Shown: in pieces, positions 1-64,000 of the stretch
Layout of the letters: every line of letters starts with the position of its first letter
How positions within the stretch are numbered: position 1 is the stretch's first letter
NCBI GenBank assembly: GCA_950295325.1
Contig: OX485805.1
Location: 39,793,501-39,857,500 of the forward strand
Source: Polytrichum commune
Taxonomy: Eukaryota; Streptophyta; Polytrichopsida; Polytrichales; Polytrichaceae
Direction of reading: 5' to 3'
DNA length: 64,000 nt
Program-made: the position numbers and the translations under genes
Notes under the pieces: generated by a model
The model's database searches: none
Told to the model about the DNA's origin: nothing
What the model saw: only the letters and a program-made list of their open reading frames with translations

Positions 1-327
1 ATATAACACAAAGCATCATGTTTGGGTCGAACGACCCAAACTAAGTCTTCTAATTATAAACTCATAAAGAAATCCATGATTTTTGCATCAATATAAAATT
101 CACATCAACCCAAAATAATAATCAAGGAATGTATCAAGGAAAAGTATCAAGGAATCCTGCATGTCACAAACAATATAAAATGCAAATCCACCCAATAATC
201 ACAACATTCTTATTATCATTACAAATGATGTTGAAATATATAAATACACAATCCACCTAAACCTATTCATGTCGTAGATGTTTGGGTCGAACGACCGAAA
301 CTAACTTTGCACATTATTTTCTTACAG
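1..327 (+). other. Intron-like sequence upstream of first visible exon
   Basis: AT-rich sequence ending in a pyrimidine-rich stretch and CAG at 325-327, immediately before an ATG. It looks like the 3' part of an intron, so the gene probably begins upstream of the window. It holds two copies of the 22-bp palindrome, at 20-41 (perfect arms, AA centre) and 280-301 (one mismatch). If it is not an intron, it is the 5' flank and ATG 328 is a true start; no TATA box is obvious. Confidence 0.5.
20..41. repeat. 22-bp palindromic element, copy 1
   Basis: Arms GTTTGGGTCG and CGACCCAAAC flank a 2-nt AA centre, a perfect inverted repeat. It is the first of a family spread over this locus and lies in presumed intron sequence. 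A second copy at 280-301 carries one arm mismatch. Confidence 0.9.
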
Positions 328-1653
328 ATGGCTCCAAAGAAAAGACCCGGCGAAAGGTGGTTCATGCCTGCGCCGGACATGTTGTGGCAGGAGCACGAAA
401 CCCCGCAGGATGGCTCCTATTCCCCTAAGGACGGGCTTGTCCTCGCTTGGTCTATTCAAGTAGTCAAAGCCTCAACATACAAAATGATTTTTGTTGTCAA
501 GGTGGGAACCGTGGTGAAACACACCTGGGCAACTCTTACGGGATGGGAGGTCGCATCGGTATAGTCTCTTGGAGACTATACCGACGTCATCCTCGAGAAC
601 TCGGTTGTGCAGAACGCGCATATGTTCATGCACCAGTTCTCCGAGCCTTTCGACGCACTCTATGCAAGAGAGTCCTGTGTCGAACCGGAAGTTATCAAGC
701 CGGAGACAATATTTATCAATGGGAGTACATCGAATACCAAGGTCTCAAGCCGGTTCACAAAACTAAAACATGCAATAACCATGCTGAACAGGGGCCTGCA
801 AAGCAAAACCAAATCACAGCAACCTGTGAGGCGGAAAGCTCCCACAGAGGAAGGAGCAGGGTCGTCAAGACCTCAATCGGTGAGGATGCCGCTACCAGTA
901 CCGGCTGACTTGCGTAGGACCACTCCCTCCCAAACACCTACGAATAGTGAGACCCCTACACCTTCTGGGAGCCGTCAAACAACTCCATCCAAGAGGGCGA
1001 GAGAGTCATCTGTGATGACTGACGAGCCAGTCTCACCGGAGTTGCGCATGCCGAAGCCCGGTGAAGAGGTGGATGCAGGGGAGCTGCAGAAAATCGTGAA
1101 CAATTTCACGACGAAATGCTCCCACTGTTTTTTCATGGGCAGGGATTTCAAGTTCGACGTGAACATCAGCCAGTGCCATCTAGCGCCACCAGAGAAGTGT
1201 GTCCGGGCAAAGGAGGACGCCTACGTTGACTGGATAATCGCGCAGATCGTTTGCGAGCAGTTTAAAGACGACAGGCAAACGATTGTAATGATGCCACAGG
1301 GTCTCAAGAAAATGCCTACACCTGAAATGTGGCCAACAATTCAGAAGGGCGATTTTTGGCTGATAGACGGCCAACACAGCGTGGAGGCATCCAAGAAAAT
1401 CCAACTCATGAATGAGTGGGACGATCCCAACAATCAAAAGGAAAAGCTGAAGGTTTGGAAGGCACTGATGGTGTGGTCTGACGACGAGACCAAGCTCAGC
1501 GACATCTCCCGGTACTTCAATATGGGAGACAAGAAGAGGGCCTACCAAACTTCCTGGATAAGGAATACCATGGCCTCGCGGGAGGTGTGGGAGTTCTATG
1601 GTAGGCCTCCCAAGGAGAAGGAGAATGCGAAGGACAAGAATCCCAAGTGGGAG
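328..1653 (+). CDS. Exon with ParB-like DGQH domain; contains an in-frame TAG
   Basis: This frame is open from ATG 328 to the strong donor GAG|GTGAGT at 1653/1654, except for one TAG at 562-564. Residues about 1-78 are an unrecognised N-terminal part. Residues about 190-240 are a Ser/Thr/Pro/Arg-rich linker. The domain beginning near residue 250 contains FWLIDGQHSVEASKK (DGQHS at 1366-1380). That resembles the nucleotide-binding loop of ParB/Srx-fold and DGQHR proteins, which in bacteria and phages bind CTP or DNA; the fold assignment is inference. The exon is GC-rich, unlike the AT-rich DNA downstream of the locus. The TAG could be avoided by an in-frame 111-nt intron at 502-612 (AAG|GTGGGA to GTGCAG|AAC), but that segment has coding-like composition. 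A decayed copy is the alternative. The exon ends in phase 0. Confidence 0.7.
556..584. repeat. Perfect 13-bp inverted repeat over the in-frame TAG
   Basis: A 13-bp arm (556-568) is followed by a 3-nt TTG loop (569-571) and its exact complement (572-584). The in-frame TAG at 562-564 lies inside the left arm. This hairpin is unrelated to the 22-bp palindrome family. Confidence 0.85.
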
Positions 1654-1662
1654 GTGAGTATT

Positions 1663-1928
1663 GTTTGGGTCGACCGACCCAAACTCCTGGTGCAGTCTTG
1701 TGTTTTTTTTAGTTTGGGTCAATCGACCCAAACAACTGTTGCAGTCTTGTGTTTTTTTAGTTTGGGTCGATCGACCCAAACAACTGTTGCAGTCTTGTGT
1801 TTTTTTAGTTTGGGTCGATCGACCCAAACAACTGTTGCAGTCTTGTGTTTTTTTAGTTTGGGTCGATCGACCCAAACAACTGTTGCAGTCTTGTGTTTTT
1901 TTTTCAGTTTGGGTCAACCGACCCAAAC
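1663..1928. repeat. Tandem array of six palindromes in an intron
   Basis: Inside the intron 1654-2018, six 22-bp palindromes lie at 1663, 1712, 1760, 1808, 1856 and 1907. The spacing is 48-51 bp, each followed by ACTGTTGCAGTCTTGTG and a T run. The three middle copies have perfect arms with an AT centre; those at 1712 and 1907 each carry one arm mismatch. The array expanded as a 48-bp unit, not as isolated insertions. The GCAG in each unit could act as a cryptic splice acceptor. Confidence 0.9.
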
Positions 1929-2018
1929 TCTTGTTGTAGATGTTGGTCATGATATGGTTTGGAAATCACATGTACTTAACTAACACGCATTCAAATGTTC
2001 TGTTTTGTTCACGTGCAG

Positions 2019-3350
2019 GATTTCAAATACCAAATGATCAACAAATTCTCCTCCATTGATAATTCGAGCCACAAGCAGAAGAAATACAGCGACCTCAAGG
2101 GGGAGATTTACTTGATTACAGCATCGGACTCAGTTTGGAGGAAGTGGAAAACCGTGTTTGAAAATCACGAAACGGGGGATTTGATCGACCCCGACACTGG
2201 CATTTTCTTAAGCCAAACCTCGCGCTTCAAGCAGATGAAGCCTCTCGTGAGAGAGTTCTTTAGAACTCTGCAAGGGCTGTCAGAGACGGAGGTGGAGAAG
2301 GCGGCATCGTACATCCTGCACGTGGCACCCACGGCCAAGAGGTGTTGGGTGCACCCGAAGATTGTCTTCGTAAAGCCCAAATCCTTCGTTCCTTCATGCT
2401 ACACCATGAAGGAATGGACGGAGAACAGGAAAAAGAAGACGACTATCGTGCAGGAGCTGCATAAATTGGTGCCAGAGAGGAATATTATCGTGGACGGCGA
2501 GGTTCATGGGGCTAACTGGAGAGCATTCAAAGATGAATATAAGTTTACCAGTGCCTCCATGGCGGCTCTAATAAGGGAAGCGGGGGACGACTTCTTGCGG
2601 GCCAAGATGGTGAAGGGTGGGAAGAACCGGGCGCTTCCGGATCACACAGCGCGTGCGTTCTCGAACTTCATCAAGGAGAAAAAAATTGTCCAGTTTGAAG
2701 GGGACGCTTACTTCAACCTTGTCACCTTTGAGCCTTTGAAAATTCAGGGCTGGCCAGGTCAAGACGCCAGAATGGCGATAAGGACGAAAGCAAGGGACCG
2801 CTTTCCTTTTGGGATGATTGATTTTAGAAATATTCCTGGAAGCTCATTTGAGGGCACGATGAGCACCCTCTTCTACGACCCCTTCTTAACTAAGTTCGTC
2901 GATTATGCAAGCCCTAAGTTCAGGGAGGTAGATATCTGGCTTTGGATAGTCGAGGATAGAAGGGCGGAGCAGGTGTACGAGCTTGTCCGGAAACTGCAGC
3001 CGGAGTATGCAGTGTCCAAGTCTCACTACATCGCCGCACCGGCGGAGGGGGCTTACACGACGTTGAAGGACAAGAAGACCAAGTTCGTCAACGTCTTGTG
3101 TTTGTACTTCGTGTACAAAGCGGAATTGTTGAAGGTGCCAAACCACCCTATATCCCGGATGGACAAACTCTTCCAAGTTCCAGAAGGGTTGGGTGCGAAC
3201 AAGTGCCTCTACGACGAGGCTAAATACGCGAACTATCCTGCAGATGAGCTGCGGATGGAATTTTACATGAGAATGATGAGGACGCTGACGAGGAGAGGGG
3301 ACTGCATCTTCAACGTCTTCGGAGGCTCAAAACATGTCTATGCTGCTATG
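2019..3350 (+). CDS. Exon with methyltransferase-like domain (permuted motif order)
   Basis: An open phase-0 exon between GTGCAG (acceptor ending 2018) and ATG|GTAAGT (3350/3351), 444 codons with no internal stop. Near its end YPADELRMEFYMRMM is followed by RRGDCIFNVFGGSKHVYAA and, across the intron, MSGLNIYSYIEDGD. This order (helix, GD.V.DPF.GSG, then a strand ending in an acidic residue) is that of the C-terminal AdoMet-binding part of N4/N6 DNA methyltransferases. Upstream, STLFYDPFLTKFVD and DIWLWIVED fall where the DPPY region would lie. Key residues differ: DPF is NVF and DPPY is DPFL, so activity is doubtful. A ParB-like domain joined to a methyltransferase-like domain recalls phage and plasmid fusions. 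Relatedness to the exon at 53,687-53,886 supports the call. Confidence 0.6.
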
Positions 3351-3378
3351 GTAAGTGACTTTCTATAGCTCGTAAGCA

Positions 3379-3436
3379 GTTTGGGTCGATCGACCCAAAC
3401 TAGGCTCTTTGCAGGTTTGGGTCGACCGACCCAAAC
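3379..3436. repeat. Two 22-bp palindromes in the 160-bp intron
   Basis: Perfect palindromes at 3379-3400 (AT centre) and 3415-3436 (AC centre) lie 14 bp apart. Together they make up much of intron 3351-3510, which runs from GTAAGT to TGTGTAG. Paired hairpins in so short an intron could affect splice-site folding. Confidence 0.9.
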
Positions 3437-3510
3437 TACACATTTCACTTAGTCTTGTTTATGTGACTGCCTCGACAAATTCTAATTTCCCTATAACTTG
3501 GATTGTGTAG

Positions 3511-4998
3511 ATGTCGGGGCTGAATATATACTCCTACATAGAGGATGGCGATCTGCCATTTTATAGGGTGCAGAAATCGCTGGCGAAGAAGATGGACATC
3601 CTCGATTGGATCCCGGGTAGCTACGTCGACGAGGTTGTTCAGGGTGGCGAAAACCCTCTTGATAGGGTGAGGCGCATCAACCCGGAGGAAATGGCCATGA
3701 GGGCCACGACCCAAGTTCCCGAACCTCTGGTCGGGTTGCATCCGGGCAATCCGTCCCGCACAGAAGGTGGCGAGGTTGAGGAGGAGGAGGAGGAAGAAGA
3801 GGAACACGAGGAGGCGGAGAAGGAAGGCGACGTCGAGGAAGGGGCAACGGGCTTCATGCAACAATCCGAAGCCCCTCAACGGAAGAAGGCGATGCGGGCG
3901 GCAACCCCGCAGAGTAAGCTCGTGCCCGTCCTGACTGTGGACGATGCACGGGACATGTACTCCAGGGACGCCACCGCGACGTTCAGGGAGAGGAGGAAGT
4001 TAAAGGGGAAGAAGCTGTATGGCGACTACTCCGTGGAGGAGACCATTGCCATAAGTAGCGAGGACGACGATGACATTGAGCTCGCCAAACGGCTAAGATC
4101 ATATCCCCCGTCCCCGACAGCGTTCGCTGGCATGGTTAGGGTGAAGCCCGAGGTCCTGACTGTGGAGGAGGCGAACGAGAAGATGAGGAGGGACGAGGAG
4201 CAGCGAGTCCGCCTGCAGAAGGCTGCCGCGGAAGAACCCTCAATGCGGAACGAGGTCGCAGAGCTGAGGGCTCTCCTGTTGGAGCAGGAGCGTCAAAGGG
4301 CGATGGCCCAACCTCCGTCCCACGCCGACTTGATATCACAAGTGATACAAGGAATGTGGGCGCAAGGTTTGGTGGTGGCTCCCTCCAGCTCCTTCCCGCA
4401 CTTGCCCCCCGGCTTCCCTCCGCAGAGCATCCCTCAGCAGCCTGTGCCGCAATCGTCTTTCAGCTTCCAGCACTTGATGCGGCCCCACCAAGTTCCGTAC
4501 GCGCCGGTCCAGCAAGTGGATGACCCCAACATCTGGCGCGTCTCTGGAGCCTCCTCCCCTTTGGACCCTCCACCACTTCGGCCCCCCATAGTCATGGCGC
4601 CACCCCACCAATCGGACGACCCCAGGATGTTTGGGTCGACCGACCCAAACCCACCATCCACTGTAGTGTCCGAAGGGCCCTCTCCAGATGCAGGACAGTT
4701 TGGGTCGGGCGACCCAAACCCCGTTGCAGCGCAGTCCTCCCTTGACCAACATGGGTGTCAACTAGACACGGCCATGCTAGATGTTGAAGGCCTGCAAGGG
4801 CCTGGTGATACCTCTACTCCTAACCAAATCGATGAACCCATGCATGATGCACATGCGGAGATTGGTTTAGGACAATAGCCTGATGCCGATCGTTTGCAGG
4901 AGAAGGTTCCTGACGTCGTCGGAGAAGGCGGTGGCGAGAGAGGCGGGGCAGCGGGGACGGTGGAGGCTTCCACATCGTCGAGACATGACCAGGGCGAG
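3511..4998 (+). CDS. Exon: end of methyltransferase-like domain plus acidic, coiled-coil and proline-rich linker
   Basis: It starts with ATG straight after TGTGTAG and continues the methyltransferase-like motif (GLNIYSYIED). An acidic Glu run is at about 3769-3840 and a charged coiled-coil stretch at about 4168-4310. A Pro/Gln/Ser-rich region follows from about 4380. Two palindromes (4629-4650, 4698-4719) are read through in the same frame as FGSTDPN and FGSGDPN. A TAG at 4876-4878 interrupts the frame, but coding-like sequence continues without further stops to the donor GAG|GTAATA at 4998/4999, again phase 0. CAG to TAG is the simplest explanation. Alternatively 4878 is the true end of one product and the remainder is untranslated. 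The exon looks like a flexible linker, not a catalytic domain. Confidence 0.65.
4629..4719. repeat. Two palindromes embedded in coding sequence
   Basis: Copies at 4629-4650 (AC centre) and 4698-4719 (GG centre) have perfect arms and sit in the open frame as FGSTDPN and FGSGDPN. No reading frame of the palindrome, on either strand, contains a stop codon, so it can be carried in coding sequence. This is similar in style to the palindromic elements found inside Rickettsia genes, an analogy only. Confidence 0.9.
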
Positions 4999-5489
4999 GT
5001 AATACACTGAGCCCTCCCAGTTTGGGTCGACCGACCCAAACTTCCTGGGTCACTGTCTTGTTGGCGTGGTCGTGTCCCCCTTGCTAGGAGGAAATGCACA
5101 CCCCCTGCCCCCCCTGGTCTACACTTGCTCCCCCTCCCCCCAACGTGCCCCCCCGCGATCCCCTTCGTCTCACCTGCATTCGACTACGCTCGACCTTGGC
5201 GGCGCGCAACCAATTTTGTAGATGTAGAATTAGGATAGTGTGAATGCCCTCGTTCACCGCGCCCCCTCCCCCCCCCAAATCAAATTGTACATAGAGATTT
5301 GTAAAAATAAAATTATTATTTTTGGCACCCATATGTTTGCATCCGTGTCCCAATGTATGTTGTTCCCTTGTATGTTTTTGTTGCCACCAATGGTCCAATT
5401 CTTCTTGTGTTTGCACAAAATTTCCGTTCTGCTTGAGATGGACATAGCATAACATAGTCCTCGCCGCCTTTTCTCGCTCGTCGCCGCAG
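4999..5489 (+). other. Phase-0 intron with palindrome and C-rich tracts
   Basis: GTAATAC at 4999 to GTCGCCGCAG ending 5489, 491 nt. It contains a perfect 22-bp palindrome at 5020-5041 and C-rich tracts at about 5099-5150 and 5260-5278. Codon frames on both sides are phase 0 and open. Confidence 0.6.
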
Positions 5490-6302
5490 GGTTCGGAGCA
5501 TAGCGTCGCAGCTCCCCACCGATCCTCTCCGAGGAGTGTGGAGGACAGCGCGGTGGTCCCCCCGATTTTGCCCTCGCCACCTTCGCCTCCCAAGACCCGG
5601 TTCCTGGTGCTAGACCTCAACGGGGTCCTTGTCCAGTGCGTGCATTGTCCGAGGGTCCCAACGGTGCCTTTCTGCAAGCCCGAGGACGCCAACTACGATG
5701 GACCCCCCGCGTACATCAAAAGCAAGCTAGTGTACCTCCGCCCGTGGCTTCGGCACTTCCTACAGGTCGCCCTATCCAAATGGTGGGTGATCATTTGGAG
5801 CTCCATGAAGTCCGAGAATACCCAGGCCGTCGTGGAGTTCATCTTCAAGGGACTCCAACCCCCATGCTTGGTCCTAGGACAGGATTCTTGTAAAACATTG
5901 TACACCCCCGAGGGCAGGGTTGTGAAGAAGCCCAACAACCCCGCCGTAAACCAATTTCTTAAGGTCTTGAAGCCAGTCGTATGGGACCAGCGTCCGACCA
6001 TGGTCGGCTGTCCCTACGACGTTCGCCCCACCCGTGACAACACGTTGATGGTGGACGACAGCGCTTCCAAAAACATTTTGAACCCGACCTCCAACTTCAT
6101 CGTTTGCCCCACGTGGACGGTCGAGAAGGTCCGAGACCGCTTTTTGTTAGACCTACTTAAGTACATTCAAACGCTCGTGGGGAGCGGACTACCCGTGCCC
6201 CGGTTCCTTAGTTGTAATCCGATAGGCGAAAGATACATGGATCCGAAGGACTATATGTACAGAGAGTTGTACGCTCACGCGAAATATAATAAACTCATTT
6301 GA
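5490..6302 (+). CDS. FCP1/NLI-interacting-factor-like HAD domain
   Basis: Open from acceptor 5489 to TGA at 6300-6302. After a short Ser/Pro-rich lead, RFLVLDLNGVLV (DLNGV at 5613-5627) matches HAD motif I. VIIWSSM (about 5785-5805) matches motif II and KKPNNP (about 5922) motif III. LMVDDSASK (VDDS at 6051-6062) matches motif IV. FCP1-type enzymes dephosphorylate Ser/Thr, often on the RNA polymerase II tail, using DxDx(T/V). Here the second Asp is Asn (DLNGV), as in a plant DLNG subfamily known to me, so catalysis may be weak or lost. RPWLRHFL and FIFKGL are typical of the FCP1 homology region. No donor is evident before the TGA. A weak GTGTGT donor at 6324 would need the TGA to be bypassed to join the next exon. 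It may be the last exon of the long gene or a separate gene. Confidence 0.8.
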   Translation, partial: GSEHSVAAPHRSSPRSVEDSAVVPPILPSPPSPPKTRFLVLDLNGVLVQCVHCPRVPTVPFCKPEDANYDGPPAYIKSKLVYLRPWLRHFLQVALSKWWVIIWSSMKSENTQAVVEFIFKGLQPPCLVLGQDSCKTLYTPEGRVVKKPNNPAVNQFLKVLKPVVWDQRPTMVGCPYDVRPTRDNTLMVDDSASKNILNPTSNFIVCPTWTVEKVRDRFLLDLLKYIQTLVGSGLPVPRFLSCNPIGERYMDPKDYMYRELYAHAKYNKLI

Positions 6303-6421
6303 GATACTACATGGTGTGCCATTGTGTGTGATATAGTATGCCTCAATTGTATATCAATTTTCTCATGCTCCCCCCCTGCCCCCCTCCCCTTGGGTTTTGT
6401 TTGTTTTAATTTTGCCATCAG

Positions 6422-6775
6422 CGTTTGGAGCCCTCGATTGAGATCGTCAGCAAATCAAACTTGGGGAGCTTCTTCTACGAGACCGTCTACGATGCCGCGT
6501 CCACCATCGACTACTCCAAGGAGCCTATTGACGCCGGCGTCGTCGATAGCCCCCCACCCAAGCAAATCTTCCGGCATTCTCCGTCCCCGTCGCCGCTCAA
6601 GGGCATAGATCGCAAATGCGTCCGGATGTCCCCCTCTCGGCCCGGCGGCAGTATTACACCTCAACGGCGGCTGCGGATGGACGCTCGGCCTACGAAGAGT
6701 GGCACCCTTCCTATTCCTTTGCGGGACGCATTGCCCCTCCTCGCCGACTCCGACGGGAACGCCCCCGGTGACAAG
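6422..6775 (+). CDS. Proline/serine-rich exon of unknown function
   Basis: Acceptor TTGCCATCAG ends at 6421, after a C-rich and T-rich tract. An open phase-0 frame of 118 codons ends at donor AAG|GTGAAC (6775/6776). It begins LEPSIEIVSKSNLGSFF and becomes Ser/Pro/Arg-rich. No domain is recognised. How it joins the HAD exon is unclear because of the TGA at 6300. The following intron (6776-6911) starts with a long C run and holds a degenerate palindrome at 6857-6878. Confidence 0.5.
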
Positions 6776-6911
6776 GTGAACCCCCCCCCCCCCCCCCAAA
6801 ACATGGTTAACCGCGCATTACAATCATCCGGCACTTAAAAAATGAACGTGTGACACGTTTGGGTCTTCCTCCCTAAACTAACACGTGTGTTCTTGCATTC
6901 ACGCGTTGCAG

Positions 6912-7244
6912 GTTGCTCCCACCCGTAGACCTATTCGGGCTAGTGCGTCCGTCGAGTTGGAGCGTTTCTACTCCATGACCAGAAATGCAAGACAGTCCAC
7001 TTCATCGTATTCGAATTCTTCGTCGTATAATTCGGGCGGCCGACGGAATCCAAAATGTGTTATTGATGGCGGTCACCCCAAGAATGGCTATAGTCGCGGG
7101 GCGGAGATTTTCAGGAATGTTGAAGCAATGCGAGCAAAAGAAGCCGCAGCAAAAGAAAAAGAGGCAAAAGAAAAAGAGGCAAAAGAAAAAAAAGCAAAAG
7201 AAAATGAAGCAAAAGAAAAAGAGGTAGTCTCCGAGGCTAGATAG
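6912..7244 (+). CDS. Last exon: basic, Lys/Glu repeat tail
   Basis: Acceptor GTTGCAG ends at 6911; the phase-0 frame runs to TAG at 7242-7244. An Arg/Ser-rich part precedes a tandem hexamer-like repeat coding for AKEKE units (about 7143-7220), probably a charged helix. No domain is recognised. Composition falls toward AT after the stop, consistent with a 3' untranslated region. Confidence 0.5.
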   Translation, partial: VAPTRRPIRASASVELERFYSMTRNARQSTSSYSNSSSYNSGGRRNPKCVIDGGHPKNGYSRGAEIFRNVEAMRAKEAAAKEKEAKEKEAKEKKAKENEAKEKEVVSEAR

Positions 7245-7390
7245 GCCATAGTAGGCGTAGGGTTTTGGGCCATAGGCAAGAACATTTTGGGTCGCACTAT
7301 CCAATGGATGTGTTGTGTTAGCATGCTATGCATTTTACATGCCACACTTTGTATGTTTTTTTTTTGCAATAATATAAGTGTCACATGATT

Positions 7391-7622
7391 TCCCCTTCCA
7401 TATGGTCTAAGGTTTGGATTGCCCTACCTAAACCATCACAAATATGAGTTTGGAATATTTTGTATGTTATATTATATTGGTTCACATATTTCCCCTTCAA
7501 TATGATCTATGGTTTGGATTGCCCTACCTAAACCATATTCATACAAGTTTTTGTGCGATAATATGAATGTTTTAAGATTTCCCCTTCAACTTGGCCTAAG
7601 GTTTGGATTGCCCACCCTAAAC
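7391..7622. repeat. Three imperfect tandem repeats with a diverged palindrome
   Basis: Units beginning TCCCCTTC at 7391, 7491 and 7580 each carry a 22-bp motif, GTTTGGATTG followed by CCCTACCTAAAC or a variant, at 7412, 7512 and 7601. The motif keeps the length and outer arms of the upstream palindrome but has changed inside, as expected after C-to-T decay at CpG. Lying 160-390 bp from the proposed terminus at 7783, they resemble the subterminal repeats of CACTA elements. Confidence 0.7.
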
Positions 7623-7783
7623 AATCCCAAATATTGAGTTATTAACGGGGTTCTTGTTCTAAACACCCGCTTCAAAGTGTTCGCATCTTACAACTTTCTC
7701 CAATATGTGTTCCATTTATCCTTGTTCTTATTTCTGTGAATGTCTCAAAATGCCCAAAAAGTCTCAATTTAACGAATATAGTG
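7595..7783 (-). mobile_element. Terminal segment of a CACTA-like element
   Basis: Read on the minus strand, 7783 begins CACTATATTCGTTAA. From there about 180 bp match 53,270-53,451 along their length, while sequence beyond 7783 and before 53,270 does not match. A shared abrupt boundary at a CACTA end marks a transposon terminus. The element would extend leftward over the coding locus, with its other terminus outside the window. Adjacent TTA may be one copy of the 3-bp target duplication, but the partner cannot be seen. Confidence 0.6.
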
Positions 7784-8099
7784 TTATGAGTATTTGAGGA
7801 TGTTTTGTTCTTAATACCATTTCGGTCCATATACCATGCAAAAACCTTCAAACTTGGGTAGGACTATCTTTAGTATTAATAAGATATTAGGATGATATTG
7901 TTACCAAATTGGAGCTTGGGTATAGAAGAATTCTCTTAACTTGTGATACTCACCGAGCATCAATATTTGACTAGTCACTCTAGACAAAATGACTACGGTC
8001 ATATCAGACAACTTTCGTTCCCCATGGCGTGCTCCCATGGGATTTTGGGACCTTGTTTTGGGTTGCCCCTCGACTCTTCATCATTTCTCATAATCGTAT

Positions 8100-9312
8100 A
8101 GTGGCCACTGTTTTGGGCACTTCATGTCAAAGTTTTGCCAATATGCAACAAATGATAAGGAGGTTTTTGCCGGTATAATTGAAATGAGCCTTTTCAAGGC
8201 ACAAACAACATTGCAAAGACTCTTACATGGACCAAGAAATTAGGAAAAGGGTGATATGAGTGGATTGTTGTGTGCAAGGAGGCAGTGTTGCGCCTGAGGA
8301 CTCTAAAGATACATGCGAAGTCGAGATTTGGATCCAAGGTATTGTTATTTCATGTTACCTTTGAGTTTGCTCCAAAACGAAATCTTTATTTAAGTCGACA
8401 AACCTCAAAGTTGCAAGCTTATGTCCCTTCTAGATCTACATGGGCCATTGCAAAAACCAACTTAGAAACCCTAGGCCAATGTTGAAGCAATGAATTTTGA
8501 ACTAGATGTGTGGGTATTGGATGTTGTCTAATGCTTTATTTTCTATTTTTAGTATTTCTACTCATTTGTGCAAAGTGTACATTCAGAGAGTTGCTTTGAA
8601 TCCCCATTTGTATGTGGAAAGTTGGAGTAGGAATTAGAATTTTTTGTATGGAATCTGGTGAATTGGTTTAGAATCTTGTGAATTTGGACACCATTGCTTT
8701 AGAAATCTTTCCACACCAAAGCAATGGTGGAGGACTATGACCAACAAGTTTTGTTGCCATTAATGATCAAAGTCTAGAAGCATACGAACCCTAGGAGGCC
8801 AGAGAGAGTAGCTTCTGAAAACATTATTATGGACGATTCATTATGGGGAATCGCAACATCTTCAAAGGAAATGAATGTACCCTTAGTCAAAACTAAATTT
8901 TCTTTGTATCATCAAATGTCAATCAATGCGATTAATGTGAGATCCCCACTAACATGGTGGAAAGATAAGGAAAATTTATTTCCTCATGTTGCATTTATGG
9001 CTTGACAATTTTTGGGCATCCCTGGGTCCCAAATTGAATGTGAGGATATTTAGTGCAATATGTGTTCTTACTAGTTTGTGGCAATGTAGGCTTGGAGTGT
9101 TGAATGTAGACAATTTCATCACGATCATGAAGAATTGACCAAGTAATGCAAGGATTGGTTGTTCGCTACCAGGTCAGACCTTGCAAGAATTTCTTGATGT
9201 TGAGGACGAATTATTTGATGACTACAAAGAGGAGCTAGAGAAAGCATGTTACTCAAAAATTTACATAAGTAGGGTTCCCTCACTTCCATGCAACCTTCAT
9301 GTTGGATTATAA
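8100..9312 (+). pseudogene. hAT-superfamily transposase relic
   Basis: The C-terminal dimerisation region is recognisable. SPLTWWKDKENLFPHVAFMA and then QFLGIPGSQIE (about 8940-9040) are followed, after a frameshift, by RIFSAICVLTSLWQCRLG and VLNVDNFITIMKN (about 9040-9136). A tail with FLDVEDELFDDYKEELEKAC (about 9190-9250) continues in that frame. This matches the hAT pattern of WW, FP, LA, (A/G)S, ER.FS, vLt and NvD. At least one frameshift and several stops (for example the TGA at about 9137) make it dead. Upstream parts (8.1-8.5 kb) are too decayed to read. It could be the source of enzyme for the TAGGGCC-type elements in this window, an inference only. Confidence 0.75.
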
Positions 9313-10845
9313 TGTAGCTTTGTAGCAACTATTAGGCTCAAATCTGTAAATATGACTCAGATGTCAACATGCCTTGAACTCGTCATTGCACTCAATTCCA
9401 TGTCATGGAAGAGGCTTCAACCTTGTTAATTTTGCTTTAGATTGCAAGCACCATCATTTTGGAAATATGACTACATATATATTTTGTCTCAAAATGCAAT
9501 TGCATCATATTTTCTACAATTTCCCTTGTACATTCTAGTACTAGGTGTGATTTCAACTTCAATGTATATATGTTACCATGTCATGTATTGAAATTCTACT
9601 TAAAATTTTCATCACAAACTACGTGTTTGTTACAAAGGTTTTGGTAGCTGATGTTTGTTGTTTGATACCATGCCAGGAGCATGTTACCAACTTGTATTGG
9701 TTTATCTAATAAGACATTAGATACCGTTCTTTGGGTTACTCAAAAATCCCATTATATACACCAAACTCATATGTATGTAGTTTTTTGATTTTTTGATTTT
9801 TTTTTAAGAGTTTGGTATCAATATCCATATGGTATATCCAAGACCACCTTGATATTCCGAAACACCCATACCAGACCAACAATGGTAGAGAGCCTTTTGA
9901 CTTTGTGGACTTTATAATCAATTTCATTTCGATTTCATTGCATTGGCGTCGGATGAAGAAAGAACATTCATCCTTATTGTCACTCGCGTGGACGGGCTTC
10001 ATCCAGGGGAGGAAGGGGCCACACCGTGTGGAATCACCCTCTTCGCCTCCTTTCGAAGCTTCAGCACCTTTGGATGCAACAACGGCGGACGGCAAGCAAA
10101 CGAATCCTAAGAACGTTTGACATTGACAATTCCAGAAAATTGTGACATCGAGTGGTCCATTTTGAATCTCTCCGCTCCCCAAGGCATCATGCAAGAGGAT
10201 GTTTGAGTAACACTTTAGAGAAGTTTATCACCTATGTCTTCAAGAAATGGTATTCTAATGGTGTGAAGGAACGCAATCGGCCATGGATGTAGTTGTTTGT
10301 TGAGGTACGTGCGCCTTGAGCATTTGGATATTACCGATGATCAGAATGAATTAGAGACAGACGCTGACGTTTGTGAGAGGTGTCTCTGAACCGGGGCAAT
10401 TTCCGAATGTGTGGAATTTCAGGTGGAAGCCTGAGACCATCGTGCAATTGGTAACTTCAAATCTGCGAATCGATGAGCTATTGACTGTCGATTGGAGTCA
10501 CAAATAATAGAGACATCGCTTCGATGTACAAACGAGGAGATAGACATTCTGATCAACAAACACATAGCAAGAGATTGTAAGTTGTAGTCTACAAGAATGT
10601 TGACAGCTCGAGAGACGAAATTTTGTTGCTGACCTGGGAACGACTTGCAGCTATCATTTAGAGATGGATAATCATGTTGAACAAACGTTTGTATGACGAT
10701 GAAGGCTGTGTGTACATATTTTTGAGGAAGGTTGAGCTTCTGAGGCATAGAAATCAGTGCTCCAGCTCCGCTAATCAGCGAGGAGATGTGCTCTGCGCAC
10801 ATAACAGTCGAAATAAAGGGAGCACCTAATCCCAAACTGAGATAG
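9313..10845. other. Gene-like but unassigned sequence
   Basis: AT-rich to about 9900, then more complex. Overlapping open frames on both strands (minus 9736-10194, 152 codons; plus 9812-10120; minus 10419-10835, 138 codons) have no recognisable domain, and none stands out from its competitors. Some may be exon remnants. Confidence 0.3.
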
Positions 10846-10869
10846 CCAGGGCTAGAAATTTCTGGATCT

Positions 10870-11210
10870 GCCAGGGAAACGAGAAATCGAGGAATCCAAA
10901 CATGTACAAGCCATATCTAGAAGGATGCAACAAGGAGTACGGGCTTTGTGGAAGACATTAATGGAATATAACGTGTTTCCATTCAGTCAAGAGGAGGCAA
11001 CAATTTTACAATTGAATGTAAGGGCGTATCTTAAACACATTGACATAGCCATGGCCAAAAATTTCTAGATTGACCATAGAATTAAAAATTCAAGAAATCA
11101 AGGCGTGTACAAGCCATAGCCAGAAGCATCCACCGAGGACTATGGATTTTGTGAAAGACATCAATGTAATATAACGTGTTTCGATTCAGACAAGAGGACG
11201 CAACATTTTT
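10870..11210 (+). repeat. Diverged direct duplication upstream of coiled-coil gene
   Basis: About 130 bp at 10870-11002 recur at 11090-11210. Shared pieces include ATGTACAAGCCATA/GTGTACAAGCCATA, GAAGACATTAATGGAATATAACGTG against GAAAGACATCAATGTAATATAACGTG, and CAAGAGGA(G/C)GCAACA. The second copy ends about 65 bp before ATG 11275, so the duplication covers the likely promoter or 5' untranslated region. Confidence 0.65.
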
Positions 11211-11274
11211 TTGTGCTCGAGGAATGTGAGAGAGATTGTCTGTAGGCGTTTTCTGTGTTCGTGTGTGGGAGAGG

Positions 11275-12042
11275 ATGAGCGAGGAAACACAGAAATCCGA
11301 GGTTCTAGGCAACGTAGAGGTTCAAGCGAAGGAGCAGGGGGTGAACATTCCAACCAGCCCGAGCAATGTAGAAATACAATTGAAAAAGGAGTTACACGCT
11401 GTGCGAAACGAAAATAATGTCCTTCGTCGCGAGATGGAGAATGCAAGAAACGAACTGAAATCCGCCTACGACGAAACAAAGAATCTGAAACATCATGTGA
11501 GAGCTTTGCTTGACAAGTACGCAGCTGACCAGCGGCAGAGTGAAATGGAATTGAGCAAACTCGATCAGCAAGCCAAAGATGTCATTGAACGCATACAAAT
11601 GGTGGCTAACAAGCTGGAAGAGGACAACGCATTGTTGTTGGAAAATCTCAAGGAAGCAATAAAGTAGGTTATGATTATGCCCTCCACAATGTGGATAAAG
11701 AGGCTGTAGTTGATGAAGCTGTTAATGTAGCTCATTATGATTGGGACGCCATTTGTATGCAAAATGATCACTTTCAGAGCGGAATTCAGCTGAAATGGTT
11801 TTTACTCACCACACAATTTTCATAAGGAGCCTGCAGCTTTCACTGCCGAGGTTTCTCCATCGTCCGTGGAGCTTGCTTCTCCTGCGCCTGCTAATCGATT
11901 GGTGCATGTTTTTGATCGTGCTTTGGTGCCTGCAACCGCGAGCGTTGTGGATCGAGGTTCCTTTGCACTTACGTACCCCTCGCGCTGGAAGCTTTTTCGG
12001 AAATGTGCAGAATTTTGTCATGCATTTCAATCTCAACGATGA
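11275..12042 (+). pseudogene. Coiled-coil protein gene, probably frameshifted
   Basis: From ATG 11275 (MSEETQKSEVLG) a frame of 130 codons to TAG 11665-11667 is strongly charged with heptad-like spacing (for example NENNVLRREMENARNELK), a long coiled coil. Protein-like sequence continues in another frame from about 11664 (GYDYALHNVDKEAVVDEAVN) to 11825. A third frame follows (KEPAAFTAEVSPSS to KLFRKCAEFCHAFQSQR) ending with TGA 12040-12042. Two single-frame shifts would explain this, so it is more likely a decaying longer gene than a complete 130-residue protein. A short functional protein from 11275-11667 remains possible. No known family is recognised. Confidence 0.5.
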
Positions 12043-13049
12043 TTCACAATCAGGGACCTTCTGGATACGATGTAGCTTGAGTACCATCCTGTGTGAAACT
12101 CAAAAGCTGAAAGAATAAATTCTCCTCACGTGTTCTGCATGGAGAGTTTGCAGGGGCTGCTAATGGGTGCTGCTCGATAATTTGCATGCAAGACCTTTGT
12201 CGGCTTCGGCATTGATATGGCAGCTCTAGCCCTTCCCCAAAATCTGTCTCCTTGATAACTGATTATGAAAGGCTGTATTGAATATGGAAGGAAGCGAATG
12301 TTGCGTAATACAAAGTGATACATGTTATTCTGTGATTCATTGTTATTGTTCCCAGACGATGGTGAAAGCCTCGGAAATCAGATGATGTGCGGTATGATAG
12401 GGTATGGTGAAAATTGAGTTCTCAAGATTGAGTCACGCCTGGCTACCTTCATACAGCTTCATAACGTGTATCCTTTGTCTTGCCGTCTCTCTGTCGAAGG
12501 AGACATGTATGCTGTGGCAAGCTCTAAGTGAGACGAGTTTGTTTTCCTCAATTTTCAGAGTTTGTAGACATCAGCTCCTAGGCTGGGGAGGACGTGAGAC
12601 ATGAGACATGTAGATTCCCCCCGTCTGTTGATGCTCTGATCCAGTTCATTCCAGATTTGTTGTACGCTTGCGACAAATTAAGCTATCTCCTGCTGCAGAG
12701 TACAGATGGTCGGGGTGTAGTGATGACTTGCTTGTGATGTTTCATTTCATCATCAGTTTGTGGTAATGAAGGAGCTGAACTTGATTGCCAGCCTATTGCC
12801 AGTAACGTGGATTGCAGCGAGGTGAAGGATTTTGATTCATGATTCACATTAGAGTAAGTTTTACAAAGTTTGGTAGAAGATACGATGGTTGGATTCAGAA
12901 CACTTCTGTTTACTCCAAACATTGAATGTACAGCCAGAGCTGGAAGCTATAAAATTTGAAATGAGATCAATTTTTAGGAAATAAATAAGTTCTTTCATTA
13001 TATGTTTTGGGGTCATTTAAATATATAGGTCCATGAAGTTGACATGGAA
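12043..13049. other. Downstream of coiled-coil gene, unassigned
   Basis: Moderately complex sequence. A protein-like stretch around 12125-12260 (HVFCMESLQGLLMGAAR, then FGIDMAALALPQNLS) is broken by stops and may continue the decayed gene. No clear gene boundaries or repeats otherwise. Confidence 0.25.
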
Positions 13050-13358
13050 TCATGAAACTTTGGAATTCCTCACCAACTGACTGTGATCAAGAACCAAGAA
13101 GGGAGGTCGAAGGCGAGGGAGCGAGGTGCAAACGATGGTGAGAACTTCTATTATGATGTTGCCAGGACAAGTTCTATGATCCAAGACTTCATCGTCATCA
13201 TCCTCTTCTACAGGATGATCAGCTACCGGCAACTGTAAGCCCTTCTTTGTTCCATTGATCCACTGTGAATGGTCGCCATGGTGCTGAAGACAAAAAATGC
13301 AAAGTAGTTCCTGATATGTTGAGGTACACGATTCAGTACATCTGAGATTTATGTGCAC
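13050..13358 (-). CDS. Candidate minus-strand exon with acidic run
   Basis: The open frame codes for HHGDHSQWINGTKKGLQ, then an acidic VEEDDDDEVLDH and a hydrophobic end. Composition is more protein-like than neighbouring frames. A possible acceptor (TTTTTGTCTTCAG on the minus strand, about 13290) would start the exon inside this range. No domain is recognised. It may belong with the frame at 13504-13773 in one transcript, separated by an intron. Confidence 0.3.
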   Translation of the reverse strand: MHINLRCTESCTSTYQELLCIFCLQHHGDHSQWINGTKKGLQLPVADHPVEEDDDDEVLDHRTCPGNIIIEVLTIVCTSLPRLRPPFLVLDHSQLVRNSKVS

Positions 13359-13503
13359 TTTACACGGTTGTCTAGTGCAGGCGAAATTCTTGTATTTTAA
13401 GGTCTAACATATTTCATGCCTTCCACATCTGCTACAATAGTAGATTTTCCTATCTGTTGTCAGGCACTAGACAGTAATGCAGGAACAGATGCCATTATGG
13501 AAA

Positions 13504-13773
13504 CTAGGAAGCTTGATTGAAGTCTATCTTCCATTTCAATGTGAGATTACCAGCAGCATTTTTTAAGTCAACCTCCGATGGGATGATGCAAAAAACGTCA
13601 CCAATCGAGCCAATCCAGCAAGTGAGCCCGGAGGTTTGCCATTTGCCCTTGCGGTTCTCAAATTGTATTGCTCGATGCTTATAAACTCTGAAAGAAGTGC
13701 ATACAGAAATTGCAGAACAAAATAGGTCCATGTCATTTTCTTCTTGTAGTTGTGTCATCAAATCCACCAGCAT
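13504..13773 (-). CDS. Candidate minus-strand coding stretch
   Basis: Starts MLVDLMTQLQEENDMDLFCS and continues 89 codons, including WQTSGLTCWIGSIGD. It looks protein-like but matches no family I know. Upstream of 13050-13358 on the same strand, it could be an earlier exon of the same gene. Chance cannot be excluded at this length. Confidence 0.3.
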   Translation of the reverse strand: MLVDLMTQLQEENDMDLFCSAISVCTSFRVYKHRAIQFENRKGKWQTSGLTCWIGSIGDVFCIIPSEVDLKNAAGNLTLKWKIDFNQAS

Positions 13774-14545
13774 CTATAAACACTCGATATCATGAACGCA
13801 AGTGATTCCGATTGCACAGAGAGATACGATCCCACTGGAGGCCACGCTTGCAGTGCAATTGGTGTTTCGAAAAGCTGTGAATAATTCTGCAAAGATTTTT
13901 ATAAATATTTTACATTTCTTCCAAGAGTCCGCATGCAGGATTTCTTTTAGTAAAGCAAATGTATGATTGAGGATCCAACAGGAGCGAGCAAGACCGCTTC
14001 CACTAGATGGCTTTGAAATCTATGAAAATGGATTGGAAATCCACTAATGTAGCAGATCATAAAACCATGTAATGGAAAAGAACCAAATGGTAAGGAACCG
14101 TGATTCTTCTCAACATTGAGTACAAGGCGAAAAGCTTGTACAGTACAGTGTGAAATTAGTGCTTCAGAACAATGTTGGCGCTCCACCAGATAAGTTACTT
14201 TTCTAATTTGTCTGATCTCACTGATTGAAGCAAAATGCAATCAAGTATTAACTACTTAATTAGAGCATATTGAATGGGGCTTCATCTAGCATATTTAATC
14301 AAGTTTAATTTTTGCATAGTTCCAAATGTTACGGAAATTGTAGCTCCTTACCACTGTTTCTCTTCCATTGGACGGCTTTGAAATCTATGAATATGAATTG
14401 GAAATTTAGTTTTGTAGTACATCAGAAAACCATTTAGTAGAAGAGAACCAATGGTAAGAAAATGTGATTCTTGTAGTGGAAACAGGTATAATAGAATCGC
14501 CGGCTGAGACCCAAGGAGGCACACTTCTGAAGATATGCAGCAATG

Positions 14546-14766
14546 CTTGGAGAGAACTGACCGCTGGTTACAGATGAACCGGTTGATTTTGAGAAATAAG
14601 TAGTTGAAGTTCAGGAGTTCATGAAAATTACCGATCATTGTAGAGGAATCTATGGAATATACCTCAAATTAGCAAAGAAAATCCGAAAGATCACAACATG
14701 AAAACCGGTTGGACTTGGGAAACACTAGGGTCTTGACCAATTATGCCTAAAAACCTCCCCGGACAG
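14546..14766 (+). mobile_element. MITE family G, copy 1
   Basis: About 220 bp from GAGAGAACTGACC to CCTCCCCGGACA. It shares ordered blocks (GATGAACCGGTTGA, GAAATAAGTAGTTGA, GGAATATACCTCAAATTA, GATCACAACATG, TGGACTTGG) with copies at 22565-22790, 24655-24845 and 36660-37070. The ends are weak inverted repeats (CCGGGGAG and GGGGAGAACC-like). It is non-coding. Confidence 0.55.
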
Positions 14767-15224
14767 TGATAAGTGGGTTGAATCTGTCTACATTGCAACA
14801 ACAAATAATTCCTGCACACCACTTCAACGACCTTCCAATCCCTTCTTTATTTTCCGTCGTGCATGTCTACACCATCATCATCATCATCATCATCGCAGCT
14901 GCTTTCATAGTCATCTTGGTTTCCAATGTTGCCTGCCAACAACCAACGACAAACTTAAAAGCTCTGCGCCATACGACTCCCGTGAATCATTTGAAGGACA
15001 AAGTCTGTCCCTCAAACGCCTCCTCAATTTACGGTGAAAATTACAGTTGCTCCTCCATGGCGGAACTTCCAAAGGCATTTCAAAGGAGAATTAGGACGGG
15101 ACAAGAAGAAGAAGAAGAAAGAGAGATTGTAAGTGCGTCGCGTGTCCCAGAACTATTGATTGAAACTTATGAGGAAGTTGATGCGAGACACAAACAAGTT
15201 ACAAGTCGACGTGCGATGTGTTGA
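14767..15224 (+). other. Open frame over an ATC microsatellite, doubtful coding
   Basis: A frame of about 150 codons is open to TGA at 15222-15224. A (CAT/ATC) microsatellite at about 14870-14895 codes for an Ile run, mimicking a membrane segment. The later part (GENYSCSSMAELPKAFQRR, then a Glu run) is more protein-like, but no ATG lies near the start of the frame. It may be the last exon of something or chance. Confidence 0.2.
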
Positions 15225-16256
15225 AACTGCCATGGTATTACGAAGGCTTTTCAAACGCTTGTCTTTGGCTTACATATGAATCTAATTCATATCAGTTTTT
15301 ATTTGATGTCATATCTCTCTCTCTCTAAAGATGAGAGGGTTGGACATTGCTTGAGCAAATTTATGCTTATTTTCAAACTTAGACATTTCTTAAGCCATTC
15401 CACTCTCCTACATATATTAATGTCTTATTCGAAACCCAAGAGGGTGCATGAGACCGTCCCTCGATGAAAAACCATGTCCAATAATCTTGTTTGACTAGGT
15501 GTTTTTTCATAAAAGTATGTCTCCTCAAACTAAACATTTACATCCGCAAATAACAGCCTATAAGGGTTTCTCCTCTTTACACTTAAGTGAAGTTGTTGTG
15601 CTGAGTATCCAAAGTTTCATCCTCAAGTTCAAGAAATATGCAAGTCAAAATCAATAGAGCTTCAAATGTTTGCCTTAAACCCACATGCTTTGTGTTCTAA
15701 CCTACCTTGTAGAATACCTAAGCAAAATACAAAAACTTGAAGAAAGGTGAGACACAAAACTTAAGAGTGTTGCCAAATTTGTGAAGGGTCTACCTCACAT
15801 GCCACCAACCAAATTCATAGAGAGGGTTAGTAGCGCACACGAGGTAAATAACATCAAAACTCAATTGTTGTCTATGTCACACAATCATGTGCAACAAAAA
15901 AACCATTTTGTATCAAATGAATACACATATGCCCTTGAGTATTCTACATGTTCTTTAGCCATTCCAATCACGTGAGACTAAGTTATGTGGCAGGTTACAC
16001 ACTCCTTCCACCTGTACTAGTCCTCACTACTTAGCCTTACCTCATGGTTTACTTAGGGCAATCAACATTTGTTGCTTAATCTATAAAAGAAGACTCTCAT
16101 GGTTTCTCCTTTACATGTTATAGCATTAGGTAAGTCCCCTTGACCGTTGATTCATAGATGCAAATCTATGGTGGACATTTGTCATGTAGCTTTTGCCAAA
16201 CCCTAAGTTTTTTTCTATTGTTAGGGTTATTTTTTTGTCACAAGGGTAAATTCTTT

Positions 16257-16292
<36 letters not shown>

Positions 16293-18985
16293 TGAGTTCA
16301 TGTGTGCACCCAAGATGGGTTTGTGAAATTAAGCTATGGGTCAAGTGTTGCCGCCTCCTATTGGAGGTGTTCTCCCAAAGTCCTTTTATATAACAAACGC
16401 ATTGAATATTGAAGATACAAATAAAGTTGACATGACAGTTGACTAAATGATATTATATATATTTTAATACATGTAATATGAAGCCATTTGTGTTATATTT
16501 TAAAACTAGGTATACTTATTTGTCATGTATGGTATGGGCAACCAATGTAATGATTGGCCCTAATACCAAGGGATCTAATAGTTCATATGAGATTGGTTAT
16601 ACAAACCCGATTGCATGCTTTTGGACACATCTCTTGTTCTTAAAAACAATGATGCATAAGAAATTTTGGTGTAGCTAATAATGTTGCAATCGACGATTTT
16701 TGGACTTCCAATTCTACTTGAATATATGTTAAGGTTTGAGTTCAAGAGTTATGTTACTTTTTAAGTTTTCGATGGATCTACCAAGGTTGTGATAGATGGT
16801 GGAAAGACAATTCTTACCTATGGTCAAATAAATCTCCACACATGGCACCACACTTGATGACCATGTGGTGTCTGCCTCCAAAATCCACAAAGCCAGCCAA
16901 GCACTAGACAATTCAAAGTTTTTCGTAGTACCTACTTGAGGGAAATATCATGCCACCGGTTGGAAAGGGAGGTTCATGAGTTGTACGAATTGGGCATCAA
17001 CCTTTTGTCCATACGCAAGGTTGGATGATGTGGATAAACTCTAGATAGTTTGCATATGATGGCAAAGTGTATATTCGACACTCGTCAAATAGATCATGCA
17101 TTGATGGGGCATCACATGCCACATCACTTTGAAGGTCTATGTATGGTATCTTACACTTGTATACTTGACATTTAGCTACACTCTCTCATGAAATAATGTC
17201 ATTGGCTTACCATCTAGGATGGTGCCATGCTATTATAACTTATTTTCACAAAAAAAAATAAAAATATGATTAAAGCATATTGAATAGGCCACACACTTAG
17301 AAAATTTAAGAAACATCATCTGGTAGGAACCATATTCTCAATAGGATGTTATGTAAGTAGCACCAAACAACCCCAACATTCTTTTACGGTTGGTAGTGCG
17401 ACTTATTGTTTGGAGTTACATAGTCTTAAATGCTTTTATTTGGAATTTCATTCTATTTTAAAAGGGCACAATTAAGTAGGGTATTCATAATACAACATAA
17501 GAAAACTTCTCACTCTAAAAAACTAATTCATTTAAAAGCTTAAAAGTGTGGCATTTCAAAAAAAATAGTTTCACACTAGCTATCATAAAGAATGTGCACA
17601 AAATGAACTAAAATTTGCATCAACTAAATTATGTCTGAATTCTAGCATATTTTGTCTCCAAATACATATAAATTTCTTTATAGCATAGTATAATGATACA
17701 AACATGAACATCGCTCCATATGAGTACAAAAATATTTTTTAAACAAAAACCCAAAAAATAAACCAACAACAATGTGTCCTTTTAAGATAAATCTTTAAAT
17801 TATTGTATAATGCACCTTAGGAGGAGGTTCCTATTTACGTTAATATGAATTGATACGATTGTCTATCATTGGAGCAATATACTTGCCTTTAATATTGGTT
17901 GGATACACTATTCATAAATAATATTCTTATCTCGCAACACTCAAAGAATAACTCTCTCGTACTTGATTTGAATGCCTAGACAATGTCCCATTTGAGAAGG
18001 AGACAACCAAGTGAATCAAGCACACTCTTCATGAACTAGGGTTTGTGTACCAAAAGCTTTGTGTAAGAATCATTAAAAGGATTGTGTAGCATGGCCACTT
18101 GTCCACCTACCTTTGCCATTGGTTCCCACCCACTTGGTGGCATCAAAATCTAATATCGGTGGGGTAAATTTCAAACATTGCAAGTAGTGGACAAGAACTT
18201 GTGACAATAGTGTGCAATTTCTATAGGAAATTCATAACACCATTGAAATTGGAATATAGAATCCAACGGTCTTATCTGAAGAAGAGGCCATCCTCATATG
18301 ATGGATTTAACCCGAGTTAATAAGGGATCGGAACTCCAAGTTGTGTATTGTCATTGTGTTTGAGGCTAGAATTAGTCCTCGTAGTTGTTCAACCCGCAAG
18401 GCATGAGAGGTTAAGTGTGGACCTCGCAATAGGAAAACTAAATGAAGAATGTTAGAGTTGAGCTTGCTATTTTGGAACAAAGATTAATATCTTTTGAATT
18501 CTTCAAGTTAAACTCATAGATAGTCTTATCATGATTGAATTCTTATCATGGTTTTCTTTGGATGCAAACTTAATCATAATTATGGACAAAAGACAAACTA
18601 CCAATACTAAACCCACTTGGAGGGGAGGCAAAACTTGAACATGAGAATACATTATGGCTCACCATCTACATTACATGTAGCCATCCTATTCTAACACTAA
18701 CTGTGCCAATTATTGTTTGTCAAATACCTATTAAGATATATCAATACATATGTTATATTCAATTTATCCAGCCCATGATGCTTGTGCGTGAAGAATAATT
18801 AATAGCCTTTGGCACAAACAACTAAAATTCCAAAACTCATAACAAATTACATCATCATCCCTAAAATTCAAGCTCCTTTCATGCCTTCATCCCCTAGAAT
18901 TGTGCCACAAACCACTTAAGGGATTCAATATGATCCCCACCCCCCCCCCCCCCCTTCCAATTCCCCATTATATCTCACATGTACC
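15225..18985. other. AT-rich intergenic DNA
   Basis: No gene seen. Contains a (GA)n microsatellite at 16258-16289 and a poly-C run at about 18940-18955. All open frames are short and unsupported. Confidence 0.6.
16258..16289. repeat. (GA)n microsatellite
   Basis: About 15 GA dinucleotides in a row. Confidence 0.9.
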
Positions 18986-19530
18986 TTGTGGTAGTGACAA
19001 TCAAAGTCCACGTTCCAATCACAATCAACACACTTTAGTCTTTGTTATGGGTGGGGAAATGGAAGACCCTACTCCCATACTTGGAGGGAGAATCCTCACT
19101 AAATCTTCCTCTGACAAAAATGGCAAGAGCAATCAAGAAAAGGCCATGCTAAAGGAACTCGGTGCAAATCATGAACCTAGAACCATTAGCCTATAATGTA
19201 GTTACAGCCCAATTAGAGATGTAATCAATTTAGAAATCTTTCTAGGTAGAGTTCAATGAGAACCCACAAAAGAAGGTGACGGGTACATGTCCATCCCTCT
19301 AACTTTTCCTCATGAAAATACACCTTATGTCAATTAATGTCCATGGTCTTCATGACCAATCAGCGGCAGACAAATTAGAAGTTTAGGTACATTTGGTACT
19401 TAATTTGTAGTTTAGTTCCATGGATCATTTGGAAAGCAAGGGATGTCGTTGTATTCAACAACGAAAGGTGGAAGAATGTTTACCTTTGTCAAGTTCTACA
19501 AAATAGTCTTTTGGCATATGGCAAAAATCA
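18985..19530 (+). pseudogene. Internally deleted LINE (L1-type) relic
   Basis: A frame ending at 19194-19196 (MGGEMEDPTPILGGRILTK) is followed about 115 bp later by ATG 19312 and MKIHLMSINVHGLHDQSAA. This resembles the start of the apurinic endonuclease of plant L1 ORF2 (MKILSWNVRGL in many). Only about 100 bp on, PWIIWKARDVVVFNNERW (about 19418-19475) resembles the C-terminal WKARN..F region of LINE ORF2. Nearly all of ORF2, including the reverse transcriptase, is missing. This is an internal deletion and not the usual 5' truncation. Confidence 0.55.
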
Positions 19531-21553
19531 CTAGCAAAAATTACGCATGGCCTACATCAAGGCTACAAATTTGGCACACTCAATTTCTTCAATAATTTCA
19601 ACTTATCTTGGGGAGCTAAAGCTTATGAGAAATTGTTAGTAAACAAGACTTGAGGTGAACACCTCGTACTAGGACTTCTAGTAACCCATGTAATACTAAG
19701 CTCATTTCTAGCACATACAATATTACACTTAAACTATGCGGCTCCCATAAAATTGTGTGATGCGGCCAACTATATATGCCATCCATATGTTCAAAGATTA
19801 TGTCATATTCCCAAAATCAAAAGTGGTTTATATATATTTTTAAATATTATCTTAAAAAACTCAAGCCATACAACTTGCCAAACATGTTGCCCAAATTGGT
19901 CTCACATAGCCGTTGCTCACTCATGAGCAAGCATGGCACACGTATGGCACATGAAAGCCAATGCCCAATGATGTCAACATGCCCTTTCACGCTAGAGTAG
20001 AGGCCAAGTCAGTCGCAACATGATGTTTTGGACCCCAAGTTTCTTTAAACTAGACCCTATTGTAAACTCACCCTTACATATTCTTGGCCAACGATTTCAA
20101 CACGCTTCAATTGGCATGCTCTTCTTCGGATTTCATTTTACAGCACCCAACATGTCAAGTGCAGTGAAAAACTTGCTCCTATAAAGTTGTTGTTGGTTCA
20201 TATTAATTTAATTTTGGTAGATTCATATGGAATCCTCGACTGTGATTGAGATGTTATTATGGCTTAAGAGCGATATATCCGGACTCTACATTGCAATCGG
20301 CATATTCACCCTCCCCCTTGGTAGGTGCTACAAAACATCAATCGTCTTCTTTCTTCGCTCTTTTGGTTGGGAAAGATATGGGCGGTGCCAAAGTGGGATG
20401 CTCATGATGCATCTTACTTACACGGAACTTACACACTATTTGTTGGTTGTAAGTAAGTGAAGACAAGGATACCTACCGTACTTGGTTGTAAGGAATGTGT
20501 ACTTGGGATAGATTGCCACCAATCCTTTTGTGACAACTAGTGCATGGAAATTTTTGTGGTGGTTGAATACATACAATCAAAAGAGAAGAGAGGAGGGTAG
20601 GAACAATAATGACACAAGTGTGGACGCCCATGCTATTTGTCCCATTAACTTAAACATGTCTTTGTGAGCCTTACACAATACACACTTTTGCTTCAAACTC
20701 CTTATCCTTGTGCTTTTGACGTGTCAAGGAGGTACATAATTGTCCAACTTTCAACTTCTTATTCGGGAGAAGGCAAACCGGTGTATAAGCAAAATCACCA
20801 AAGTGAAGTAGGTACACAAGTCTTACCAAATACCACCTTTACTCAAACACTTGCTTTTGGGGGTAAAATAGTTTGATATTACACTATATTGAACACTTTC
20901 AACATTAATCTAAGGACTAACATGACATTTCACTGGTTGAAAATTGGATTATTAGAAAGTCAATGCTTAACAATTGCTTGACATGAATCATTTTCTACAC
21001 ACCTCCATAACCACTTAGAAAGTTGTTAGGTTTTTATTTGAAAATTCATCGAACATTATCAATTCCTCTCACTCTTAAGACATTGGTTGTGTACAAGGTT
21101 TGTTGATTCGTCTAGTTTTGTTTATTTCAAAATTTACTACATACATATGAGGTCAAACCTCCTAGAAGTAATGTAGTGGGCTCGTTTGTCTTATCCTTAA
21201 CCATCCAAAGCATTTGAATATGTTATGTGGGGTTGCTCTTCTTTTGGGAGTGGGAGCCATGTGCATGCAGGCAAGACTCCTTATTTAATCCCCCATACAT
21301 AGATTGTTTTATGACCAAAGAGTTGTGTATATAATAAACGTCGAACTCCTAGAATAAACAGCCTCCATTATGTATACATAATGTAAGTGATTCTTATGAA
21401 GAAGAGAAACATGTCTTTCCTGCAAAACACCTTGAATGGCCGCAGACAAGCTAGCCAACACTTATCTCCCCCAATGGCGAGCCCCTAGGGTCCCACCTGG
21501 ATGGTTGAAAACATATGCTTCGCCCATACACCCTCACTGGACCACATGTGATA
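19531..21553. other. AT-rich intergenic DNA with dispersed repeat pieces
   Basis: No gene supported. A block with CACCCTCCCCCTTGGTAGGTG (about 20308-20328) has a diverged match at about 31205-31225, so it belongs to a dispersed repeat that also includes 21718-21915 and 30815-31015. Confidence 0.4.
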
Positions 21554-21673
21554 GGGTGCATTGGAAATCAAGTGCTAGTGAGGTCACCCATCCGAGTTCT
21601 ATTTCAGCCTTGGCCAACTTAACCTTAGAGTCCTCATGAGATCCGGGTTAGCCATTGAAGGGTGAGGCAGATG
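21554..21673 (-). pseudogene. 5S rRNA-derived pseudogene or SINE head
   Basis: On the minus strand, GGATCTCATGAGGACTC, AGGTTAAG and GGATGGGTGACCTCACTAG occur in the order and spacing of plant 5S rRNA (GGATCCCAT, GTTAAGC, GATGGGTGACCTCC). GGGTGC at 21554-21559 fits the complement of the 3' end. The 5' third is poorly matched and many sites differ, so it is not a functional 5S gene. It is an isolated copy, so either a stray pseudogene or the 5S-derived head of a SINE. Confidence 0.65.
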
Positions 21674-21717
21674 TTTTTTTCCGGGTTGTCATCAATGCCT
21701 AACAATACTAGCGTAAA

Positions 21718-21915
21718 TCTTTTCACTATAATCTTATGATTTTGGACACATGGTCGGTTGAAAATTTGTGTGAATAATTCCACCTACACAAAGATATCAT
21801 CCGTATGGTCATATCTATCATAAGAGTTGTAGATTTCCATTGGACTTAAGTGCTTTTAGACAATTTTGGGGAGATTTTGGTTTGACCTTTAGGGACGAAG
21901 GCCTTGAGTTGGTTA
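21718..21915. repeat. Dispersed repeat, pair with 30815-31015
   Basis: About 200 bp with ordered shared blocks: ATAATCTTATGATTTTGGACAC against ATAATCTTGTGAATTTGGACAC, then ATAAGAGTTGTAGAT against ATAAGTTGTTGAT, and GATTTTGGTTTGACC against GGTTTTGCTTTGACC. Same orientation, non-coding. Confidence 0.6.
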
Positions 21916-22079
21916 AGCCCTTGCTAAGTCCGACACTCGTGTGGATCTTCACGAGAGGTTATGTGGAGTGTGTTATTTATCTTATAAATTAGAAATCACT
22001 ACTCGATTTATCTTTCCAACCCAAAAAACAAAAAAAAATCATAATTCATTGCTTCCACCGGCATCATGAGTTATTTACA

Positions 22080-22345
22080 TCAATGAACGGGGAGAACCAA
22101 CTACCACACTAGGTATTGTATGTAGTGTCACTTACTATTGGAATTACGCAATGCTACATCTATTAACTGCACATCTCAATTTCTACCAACAAATGTCAAC
22201 TACTGGTGTTTGACAACTACAAAACATTAACAACTTTACTTGGTGGTAAATTACATCAATAGTAGAAAAAAATAGTATTGTGTAACTCCAAATAGTTACT
22301 GACACTAAATGAAATATTCAATGCAGTTTCCAGTGAACCAATCCA
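22080..22345 (+). mobile_element. MITE family F nested at a family G end
   Basis: GGGGAGAACCAAC (a G-family end) is followed by an F-family copy. F starts ACTACCACACTAGG, contains GTAGTGTCACTTACTATT, and ends ACTAAATGAAATATTC about 22325. G-like sequence (CAGTGAACC) then resumes. F is about 230 bp with AT-rich inverted ends built on CACTAAATA and TATTTAGTG. Confidence 0.55.
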
Positions 22346-22564
22346 TTTTCCCACAATACCAGTTCAAAATCAAAACCCTAGAAAGTGAATAAAACCATAG
22401 TTTGGAAAGAAAGAAAGAAAAAGAAACCTATTTTAAGTTAAAATACAAGGAATAACCAAAACATTTCAATGAAAAACTGGTCAATAATAAAGTAGTAAGG
22501 ATAACGACCGAGTTGGCTCAAATTTCTATTCGTTCTATTGCTTAGATCAGTGTCTGGGAAGCTT

Positions 22565-22790
22565 TTGGGCATATAGAGTTAGTCAACATTCATGTGATTC
22601 TAAATCCAGCCGGTGACATGTTGACATAATCTTCCGGTTTTGCTTTCATTCATTTGAGGTATATTCTTTTATAGATTCTTCTAAAATGTTCCGTAATTCT
22701 CCTAAAGTCTCCAACTTCAACCGGTTATTTCTCAAACTCCACCGGTTCATCTGTAACTAACCACCGGTTCTCCCCAAGCCCTTGCTTAGA
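22565..22790 (-). mobile_element. MITE family G, copy without insertion
   Basis: Reverse orientation. Ordered blocks GCCGGTGACATGTTGAC, TGAGGTATATTC, CAACCGGTTATTTCTC, CCGGTTCATCTGTAACTAAC and CCGGTTCTCCCC match the complement of the copy at 14546-14766. It shows the undisturbed join TAACTAACCACCGGTTC where F sits in the composite copies. Confidence 0.6.
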
Positions 22791-23622
22791 TATTCCCAGA
22801 AAAGGAAAACAAAAAGGTTGAACGAAATCCAGAAAAAGCAAATCCTCCTCCCCCTTTGCTTTTTATTGTGCAGTGTATTTATTGGTAAATCATGAGCTCG
22901 AGTCCCCAATTGAATGAAAGCTTAATAAGGTCGGTCCAATGGTGGTCCCGCGCTCCATCATGTGGGGCCCGACTCTAGGGCCTAGCTTCAATACAAATTT
23001 CCACTCCTCATTCGCCCTTGTGTGTCCACAATATCTTTTTACTTATTTATGTCTTTCTTTTTCTTTGAAAGGCTTTAAAGTCCTTGCACTTAGCTTTCCC
23101 ACATTTTGGACCACAACCTTGCATGCCCATGCTCACAAAAGATTGGGAGATAAGAATAGTTCTTGTTGGGACTTTGTTGTTGCAATGAGCTCCGAGCGCG
23201 TTGGAAATTATTATGCCAAGGAACATTGTTTCGTCACCAAGGAAAACGGATAGAAATCTTTGCATGTGTGGATAAGGGCAATGCACCACCCCCCCCCCCT
23301 CACAATTCCTAATTTTGGGTGGCTTACGATTGCTAGCGTATACCTATGCCGAGTGACTAGGTCGGTTTGTCGATGTTTGTTTCCACTCCACCAAGTTCAT
23401 TCGCAAAAATTTCAATGTAGATTTAAGCCTTCGTGATAAGTTATATCGCTACAAAAACAAATATATAAATAATAATAATAATAAATTTAAAAAGCTCACT
23501 TCACCCCACCCCGGGCTTTGTGGCGTCTAGATGAACTTATCCTTCATGGGTGAAGGGGTTCTAGCAAAAACAAACCCCCTTATGTGTTGACAGCTGATTT
23601 CAAATCATTACACGTCACTAGA

Positions 23623-24215
23623 CTAAGGGCCGCTTCACACTATGGCCGAAGGTCGAGAGGTTGTCGATTTCCACCAATCGGATTGCAAAAACCCAAGAAT
23701 TCGGCTTCTCGACTCTTCACACTAGAGGTCAAAGTCCAAAGGCCATTGTTCTCCAAAACGCCTACATGGCAGTACTTTTTGATCAAGGCGATGAACTCTC
23801 AAAGGAAGTTTGGGTCAAACAAGAATGAAAACCCAAGTTGTGTTGGAGAGGCCTTCGGTTTTTTTCATAAGAAAATAAAAAACTGACAAGATCTTGGCCG
23901 TTAGATTGGAGGGGTTGTTTTGGGTAGGGAATAAAGTGGGATTCTCCTTCTTCCTTTGGACTTTGGGCTTGGCCTTTGGAGGCATCACACTATGGCCGTC
24001 CAAGTCGAGAGGTTGTGGGAGTTCATGGCCAAAGGTTTGGACTTTGGGCTTGGCCTTCGGAGGCTTCACACTGTACCCGCCTAAAGGCTCCAATTCCTAT
24101 ATTTTATTGGCTATCTATTTTCAGCCCATTTCTTTGGACTCTCAACCAAGTTTGGCCATTCAATCCCACGGCCTCTCAACTTGGATAACCATAGTGTGAA
24201 GCGACCCTAATTTGC
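23623..24215. mobile_element. hAT-like non-autonomous TIR element
   Basis: Left end TAAGGGCCGCTTCACACTATGG and right end complement TTAGGGTCGCTTCACACTATGG form inverted termini. TCACTAGA at 23615-23622 and 24216-24223 is a perfect 8-bp direct repeat, the target duplication length of hAT elements. The interior (about 590 bp) has no open frame of note and contains internal near-copies of the subterminal sequence (CACACTATGGCCG at about 23988). Confidence 0.7.
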
Positions 24216-24654
24216 TCACTAGATTAACTCATGGGATCTTTGGTGTAATTTTCCAAGGTTAAACGACCTTGAAATAGAATAAAAGTTTGTGCTAAAGAGT
24301 AGGTTTCCTACATTTTCACCTTCCCAATGGATAAGTTTATGTAAACAACCATGAAGCTCTAGCCCCTTTGATCCACAATGGGTCAAAGACCAACTTGTAT
24401 TACTAATCCGGTATACCAAAGTTGCCTATTTGGTTTGACCTACAATAATCAACTTACCGGTGTTATCTCATTGGTTGGGACCCTTTACAAGATCCTACGT
24501 GGAAATTATGTTTCGGCACTTAATTAATGTGTTGAACTATGCAGTCCTCTAATGTGGTATTCATGTGATACACTTCCAAAAGATAGAGAGCCAGAATACG
24601 GACACCCTTCCTAAAGTTGTTGGCAAAGTATGAGTGTCCTTATTTTGTGCCAAC

Positions 24655-25090
24655 GTCCGGGGAGATTTTTGGGTGTAATTGGTTGATATCCTAGTGTTTC
24701 CAAGTCCATCCAGTTACATGTTAACAGCTTTCGGGTTTTTATTGTTATTAGATTGGAGTATATTCTATAAATTTCTCTTAAAACAATTAGTAATTTTCTT
24801 GACATTCAACCAGCTATTCCTCAAAGTCAACCGGTTCATTTGTAACTACACTAAATATTGTATTTATTGTCACTTTCTATTTGGATTTATACAATGCTAT
24901 ATCTTGATGATATTAATGTAATTTCTTTATCAAGTAAAGATGTTAATGTTCCATCATGTCTCCACAACTAATTTGACCCTTTGATGGAAAAAGATGAGAT
25001 ATACAATAGATAGTTATAGCGTTGTCTAATTCCAAATAGTAAGTGTCACTTAATACATTTTTTAATGTAGTAGTCGGTTCTCCCCATTCA
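24655..25090 (-). mobile_element. Composite MITE: family F inside family G
   Basis: G begins GTCCGGGGAGATTTTTGG at 24656 and runs to GTAACTA. F occupies 24845-25073 (ACTACACTAAATATTG to TAATGTAGTAG), then G finishes with GTCGGTTCTCCCC. A TA flanks F on both sides, consistent with a TA target duplication. F sits at the same place in G as in the copy at 22080-22345. Confidence 0.6.
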
Positions 25091-25153
25091 TTGATTGTTT
25101 TGTGCATCAGAATGAACAGTCATGCTACATTCTAGAATAGACATACCACCTTA

Positions 25154-25253
25154 CACTAGCAGGAAAGGTGGGTCTACATGACATGCCAATTTAACATGAA
25201 GTGTCCATAACGACATCGGTTGGTGTCACGTAGACCCACCTTTCCTAGTAGTG
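25154..25253. mobile_element. 100-bp CACTA-type MITE
   Basis: Left end CACTAGCAGGAAAGGTGGG and the complement of the right end CACTACTAGGAAAGGTGGG continue matching through GTCTAC, giving about 24-bp inverted repeats. TTA at 25151-25153 and 25254-25256 is a 3-bp target duplication. Its TIR differs from the CACTATATTCG terminus at 7783. Confidence 0.75.
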
Positions 25254-25285
25254 TTAGGAAGCGTGTCCATGATTAGGTTCATATC

Positions 25286-25663
25286 TTAGGGCCGGTGCAC
25301 ATGGGGTCCCAAGTCCCAAGTCCCACTCATATGAGCAAGTCCCAACTTGGAGGCAAAGTCCCAACTTATGAGCCTCGAGAAACCATTACAATATGGTTAA
25401 TTAACATCAAAATTTGATTTTGATTATGTTATGCACAAATATTCACAGAATTTGTGTTGAGGGTTAGCTTTTTGCTCGACCCAACTCTCAACAAAAGTCC
25501 CGAGCCGAGCCTCCAAAAAGTGTTGCCATTTACTTGGGACTTAGGATTTGGGACCCGTGTGAAGTGGTAGGTCCCAACATCCATGCTCTCAACGGCTAAG
25601 ATTAAACGGATTGACCTCAAGTGACTTGGGACTTAGGACTTGAGATCCATGCAAATTGGCCCT
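25286..25663. mobile_element. hAT-like TIR element with low-complexity interior
   Basis: Ends TTAGGGCCGGTGCACATGG and the complement of CATGCAAATTGGCCCTTA. The interior repeats CAAGTCCCAA and its complement. The termini are related to the other TAGGGCC elements in the window. No clear target duplication. Confidence 0.55.
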
Positions 25664-25923
25664 TACCCAAATCCCATACAAGCGTATTAATTAAACATGA
25701 TGACCGTCTCAAAGTTTGAGAGGTGGGAGGAGGAGGTCCCAAAATTTACACCGACTTTCAAATCAGGCTCCACAACACGATGAGCTAGAAAGCTCTTAAT
25801 AGAATTTTTCCTCAAAGAAAGACCGAAATCACAATTTCCTCTCTCTTTGAGGGACTTTACGGATAACTCTATTGTCTCTAGCATTTGACAAGATATATGG
25901 CTAGTGGTGGGTTATACCACTTA

Positions 25924-26282
25924 GAGCATCCTCAGTCGGACATGGTGTTCTCCCGGCAACGGTAACTGCCGGGATTAGGGTGCCCAGGGTTCAGGCCAAC
26001 GGCCTCGCTACCCGTCCTGTTATGGAGCGGGTCCCGTCAAAAGTACTCCCGCTCTCGGCACCTTTTTCGAGTTTGCAGTGAGAATTTGTCCTCCCGCTAC
26101 TGTACTGGCAGAGGCCACCATGGCGTGAGGAGGAGTGAAGCTTGTGTAGAAGCTTGTGTGTCGGGGGCGCTTGCCGGGCGCAGGGCTGGACCCCCCTCCC
26201 GCCTCTTCCTCCCTCCCATTCGCCGGGCTCCCTGCAAACTTTGATGCCGGGAGCGAGTACCTTGTGTGGGTTGAGGATGCTC
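25924..26282. mobile_element. PIF/Harbinger-type MITE, GC-rich
   Basis: GAGCATCCTCA (25924-25934) and TGAGGATGCTC (26272-26282) are perfect inverted termini flanked on both sides by TTA (25921-25923, 26283-26285), the 3-bp duplication of PIF/Harbinger. The 359-bp interior is markedly GC-rich against AT-rich flanks. The open frames across it (26020-26328 minus, 26142-26401 plus) are by-products of that composition. Confidence 0.8.
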
Positions 26283-26534
26283 TTAGCTTCCTCTTGGAGG
26301 CCCTTGGTTTTGGGGTTCCTCGTATCAATGGTTATAATTCTCTCTTTTCCAATTACTTTTCTAGGTTTTTAACCAAACCACACCCGAACAATGTAGGTTA
26401 AAAGAAGGGAGAAGGTGCAAGACATATGTTGAATGCTGATAGGTATCTAATTTAGTATAAGTTCCATGTCTTAGTACAACCTCATTTGTGTTTTGAACTC
26501 AAACCACAATTTGTTATATATATAGATATGCTCA

Positions 26535-26830
26535 TGTCGCAGTGGATGAGTGGTGGCAGGAACGGAGGAGATCAGGGGAGGAGGGTCAAATCCGACGATC
26601 ATGAAAGCACATGCAACGTGGCCTCACCAGAAGCCAGAAGTTGCTTTCATTGCCCATAGACTTCTTCTCGACAATTCTCTCACAAGAGCGGACAATCTTA
26701 CAAACAACATTTGGTGTAGATGGAGTTCTAGTGGATTTCGGAGTCGAATATACCCACATCTACGGAATACTTGTATTCTTTTGTCATGATATAGTTAATT
26801 CGGAGTACAACAAAGTTATTTGTTAATACC
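26535..26830 (+). mobile_element. Possible tRNA-derived SINE
   Basis: GTGGATGAGTGG (about 26542) resembles a polymerase III A box and GGGTCAAATCC (about 26583) a B box, about 40 bp apart as in tRNA-related SINE heads. About 240 bp of unique-looking sequence follow. The 3' end is undefined and no second copy is seen here. Confidence 0.35.
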
Positions 26831-27410
26831 ACCAAAGTTTTGGTCATGAGTTGGTTGTTCTTGCATACAAAATAGTTCACGTTTAGTAAGTTTTTGATGC
26901 ATGCTTGGAGTCTGTGTGGAGATTTGAATGAAGAACAATTATATTAGTTCATGGGGGCCAATCTCACTATTGTATTTGAAGCCACTAGGAAGTTTCGGGA
27001 AGTTTGGTATAATGGTATATTCGCCTAGATTTACACTTACCCCTAGATACATTCACAAAACTCCGTGTACTTAAGGTTAGATTCAACGACTCATATTGAA
27101 CTCGAGATTCAACAACTCATTGGAGATTGAAAATAAACTATTGTTTAAGGAAGAGATGCCGGACACTACGTATGATAACCCCTATTAAAAAAGTCCACGG
27201 GTAAGGTATGTATTAGTGGTTGGGAGGTGTGTTATAGGCCGCATTTCTAGAAGGCAATGAACTTCTTGTCTCATTCATAACATGAGGTAGTGGACAAGTT
27301 CAACCCTAGTCCAATGTTATATTTAAAAGAGAACAAATTGAGGAGGAAAGGGGGGGGGGTGTAATAAGGATATTTGTTTAAAGTAGTCTTAATGCGTTCA
27401 TTAAAGCTTA

Positions 27411-27492
27411 CTCCCTCCATCCCAAAATGATTGTCCTACACCTAGAGTTTTATATCTCAAATTGTTTGTCGGACATTTTGGGACGGAGGGAG
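27411..27492. mobile_element. Stowaway MITE
   Basis: CTCCCTCCATCCCAAAATG and the complement of CATTTTGGGACGGAGGGAG form inverted ends, flanked by TA on both sides. At 82 bp it is a very short Tc1/mariner-derived Stowaway with the plant-typical CTCCCTCC terminus. Confidence 0.9.
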
Positions 27493-28650
27493 TATGATAC
27501 ATAGGTTGGTTTCTAAGTGGCTATTTGTTCTATTTATGAAAAGAGTTGTTGGCAATCAAACTCAATAGTTGAAGATTGTTCACAACGCAATGGTTTTGAG
27601 TTTTGCATATCATCGTGGAGTCTTCATATAGTCTTTTCTTTCTCACTTGCTTTATTTGCATCCAATGACATAATGTTGTCAACCCCTAAAGGCTCCAACC
27701 GTTTCCACATGGCAAACATACCTTTACCACTTGCTATTGAAGGAAAGGTCCAAGAATTCAAAGGAAAATTTTTGGGAAGTTTGGTTGTTGATATTGATTA
27801 CATACGTACTCCTTTGGTAAGATGAATTCACAAAAGTGTAAACTCAATATTACAAACCAATTTAGCAATAGGTTCTACCAATTTCATTGGGATCATGAAC
27901 CAAGTTCACTCAATAGACAACCAATTTGACTTGAACTTTCAACCAATCTCATTACATGTTGTGAACAATTTAATGATTTGGTGTCCATATTCATAATTTT
28001 ACAAAATCAATTTCATGAACTGTAAAACTCAATTCACAAAACGGTAAAGATTCTCCTAATCGTTCCCCATGACTAGCTCTACCAAAATTTTGATTGACCT
28101 CTCATATCCAACCTTGGACCATGTCTACATTGATCATTGCTTGTACATCATCATTAATGTGACCTGTGAATGTTCAATGATTTTGGAGATCACTCCTTTG
28201 CATGGCTTTTAATGTGTCCAAATACCCATCATGCACCATGATTGAGAAATGGACCATATGATGGCAAACAGAAGTAAATGTGTCCAACATCTTCAAAAAC
28301 TTGTTGTATTTCACGAGATATGTGAAATGGGACATTGTCATGAGGATGAACCTTTGTCTACCAAGGGTAGGAATGATCTTGGTCTGAAAGAATTCTAATA
28401 AATTGTTGTATTGTAGGCATCAAGTGTGGCATCATATGCAAGTGCTAGAGGTTGCTACATACACATATACTAATAAAGAGGAACCAATGAACAACGTGCA
28501 AAAAACATACACAAAGTGACGTGAAGTGAAGTGAAGTGCAAACGTACATACACAAAGTGCAAAAAAAATTATGAAATTTGTTTGGAAGATTCATGAAATT
28601 GCTAGAGGTAAAGGTCCATTGTCATGAAATTGAGATGTGCCACATGTCAA
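27493..28650. other. AT-rich intergenic DNA
   Basis: No gene supported. The open frame 27517-27825 is not protein-like beyond chance. Imperfect GTGAAGTGAA repeats lie at about 28518-28540. Confidence 0.5.
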
Positions 28651-29792
28651 GTTGGTCTAGAAGAACCATGAATTGAATTAGAAGGTTCATGAAATTGAAA
28701 GAATATTTTGGTAACATTGGTTGGAAAATTCATGAACTAGCTTGAAACTTTCATAAATTTGGATTTGCACTTCTGTGAAGTCATCTTACCAAAATGAGTA
28801 ACATATATAATTGGTATATGAAAATAAATTCGTGAACTTCCAGTCAAAAATTTTGGTTTTTAAATTACATAGATTCATTGTATTTGATGATTTACATTGG
28901 TTTAAGTTTATTATTCTTTAAATAAGATGAGCACATGTAGATTTATGATGTGCGAAAGATGAGAGTAAAATACTTAATATATGATACTTCAAGAGCTTAT
29001 CGTTATGATTTAAAATAATCTGAAGGCGTTTGTTGGTCTAGAAGAACCATGAATTGAATTAGAAGGTTCATGAAATTGAAAGAATATTTTGGTAACATTG
29101 GTTGGAAAATTCATGAACTAGCTTGAAACTTTCATAAATTTGGATTTGCACTTCTGTGAAGTCATCTTACCAAAATGAGTAACATATATAATTGGTATAT
29201 GAAAATAAATTCGTGAACTTCCAGTCAAAAATTTTGGTTTTTAAATTACATAGATTCATTGTATTTGATGATTTACATTGGTTTAAGTTTATTATTCTTT
29301 AAATAAGATGAGCACATGTAGATTTATGATGTGCGAAAGATGAGAGTAAAATACTTAATATATGATACTTCAAGAGCTTATCGTTATGATTTAAAATAAT
29401 CTGAAGGCGTTTGTTGGTCTAGAAGAACCATGAATTGAATTAGAAGGTTCATGAAATTGAAAGAATATTTTGGTAACATTGGTTGGAAAATTCATGAACT
29501 AGCTTGAAACTTTCATAAATTTGGATTTGCACTTCTATGAAGTCATCTTACCAAAATGAGTAACATATATAATTGGTATATGAAAATAAATTTGTGAACT
29601 TCCAGTCAAAATATTTGGTTTTTAAATTACACAGATTCATTGTATTTGATGATTTACATAGGTTTAAGTTGATTATTATTTAAGTAAGATGAGCACATGT
29701 AGATTTATGATGTGCGAAAGATGAGAGTAAAATACTTAATATATGATACTTCAAGAGCTTATCGTTATGATTTAAAAAATCTGAAGGCGTTT
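28651..29792 (+). repeat. Three tandem 381-bp repeats
   Basis: Units begin GTTGGTCTAGAAGAACC at 28651, 29032 and 29413 and end CTGAAGGCGTTT. Copies 1 and 2 are nearly identical; copy 3 has scattered substitutions and small deletions (for example CATAGG for CATTGG, AAAAAATC for AAAATAATC). They are AT-rich without open frames, so either a recent local amplification or the edge of a satellite. Confidence 0.95.
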
Positions 29793-30814
29793 GGTATTGT
29801 ACATACATAATGATGATCTAGATCTGCAAAGTAGGCAGAAAACCCACCCTGCACCAAGAGGATTCTTGAGCAAGGTAGGGCCAACAACCTCAAATTCATG
29901 TTGGATTGCCCAACATTTTTTTTTTCTATTGATCAAAAACTATGTATGATATTTCAAAACGATCTAACGTAATTTGCGTTTCTTAAAACACGTGATTTGT
30001 TTAGTACATGTAAACCAAATAAACACAATAAGGTTCGACCTGTGATTTACTTACACAAATGTCTTCTATGAAATCTCACCTACAACTTTCATTTTGTGAG
30101 AAGTGGAATTTGGACATAGGGACCGTTTTCTAAAAACCAATTTGTGGTTTTGGTCTCAATCAACCAGTGAAAAAGAGTCTATTGGCAACACATGGATTTT
30201 CAAGGCGTTTAGGATATAGTATTTGGAACAAATAGCCCTCGTGAATTCCCAATCTAGTCACGAATGGTTTTGTGTGTCATCCATTGTCACACCAAACCCT
30301 GAACCACAATGACTTCATTGGCACTCCCAATAATAATAATAATAATAATAATCCATAAAATTAAATTGGACGGAAACAATCATTGAAATCTTAGGGGTTA
30401 AGCACGGGGAAAATCGATCCATGTGGAAATCATCCAAGGGCCATTATGGAGACTAAACTCTTTATCTCTAGAAGTTGAATATGAGTAGAGGTACACAATT
30501 CTCCCATATTTATGTGACCAAACCATGTGTAAGGTGTTGTTTTCAAAGCTTGGATAGTAATTTGATAGATTGATATAATGTTATAGGCTTCATTATGCAA
30601 AGGGCTTTGGAAGAAAGAAAAAGAAAAAGAAAAGAAAAAGAGTCCTTCAATTTGAAATGCACATGAGGACTTCAACCTTGTCAAAATTGGTTGCATTCAA
30701 TAATTTATATTGATAAGATGTCAATTATATGTCCTTTGTTGTTTGTCGAACAAGAAGAGCCTTGACTTGTATTGTTCAGACAATCACCTCTACACAATCA
30801 TACCATCGTACATG
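29793..30814. other. AT-rich DNA with repeat pieces
   Basis: 29823-29885 is an inverted match to 36747-36805 (CTTGCTCAAGAATCC and the complement of GCAAAGTAGGCAG). (AAT)n lies at about 30325-30351. No gene. Confidence 0.45.
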
Positions 30815-31015
30815 TTTATGTCATAATCTTGTGAATTTGGACACGTGGATGGTTAAGAAATTTGTGCAAACAATATAACTTTACAAACTTGACATTCGTG
30901 CAGTCAAATCGACCACACGATGTACATGTTTTCCTTCATAAGTTGTTGATTTGGACTCGACATTTTTCAGATGATTTTGGAAGGTTTTGCTTTGACCTTG
31001 ATGGGCTAAACAAGC
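30815..31015. repeat. Dispersed repeat, pair with 21718-21915
   Basis: Second copy of the roughly 200-bp repeat. Neighbouring sequence at 31143-31260 (CGCCCTCCCCCTCGGTAGG) also matches near 20308, so the parent repeat is longer and rearranged. Confidence 0.55.
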
Positions 31016-31774
31016 TCTCTTTGAATATCATAGGCTTCAGTACCAGTTTCCTCATATCCACCTATAGGTTTGTTGTCGATTCACACTAATTTAAGTTCAC
31101 TTGACTAATATGGGGCCTATGATCCTCAATTAACAATCAAATTTGCTAAAAACATCAATCATCAGGCTCTATACCAATAATCAACATCTTCACATGGCTC
31201 CCCTCTCTCAGTTCGCCCTCCCCCTCGGTAGGTGTTGTCAATATGGCCCCCTGAAATTTGGTGAGGAAACCCTTTGTGGACAATTCATGGAAATCTTGAA
31301 AGACGAACACTCACCAAATACTTGGAGTTGAATGAAGTGAAGTATGGAGTACAAGAACACCATCTTAACACTTTGACTAATAACACCCTCCTTTTGGTGG
31401 TGGGCAAAGTTACTTGAAACTCAAAAGAATGCAACAAAAGTATCCACATGCAACGTGGCTCATACATACACGCTAGCAAGTTTGCTTCACACGTGTTCTA
31501 ATTTCCACCCCTCGTAAGGATTTCGGTAAGGGGGACTTGAATGAACATTAAAAAGCCTTTGCCATTAAGGTATAACTTATGAAAAAGGGCGCGGGACCAC
31601 AAATCACCCACTCCATACAATGGACACTTGTCACATCTAAACACGCTATCATAGGGGAACCAAATTCCCGGAGTATTGGAAATTAGTAAACAATAAAAGT
31701 GTATGCCTTTTCCCACCGTCCTTTGAGAACCGTGCACGGGTCATGTTTCTCGGAGCAATTGATGGCATATTCCT

Positions 31775-32210
31775 CATTGTACCCTAAGGTAAGAGGATCT
31801 TATAACACATGACTCACTTTTGACTCCGCTCGTAGAATATGAAACACACGATTAATGCAAGATGATTAGCGAATCCAAATCGTGTCGAGTCCGTACCCAT
31901 TTTCCTCACCATTTTCGGAGTTCATATGAATATCTTGTTTATTCTTTTTGGTAGATGGAATATACCATTTTCTTATCAACCGTCGGAGTGCATATGAATA
32001 TCTTATTTATTCTCTTAGATAGATGGAATTTGGAGATTCCATATTGTACACTAAGGTAAGTGGATCTTCATTACAACGGGACACTTTTGACTTTGCACCC
32101 GCTTCTCATAGGATATGAAACACACAAACTAATGCAAGATGAATAGTCAAATCCAACTCATGTCCATAGCCATCTTCCTCGTAATTTTCAGAGCTCGTAT
32201 GATATATTGT
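31775..32210 (+). repeat. Diverged tandem duplication, about 265-bp period
   Basis: ATTGTACCCTAAGGTAAG at about 31776 recurs as ATTGTACACTAAGGTAAG at about 32042, followed by matching blocks (CACTTTTGACT, ATATGAAACACAC, AATGCAAGATGA). An inner 70-bp duplication (CATATGAATATCTTGTTTATTC and CATATGAATATCTTATTTATTC) lies at about 31922 and 31992. Confidence 0.7.
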
Positions 32211-32869
32211 TTTTTGGAATAGTGAATATCTCTTTCTCATTAAATTATCATAATCGGTACCCAGATTTTGGTGCAGTGATCACCTATTGAACCTAGAACG
32301 GTTAATGAGTATTCCCACGTAGTTCAATCACTTGTAAGTGCATGTCTTCTTGGTGTATGTTCTTGGATCCACACCTAACCCACTCAAGTACATGAATCAA
32401 TTTTCAATGAGTACCAAATCAGGTCCACTTACCTTATGCCTAATTTGGTTACATGTCTTAATCAAACACCTTTATTTGAGTGATACGTGATCTGGTGTGG
32501 CTTCAAAAATGAATACAAAAAAAGACACATGTTGAAAATAAGTTGAATTGCGTGCTCAAAATAAGTCAGTCACTATAGGTTTAATAATCTATATGATTGG
32601 GGGTGACCTATATGACCACTTAATGAGCATGAGAATTTTCGCTTTGATAATAAATAAAAATATTCACATGAGCTCAATAAAGTGGCCACAAATAAACACA
32701 TTCTTCACGTCTATTTGAATTTATAAGTTAAGTAATGTCCAAAACTTACTTCATTTTTGTAATATAGAAAAAAACATCTAAGTTCAATCTTTGTTTCACT
32801 CAACTTCCACTAAAATGAGAGTGAACTTTTGTGTGCAATACTAACTCACTCCTACCAAAAGGTGGAGCT

Positions 32870-32992
32870 AACAACACTAATATATTAACTAAATGTATCC
32901 ACTAAGCTTTCTACATACTAGATGTCGATGCAACAACACTAATATATTAACTAAATGCATCCACTAAGCTTTCTACATACTAGATGTGGATG
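32870..32992 (+). repeat. 62-bp tandem duplication
   Basis: Two near-identical 62-bp units starting AACAACACTAATATATT at 32870 and 32932, differing at few sites (ATGTATCC/ATGCATCC, GTCGATG/GTGGATG), hence recent. Confidence 0.9.
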
Positions 32993-33621
32993 CTATAGAG
33001 TAAGTCTACAACATAATAAGCATCCCTCATGAAAAGTCTAAGATACACTATATATTAGCCTCTTAATTAGCGAGCGATGTATTTATTGTGGGTCACATTA
33101 ATATTTAAAAATCAGAGATTAATATATTCTCTTGTTACAACTTATTGAAGCATCCTAACTTCGTACCACATGAGCCACTTTGTTTATATCATTTTCCATG
33201 ATCTTATGACCCCAAATTGACTTTTGATCATGACGTATTGTGTGATCCGTGGTAAGGAACGTAATGAAAGGAGATGTTACTAGAAAATGATGTCACCCAT
33301 GATTATAAGTTTTAATGCTCATTGTCGTGAGACAATGATGAGTAGTGTGGCCCACACTAAACTACATGTTTAATGTAGTCCTTGCAGCCCATTCTCGATA
33401 TGTGTTACCCCGATAAGTGTCAAAATCACCACTATGTTAAGAAAATTGTCCTCCACCCACAGAATCCAAACATACACTAGTAAGTGTTAATTGTTATATG
33501 TTAAGAGAACCTACACAAATCATGTTCCTCTTTTCAATGAATTCACCTCAATAAGTGTTGATTTGGATGAAGGCGAGGCCGTGATATTTTATAACTTGGA
33601 TGAAATCAAATTAGGTCCATC

Positions 33622-33996
33622 ATGTATTTGACTTTTGCAAGGAGTGAAATTGGACCAATTATGAATGCACATGAGTTCGTCAATTATGAACTTGAATTTG
33701 ATCCAAACAATCCTTACATACCTAATGAGAAGGAAATCATAAGTTTGCTTGATGAAAACGATGATGCAACTAATAATGAACCCATTGAAGAAGCTAACAA
33801 TATGCAATTTGGTGATGTCCCGGTAGATAGGGTAGGATTCAAGGATGCTAAAAGTGTATTAGTAATCTTGAAGAACCAATTTGAAACAAGATACCTAATG
33901 ATGTTACACCTCTTAGCCACATACTTCCAACACTTTAAAAAAATATATAAAAAAAAGGATCTTGGTGTGCATAAGAATCTCATCAAACAATCATAA
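33622..33996 (+). pseudogene. Fragment resembling the C terminus of a Tigger/CENP-B-like transposase
   Basis: A 124-codon frame with FVNYELEFDPNNPYIPNEKE, an acidic DENDDATNNEPIEEA, and VGFKDAKSVLVILKNQFETR. An acidic linker followed by a helix reading (I/V)xxxDAxxxLxxLxxxFE is the pattern at the C terminus of pogo/Tigger-type transposases and CENP-B-like proteins. No catalytic core is visible, so at best a fragment. Chance or another protein type remains possible. Confidence 0.35.
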
Positions 33997-34794
33997 ATTT
34001 GTTTGTTCATTACACTTAGATGTAGGATGACATTCATATCTTATGTATTTTTATCCTTTATGTATATAAGTGTTTTTTTTTTTTTAACTCCAAGGTCCCA
34101 TAAATGTCATTCATGTAAGTATTACAAATTGTCTATGCTACCCTTGTTGAGTGTTACAGTGTTAGATTTGCATACAAGTGTTACAAGTTTCCTTGCTCCA
34201 AAGTGTTAGCATATGTCTTACCTTTGTGTCTTCCTATTGGTCCCAAGAAGTCCATGGTCACCTTCTTGGATGAGCTAACTATACTAGTGGGGGAACATCT
34301 ACCTTGTTATCTCTAGCTAGTTCAAATGTTTTTTTCACTTAGTTGGCAATGATCTTGTTCATACATCATGAACATCTTTCCTCCTCCTCCTCCTCTTGTA
34401 TTGAGTTGCCCTATAAAGCTTACCTCACATGGTTTTAATTAGCAACGTTAGTTGCTCAACTAATACATTTAAATGAACCAAAAGCCTACCTATAGTTACA
34501 AAAAGCATCTAGTTCAATTCAAATATGGTTTTTTTCCCATATGCCTTGATTTTGATTGGTTTACAAAATCCTTCACATATTATAACTAATTGTAAAGTAT
34601 GGGATGGACTTGGTAAATGTGACGTCATTGAAAACATTGATGTTAAGTTTTTTTGTCTTTTCTAGTATGCCATACTTCAATCACCAAGATGGGCAAAAAT
34701 CGTATAGAAATAGATTTTTGTTCCTATTTCATAATGTAGTACTACACAGTCTTGGGTCTTACTTCCAATTGGACCATTGACATTGGCCTCTATC

Positions 34795-35720
34795 TTATTG
34801 AGGCCACTACACTCTGCTACTTTTTAAAAATACATTTTAAAAAAATAAAAAATTTGACATCATCTTCTAGTCCTACAAGATTTTTTGGCCTTCTAGGTTT
34901 TACAATCAATTATATTTCATGAACATTTCTTTTATCCATGACTCTACACAACATTACTCAACATGCAACTTTCGATTTGTTGGCCCTCGTAATATAACAG
35001 TGGGATGCTCAAAAAGTTGTGTACAGTGACTAAGATTTAGATTGAACTCCCAACATCCCATTGTTATATTCTAAGGGCCATGCGTCGATGAGTAATGGTA
35101 TGTACAAAGTCAAAATTGTTAGCCAACTTTGATATTGTGCTACAAATTTCAATACATTAGTAGTTTTACATGTTTTGAAATTGAGGTGGCCATCCAATTG
35201 ATATTAGCCTTTTATGTTAATGAGGCCATTGCACTTCATTACTCTAGAAGATTAACCTTTATGACATCATCTTGATGTACTTCTAGTCTTATAAGCTTTT
35301 TGGCCTCTAAGATCAATGTCAATCTATAAACATTTCCTTCATCTATGAATCTACAAGGGCATGTGAACTTTGAAATTGTATTACAAATCCTAATACCTAA
35401 ATCTTTTACATGTTGTGAAATTCCAATGGTCATCAAATTCATATAGCTTCTTATGTTACGAAGGCCATTGCACTCGTTACAATAGGAAATTAGCATTTTT
35501 GACATCATCTTGATGTACTTCTAGTCCTACAAGCAGTTTGACTTCGTGGACTTTAAAATAATTTTTATCTAAACATTTCCTTCATCCGTGAATATACAAG
35601 GTCAAGATCGTTGGCCAACTTTGTTATTGTACAACACATCCCAATACAATAGGTTTCTTGCATGATTTGAAGTTGAGATGGTCAAGGTCTTGCATGACAA
35701 CTTCCAAAGTTGGTATAAAC
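34795..35720 (+). repeat. Diverged tandem repeats
   Basis: Three decayed units carry GAGGCCACTACACTC / GAGGCCATTGCACTTC / AAGGCCATTGCACTC, then GACATCATCTT, CTTCTAGTC.TA.AAG, ACATTTCCTTCATC.TGAAT and CTACAAGG (about 34795, 35220 and 35460). Older than the 381-bp array. Confidence 0.55.
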
Positions 35721-36656
35721 ATCTATATTTAATGATAAAAAATAATTCACAACCATATTATTTTGATTAGGCATCTAACTTCAAGTCTCATATAACATTA
35801 CTCAAATGATGAGATGTGTTCAACTGCCTTGACTTCATACTTAGTTTGAAGCACTAGATTCTAGCAATTGGAGGCTTTATTCTTGAATCTATTGCGGGGC
35901 CCATGAACACAACTCATCATTTGAGTAGTGTTATGCATAATATTGGATGCATGGTTACATGTATTAGTCACCATCCACCTATTGTGCTAAAATTTGATCG
36001 ACGGATAATCAAAAAAATGTGACTATAAATAAATAAATAAATAAACATTAGCCAAGCAAGTTGGCCAACCTATAACATTACACAAGTCCTTGGTTGTGGT
36101 CCATGGGACCATGTTTCAAATAAGCATAGTTCTCTTGTAATTTTAGGATTCCTTGTTTATGGGGAGCACTCAAGCTATGTATTGTGAACTTGTTGACAAA
36201 CACCTGTAGATTATCAAAGATTTTAAACTGTAGCTTTTGGAAAGCGACCGTCATGTAGCTGCTTAATAATGTTATGTCATGGTGATAGTATGGACTTCAA
36301 GAAACTCATGGTGTTTTTGGGCAACACAAGAAGCATACCTTATTACACGAAACTATTTGTGACCTTGTACAAGGAATCATGGTTTTTATGAATGTCTTAT
36401 GTCGTTTAAGGTATACAACCCTTATTTGGTTACTTTCCATATTAGGACACATGTATTTGAGTGGTATGTGATTTGGTGTGGCTCAAAGAACGATACAAAA
36501 AATACATGCGTTGAAAAAAGGTTGGATTCAAAACTTGCATAACATTACTCAACTCCTCTTCGTTGCACTATGAGTACAGGTGTCGCGTGAGAATCATTCT
36601 CCAGTTATTATGGGCTTCCCTCACATTTAGGAATTCTTCAAGCTCAACCATTTTCA

Positions 36657-37070
36657 TGGCAATGAACGGGGAGAACCGACTGCTAGTTACAGAAAAAGAA
36701 AAGAAAAACCAACGTCGGGCAATCTGACATGAATTTGAGTCCGTTGGCCCTACCCTGCTCAAGAATCCCCTTGGTGTAGGTGGAGTTTACTGCCTACCTT
36801 GCGGTGAGTGGGCTCTTGTTTGTAAAATATGTGTGTAAGTATATATATATTAACCACTACTTATAGATGAACCATTTGAGTTTGAGAAATGGCCAATTGA
36901 GGTGCAAGACTTCAGGAAATTTGCCAATTTTTTAAGCAAAATCTATGGAATATAGCTCAAATTACTAAAGAAAAACCAAAAGATCACAACATGTAACCAA
37001 CTGGACTTGGAAAAATGAGGTTTTTGACTAATTGTGCCCAAAATTCTCCCCGGACACTAGTTCATGGCTA
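36657..37070 (+). mobile_element. MITE family G with an unrelated insert
   Basis: G end AATGAACGGGGAGAACCGAC lies at 36659-36680. The remaining G sequence resumes at about 36868 (ACTACTTATAGATGAACC) and ends CTCCCCGGACAC at 37064. The insert (about 36690-36865) contains the block shared with 29823-29885. Confidence 0.5.
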
Positions 37071-40000
37071 TGTCGGATTGACCAACAATTGCAAATCATT
37101 GGGCTCACTACACTGAATATACTAATCAATGAGTGTGGGAAATTAGTGAATGTGATACTAAATTCCTCCAGGCTATGAGTGCCATCAAAAGATCTTAAGT
37201 CTAACACTAGGAAGCATTGTTCATCTCAACACTTGGCACATAGCATGAAAGTACCGACACTTGGCACTATTCACTGACAAGGATGTGACGCACAACAATC
37301 ACAGGCATGCACCGTTCAATGAGTACATAATTCTCCACTTTGATATTGAATGAGAATATCATATCATGAACTCCAAAAATTAGGAGAAAAGTGACTATGG
37401 CCTCGATTTGGATTCACTAACCATCTCATACTAATTGTGTGTTTCATATTGTACGAGAAGTGGACTAGTTGGGGGGTAAACAAAACAAACAAAACAAAAC
37501 TATTTAACACCCATCTACCGCAAGTAACATGATCCGAGAGGTCCACATAAGTGAATAACAATATGTACAGGTTTCAAAAAAATTGCTTTGACAATGCCTA
37601 GATTTTTGGAATTAGTGATTTAAAAACGAATCATTGTTGTCTTCGGAGTGTGCTATGACCAAATCACATTTGAGTTGGAATTTGAATTGGACGCCAATTT
37701 TAATTGATGTTCCATGAAATGTGAATGGAACTTAGCAAATCATGGATAGGGTTTAAGGGTTTAAGGGTTTAAAGGTTTGGGGTTTTGGGGTTTAAGGTTC
37801 ATCATATTTAGTGTAACCAATTCTATTTGCATTGCTCGATACTAATTGTAAACCGCCCATGTAGTGTCACTAACACTAAATGTGAACCTAAAATTACTTG
37901 TCACTCCTTTTTTTAAATGCACATTATAGATTTATATTGTTGCAATTATTTTCACTTACTAAGTGATTTTCCATCCAAATTTCAATTATTCATGAGAACA
38001 TTACAATGCATAAATAATTTGCATGCAGAATGTATCAAACTTTGTTTCAATAATTGGCAGTTGGATGAATAAAAACATAAGTTGGGATGACAATACTTGG
38101 AAACTTAGTCGTAAGAGGTGTCATTAGAAAAGTTACCATATTGACATAAAGTACCATGTGACACTAAATAGTATGATACTATAACTTGGGGTATGAGGAG
38201 AGGCATAAAGAAGACCACTTTGAACACAATGATACACCAATGTTAATGCCATGTTGTAGCTATAACTAAATGCATGGAGAATTTAGTAGCTCATGCCATT
38301 CCCATAAAGTTGTGAGTCAATGCAGATATAATCATTCATATTTTGTCCCAATATCTTACACCTTTGGTAGTTTGAACTTAATAATCTATGTTTAAACTTA
38401 ACCCTATGTTAATTTCAATAATGCCTATTCCATGTTGTTTAAAATCATTATATGTGTGGTGTATTAAGGCACCCTTTGGGAACATGCTTAGTACATAAGG
38501 AAACCAATTGACATAAGACTTGGGTTGCTTTATGTTCCGAAGTTTGTCGATAAAGGGTGGATTATCGTATTAACAAGAGGTTGAGACATCAAACAATGTT
38601 AAGGATAGAACATGATGAACAAAATCAAACTTACAATAACATTACTAAACAATAAAAGAACATTCAAGAGTTTAGGTTGTCAAGGGAAAAACAAACAAAA
38701 CAAACAAAACACATCAAGGTAGTATATTGCATTTACAAATGTATGCTCACGAGGGCATGTTGTACCATCCCAAACACAATACCCTATATCAACTTCTAAT
38801 AAGGAAGTTATACATGATGTTGTAAGGTATCGTATAGTATTTATAATGCAGCATGCGAATAGAAACGATGCTATATAACATTGAATATTTTTCAAATTTT
38901 TGGCTTGCACAAACCAAAGAGTACGCTATATCATGTCTCACCCTATTTCTATTGTTGTGTTGGTGAAGTACCTCGGAAACCACATTAATAGGTGTGAATG
39001 AATGGTGTAGTTGGCATGGAAGACATTGTGAAATGTGAATAAATCACAACTCCCCAATAATATTGTAGTTTTGACCCATGAATCTAGCATTCAGTAACTT
39101 AGTGTAGCTAACATTAGAGCCAAGAGTAAGAGTTACCCAACATCCCTAACTCTAAGACTAGCTTGAGTTGCACTTATTCAGCCAAAGGCACTTTGTTTTG
39201 ATGAAAAATTGGATGACAAGTATCTTTTTATGATTAAGAATGGCATATTCGTAACTTAGCATATTGAATCTTGATTGCATGTGCACTACCACCATATAAA
39301 ATCCAAAATAGTCGTCTTGCATCAGTGAAGAAAATATACCAATCTAGCATTATGATATATTTGCATTTTTTTTAGTGACATAGGACAATTCATTGGTTTC
39401 GCATGATGATTGCCCATGATTCATATGCTTGTAATGGTACCGCATCAACTTTCTACACGTCTTAAGTCAATAGTTTGATGTCACATGGTGCTCTCACTAC
39501 ACAAATGCATGGATCCATGCCGTGTTTTTGAGTTGAATAGACGTTGATTGGGGGGCAAGGGAAGCTTTTTGAAGCGAACACCTAGGTGCTTCCAAGTTCC
39601 CATGGAAGCTATGCCCATGGTGACGAGGAATAAGTCATTGGAACAAAATCCAAGGTGGATCGATTGTAAAGGACGGAGCACATGGGCTTAAAGAAGTATG
39701 AGAGGCCGGCCACCCTCTAGTGACTTACAAACACTTCCAAAAAGAATGGAATGGGGGAAGCCTTTGAGGCCAAGTTGTGATCATGTTGTCGGGTTTGGAA
39801 ACGTATGTGCCTACTTGCTCATAAGGTTGTTGATGAAGAATCCTTCGTCAAACGACCTAAAAGTGTTACACCGTTTATGATATTTAGCATCACATACACT
39901 ACTTACAGAGGGCCAACCACTACAACTAATTTTTCTACAACCTTATAAATACCATCATCAATCAATTATCACTTTGATGACATTGTCCCACATTGTTCAT

Positions 40001-41112
40001 CATTGTCTGCTTAGGGCTTGTTGTTTGAACGTGGGTTCCGCAGTTGAGTGGGCTTTGGTCTTGTGCACATTCGCTATGAGCTTGTTTCATGGTTGAGTGC
40101 ATCTTGGTTTGTGTTTGTGTATTGTTATGTCTCTAGGTTGTTGTGTGGTGTGTATCACCTTGGTTTGAATTTGTGTTTGCGGCGCTTTGTTATGGCCATC
40201 CCCTCCAATCCTAATTTATGCCTTTTCCTTTATCAATCAATACAATCAAAATTGGACCTTCATGTGTGGCAATTGTATCAACTTTTGGCAAGAAGATACT
40301 GAGTATGACATAGGAAAGGAAAGAAAAACATTTGTCCATAGGAAAGTGTTTGGCATCTCAAGCTAAGAGCATGGTGTCCATGACAAGAATTTTGGAGAAC
40401 CCAAATGAGGCTTGGGCAACTTGTTGATGGTGAATTTCAGGATAAGGAATGCCAACACCACTCATGTGGAGATGTGCAACATCAAACACACGGAAACAAA
40501 TAGAATTTTGTGTGAAGATAATGGGAAAAAGCTCGGGGGGTAGTCATTGGTTGGAGTAGCAATATATGTGCGAACAAATGATAGGGTATTTTAAAAACAC
40601 GAGGGCAAAATTTTATAAATGGACTGAAGAGTAATATAGGGTATCAAAAATGGCATTGGACATCTTTAAAGTACTATAGGGTATGGAATAATAGGTAATT
40701 TGGAATTATAAGTAATGCAAGCCATTTTTCTATTAATCCAAAGTAGAAATTTTTATAATGATAGCATGTGAAAAAAATAAGAGAATTGAAAGTAATACCC
40801 CCCTGTAAAATAGTGGTTGTTCGCACCTATATCCTTAACTTTTTAACACACCCCCCCCCCCCCCCGAGGAAAAAAGAAGGTAGCAATGTTACTAAATATC
40901 AATCATATAGAAAGAGTCTCAAAAACCTTGTATTTTCATGTTCAAATCAATTGTGAGTAGTACTTGCACTTCAATGTAGGTAATCATACATTTGTCTATG
41001 TGTTCACAAAGACACATAAAACTTGATCAACTGTGCCTTTGAAAGAATGAACAATCTTGACTTTCTTATGCATTAGATTCATAAATAAGAGATTTGTGTA
41101 TGAGTTTGTATA
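37071..41112. other. AT-rich intergenic DNA
   Basis: No gene supported. Telomere-like GGGTTTAA runs at 37746-37795 and a poly-C run at about 40851-40866. Small open frames at 38680-38983 and 39481-39880 show no recognisable product. Confidence 0.5.
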
Positions 41113-41303
41113 CTCCCTCTGTCCCAAAATGATTGTCCGAGATCAAAAGTTTATTAATTTTGTTGATGTTGAAAATTTTGCCAAATAATTTGGTGTGCCA
41201 AACAATTTCTACATCAACAAAATTAATAAACATTTGATCTCAGACAATCATTTTGGGACAAAAAAACTCCAAGGGATAAGACAATCATTTTGGGACAGAG
41301 GGA
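41113..41303. mobile_element. Stowaway-like fold-back with a doubled right end
   Basis: The left end CTCCCTCTGTCCCAAAATG continues through a long inverted repeat (GATCAAAAGTTTATTAATTT). The complementary end CAATCATTTTGGGACA occurs twice, at about 41245-41261 and 41281-41297, and only the outer one carries GAGGGA. This is a rearranged 191-bp relative of the element at 27411. Confidence 0.75.
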
Positions 41304-41596
41304 TTACAACCTCATAAAGGCACTAAGGGTAGTAATCAAACAAGCGATTCAATCGAATGTGACAAAGAAACTTGCCCTAATAGTCACCCTTCCATAGACA
41401 CAAGTTTACTTTCTTTTGTCGAGCTTTGACAACTTTGTTCAAAATCAACATGGTTTTGAGAGAACATTTGAACATCTTAGTATTCACATCTTCACCCCAT
41501 GCGCCAGTCCCACCGAGTAGGATCTAGGGGTTAGAGAATCTTATGAAATGAACGAAAACCATCATTAAAGGATAAATTCATAAATGGTTTTTAATG

Positions 41597-41955
41597 TGGA
41601 GGCCACACACGTTCAAAAACATCAGTTCAAAAGTAAGCCATCTTAGAATAATTTTGGCCTAGACATGTGCCTAACTTTGAGGAGCTTGGTTTCGAAACCA
41701 ATCCTTTCGTTTTGGTGTTAAAATCGTCCATTTCCAACTCTAATAAAAAAACGGACGTTTCAAGCCGTGCAAAACCATCGTCTTGAATCAGAATTTAAAC
41801 CAGACGTTTAAACCCTATAAAAAAGGGACCACCCTGGAAACCAAACTCCTCGAAGTTAGACACATGATGTCAAAGCCCCCAAACGTTTTACCTTGGCTTA
41901 CCAAACTCCATCTCGAAACTGGCGTTTTCAAATGTGTGTGGCCCTCCCCTTCATG
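41597..41955. mobile_element. Fold-back element of about 350 bp
   Basis: Ends GGAGGCCACACACGTTC and the complement of GTGTGTGGCCCTCC. Inner arms CCTAACTTTGAGGAGCTTGG and the complement of CCAAACTCCTCGAAGTTAG keep pairing, so most of the element folds. No target duplication identified. Confidence 0.6.
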
Positions 41956-43367
41956 CACGGGTGGCGTAATTAACACTCCCTAGCGCCCACGAGGAGCAAA
42001 CAAGGGAATTGGTCGGATGACCTCCATCATTTTGGCAAAATTTTGACATTTTGTGAATTAAGTTTGTGGGTTAGGACGGATATATAGTTTACGCCAGGTC
42101 ACTTTTTATTAAGTTATAAGTAGCGAAAATCGCCATTTGTCCTCCTCTTCGCAACTTCCGGCCCCTTCCAGAAGTTTCTCCGGACAAGGGAAATCAAGGT
42201 CCCAATTTAGACATGTCTCATAAAGGCAAATAAGGAATGTGGAATATACTTTAGCAGTTAGAAGGATCTCCAATCATGGCAGAGGGGCAGAGAGCTTTAA
42301 TTGAAACATTGGCCCACTAGTGACGGAGGTCCGATCCCTCAATTTAGGCCCTAGGGCCCGACTTCTCCGTTTTGAGTCAGTTGTATGTATTACCTCGAAG
42401 GTTACTAGCTTTGGGGAGCAACGTACGTAAACGCATGTGATGCTCTTTTCTTTAAAGCGGTTTTTAATGTACGACTCTCCTATATTTCTACTCCAAAAAC
42501 GAGTACATGTGCTACATTATTATGGAAGGAGTGATATCTCTTTGCAAATGGTGTATGTTTTAGGCTCGTGTAATGTAGGTAACAATTAGTGTGGAAGGGC
42601 AAGGCCACTCACCTTACATCTGCATTTGAAATGCACGTTTACATCCGCAACACAAACGCGGATGCAAGGAAGCCACCCACTCATATGGTAGCCACACCGG
42701 ACCCAGCCAGCATGGCAGGTGCGCCCGTGCTAGTGCCGCGCATCTAGGGCACTAGATACATTGTTCCAAACTTCCAAAGGGCCCCGGCCGGCTGGATGCA
42801 AGGCTTGCAATTTCAAGTATTACCACCAAGCCATCATGGAAGCTTGGTGGCAATGTTAAGATGATGGGGGAATTTAAATACCTTGGAGTGGGGCAATGTT
42901 TTCATTGCCTTCGTTATCTTGTTGGGGTTGGGTGAAGTATCCCTTAGTGTAGTAACATAGGTTCGGGTTGTATTGGAGCGGAAGGTGGGCGGAGAAATGA
43001 GGGGTAAGTTGGAAAAGGGGGGAGGGCCGCTGGGGTCCACTTTAGGATGGGAGAAGGAAAATAAGGGTAAGAAAAGAAATAAGAAAGAATGAAAGAGTCA
43101 AAGACAATTTGAATAAGGTATGTATAATTTGGTTAGTTATTTTTGTTCTCCATCTCTTATTGATCATATTTACATCTTAGAATTTGTGTTGCATTAGCAA
43201 ATTTATGGTGAATCACCAACAAAAACATGACTACAGTTGATTAGTTATGGATATTATTGGAACCTTGACCTTTCATTTTTTAACATAATCTACATTTGCC
43301 TTTCACCGGACTTAACTCTCTTATCCACTACTGGACCCTTCCCTCATTGCCTATCCTGGTTTATTTG

Positions 43368-43947
43368 CAGCGACGCTATCTTGTGAGCGGTGAGCAGTGA
43401 GCGGCGAGCGGTGAGCAAAAAATTTGAAATTTTTGAAAAAAATTGATTTAAAAAAAAATCAGAATATTTGACTTAATTCTTACACCGAGTAGGACTCTTC
43501 GTATAGTTTCTTTACAAATATGACTAAAAGTAGATGGTACGTTTAACTGTGGATGGTGCCTATAACCGTGGAGTGGAAGAAATTATAAACTTTTGAAAAA
43601 ACCATCCATAAAAAGAAACGGAAGAAAACGAAAAAAAAAATTAGAAAAAAAACTTCCAAAATAATAGGGAACATAAAATAAGGGATAAGAATGTAAATTA
43701 AAAATTTAAGTATTTATCCACGAAAACTCAAAAAAAGGAAAACAAATAAAAAAAAAATGAAATTTTTTTGTCAAGGTCCTTTCGGATCCGAGACAAGAAT
43801 ATTCTATAGTCACAATTGAGAATAAAAAATAGAGAAAAATGGTCATAGGGTCTATATCATACATTTCATTGAAAAATTTGAAGAATAAAAATTCAAATTT
43901 TCTGCTCACGGCTCACTGCTCACCGCTCACCACTCACAAGATAGCAT
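43368..43947. mobile_element. TIR element with GTGAGCG-repeat termini
   Basis: Inverted repeats of about 50 bp start GCTATCTTGTGAG (43375) and end CTCACAAGATAGC (43945). Their inner parts are short repeats of GTGAGCG variants. TCCTGGTTTATTTG occurs directly on both sides (43354-43367, 43948-43961), a 14-bp duplication that is long for a DNA transposon. The interior is A-rich without a gene. Related GTGAGC-type repeats occur at about 51990-52025. Confidence 0.7.
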
Positions 43948-43961
43948 TCCTGGTTTATTTG

Positions 43962-46890
43962 AACTTTGTCTTAACTGCTTTCAAATGTCACTTTACGAGT
44001 GTTGACAAAATATGGTTAAACATTTTTCCTTATTGTGGTTAAGTATATTCAACTGCTCGTTGGCTAATTGTTTTACTCTTATCTTCAAGTTCCTACTTAT
44101 CTTTCTAGCATTTCAATGTTCACTTCACATCTCCAATTTCATATCATTGCTATGTCTCAAAGATTCCTCAATTCATTCTCTCTCAAAGTCGTTTAGAGAA
44201 CCCTAACAAATTGTTGTAGACAATCGTTATCAATTACACTCACAATGCTTTGTCTTAATCCAATATGTGATTATTCATTGTTTGTGCACTCAAACAAACT
44301 AACAATAATGATTGTCCAAAACTTACATTACACTCCGATCACATTCAACTATGGTCACGTTCTTCTTTCTATCAAAAAGTGACACATACATGCTCCACAC
44401 AATACTCTGGTAATAGTTTTAAGTCAAGGAATCACTCCTTTTGAGAAGAAAAATGATCTTCAAAATTAAAAAAATTAAAAACCTCTTAGGTAGCTACTTT
44501 GTTGAGGGAGGCAAGTCTATGTATGACAAGGCTTGTAGTCTAGAACTGAACCAAATTTAGAAGTGTTACTACAATCGGATTACATTGTACTTCGGATATG
44601 GACAACCTTCTAGGTGAAATAATGAAGACAAGTGAGAAGGTCCATGTCATTGAAGTTAGTGTTTTGCTATCACTTAAACTAAACCAAGAAAAAACAACCT
44701 ATGGTACAAGGTCTCAAGATGACCAAGCTAGTGTCTTTGAGTTTTAATGTCACATTGGGTTAAGGTTTCTAATAACAAACTTTGATTTTTACTCCTTCAT
44801 TTCTTCTTCGTTGAGCTTAATTCACACTCTTATGGTTCATTGGTGCTTTCTTTATTGTGTGTGGTTTTATCCTATATGTGCAGACTCTTATCACTCTAAT
44901 TCCATCATCTATGTCAATCGTGAAGCTTGAAAGCTTGGCAAATGATCTATGACTCATAGTCTAGACAATGTTTGGGGCAATGTCTTTTGAATAATTCCAA
45001 AGTATTTAATTGCCATGAATTATGCTTGTGATAATCTCAAAGTTAAATCCCTTAATCAACTTGCAATCATCATGGAAATCTTCACAACTATAATCACCAC
45101 CTTCATCTTCAGTGGACCTTGCAACTTGTCTCAAAAATCACCCACATGGGTTAACATAATAACAATGCCTCATCAAGGTAGGTTATATCCTTTGTTCATA
45201 TGATTCAACCTAATTTTAGTTAATCAAACAATCTCCATTGGTCAAAAAATTACTTTAGTGAGGTAGAATCGTTCTTTTCTCAAGGTAGTGTTTTTGGCAA
45301 CCTATAGCATGCTCAAAGTAAATTTATGCCTTGTTAGATCTGTATGTAGACTCATTGCTTGCTCAGACAAGGTGCAATAGCCCTACTAGGCTATATCCTA
45401 GTAACATTCTTACCCTTTGATAATATCTTTCACTCGCATGACTAACTCTCATCTCTCAACCTAGGTTCTGGCTATGGCCTATTGCCTTTACTAATATCAA
45501 ATGCGTCCATCTCAGGCTCTTAGTTTCCATGCTTCCATTCAAGCTATTGGCCTTCCATCTACACTTAGAATTGGTTCATCTCTAAATCACTCCACAAATT
45601 GATTGTACACTCCCTTCTGTCATATATTATCTTCTTCTCTCAAGCCATTAGCTTTTACTTCATTCCTCTCTCAAACTTGTATCATTGCTCAAATTTGTTG
45701 TCAAGAACCTTATCTAGATTTAAAGGTCTCAGAGAACTTCTTCTCCTCTTCTCATACTTCCTAATTCCTTGCGGTTTACCCCACACACCTTAACTCTCAA
45801 AAGCTATCGCCTCAATATTACACATGCAAGTTTAACTAAGGCTTTCATAGCCTTACGTCTTTCTTTCTCATGTTGACAAACATCTTCCTCTCATACTCTT
45901 AAACTCTTAACACCTCTCATGGTTAATCTAATAGTTTGTTAAACTTGACATAGTTGTTATGAGCTTCCGCTCAACTCTCCTCCTCCTTAGCTTATCATCA
46001 AAGTTTATTCCTCCATACTCAACTACATTCCTCATGAACTTTGATTAGATTACTCATACTCTTAATGACTCCCTCACTCACAATCATGTTTAAAGCCAAT
46101 GATGTTACACAAGACCTTTCATTTACATTGTAAGACAAACCACAACCATTGAACTTCCACTTCAAAGGCATCCAAGTAATTGCTCATCAAAATCACTTAT
46201 TTACTCTCGATGTCAGAGTATCCAAAAAAATACCAAAACATTCAGCTCTCGTCATACTAACTTCCTATCCTCAAGCATCTCATGTGGGATTTGCCTATTG
46301 CTACTTGCCCGAACTCAATCACTAAGCTTTGGTGTCCACATAAAAGTCTATTGCTATACAATGTTGAGACTATGCATGATTCTACTTATGAAAATAGCAT
46401 GATTCTTCCTTGGCCTACCTTCTCCTTATTGAGTCAAGAGGAAGGAGAAGGTGGTTACATGCAATAACCAGCTTATCACAATAATAGCCTTCTAATCCTA
46501 TTATGGATGAGATTCTAACTACCAAATGCATGATGAAAGCCACCAAAATTTGAGAATTGCTCGCTTTGTCCTGGCTATGGCCAAAAAAAGTGGCTTACAA
46601 TCATCATTAAGAAAGAAAACCTTCATTTTGACCTTACATAATTTTTGCATCACAACATCAATTTTGAAATATGAAATGACCATGTATGGGATATGTAGTT
46701 GCTAAGCATGCGAAATGAATCCTTATTTGATTCAACAACCAAATTTTTATGAGGTTGGAATTGCCCACAACAAGGTTGCATACCTTGTTATGCATGCCAT
46801 GTAGTTAACCGGGAATTATCAATGGTTGCAAAGTGATCAAACAATCCTTGTAATTGAGAAGCAAACCAAGCTTCAACCATAAGATATGCA
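43962..46890. other. C-over-G-skewed repeat-like DNA
   Basis: On the + strand C greatly exceeds G, most clearly at 45,400-46,480. No gene is recognised. Such strand bias often remains from a decayed retroelement, but no retroelement motif was found. Confidence 0.35.
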
Positions 46891-46899
46891 AATATTACT

Positions 46900-47250
46900 C
46901 AAATACTTTTCATAATCGGACACCTATATTTGATTGATGCGTGGTTTAGTGAGAATCAAAGAACAAACACCATAAAGACACATATATGAAAGAGATTGGA
47001 CTATGTTTTCAAATTTTAATAATTGTTCTGCACTCAATAGTGAACACAAGTGGAAAGACTAAACTATTTAGTTGAAAAATGAAGAAACATGCACTTCCAA
47101 TAATGATAACCAAATTTGAGGAGGTCATATTTCAGCCAATTTTTGTTGAAGCTCGTCATAGATTTCCCAATGCAATACAAATTTCATTGTGTAAATCCAA
47201 TTGGTAAAAGTTTAAACATGAAAAACGCACCGAATAACATCCACATACCA
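46900..47250. repeat. Dispersed repeat family H, copy 1
   Basis: Contains CACCTATATTTGATTGATGC, AAGAGATTGGACTATG, AGTGAACACAAGTGGAA and ATGCACTTCCAATAATGATAACCAAATTTGAGGAGGTC. Matching blocks occur in order at 57890-58265 and 58335-58710. Shorter pieces of the head lie near 32455, 36435 and 54365. Confidence 0.6.
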
Positions 47251-48454
47251 AAGTGGTATTGAGAACTTGGGCAAGAACATTGGGTAAGTTGTGTGGGATA
47301 CAACAATGGTCTTAGTAATTCTAATGAGTAGTTTATCAAGGGATCCGAGATTCGGTTTCAAGTAAGGAGCACCATAAATTGAATATTTGGTACCATGCGG
47401 ATATTTGTATCAAGTACATTAAGTTTTTGTTGTCATGTGGCGGGGCAATTCAAGAATGATGCAATCGTTACTCAACTTCTTTAGTAGATTTATGGCATTG
47501 AGTTTTTTATTTTAAAGATGGGACCACTTTGAGTCCAAGATATGTATAAGGTTCATGTTGTGAGAGGACATGGAATTGTTTCAACTTGTAAATAATACTA
47601 AAGGATTGTAGAAGAGCTTTGAAGATTAGAGGTGGAAGTTTGGACTTGTTGGGAAATTTGGTGATTGCACATTTGGCGATGCATAAGTCCACGTGGGCCC
47701 AAGTGGCAAACAAAGTTAGCATATTGAGTTGGGGTTGGATGTGAGTGATATTATTAGCAAGAATAGCTAGGTCATCAACATAAGATGTAGTGAATGAGCA
47801 TGTGGCATGGGAAGTGTATTGTAGATTGAATGTAACATGTTCCGTTCAAATGAACCTCAATCTATGATCAATGGTGAAGTGCCTTTCATTCACGTTGGTA
47901 GCATGGAGTTCATGACTTTATTCTAAATTGAAACAGGTTGCTGCATTCATGAATATATTTTGATCATTTTGCACTCATTGCTCATTAATGTGTAGACTTA
48001 ATTAATTTTGAGAAATCACTAGCTCGTGTTCCAGACTTCAAGCAACGAACAAGTCACACTAGATGATAGATGACTTTATACAACTAGTCTTTTTGCACGA
48101 GGGCTATTGCCACATGTTGGTGGTGGATTCCAAGACATGAACCCACTTGACACTTTAGGTGAATCATATTTGACTATGAAAATATCGGATCTAGACAAAT
48201 TTGTTTGGTGTCTTTGCATTCGTGCTAAGTTGGTTCAAAAAATCATCTTCTTATATATCAGATTGTATCATGTGTTGAGTCTTATAGATGGTGGACTTTT
48301 ACCCACTTGGGACCTTCAAGTGACTTGGCTTGCTATTTTTTTTAAACCAAATTTGGCATTAGCTACAAATTGGGGTAATGGGATGTCACAAATACACCAT
48401 AAATATAAGTTAGTGTGGGCCACATCATTTAACAACAATCCACAAGAATGAACA
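47251..48454. other. AT-rich intergenic DNA
   Basis: No gene supported. The 114-codon frame at 48107-48451 shows no recognisable domain. Confidence 0.45.
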
Positions 48455-48963
48455 TAAGGACTACTTCACACACGAGACTGAGAGCCCGTGACCATTACAT
48501 TTCAAGCATTCTCATTGGTGGAAAAGGCGGAGCTGGTCCAAGTTCGCTTCACACTATGCTTGAGGGACCAACGGAGTATGTGAATGCAAGATGAATGTAA
48601 AGTTTACATGGATTCCTACATGGCATTGAATGGATCATGTTTTTTGGTCACTTGGACTACTTTCAAAAACCACCTCTTGGAGGGATGCCTAACACAAAAC
48701 TGGGAGACCATGGCACTCCGAATGCTCACAACCTTTTATTTATTCTATTTTTATCATGTGTGAGGACCCACATGAATAGAAACTCATTGAAATAGCATTT
48801 GCTTGAGGGCCCGGTCACATAGGACGTCACCACACTACACTTGAGGGTCCGTGACCACACCACACGGTTTCGGAGGTGTGTTGGGACAACCTTTGGACAC
48901 TTTCTTTTGGGCTCTCACAATTTCGTGGTCACGGCTTTTGGCTCATGTGTGAAGTGGCCCTAA
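48455..48963. mobile_element. TAGGGCC-type TIR element, copy a
   Basis: Left TAAGGACTACTTCACACACGAG, right complement TTAGGGCCACTTCACACATGAG. About 509 bp, close match along its length to 50940-51445 and, inverted, to 57362-57869. Subterminal segments repeat CCGTGACC. The interior has no gene. hAT-like by terminus. Confidence 0.7.
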
Positions 48964-49742
48964 GATTAGTTGGGTCACATTTGCATTTTTTAGTAACACC
49001 TTTCCTTGCCGATGATTATTCTTGCAAGTCACATGATTTACAATGAGTGTAGATTAATAGGAGTTCCCATATCAAAGTAAGCTGCATAGCCGATATGGCA
49101 TGTGACACTATGAGAAAAGGGGGAGAGGGAGTATTAGGGAAAGCCATGAAGGGAGGGCTTTACAAAAGTTGAGGCCCTGATTGAGAACCTCACTTAAAGA
49201 GCAAACCTCATTGTTCATTGAAATGCACCGTGTATAGATGGTTTTTATTTCTTTTCATCTTCATAAAGCCCATGAAATGATACATGTTTTAAAAACAAGG
49301 CCATGTTTTTAAGCAAAAACTCAAAACTCAAAAATAAAAAATCTACATGTTGTAAGAAGAGAATGTTTTGAGTTTGAGTTTTAATGCAGCCCACATTAAC
49401 CATGTAGCACATTATTTGTAATGTCACTCTAAATCATATATGTTGGAGTCAGTTTTGAAAGTTTAAATCTCTTATAGGTAAACAAATTCAATAAAGCACA
49501 AGATGTCAAATTTCTCAATATGTGAAACTAAATTTGTGTTTGAGACATCTAGGGGTCCAAATTTCACAAGACAATAATTTTAAAGAATTTGAATATTGAT
49601 GTGACACACAATAACCATGTAAAACACATAACTGTCAAGGCCACATTAAAACATATAAATTGTAGTCAGCAATATATTTGTGACTCTCTTGTAGATGAAC
49701 AAACCCAATGTAGTTCAAGATATCTAAGTTCTTAATACACAC

Positions 49743-50070
49743 AACTGAACTGTGTGGCGGGACCCCAGTGTCCCGCACAAACTCCATCTGGAAACGTAAT
49801 TATTTAATTTTGAGCTAGCTTAATTCGCGCCTGCACGATTTGGTCGGATATCATGCATCTGATGATTGGAAGAGCAAGTCCATCAACAACCTCACGTTGC
49901 GCATTCGATTTGTCACTCTTTGTTTCAAATATTGTCCATGTATCTCTCGGTGAGAGCAGTTGTTTGCCGCCTTCATCGACTAAATCGGACTTATATTGAC
50001 GTTGTTACAACCTTTGTGCAAGAGACGGGCTCATATGGAACCCCGGGGTCCTGCCACACGGTTCAACTGT
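49743..50070. mobile_element. Unclassified TIR element
   Basis: CAACTGAACTGTGTGGCGGG followed by ACCCC, and the complement of the right end CAGTTGAACCGTGTGGCAGG followed by ACCCC, form inverted repeats of about 27 bp around roughly 300 bp. It is more GC-rich than its flanks. No target duplication is clear. Confidence 0.6.
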
Positions 50071-50939
50071 TGCTTATTTGAAGGCATTTGAAGATCAAAT
50101 TCTCACAATCATATGAATCATTTACAATTCATTAAGTAAAGTCACATCTAATCAAATGTCATTTAAAAAAAAAGGAAAATTGTTGAGGCGGCGATCACGC
50201 TTGGCATAAACCAAACTTGTTGCCCGGGTTTACCTCAAAAGTTTTCATGGGGAGTCCAAGTTTCTACATCACATGCTCTTGAATCTAAGGTACCTCATGT
50301 AGTTAGGCTCAAATCTAGGGCACACAAAGAAGACGGCATATTATTGGGTAGGCCCGACTACTATCGGTGCACCTACTACACAATGAGAGTGCCCTAACAT
50401 CTAGTCAAAGTCCGAGTCCCCATGAATATTAGTAATTTTAGGGTGCTCGAACAATTTCATGATTGTGTAGCACATAGATATTTGGGCAATTGCCAATGGG
50501 ATGACTACCAAGGGGCATCACGGTGACTTACCATGCCTTGTAGTTATGACCTTCCCAACATAATAACCCCCATAGTGAGCTTTTGGGAATATCAAGCAAG
50601 ACATCGGGATTCCTCCATGGGAAGCTTTCCCTTTTCTTTTGAGTAAAATAAAACCCTATTTGCACTTTTTCATAGCTAGCCATCCTCACTGGCGAATTGT
50701 GTGAATGATGTTGAAGTGACATCAACCGACACAAAAAGCAAGGTTTGTGTGTAAAGTTCAAGGGGGCCAAGTGTCAATTAAAAAAACAATTTCTTCCTTG
50801 ATTTTCACTTTGTTGTTTGCTCTTGTTTGTTGCCGGCATCTTGGTGTATGTTGCACTAGGGATTTGACACAACCACAAACCAAATTTAGGATACCGTGGT
50901 GGGCCATGTTAACTTATTGTGTGAGACATTCACACTACT

Positions 50940-51445
50940 TAGGATCACTTCACACACGAGACTGAGAGCCCGTGACCAATACACTTCAAGCACTCTCGTT
51001 GGTGGAAAAGGCGGAGCCGGTCTAAGTTCGCTTCACACTACTCTCGAGGGACCAATGGAGTATGTGAATGCAAGATGGATGTAAAGTCTACATGGATTCC
51101 TACATGGCATCCAATGGATCATGTTTCGTGGTCACTTGGAATGTTTTCAAAAACCACCTCTTGGAGGTAGGCCTAACACAAAACTGAGAGATCATGACAC
51201 TCTGAACGCTCACAACCGTTGATTTGTTCTATTTTTATCATGTGTGAAGACCAACATGAACAAATATTCAATGAAATAGCATTTGATTGAGAGCATGGTC
51301 AGATATGACTTCGCACTACGCTTGAGGGTCCGTGACCACATGACATGATTTTGAAGGTGTCTTGGGAAGGGTTTTGGACACGTTCTTTTGGGCTCTCAAA
51401 ATTTCATGGTCACGGCTCTTGGCTCATGTGTGAGATGGCCCTTAG
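50940..51445. mobile_element. TAGGGCC-type TIR element, copy b
   Basis: Left TAGGATCACTTCACACACGAG, right complement CTAAGGGCCATCTCACACATG. Same internal order as copy a (GTGGAAAAGGCGGAGC, ATGGATTCCTACATGGCAT, AACCACCTCTTGGAGG). It differs by point changes, so a and b are related but not recent duplicates. Confidence 0.7.
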
Positions 51446-53269
51446 TACAAATGTAGAAATGTGTGCAAGTATTGTCATTCACTTTGTATCCGATACCAAT
51501 TCCTACATATTTAATACAAACCCTTTGAGATTCATCATTAATATCATTTATTCAAAAAGAACTTGTTGTGCCTTTCTATTGATTTATAGTAGTTTTTATC
51601 TCATAAAATTGTTTATTGTCCTAGTATGGGTGAAGGTCTATTCAATACACTGGTAACTTGATGCTAAGTTCATAAACACATTCCAAATTTAATAATCGAA
51701 TATAAATTGCAATACTTTTATATGACTTAGATTCCACATTTGAAAGGGGTAGTAACATGCAGATGAAGAGACTCTTTATTCATGTTCCCTTTAACAAGAC
51801 CCAACGTTTGTATTTATCTAATTATCTTTGTAACGTCAATATTGCAACATGGAGGAAAGCTTGTTAACATACACTTCATTCACATATTTACCTAAATGAA
51901 AATCTAATCATCTTCATATCTTCAAATTAATATATCAAGCTTGTCAACAATACATGGGATCAATGTCAAAAAGGGAGGGAAACCATCTCATGAGTGATGA
52001 GTAGTGAGCAATGAGCGGTGAGCATAATCACATGAGCAGTGGGCCCTAACATATGAGGAATGAATCCAGATTTAATAAGTGTATAAAGGTAGAAAGTTAA
52101 TAATCTAAATTTGGCACTACATTTATTACATATTTTTTATTGTAAACTGGAAACATTCTAAATGAAGCAAGATGAAGGAGGCCCATTACCATGGATCATT
52201 TACAATACTTTCAGCCCATTGCTAGTTTTTATTATAACAATTCAAACCAACACATGTCATTTATTGACATTCTTATACATGTGGCTTAACACAACACTTG
52301 CAACACTACTTTTACTCTACAACACCAACAAGTTCAAGTAGTCACATGAACTCGTTGTAGGTATATGTAGGTGTGTGCATGAACTTGACACTCTTGTAAT
52401 CCACCTTGCAAAAAAATCTCAACACATAATAAAGATGTTTGTACCACTTGTGAAATTTATTTAAAGTCATCTAAAAATCAAGGAACGGACTATTGTTTGC
52501 CACCTACCTAATTTGCAATAGACAATAGTTTTGGAAACTTATAGGTGGATGTCCTTTAGTCAGTCCTAGTAAGGACAATGGCCAGACGGACATGTTAAAT
52601 TTCAAAATAAATCAATTAACCCAATAACCCACATGGTTTTCACTGCAATATAAATATTTCATGATCCATTGGATTATCACTTTTTTTTTAAGTATGGTTC
52701 ATATCGGGGCACCCTCAACCCTAATTATATGATGTTACTGGCACTCAAAATATAATTGATGAGGCAAGATCCCCTGCATTAAAATTCATGGTATAATGAA
52801 TTGTAACTACTGGACTATGGTTGGTTGTAAGGGAGAGACTATGCATTTGTATGTATTTCACCGAGTGACCTTTGTAATCCACCTTTCAATTTCACATTAT
52901 CTCATAAGAAGTCCCCAGAATCTATTATAGGTTTTGGTATTAATTATAGTGCGTTCATTGGATTAAATCATTATTGCAAAACTTATGCTATTATTTGTGG
53001 GTTTTCTTTTTCTTTTTCTTTTTCTTTGTAGTCAAAGAGATTTTGCATATTGTTGTTTTTCCATGAGAAGAATGCCAATGTGAAAATAACGTTCAACAAA
53101 AACATTAAATTTGAAAAGCAAGGGGTATGTGTTGGCAAGCATGACATGTATTTCAACTACACTACTAAGAAAATCAACTAATGAATGCCTCAATTCCTTG
53201 GCGGGGCACTCATGAGAAACATCCAATTCTCATTCACTTGTTTATTGAGGCATTATAAAAACCCAGACT
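51446..53269. other. AT-rich intergenic DNA
   Basis: No gene supported. A short GTGAGC-type repeat lies at about 51990-52025. Nothing else stands out. Confidence 0.5.
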
Positions 53270-53522
53270 CACTATATTCGTTAATTTGGGGCTTTTTCGA
53301 AATTTTGAGACAGTTACAAATATAAGAACATGGATAAAATCACACAGATATTGGAGAATGTTGTAAGATGCAAATACTTTGAAGCGGGTGTTCATATCAA
53401 GAACCCAATTAAGAACTCATATCAAGATAGTTTAGGTAGGACGACCCAAACATTAGACCATGTTGTTGTGGTCCATATATTAATTTGAGACAAGAGAAAG
53501 TCTCAAATTAACGAATATAGTG
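53270..53522. mobile_element. 253-bp CACTA-like deletion derivative
   Basis: Starts CACTATATTCGTTAATTTG and ends with its complement (CAAATTAACGAATATAGTG). The left 182 bp are the reverse complement of 7600-7783, including a 22-bp motif relative at 53430-53451 (GTTTAGGTAG then GACGACCCAAAC). An inner hairpin TAATTTGAGA / TCTCAAATTA lies at 53481-53510. No matching target duplication (ACT left, ATA right). It shows both termini of the family that ends at 7783. Confidence 0.75.
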
Positions 53523-53686
53523 ATAGAGCAATAGTCGTTGATGTCACAACTTCTACGCGTTGGTTCCCATTGTTAATCTCTACATTCATGTACCAACACT
53601 GACACATTATTATTTCAATAATCCTACCTTTTTGTATTTTTCATTAAACATCTAATTTATATGATTTTGTATTTTCCTTCAATTAG

Positions 53687-53886
53687 GTGCCTATGTCCAT
53701 GAATGTTGTAAGAGTGGACGCCATTTGGTTGCTTATGAGGCAAACGACCTCAATAAGATACTTGACTTGCTTCAGGAGTTGTCATCTCGTAACCTTGTAG
53801 TCGGTCAATTATCACAACCAATGTCATTGGAGGATGATGAAGAACCTCCTCATGAAGTCGTTAGGAAATCATGTTTGAGTACATGA
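53687..53886 (+). pseudogene. Second methyltransferase-like exon
   Basis: After a T-rich intron-like tract ending CAATTAG (53686), a frame reads AYVHECCKSGRHLVAYEAND, then LNKILDLLQELSSRN, to TGA 53884-53886. VHECCKSGRHLVAY aligns without gaps to VYAAMMSGLNIYSY spanning the junction at 3350/3511, and GRHLVAYEA fits the strand after motif I of DNA methyltransferases. The intron phase appears different here. It is AT-richer than the main locus and isolated, so an older, decayed relative. The neighbouring CACTA-like derivative strengthens the link. Confidence 0.5.
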
Positions 53887-53954
53887 GTTTTGCCCAACCT
53901 TGTCTACTTTATTGTATTCTATTTTGTAGATTTTGAGATGAACTAACTCTCATT

Positions 53955-54182
53955 ATGTATATTTATATGCAATGTCCACAAAATGATGGAACAGTTTTCA
54001 CCCCCTCCCAAGTCACTCGTGCTCCACGTGCGTACACAGAGCATTGCTTGTGCACAACAACTACATCGACTTACGGCCTCTTGAAAATTGAGAGTATGAG
54101 GAACTTGAAGAGATTTAGTGCCGGGCCATTGCCATTGAAGGATAACAACTTGGACACATGTTGTCCTGGCCCAACAACATGA
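53955..54182 (+). other. Short open frame after the methyltransferase-like relic
   Basis: A frame of 75 codons with TRAPRAYTEHCLC and MRNLKRFSAGPLPLKD, no recognised domain. It may be a further exon remnant of the relic; weak support. Confidence 0.2.
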
Positions 54183-54687
54183 AATGGTTTTCTTCATTTA
54201 ATTTGTGTAATCATGTAAGAAACAATTGAAAAAACATACGTATGAAAATTTATAGTTTTTTTTTCGGGGGGGGGGGGTGGAGGAGAGAAAATTGATACAA
54301 ATGAACCATGAAATACACATAAGTAAAGTTTTTGATTTATTAAAAAATGAACATTGTCTTGACCAAATATTTATATTTGATTGGTACATGGTTCCCAATG
54401 TGGATCAAAACACACACACCAAAAAGACATGTGGATAAGTGACCTACTATCCTTGTCGGAATTTCGGTAAATTTCTTCTCGCCAAGTGCTATAGGCATTT
54501 CACTCCCAAATATTGGGAGTACGAGGAACTTTGAGTGAGTCGAAGCCGGGATAATATGGTGGGCCACAAGCGGGCCCACTTGAAGAAAAAAATGCCATTA
54601 AAGGATATTCTTTGGGAGCCCAAGCTAGGTCAATGCATATGGTGCACGGTAGCCTAGCCAATTGACACCAAAGACTAACACGACGAT

Positions 54688-55292
54688 TAGGGCCACTTCA
54701 CACATGAGCCAAGAGCCGTGACCTTGTAATGGTGAGGACCCTTGACTCTCATCCAAGGACTGTATCATGGGTGTTGGGAAAGTTGTTTTATGTAGTCACG
54801 GGCCCTCAAGCATAGTGTGAAGTGAGAATGGACCATGTTGCGGGACCATTGCATATTTTGTTGGTGGAGAAAGAGAAGAGGATCTGGTTCAATATGATAT
54901 GTCTCAAACTCTATCAATTTAAGAGAATTATTTGGTGGTGTTTGTTTGTCGTTGAATCTATATTGGATAAATCTTGGAGTCTGCCATGCAATATGTCCTA
55001 AAATTTGTCATGCTAGAAAAAATATTAAAAAAATCATGGTCTCCCGCAATTTGTGTCATACCCACCTCTTAGAGATGGGCTTGACAAAATTCTAAGAGAC
55101 CATGAAACCTTATCCATAATCCGCCATGTAGGACTCCATGTAGACTTTTGATCCATGAAGTCTTCTTTGGGCCTTTATGCCTTCACCCTCATGTGTGAAG
55201 TGAACTTGGACAGTCTCCGGCCTTTCGACCAATGAGAGCTCTTAGATTGCAATGGTCATGGGCCTTCAATCTTGTGTGTGAAGTGGCCGTTA
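54688..55292. mobile_element. TAGGGCC-type TIR element, copy c
   Basis: Left TAGGGCCACTTCACACATGAG, right complement TAACGGCCACTTCACACAC. About 605 bp, longer and more diverged than copies a, b and d. It contains CCGTGACC and GAGAGCTCTTAG-type blocks of the family. Confidence 0.65.
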
Positions 55293-57361
55293 GTATGTGT
55301 GGTTGGCATGTATATAGGGTCCTGCAAAACGTCACCTAGTAAAGCTCCGAATTGCCTTCATAAAGAAGAAGATTGAAAATTCTTATCTCTAGTCCGAGTT
55401 TAGTACAAACATCTTGGGATAAGTTTATTATTGTAACAAGATTCTTTGATTGAAGAAAATTAGTTAAAACGAGTGTCTAAAATTGGTGAAGTGCAATCAT
55501 ACAATTCATAGTATGATTATGTGCAATATCTAGTAATTTTGACTATAACTTTATATGCTTTCCAATTTTTATTATAAATATTTGAATTTACTATATGACT
55601 TGAGTACAAATGCAAAGCATAACATTATTCAGATCCATAACAATGTTATGAGGAGATGTCTTTGCTATGTATTGTTTACAAATACTAATGAGCATACTTT
55701 TATGCATGTTTTAATTGGCATGTCAAGATGTTGAATATTGGTTTGAGTGGTTGGGTGTAAAATTAGATAACTTGTAACAACATCTGAGCGTTGAGAATTT
55801 TTTCATCTTAAGTCATCTCAATTTTGAAATAAAACCATTTTCACTTTTGTAGGTTAACCCTACAAGGCACAAACTGCACTCTATGGCCTACACAATCATT
55901 TATAAGAATCCCCAAAACAAGTATTGAAATCAAAGCTTACTTGGTCCACGAGACTGACAATATGTCTAGTACAACAAAGGCCATGAGATTCCAATCATAC
56001 ATAAGAATGGTGATGAAGTCTTTGTGGTTCAAGTTTGAATCTAGGTTTTTTATATTGCCGAAATCTCTCAATTTTCATTGACATGATAGTATGCTAGTAA
56101 TTGAAAGTACACTCATTTGATAAGTGGGCTATTTTTAGGTGGGTCACAATTGACATTTTCTAGCTACACATAATGATAAGAAACCTAAAAACAACACCTT
56201 TGCATAACATCTTGAGACCCATAAAACCATCTCCTTTTTGTAGGGATGTGTTCACATGGAAGGGAAAATTTTAACCATTCTATTAAAAGGAAGATTAGGT
56301 TTTCGTTGCATTTGCTATCATTTCATTACATATTTTTGATCGGTCACTCATATGTTGACAATTGTAGCTAAGTTTCAATACACAAACATGAAGAAAAAAA
56401 GGGTTCAAATATAAGAAAGGTCCAATGGTCACAAAATGCAAAGTTTTATACGCAGACAACTACACTAAATAATTGATTTAGTATGGCCCATACTCTTCAT
56501 CATTGACTTACATTACTCATCTCATAATCACTAGGTACTAAGTAGAGGGTCATCATATGGCATTTGATGGTACATGACAAAGTCATGAGGACCACTATAT
56601 TTAACATGCCACACGAACTTAAAATGGCACATTATATCAAATGTATAGCATGAACATAGGATGGTTTACTCTTTTCTACATTGAACAAATACTATATTTG
56701 TCGATAACCCTCATGCCATCTGAATAACAAATTGCATGTTTTTCTAATTATGGATGACTTGAATTAACTTCGAGACTCCCAAATTGTGGATTTCAAAGGC
56801 ACGAGTGGTTGTCGAAAGACATTGTGATGAGTCCAACGCAATGAGAATGGAGAGAGGAAATTATCATATACAAACATACTTCTCATCCATCCAACCCTAA
56901 AACTCGACCCCCCCCCCCCCCCTTAGGTTTGTGGCAAATCCAATTCCGAAAAAAACTCACTAGAATCGTTTTGGACCTCTAGAACTAATTACGGTGTCGA
57001 GTGAAATGGAAATAAAAGGTCTCCAAACTCCATAATATTGTAGAGACTTTACGTTGGATGAATGAGAGGCACCCCCCCCCATATTCCGTTCCCAAGTTTT
57101 GGGACAATTTCAATACTTGATATTTCAAAGCTCACGGGATCCAGATATTCTGTGAAGAAAATTGAATCCGGTGAGCAAATTCCGAAGCCGCCAATGCATG
57201 AAGGCCGGCTTTTTTTAATGATGAAAGGGGCCGACTCCGTCCGCGTTTTTTTATCCAAAATTCTCTTCTATCCGATACAAATGATATTGTGTGCCAAAGC
57301 TCGTGTGAATTAGAAGATGCTTCACGTGTGGGCCTACACTCACGGAGCCGAGCCGTTACAC
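55293..57361. other. AT-rich intergenic DNA
   Basis: No gene supported. Poly-C run at about 56908-56922. Overlapping frames on both strands at 57049-57380 are more complex than their surroundings but match nothing I recognise. Confidence 0.4.
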
Positions 57362-57869
57362 TAAGGGCCACTTCACACACGAGCCAAGAGCCGTGACCAT
57401 GAAATTGTGAGAGCCCAAAAGAACGTGTCCAAGGGCCGTCCTAACACACCTCCAAGATCATGTAGTGTGGTCACGGATTCTCAAGTGTAGTGTGGTGAAG
57501 TCATATGTGACCGGGCCCTCAACCAAATGATCTTTCAATGAATTTCTATTCACGCGGGTCCTTACACATGATAAAGTAGAATAAATCAATGGTTGTGAGC
57601 ATTCGGAGTGCCATGGTCTCTCGGTTTTGTGTTAGGCCTACCTCCAAGAGGTGGTTTTTGAAGATAATCCATGTGACCATGAAACATGAATCATTGGATG
57701 CCATGTAGGGATCCATGTAGACTTTACATCCATCTTGCATTCACATACTTTGTCGGTCCCTCAAGCGTAGTGTGAAGTGAACTTGGATTGGCTCCGCCTT
57801 TTCCACCAATGAGAGTGCTTGAAGTGTAATGGTCACATGCTCTCAGTCTCATGTGTGAAGCGGCCCTAA
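57362..57869. mobile_element. TAGGGCC-type TIR element, copy d (inverted)
   Basis: Left TAAGGGCCACTTCACACACG, right complement TTAGGGCCGCTTCACACATG. The reverse complement of copies a and b with the same internal landmarks (TGCCATGTAGG, CTCCGCCTTTTCCACCAATG). 508 bp, non-coding. Confidence 0.7.
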
Positions 57870-57889
57870 GGCATGCAAATGTTATTCAA

Positions 57890-58710
57890 TATTTTTCTTA
57901 ATCATATACCTATATTTCATTTGTGTGGGGTTAGGTGAGGATAGATGAACAAGCATGTGATAGGAGAAAAAAAACACTTGTATAAAAGAGATTGAATTAT
58001 GTCTTCAAACTTCATTAATTGTTTCAAACTTAATAGTGAACACATTTGGGAGGATATATGTATTAAGTCAAACAATCAACAATCATGCACTTCCAATAAC
58101 CATAATTAAATTGAGGGGGGGGGGGATGGTTCTCAATCTAATTTTTGTTGATGTTTCATTGTAGATTTGCTAATGCAACACAAGTTATGTTGAGTAAATC
58201 TAACTAGTAGAAGGTGGAGAATGTGACAAACAAATGAAATAACACCCACATACCTTATGGGTGCAGTAATGGTACAATGGAATCCAAGGCGATCAAGCCT
58301 TCATGGGTCTTAAGGTAGATGGGTTTAAAGTGGCTCGTTTCCTTAATCGAACCCCTATATATTGATTGGTATGTGGTTCGGTGAGGATCAAACGGCAAAC
58401 ATTGTAAAGACACATGTTTAAAAGAGATTGGGCTATGTCTTCAAATATCAATCGCCACTCTACAATCAACAATGAACACGATTGGAAGGACCCATATATC
58501 CAGTTTAAAAACCAACAAACATGCATTTTTGATAACCATAACCATAACCAAATCAGGGGAGGTCCAATTTTCGATCCGGTTTTTGCATGTGTTTCGTCAT
58601 AAATATGCATATTCAACGTGAGTTCAATATGCATGTCTATGAACTAATTGGTATAAGCAGGAGAACATGAAAAACAAACCAATTAACACCCACATACCTT
58701 ATGTCTTACT
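57890..58710. repeat. Dispersed repeat family H, copies 2 and 3
   Basis: Two diverged copies in direct tandem (57890-58265 and 58335-58710) share head ATACCTATATTTC / CCCCTATATATTGATTGGTATG, then AGATTG..TATGTCTTCAAA and CATGCA..TT..GATAACCATAA. Each ends with AACACCCACATACCTTATG. Confidence 0.6.
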
Positions 58711-58969
58711 ATACCATGGGTGAAGTGGATAGTAGTTTGCATCTTGGCTTTGAAATGTCGTAGTTATGGTCAAAGCTTTCTATGGTGTTAAAAGTGCGTG
58801 GACAAAGCCACTTGACGAATTGAAATTTTCCACTAAATTTTCACTTTGTTTTATAGTCTCTATGTTTTGAAACAAAGCTCATGATTGAAGTGCATTGAAA
58901 ACAATGCACAAAGCATGGTTCAACTAAAAAAGAAAAGAAAGAAAAAATGCTAAGTGATTTTTCACTTGC

Positions 58970-61200
58970 GTGAAGCTAAACCCGTTCGTCTCTAGGAAGT
59001 ACATGTGTTTGGCACATGTAGGTAGGAGGGTTTTGGCCAGCTTATGGAGCTTGGCTTCCAAGTGGGGCCTTGGATGTTTTCATATTTATATGGGGGTATT
59101 CATCTTATTAGGGATTTTTGTGACTATTTGGTTATGTGTGAATTTTAGTTTGGTGGTTGCATTGGGACTTGATTGCGTTCTAGTTGTTTTTTTTCCGTTA
59201 ATTAAGGACATCGTATGTTAAATATTGGATGGCAACTTGGCGAAGTTTATTCCATTAGTTTGTTGAGTAAGTTCTTGGGGATGCCAATAAATTTATACGA
59301 GTTTGTTATTGGGGTGTGTATGGCTCCCAAACTCCTGTTGTGAGGAAGACTAAGGCATTGACTTGCCAACCTTGGGCACGAAGTTGTTTTGTGGGTAAAT
59401 TTGTTTTTGTAGTGTTTTTTCCACAATTGAGTTTCCAATGTATCTATCATGACAATATGCAATGAACTTCTTTGGGTTTCTTTTTTCTAGGGAGTGTTAA
59501 ATATCTCTAGTTTAGTCAATCGTAGTACTATGTGTTATGTATCTTCTCTACAACCATAGTAGTCAGTCTGGATGGAGGTTATAGATGTGCCTTGGCGGTT
59601 GTAAATGTGGGTTAAGGTGAGTGGACATGTACTGTATATATGTTGGTTTAATTTTGTATTCTTTTGAGTTATATTCTTGGGTGAGGGGTGTAAAGTGAGG
59701 TATTTCCAGGGTGGGGTTGATGTATCCTTTGGTATGTGGATGGTTGTCTAGGGACAAAGTTCTTCTATGTGGCTTGGATGGTCCGGTGTTGTTTTTGCAA
59801 GATGCATTTGTGCAGTTCTTGAGGTTGTGTTGGTAGGTGATGTTAATGGGGTTGACGGTGTCAATTGCAGGTGCCCGATTTGTGTTGCATGTTGAGTTGT
59901 TGTTCCATTTGGAGTGGAATTGTTGATTCTAGATTGGGTTGCCCATTAATCTTTGTGAGTAATATTTTGTTGTCTAGGGTTTCAAATTTGGGGGATCCAT
60001 GGGTATTGGTTTCGCCTTGGAACCCCTTGGCCTAGGTCATTTGAGGGGGGGCTAAGGGTCGTGGATTGTCGATGAAAAGAGGATGTAGGTTTGTTGTAGA
60101 GTTGGTTTGATTTATTTGGAAGGATTTAGTTATATTTGTCTTTGAATTATTGTTCGATTAGTAATGTGGTGTATGACATGTTTTGTAGTTGTTGGAGGAG
60201 TGTGATGTTGTATGTGAGGTGTGTTGTGTAGGTGTTATGGCAGTGATTTTGTGTTAGGGCAAGGTATCTTGGTTTTGCATATCATTCATTGTTTAGTAGG
60301 TTTCAGTGGAAAAGGTTGTGTCAATAGATTCCATGCGTATGCATATTGTTTCCTAAGGAAAAAATGGACTTGACTATTGATGATCTGGCACATATGTGGT
60401 GATTTGGGTTCGGGAGATTCAAAGATCCTTTGTTTTGGTACCAAGTTGTCATGGGATCATTAAGTCGTTAGTTTAGTTATTTGCCTAGGCATATTGCATA
60501 GTCTTCAATGAGTAGAGTCCCCCTACACCAAGATTCTTTTGAGGGAGATGGATTACGGTGTTGCACCGTTGCACCGTTGCAAGTGCATAGTGGGATGTGG
60601 CAGGCTTGTGTTGGTTAGTTCGATGTGAAGTCTATTCATTTTTTGATGTCTAGCATAGAGGAAGGGGCCACAGAAGGCATACCAACTCCATGGTGGATTA
60701 TCATGCCTATATTTTTTTTGGGTCTAATAGCGGTGAGGGGCACAAGGAGTAATGTACTTTGTTTCTTTTACTTTTGTGTTAGAATATTGTTAAAGCTTCC
60801 ATTTTAACAACACACTGAATCGGATGCCTAGGTTTGTGTATGGCTCATGTTGAGAGAGGGTTGGAAAGGTGATCCATTTTATATGTGATGTTGGTTGGTT
60901 GTAGGTAGGTCGTGAAGGCTACTACTCCTAGTTTGGTTATGTTTGGACATCATATGAGGGCACATTTGTTAAGGTTGAGGTTCGTGCTTACCCATTCCGC
61001 AAATTGTTGTAGTTTATATCTAATTCAGGTTGCATGTGATTTATGTTGTCCGTGATTACAGCTATGTCATCACTATAGATAATAGTGTTGCTCATGGATT
61101 TGGAGGTGGAAAATTGATGTCCAAGTTTATCATGTTCTAGCCATCGTCGTAACGGTTCTAGGAATATTATGAACATGTAGTCGGTTCATGTGTCTCTTTA
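58970..61200 (-). pseudogene. LINE relic with reverse-transcriptase YSDD motif
   Basis: On the minus strand, MFIIFLEPLRRWLEHDKLGH is followed by FSTSKSMSNTIIYSDDIAVI (YSDD at about 61066-61080) and MQPELDINYNNLRNG. This is the order of RT motif B to motif C (YADD) with the following helix of non-LTR elements. Downstream sequence to about 59.0 kb has strong G+T bias on the + strand, as expected of an A/C-rich LINE coding strand, but is broken by many stops. RT sequence upstream of motif B is absent, so the copy is probably 5'-truncated at about 61.2 kb. Confidence 0.65.
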
Positions 61201-61509
61201 TATGATTCAATATAGAAAAATTGTAATACATATCTAACGTACCATGGGGAAGCGACAAAACATACTATGGTTCAAAAGCTCACCATAACTGCACTCCATG
61301 CATACTAATGTAAATGCTATATTCTACGATAAAGATGAGGTCGGCGGACACAGCTAGGCCATGCACCGAGAGTTGTCTCCTTTTAGGGGTAATCTCTATG
61401 GGCCAAAGGATCTAGAAATCTCTTAGGGGGAGGGACAAACTAAAGGAGGTCGGTGTATACTTTGGGATAGTGTACATCTTGCTTTAATGTAGTAGGTTCT
61501 AGCTGCACC

Positions 61510-61781
61510 ATCTAGTTAAGAGAATTAGCTAACTAACAAGTTAGTGAGAATTAGTTGACTAAAATTACAGCTAACTAAACCATGGCCCCACCATCTAGTT
61601 AGAAGAATTAGTTAACAATGTGAGTTAGAGAAACAAACTACCGTAAAGGGCTCTCTATTCCAACGCAAAATAATTATTTTTCTATTTAAATTGCCACGTG
61701 TCATGCTCACATTTGTCACGACACTTATATCCCACATTACGACACATGTAAAGATGAAATAGGGAGCCCTCTACAATAACT
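61510..61781. mobile_element. Short TIR element beside a local duplication
   Basis: CCGTAAAGGGCTCTCTATTCC (from 61641) and the complement of GAAATAGGGAGCCCTCTACA (to about 61774) form imperfect inverted ends of a small MITE. Just upstream, ACCATCTAGTTAAGAGAATTAG (about 61510) recurs as ACCATCTAGTTAGAAGAATTAG (about 61590). Confidence 0.5.
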
Positions 61782-62765
61782 CATAATTGCAAGCTAACCG
61801 ATCACACAATTGCACATTGCAATTACCACTAACCAAAGGTTGACCAATTGAAGAGAGGAGGTAAGGTTGCTTGACCAAAGTTTTGCTCAACTTGTCCAAG
61901 TTTTCATCATGACGCTAATTATGATACATTATCATTATGTGGTCCACCGTGACACCGTATGTGTTTTATCATAAGATTATATTATTTAATATAATATGAA
62001 CATTGACATTATCTCTTAATAATATTTTATCACTGAAAATGTTTTTGTATAATCTTAAATGTATGCTAAATTGAGGATGATGTAAGAAATAGTGCGGTCC
62101 ACGTCATAGCGGAATGGAGAAGAGATGGGGGAAAATGAAAGGTGGGCATTCGAGACATAAAGATGGGCTAGTCATTTGTAAAAGTTGGTTAACGCTGGGG
62201 GTAGGAATGACTTAAGATTAATTCACAAAAGCAAGGTCCCCAAAATTAGTTAGTTTTTGCTTTGGTAACTTTTACTTAAACCTTAATTTTCACTAGGTGG
62301 TCTGGCCGTGGGATAGATTAGCTCTCACATAGGCTCACTGCCTCCTATGTTAGTTGACTCTCTTAACGAGGCAATGCATGCATAATATAGCTAATTTAAG
62401 CGGTTACCTTAACCGAAGCCTTAACCGGGATGTACATGTAGACCCTTAGAAGGCTAGGCCTTGGGTTAGCCGCCTCGACTCTAAAGATTAAAGTGATGGT
62501 TTGTAAGCTTTGTGATGGTTTGCTCCAAACCCCTGAGAGGCCCCATGCGCTACACCCTTTTTCTTTTCCTTTTTTGGATGTAGTATGATATTTGTGAATG
62601 TCACTCCCAATAAAATTTGGGAGAAGAGAGATAGAGAAAAGAATGTTGGTGTTAATTACTTCGTAATAAAAATGGCATTCTTGATAAAAAAGTTATAGCA
62701 ACTTGTAACTCCCAATGATAACCCACACTAATAGAACTAATCAGTGTACATCTTTCAAAATGATA
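61782..62765. other. AT-rich intergenic DNA
   Basis: Nothing recognised. Confidence 0.5.
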
Positions 62766-62974
62766 ACTACGCTAAACATGATTAGGGTTACTTATCGTTT
62801 GGATTTACACAGTGCTATATATTTCTATTATCGATGTAATGTTTTACCAAGTAAAAATGTTAATGTTCTATATTCTCCAAACTACCAATTTCAAATATGA
62901 AATATATAGTAAATATATATAGCATTGCATAATTTCAAATAGGAAGAGACACTAAATATCATATTTAGTGTAGT
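62766..62974. mobile_element. MITE family F copy
   Basis: ACTACGCTAAACATGATTAG to CATATTTAGTGTAGT. Shares CGTTTGGATTTACACAGTGCTATAT, CAAGTAAAAATGTTAATGTTC and CAAATAGGAAGAGACACTAAAT with the copy at 24845-25073. Not inside a G element here. Confidence 0.65.
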
Positions 62975-63139
62975 CATAGTAATATGTGGGTAATATGCAA
63001 GGGCAAAACATAAGTCAGTGATTAAAAGAAACCCAAAATGAACCTTAATATTGGGCACATGATTTGAGATATTGGGCTCATGATTTGAGAGAGGGCCTAC
63101 ATAACAACTTCACATTGCAACCCAAAAAAAATGATTCAC

Positions 63140-63365
63140 ATATATAAATAGAAATATACATGAGAGATTTCTTTGCACTTGGAGTTAAGCATTTTTATAA
63201 TATTTGATTGCTAATGTAAGTTTATACTAAGTAAAGATGTTAATGTTATAGTGTTCAAACAACCAGTTTGACATTTGTTGGTAGAAAAATAGATCTATAA
63301 TAAAAATTTATAGCACAACGTAAGTTCAAATAATAAATGAGACTAAACTTCATAAACGGTGTATT
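63140..63365. mobile_element. Diverged MITE family F copy
   Basis: The internal block TAAGTAAAGATGTTAATGTTA and the right part AAATGAGACTAAACTTCAT match family F. The left end is eroded. The remaining 630 bases to the window end hold nothing recognised. Confidence 0.4.
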
Positions 63366-64000
63366 GATGCATACACATTGTAGAACAATATATTATAGGG
63401 GAAAGAAAAAAAAAACAGAAGCATGTAATGGCAAATGTAATTGCACATATTTTGACAAATGTTCATGTCAAAATACCACTTTAGATGAGTGTTTTCCACA
63501 ATGACACAAATGACATAGAACATAATTGCATTTACAACAAGTGACAAACGTCACATCTAAGGTTAGTCTATGTCATTTTTATCACAACGCCCATATATAT
63601 AACTACATGTGTGCAGTTCCATAATGTTGTGAATTCATGCATAAGTTTGGAGTTACTTTCAACATAGTTTATGGGAACTTTGTCTTGTTTGAATCATATC
63701 TATACATGTGGCCTCTACATTGGCGGCTTTGGGTGGTTTGAATACAATATGGCCATTTTTGGCATGTGTTGTAATAAAATGTAGTCTTGGAACTAGGAAA
63801 ATTCAAAACGAATAATTATTGAGAAAATTGAGCAAAGTTGCAAGTGTTATGTACATTCAACATTGATTATTTTACTTTATATCTTTTCAGAAAATGGATG
63901 TGGGGTTACGTATTAAGAGCCTATACTATTGGGCAATGTTACTTTAAGCACAAAGAAATTACGACATATCAATTTGGATAAGATGACAACATTGTAAGGA

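Follow-up and report, generated by a model that had tools for sequence, protein, structure and literature searches.

The window, the 64,000-nucleotide stretch of Polytrichum commune DNA analyzed in this study, begins within a DNA transposon of about 16-17 kb that carries two genes and is present in hundreds of closely similar copies; the first 7,785 bp form its right half. It is a giant transposon of Sola-like type that also carries a phosphatase module, together with a candidate binding site. We consider it likely that the whole system combines a DUF7869 transposase, mobilization of MITEs, and a palindrome-binding accessory factor with a NIF domain and a probable ParB/methyltransferase part, in a Sola1-like architecture. 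Coordinates are given in Table 1.

Table 1. Features of the transposon and of its deletion derivative in the window
Feature	Position	Strand	Evidence
Transposon of 16,787 bp, right-hand part	1-7785	+	Both termini and 4-bp duplication ATGA
Exon 1, MAPKKRP... start; ParB-like region in second half (GDFWLIDGQHSVEASKKI)	328-1653	+	Splice donor in 8/8 elements
Intron 1 palindrome array, 48-bp unit, 5.5 copies	1663-1928		
Exon 2, methyltransferase-like, with FYDPF and NVFGGSK as degenerate motifs in permuted order	2019-3350	+	hhalign, weak
Exon 3, end of methyltransferase-like domain, then acidic/proline-rich linker	3511-4998	+	
Palindrome, two perfect copies within the coding sequence of exon 3 (4630 and 4699)	4630-4718		
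Exon 4, predicted NIF/CTD-phosphatase (HAD) domain, nucleophile motif DLNGVLV	5490-6302	+	Pfam NIF
Exons 5 (6422-6775) and 6 (6912-7244), no family match	6422-7244	+	Splice signals in 8/8 elements
Three subterminal palindrome variants, TTTGGATTG..CTACCTAAA type	7413-7621		
Right terminus, TTAACGAATATAGTG plus TT	7769-7785	-	Ends and genome-wide exact right ends
253-bp MITE	53270-53522		Both ends present; right-end-like 198 bp and left-end-like 63 bp

Extent and termini of the element

The whole element, with the ends AACACTATATTCG...CGAATATAGTGTT, spans window positions -9001 to 7785 (position 0 counted), corresponding to contig positions 39784499 to 39801285. The left end is outside the window, 9 kb upstream. 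A first-pass annotation had placed a transposon end at 7783 and predicted an opposite terminus upstream in direct orientation, which was indeed found about 17 kb away. The right end and its flank were scored at 40 places in the genome (of 1,333 first-look candidates), including the window; at the 39 others the match of 96 to 100% ended 2 to 26 bp after the CACTA core. Homology continuing past 7783 and a missing opposite terminus had been named in advance as grounds for giving up the proposal, and neither occurred. Genome-wide, exact 34-bp ends were counted 322 times for the right and 330 times for the left terminus (reversed control, 0). On contigs 1 and 2, a right end within 50 kb faces 54 of the 71 listed left ends, 34 of them at a distance of 14 to 20 kb, and 17 have no such partner. 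The window copy is decaying and probably moves only with help from other copies.

The two bases after 7783, TT, belong to the element and are followed by the target duplication ATGA (7786-7789), which is also found just before the left end; the TTA previously taken for the duplication has to be discarded. Perfect 4-bp target duplications were present in 16 of 17 copies compared to 3 of 272 mispaired controls; the single miss, counted among the 17, is a copy lacking a target duplication (left flank L031). In all 17 compared copies, AA precedes and TT follows the CACTA core, inside the duplication. Duplications of 4 bp are described for Sola (PMC10741241) and Sola2 (PMC3627910) elements, and their length here agrees with the Sola superfamily.

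The element had initially been classed as CACTA-like, and a CACTA/EnSpm transposon with unusual cargo would share its CACTA/TAGTG core, large size, and subterminal repeats; giant EnSpm elements with accessory genes are also reported from red algae (PMC12477816). However, membership in this class is contradicted because the duplication measures 4 bp, whereas CACTA elements produce 3 bp (PMC10741241). Moreover, AA/TT is outermost where CACTA/TAGTG should form the extreme ends, and the nine coding stretches scanned yielded a DUF7869 match but no TNP2-type match. We therefore regard this assignment as very improbable.

An exact CACTATATTCGTTAA occurs in the window, on either strand, only at 53270 (+), 7769-7783 (-), and 53508-53522 (-). 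Positions 7587-7783 and 53270-53465 are 80.3% identical over 198 bp in inverted orientation, and the similarity stops at the terminus, in agreement with the roughly 180 bp of homology noticed earlier. The shared boundary at 53,270 was thus correctly recognized, but the complete 253-bp element with both ends had been overlooked. This copy is a deletion derivative of the large transposon, in which 198 aligned bp resemble the right end of the 16,787-bp element (80%) and 63 bp its left end (94%). A 4-bp duplication was seen in only four of nine MITEs, after removal of 2 bp from each side.

A DUF7869 protein as the probable transposase

The left gene, located on the minus strand, matches Pfam DUF7869 (E = 2.4e-40) and has at least 85 copies in the genome. 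In a Pfam scan of nine coding stretches of the element, DUF7869 and NIF were the sole matches over the curated cut-off; the TNP2 domain suggested as a search target (TNP2/Transposase_21) gave no match in these stretches. The DUF7869 protein is probably the transposase. It would cut at the AACACTA...TAGTGTT ends and would mobilize the 253-bp MITEs as well. A search of the PDB with the DUF7869 profile found no transposase, and no mention of the family was found in the literature searched. A DUF7869 relative that is about 50% identical (F692) shows neither the cargo nor the palindromes in the 18 kb inspected. DUF7869, a Pfam family of unknown function, gains a likely transposase role from this element.

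Structure and predicted domains of the cargo gene

The right gene lies on the plus strand, divergent from the transposase gene of the same element, and consists of four exons with conserved splice signals that encode one protein of about 1,650 amino acids. GT/AG signals are common to eight whole elements, and the four-exon frame is open in two of three spliced copies (A2, 1,652 amino acids; B1, 1,651 amino acids). The window copy carries in-frame TAG codons in exon 1 (562-564) and exon 3 (4876-4878), the latter being absent from A2. Exons 5 and 6, without a Pfam match, may be either a separate small gene or an alternative 3' end.

The first-pass annotation was right to assign to the element the exons that resemble ParB, a methyltransferase, and a HAD phosphatase. 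At least 112 copies of the ParB exon and at least 137 of the HAD exon exist in the genome. Among the matches listed, one or the other lies divergently within 30 kb on the expected side of 64 of 85 transposase copies, and on the opposite side of 2 of 85.

The labels given to these exons fared differently. Assignment of exon 4 to the NIF/CTD phosphatases is a solid prediction: it matches Pfam NIF with E = 5.5e-14 (52.6 bits versus a cut-off of 21.8) and TIGR02251 with E = 1.8e-8, below the family cut-off. The second catalytic Asp of its DxD motif is replaced by Asn. The ParB-like and methyltransferase-like domains are probably present as well, but both are matched weakly. Exon 1 gave a weak match to a PHROG ParB family (E = 0.12), and in hhalign comparison with ParB-methylases it reached a probability of 1.6% (P = 0.032), with 2 of 200 shuffles as good and the best ParB shuffle outscoring the real sequence. 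For exon 2, the NVFGGSK region alone reached 4.3% (P = 0.0096), with none of 200 shuffles as good. Pfam returned no match for the regions of exons 1 and 2. PDB sequence searches brought up no meaningful match to the methyltransferase region or to a profile of the ParB exon, and scans of exon 2 against NCBIfam and PHROGs were equally unproductive. AlphaFold2 models from four-row alignments were uninformative (pLDDT of 31.5 for exon 1 and 32.1 for exon 2). The key motifs are degenerate, with DPFL for DPPY, GGSK for GxG, and GQHS for GxHR. In tblastn searches of the cargo regions against phages, one search yielded four weak vibriophage matches at E of about 1 and another none. Chromosomal N4/N6-methyltransferase loci (Pfam PF01555) were also considered as a bridge; the three of them that were compared lacked convincing tblastn similarity to the cargo protein, and one of these three, compared with phages, gave no match.

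Selection on the cargo gene

Between subfamilies, the cargo protein is under purifying selection. Exons 1 to 4 showed dN/dS values of 0.05 to 0.28 (exon 1, 0.05 to 0.11; exon 2, 0.09 to 0.28; exon 4, 0.10 to 0.15), while values for exons 5 and 6 were mixed (0.08 to 1.79), with few changes. Frameshifted comparisons were left out of this evidence, namely, A1-B2 for exon 2 (1.31; 20 stop-bearing codons) and exon 3 (0.84; 17) and B1-C1 for the N-terminal transposase exon (0.72; 21). When the window copy was compared with A2 only, dN/dS reached 0.95 in exon 1, 1.68 in the N-terminal transposase exon, and 1.76 in exon 5, again with few changes.

NIF phosphatases are common among eukaryotic genes. 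The ParB and HAD genes could hence be host genes captured passively, without a role for the element (Pack-type capture), a process known from transposons (PMC10741241). We find this improbable in view of the purifying selection on exons 1 to 4, the copy numbers and mostly fixed divergent order of the exons, and a diverged family (F502) that retains the same four-exon gene with a cargo protein 57 to 83% identical.

An element-specific palindrome as a candidate binding site

The palindrome TTTGGGTCGNNCGACCCAAA occurs in 25 perfect copies in the window element and in 9,731 perfect copies genome-wide (control, 0). Allowing up to five mismatches, the element contained 41 sites, compared with 4 in the remaining 67 kb. 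Each of eight elements contains 21 to 36 perfect copies, with 29 in F502. Of the 25 perfect sites of the window element, an array next to the transposase gene accounts for 15; 7 are intronic, 2 fall within exon 3, and the leader of the ParB gene has 1. The three diverged tandem repeats already noticed inside the right end were confirmed at 7413, 7513, and 7602, with the core TTTGGATTGCCC(T/A)(A/C)CCTAAAC. Conservation of the arms (313 sites) is in part by construction, as sites were chosen for likeness to the arms. This element-specific palindrome is new here; as a candidate site it is specific, and its genome-wide statistics are strong.

The palindrome may be the binding site of the cargo protein. 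The transposase could instead be the palindrome binder, and the palindromes would then be TNPA-like transposase-binding sites to which the ParB-like protein is unrelated. Besides the three degenerate palindromes near the right end, the MITE contains a single variant at 53431 (2 mismatches), which favors such a role because a MITE should keep only what transposition needs. On the other hand, the terminal regions of the window element contain no perfect palindrome, all 25 lying outside them. We see this as possible, with a somewhat less than even chance.

If the accessory protein is the binder, it would occupy the element's own TTTGGGTCGNNCGACCCAAA sites in the introns and in the array next to the transposase gene, as well as the degenerate ones close to the right end, and from there would control chromatin or transcription of the element. 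By one route, the element's DNA would be modified or protected. By another, if the degenerate methylase is dead, the protein would be a DNA-bound platform through which a phosphatase of the Pol II CTD type is recruited to the element. A parS-like version, in which the ParB-like protein sits on thousands of palindromes arrayed throughout the copies of the element, has lost methylation, and recruits the phosphatase so that the element is expressed despite host silencing, seems unlikely to us; if true, a transposon would here regulate itself in a novel way, by a system assembled from prokaryotic partition and modification parts.

Comparison with known systems

Judged by architecture and not yet by sequence, the closest published element appears to be a Sola1-type giant of Ectocarpus. 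As described in PMC12477816, Sola1-1_Ec32 is likewise a giant DNA transposon, 21.5 kb in length compared with 16.8 kb here. Its accessory gene is on the opposite strand to the transposase gene and encodes ParB and an N4C/N6A methyltransferase in one protein. Our element differs in the predicted in-frame fusion of a NIF phosphatase exon (1,652 amino acids here, 1,104 there), in its palindrome arrays, and in a transposase that is placed by DUF7869. The same source cites the ParB-methyltransferase pair for green and red algal transposons (its references 50 and 51). Since such cargo is already published (PMC12477816), our element is a variant and not a new type. Transposon-borne ParB-methyltransferase proteins were proposed there to bind and modify their own element, with no target site named in the available part of the text. 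This proposal becomes directly testable here, given the candidate site, the hundreds of copies, and the CTD-type phosphatase as a third enzyme module.

Algal retrotransposons with cytosine methyltransferases (PMC5890265) also bear a DNA-modification enzyme, but they are retrotransposons with C5-cytosine enzymes, and the available part of that source describes no ParB or phosphatase. Bacterial and phage ParB-methylase fusions (L063, L065; Bce_0392, PMC5512222) have the same order, ParB and then a permuted methylase. The cargo protein differs from them in its degenerate motifs, introns, and appended phosphatase, and its similarity to them is weak and at the profile level only. The spacing of its methylase motifs is 147 residues, compared to 154 to 164 in the reference proteins, of which four of five show both motifs.

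Element ends and copy number

The window contains the right part of a 16,787-bp element (window -9001 to 7785) of a giant, multiplied transposon family that generates 4-bp target duplications and has a conserved two-gene layout with element-associated palindromes. The first-pass annotation had proposed an abrupt homology boundary of a CACTA-like transposon at 7783. A search of the genome (407.8 Mb, 64 contigs) with 260 bp around this position, in which 40 of 1,333 candidate places were scored, bore the boundary out: at 39 places outside the window the inner 180 bp match and the homology ends 2 to 26 bp beyond. The opposite terminus, which had been expected in direct orientation within 20 kb upstream, was also found: CACTATATTCGTTAAATTGAGACTT at window -8999 forms a perfect 25-bp inverted match to the terminus at 7783. 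Within the window, which corresponds to G000:C3:39793501-39857500, the terminal 15-mer occurs only at 53270 (+), 7769 (-), and 53508 (-).

In 17 copies whose left and right flanks were compared, the outermost bases AA and TT, next to the CACTA core, are invariant, and a 4-bp target duplication lies directly beyond them in 16 copies, the exception being the copy with left flank L031; mispaired flanks agreed in 3 of 272 cases. Eight whole elements measure 16.0 to 17.2 kb. Exact 34-bp ends occur 322 (right) and 330 (left) times genome-wide, with no hits for the reversed controls. On contigs 1 and 2, a right end faces 54 of the 71 listed left ends within 50 kb (34 of them at 14 to 20 kb) and the other 17 have none within this distance; a wrongly oriented end lies close to five of the listed left ends.

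Features of the large element (L005, upstream stretch with its left half)
Feature	Position	Strand	Details
Cargo exon 1	window 328-1653	+	GT/AG splice signals
Cargo exon 2	window 2019-3350	+	GT/AG splice signals
Cargo exon 3	window 3511-4998	+	GT/AG splice signals
Cargo exon 4, NIF/CTD phosphatase	window 5490-6302	+	GT/AG splice signals; E 5.5e-14
DUF7869 protein	L005 1530-3044	-	Pfam, E 2.4e-40
Palindrome array	adjoins transposase gene		944 bp, 16 sites, 120-bp units
Other palindromes	introns 1-3, leader, exon 3 (two sites)

Two divergent genes

The DUF7869 exon has at least 85 scoring copies in the genome (of 1,865 candidates). From its position, copy number, and linkage to the element ends, we infer that the DUF7869 protein is the transposase. 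No paper naming this family was found in the literature searched, and there was no meaningful match among solved structures. Blocks such as QxDNCAKDNK and GHTHxD are kept in an alignment with a 52%-identical relative. A second DUF7869 family (G000:C2:4161001-4179000; L074, L075) has a 692-aa frame of about 50% identity, and neither ParB cargo nor palindromes at ≤2 mismatches were found in the 18 kb examined there.

The splice signals of the cargo exons are kept in eight of eight elements, with small changes farther out. Four-exon splicing, which would join the phosphatase exon with exons 1 to 3 in one predicted protein, leaves open frames in copies A2 (1,652 aa) and B1 (1,651 aa) and one stop in C1. 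A second family model agrees on the phosphatase, yet below that family's cut-off, and the exon has DLN where DxD is expected.

Pfam scans detected neither a ParB nor a methyltransferase domain in the cargo protein, and structure prediction of both regions gave no usable fold. The ParB-like label is based on a PHROG match (E 0.12), and both labels on hhalign profile comparisons. Against five reference ParB-methylases (of phage, plasmid, and bacterial-type contig origin), the ParB-like region scored p 0.032 (probability 1.6%; 2 of 200 column shuffles equally good); the methylase-like region, aligned with these and three phage methylases, scored p 0.0096 (probability 4.3%; 0 of 200). The ParB box and the FxGxG motif are the parts that align, and their order is as expected. 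A DPPY-like FYDPF motif, matched by eye only, precedes the glycine motif by 147 residues, compared with 154 to 164 residues in four of the five references. Because of the domain scans and the structure prediction, we regard the ParB-like and methylase-like identities as probable only. The putative methylase is quite possibly inactive, since its motifs are degenerate though conserved.

A separate chromosomal N4/N6 methyltransferase family (PF01555) has 577-aa frames at three places (G000:C1:9661226-9662956, i.e., L060 5226-6956; L061; L062), for which tblastn gave no convincing similarity to the cargo protein. Small contigs (G000:C10, C12, and C23; L063, L064) bear bacterial-type ParB and ParB-methylase genes and probably derive from bacterial contaminants or from associates of the sequenced sample.

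Linkage, selection, and subfamilies

A ParB or HAD exon lies divergently on the expected side within 30 kb of at least 64 of 85 transposase copies and, among the matches listed, on the opposite side of 2. Between subfamilies, dN/dS (NG86; three frameshift-spoiled comparisons of 1.31, 0.84, and 0.72 left out) was 0.05 to 0.11 for exon 1, 0.09 to 0.28 for exon 2, 0.14 to 0.26 for exon 3, 0.10 to 0.15 for exon 4, 0.17 to 0.25 for the DUF7869 exon, and 0.32 to 0.44 for the transposase N-terminal exon. Exons 5 and 6 were mixed (0.08 to 1.79, few changes), and the window copy against A2 alone gave 0.30 to 1.76, again with few changes. The diverged family F502 has the same architecture, with a 4-bp duplication (ATGT) and protein identities of 83% (exons 1 and 2), 57 to 73% (exon 3), and 73% (exon 4).

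Synonymous divergence between A2 and C1 differs strongly among modules (ParB exon, 0.74; transposase exon, 0.06; phosphatase exon, 0.15), which suggests that modules have been exchanged between subfamilies.

Element-associated palindromes

The window element carries 25 perfect TTTGGGTCGNNCGACCCAAA palindromes; at ≤5 mismatches, it holds 41 versus 4 in the other 67 kb, one of these in a 253-bp MITE. Eight elements have 21 to 36 perfect palindromes each. Genome-wide there are 9,731 (reversed control, 0); 81 of 100 listed fall inside three elements known from other searches (coordinates compared by hand), and 19 are unplaced. Across 313 sites, the two central bases vary and the arms are kept, a conservation that is partly a product of selecting sites at ≤4 mismatches; the pattern fits a dimer-binding site. 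The cargo protein may bind this candidate site, and its function could be anti-silencing or transcriptional control.

Placement among known transposons

CACTA elements produce 3-bp target duplications and Sola elements 4-bp ones (PMC10741241), so that in this respect the window family differs from the former and agrees with the latter. The same paper notes that Sola elements occur in moss and that some are longer than 15 kb. A 21.5-kb Ectocarpus Sola-1 element encodes a ParB plus N4/N6-methyltransferase protein opposite to the transposase, and the authors of that study propose that proteins of this kind may bind the transposon that encodes them and modify it (PMC12477816). As described there, its architecture is that of the window element, which adds the phosphatase and the candidate target site. 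No phosphatase fusion was found in the literature searched, which included few subscription papers and was queried mainly on other terms.

State of the window copy and MITE derivatives

In the window copy, in-frame TAG codons interrupt cargo exons 1 and 3, and the transposase N-terminal exon also contains a stop. Its GHTHDDI(D/N) block carries N at one position, against D in the five other proteins of the alignment. This copy can probably move only when other copies assist it.

The copy at 53,270 is a complete 253-bp MITE that resembles the right end of the large element over 198 aligned bp (80%) and its left end over 63 bp (94%). The MITE-type 19-mer occurs exactly 524 times genome-wide (control, 0), and a 4-bp duplication flanks four of nine MITEs compared. 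Another MITE of the family is nested within the large element (L005 7958-8201, window -2042 to -1799; 92.6%). Other repeats in the window are a 381-bp unit in three tandem copies (28651-29793, 98%) and clustered dispersed repeats of 250 to 510 bp (46877-58703), 66 to 88% identical and in both orientations.
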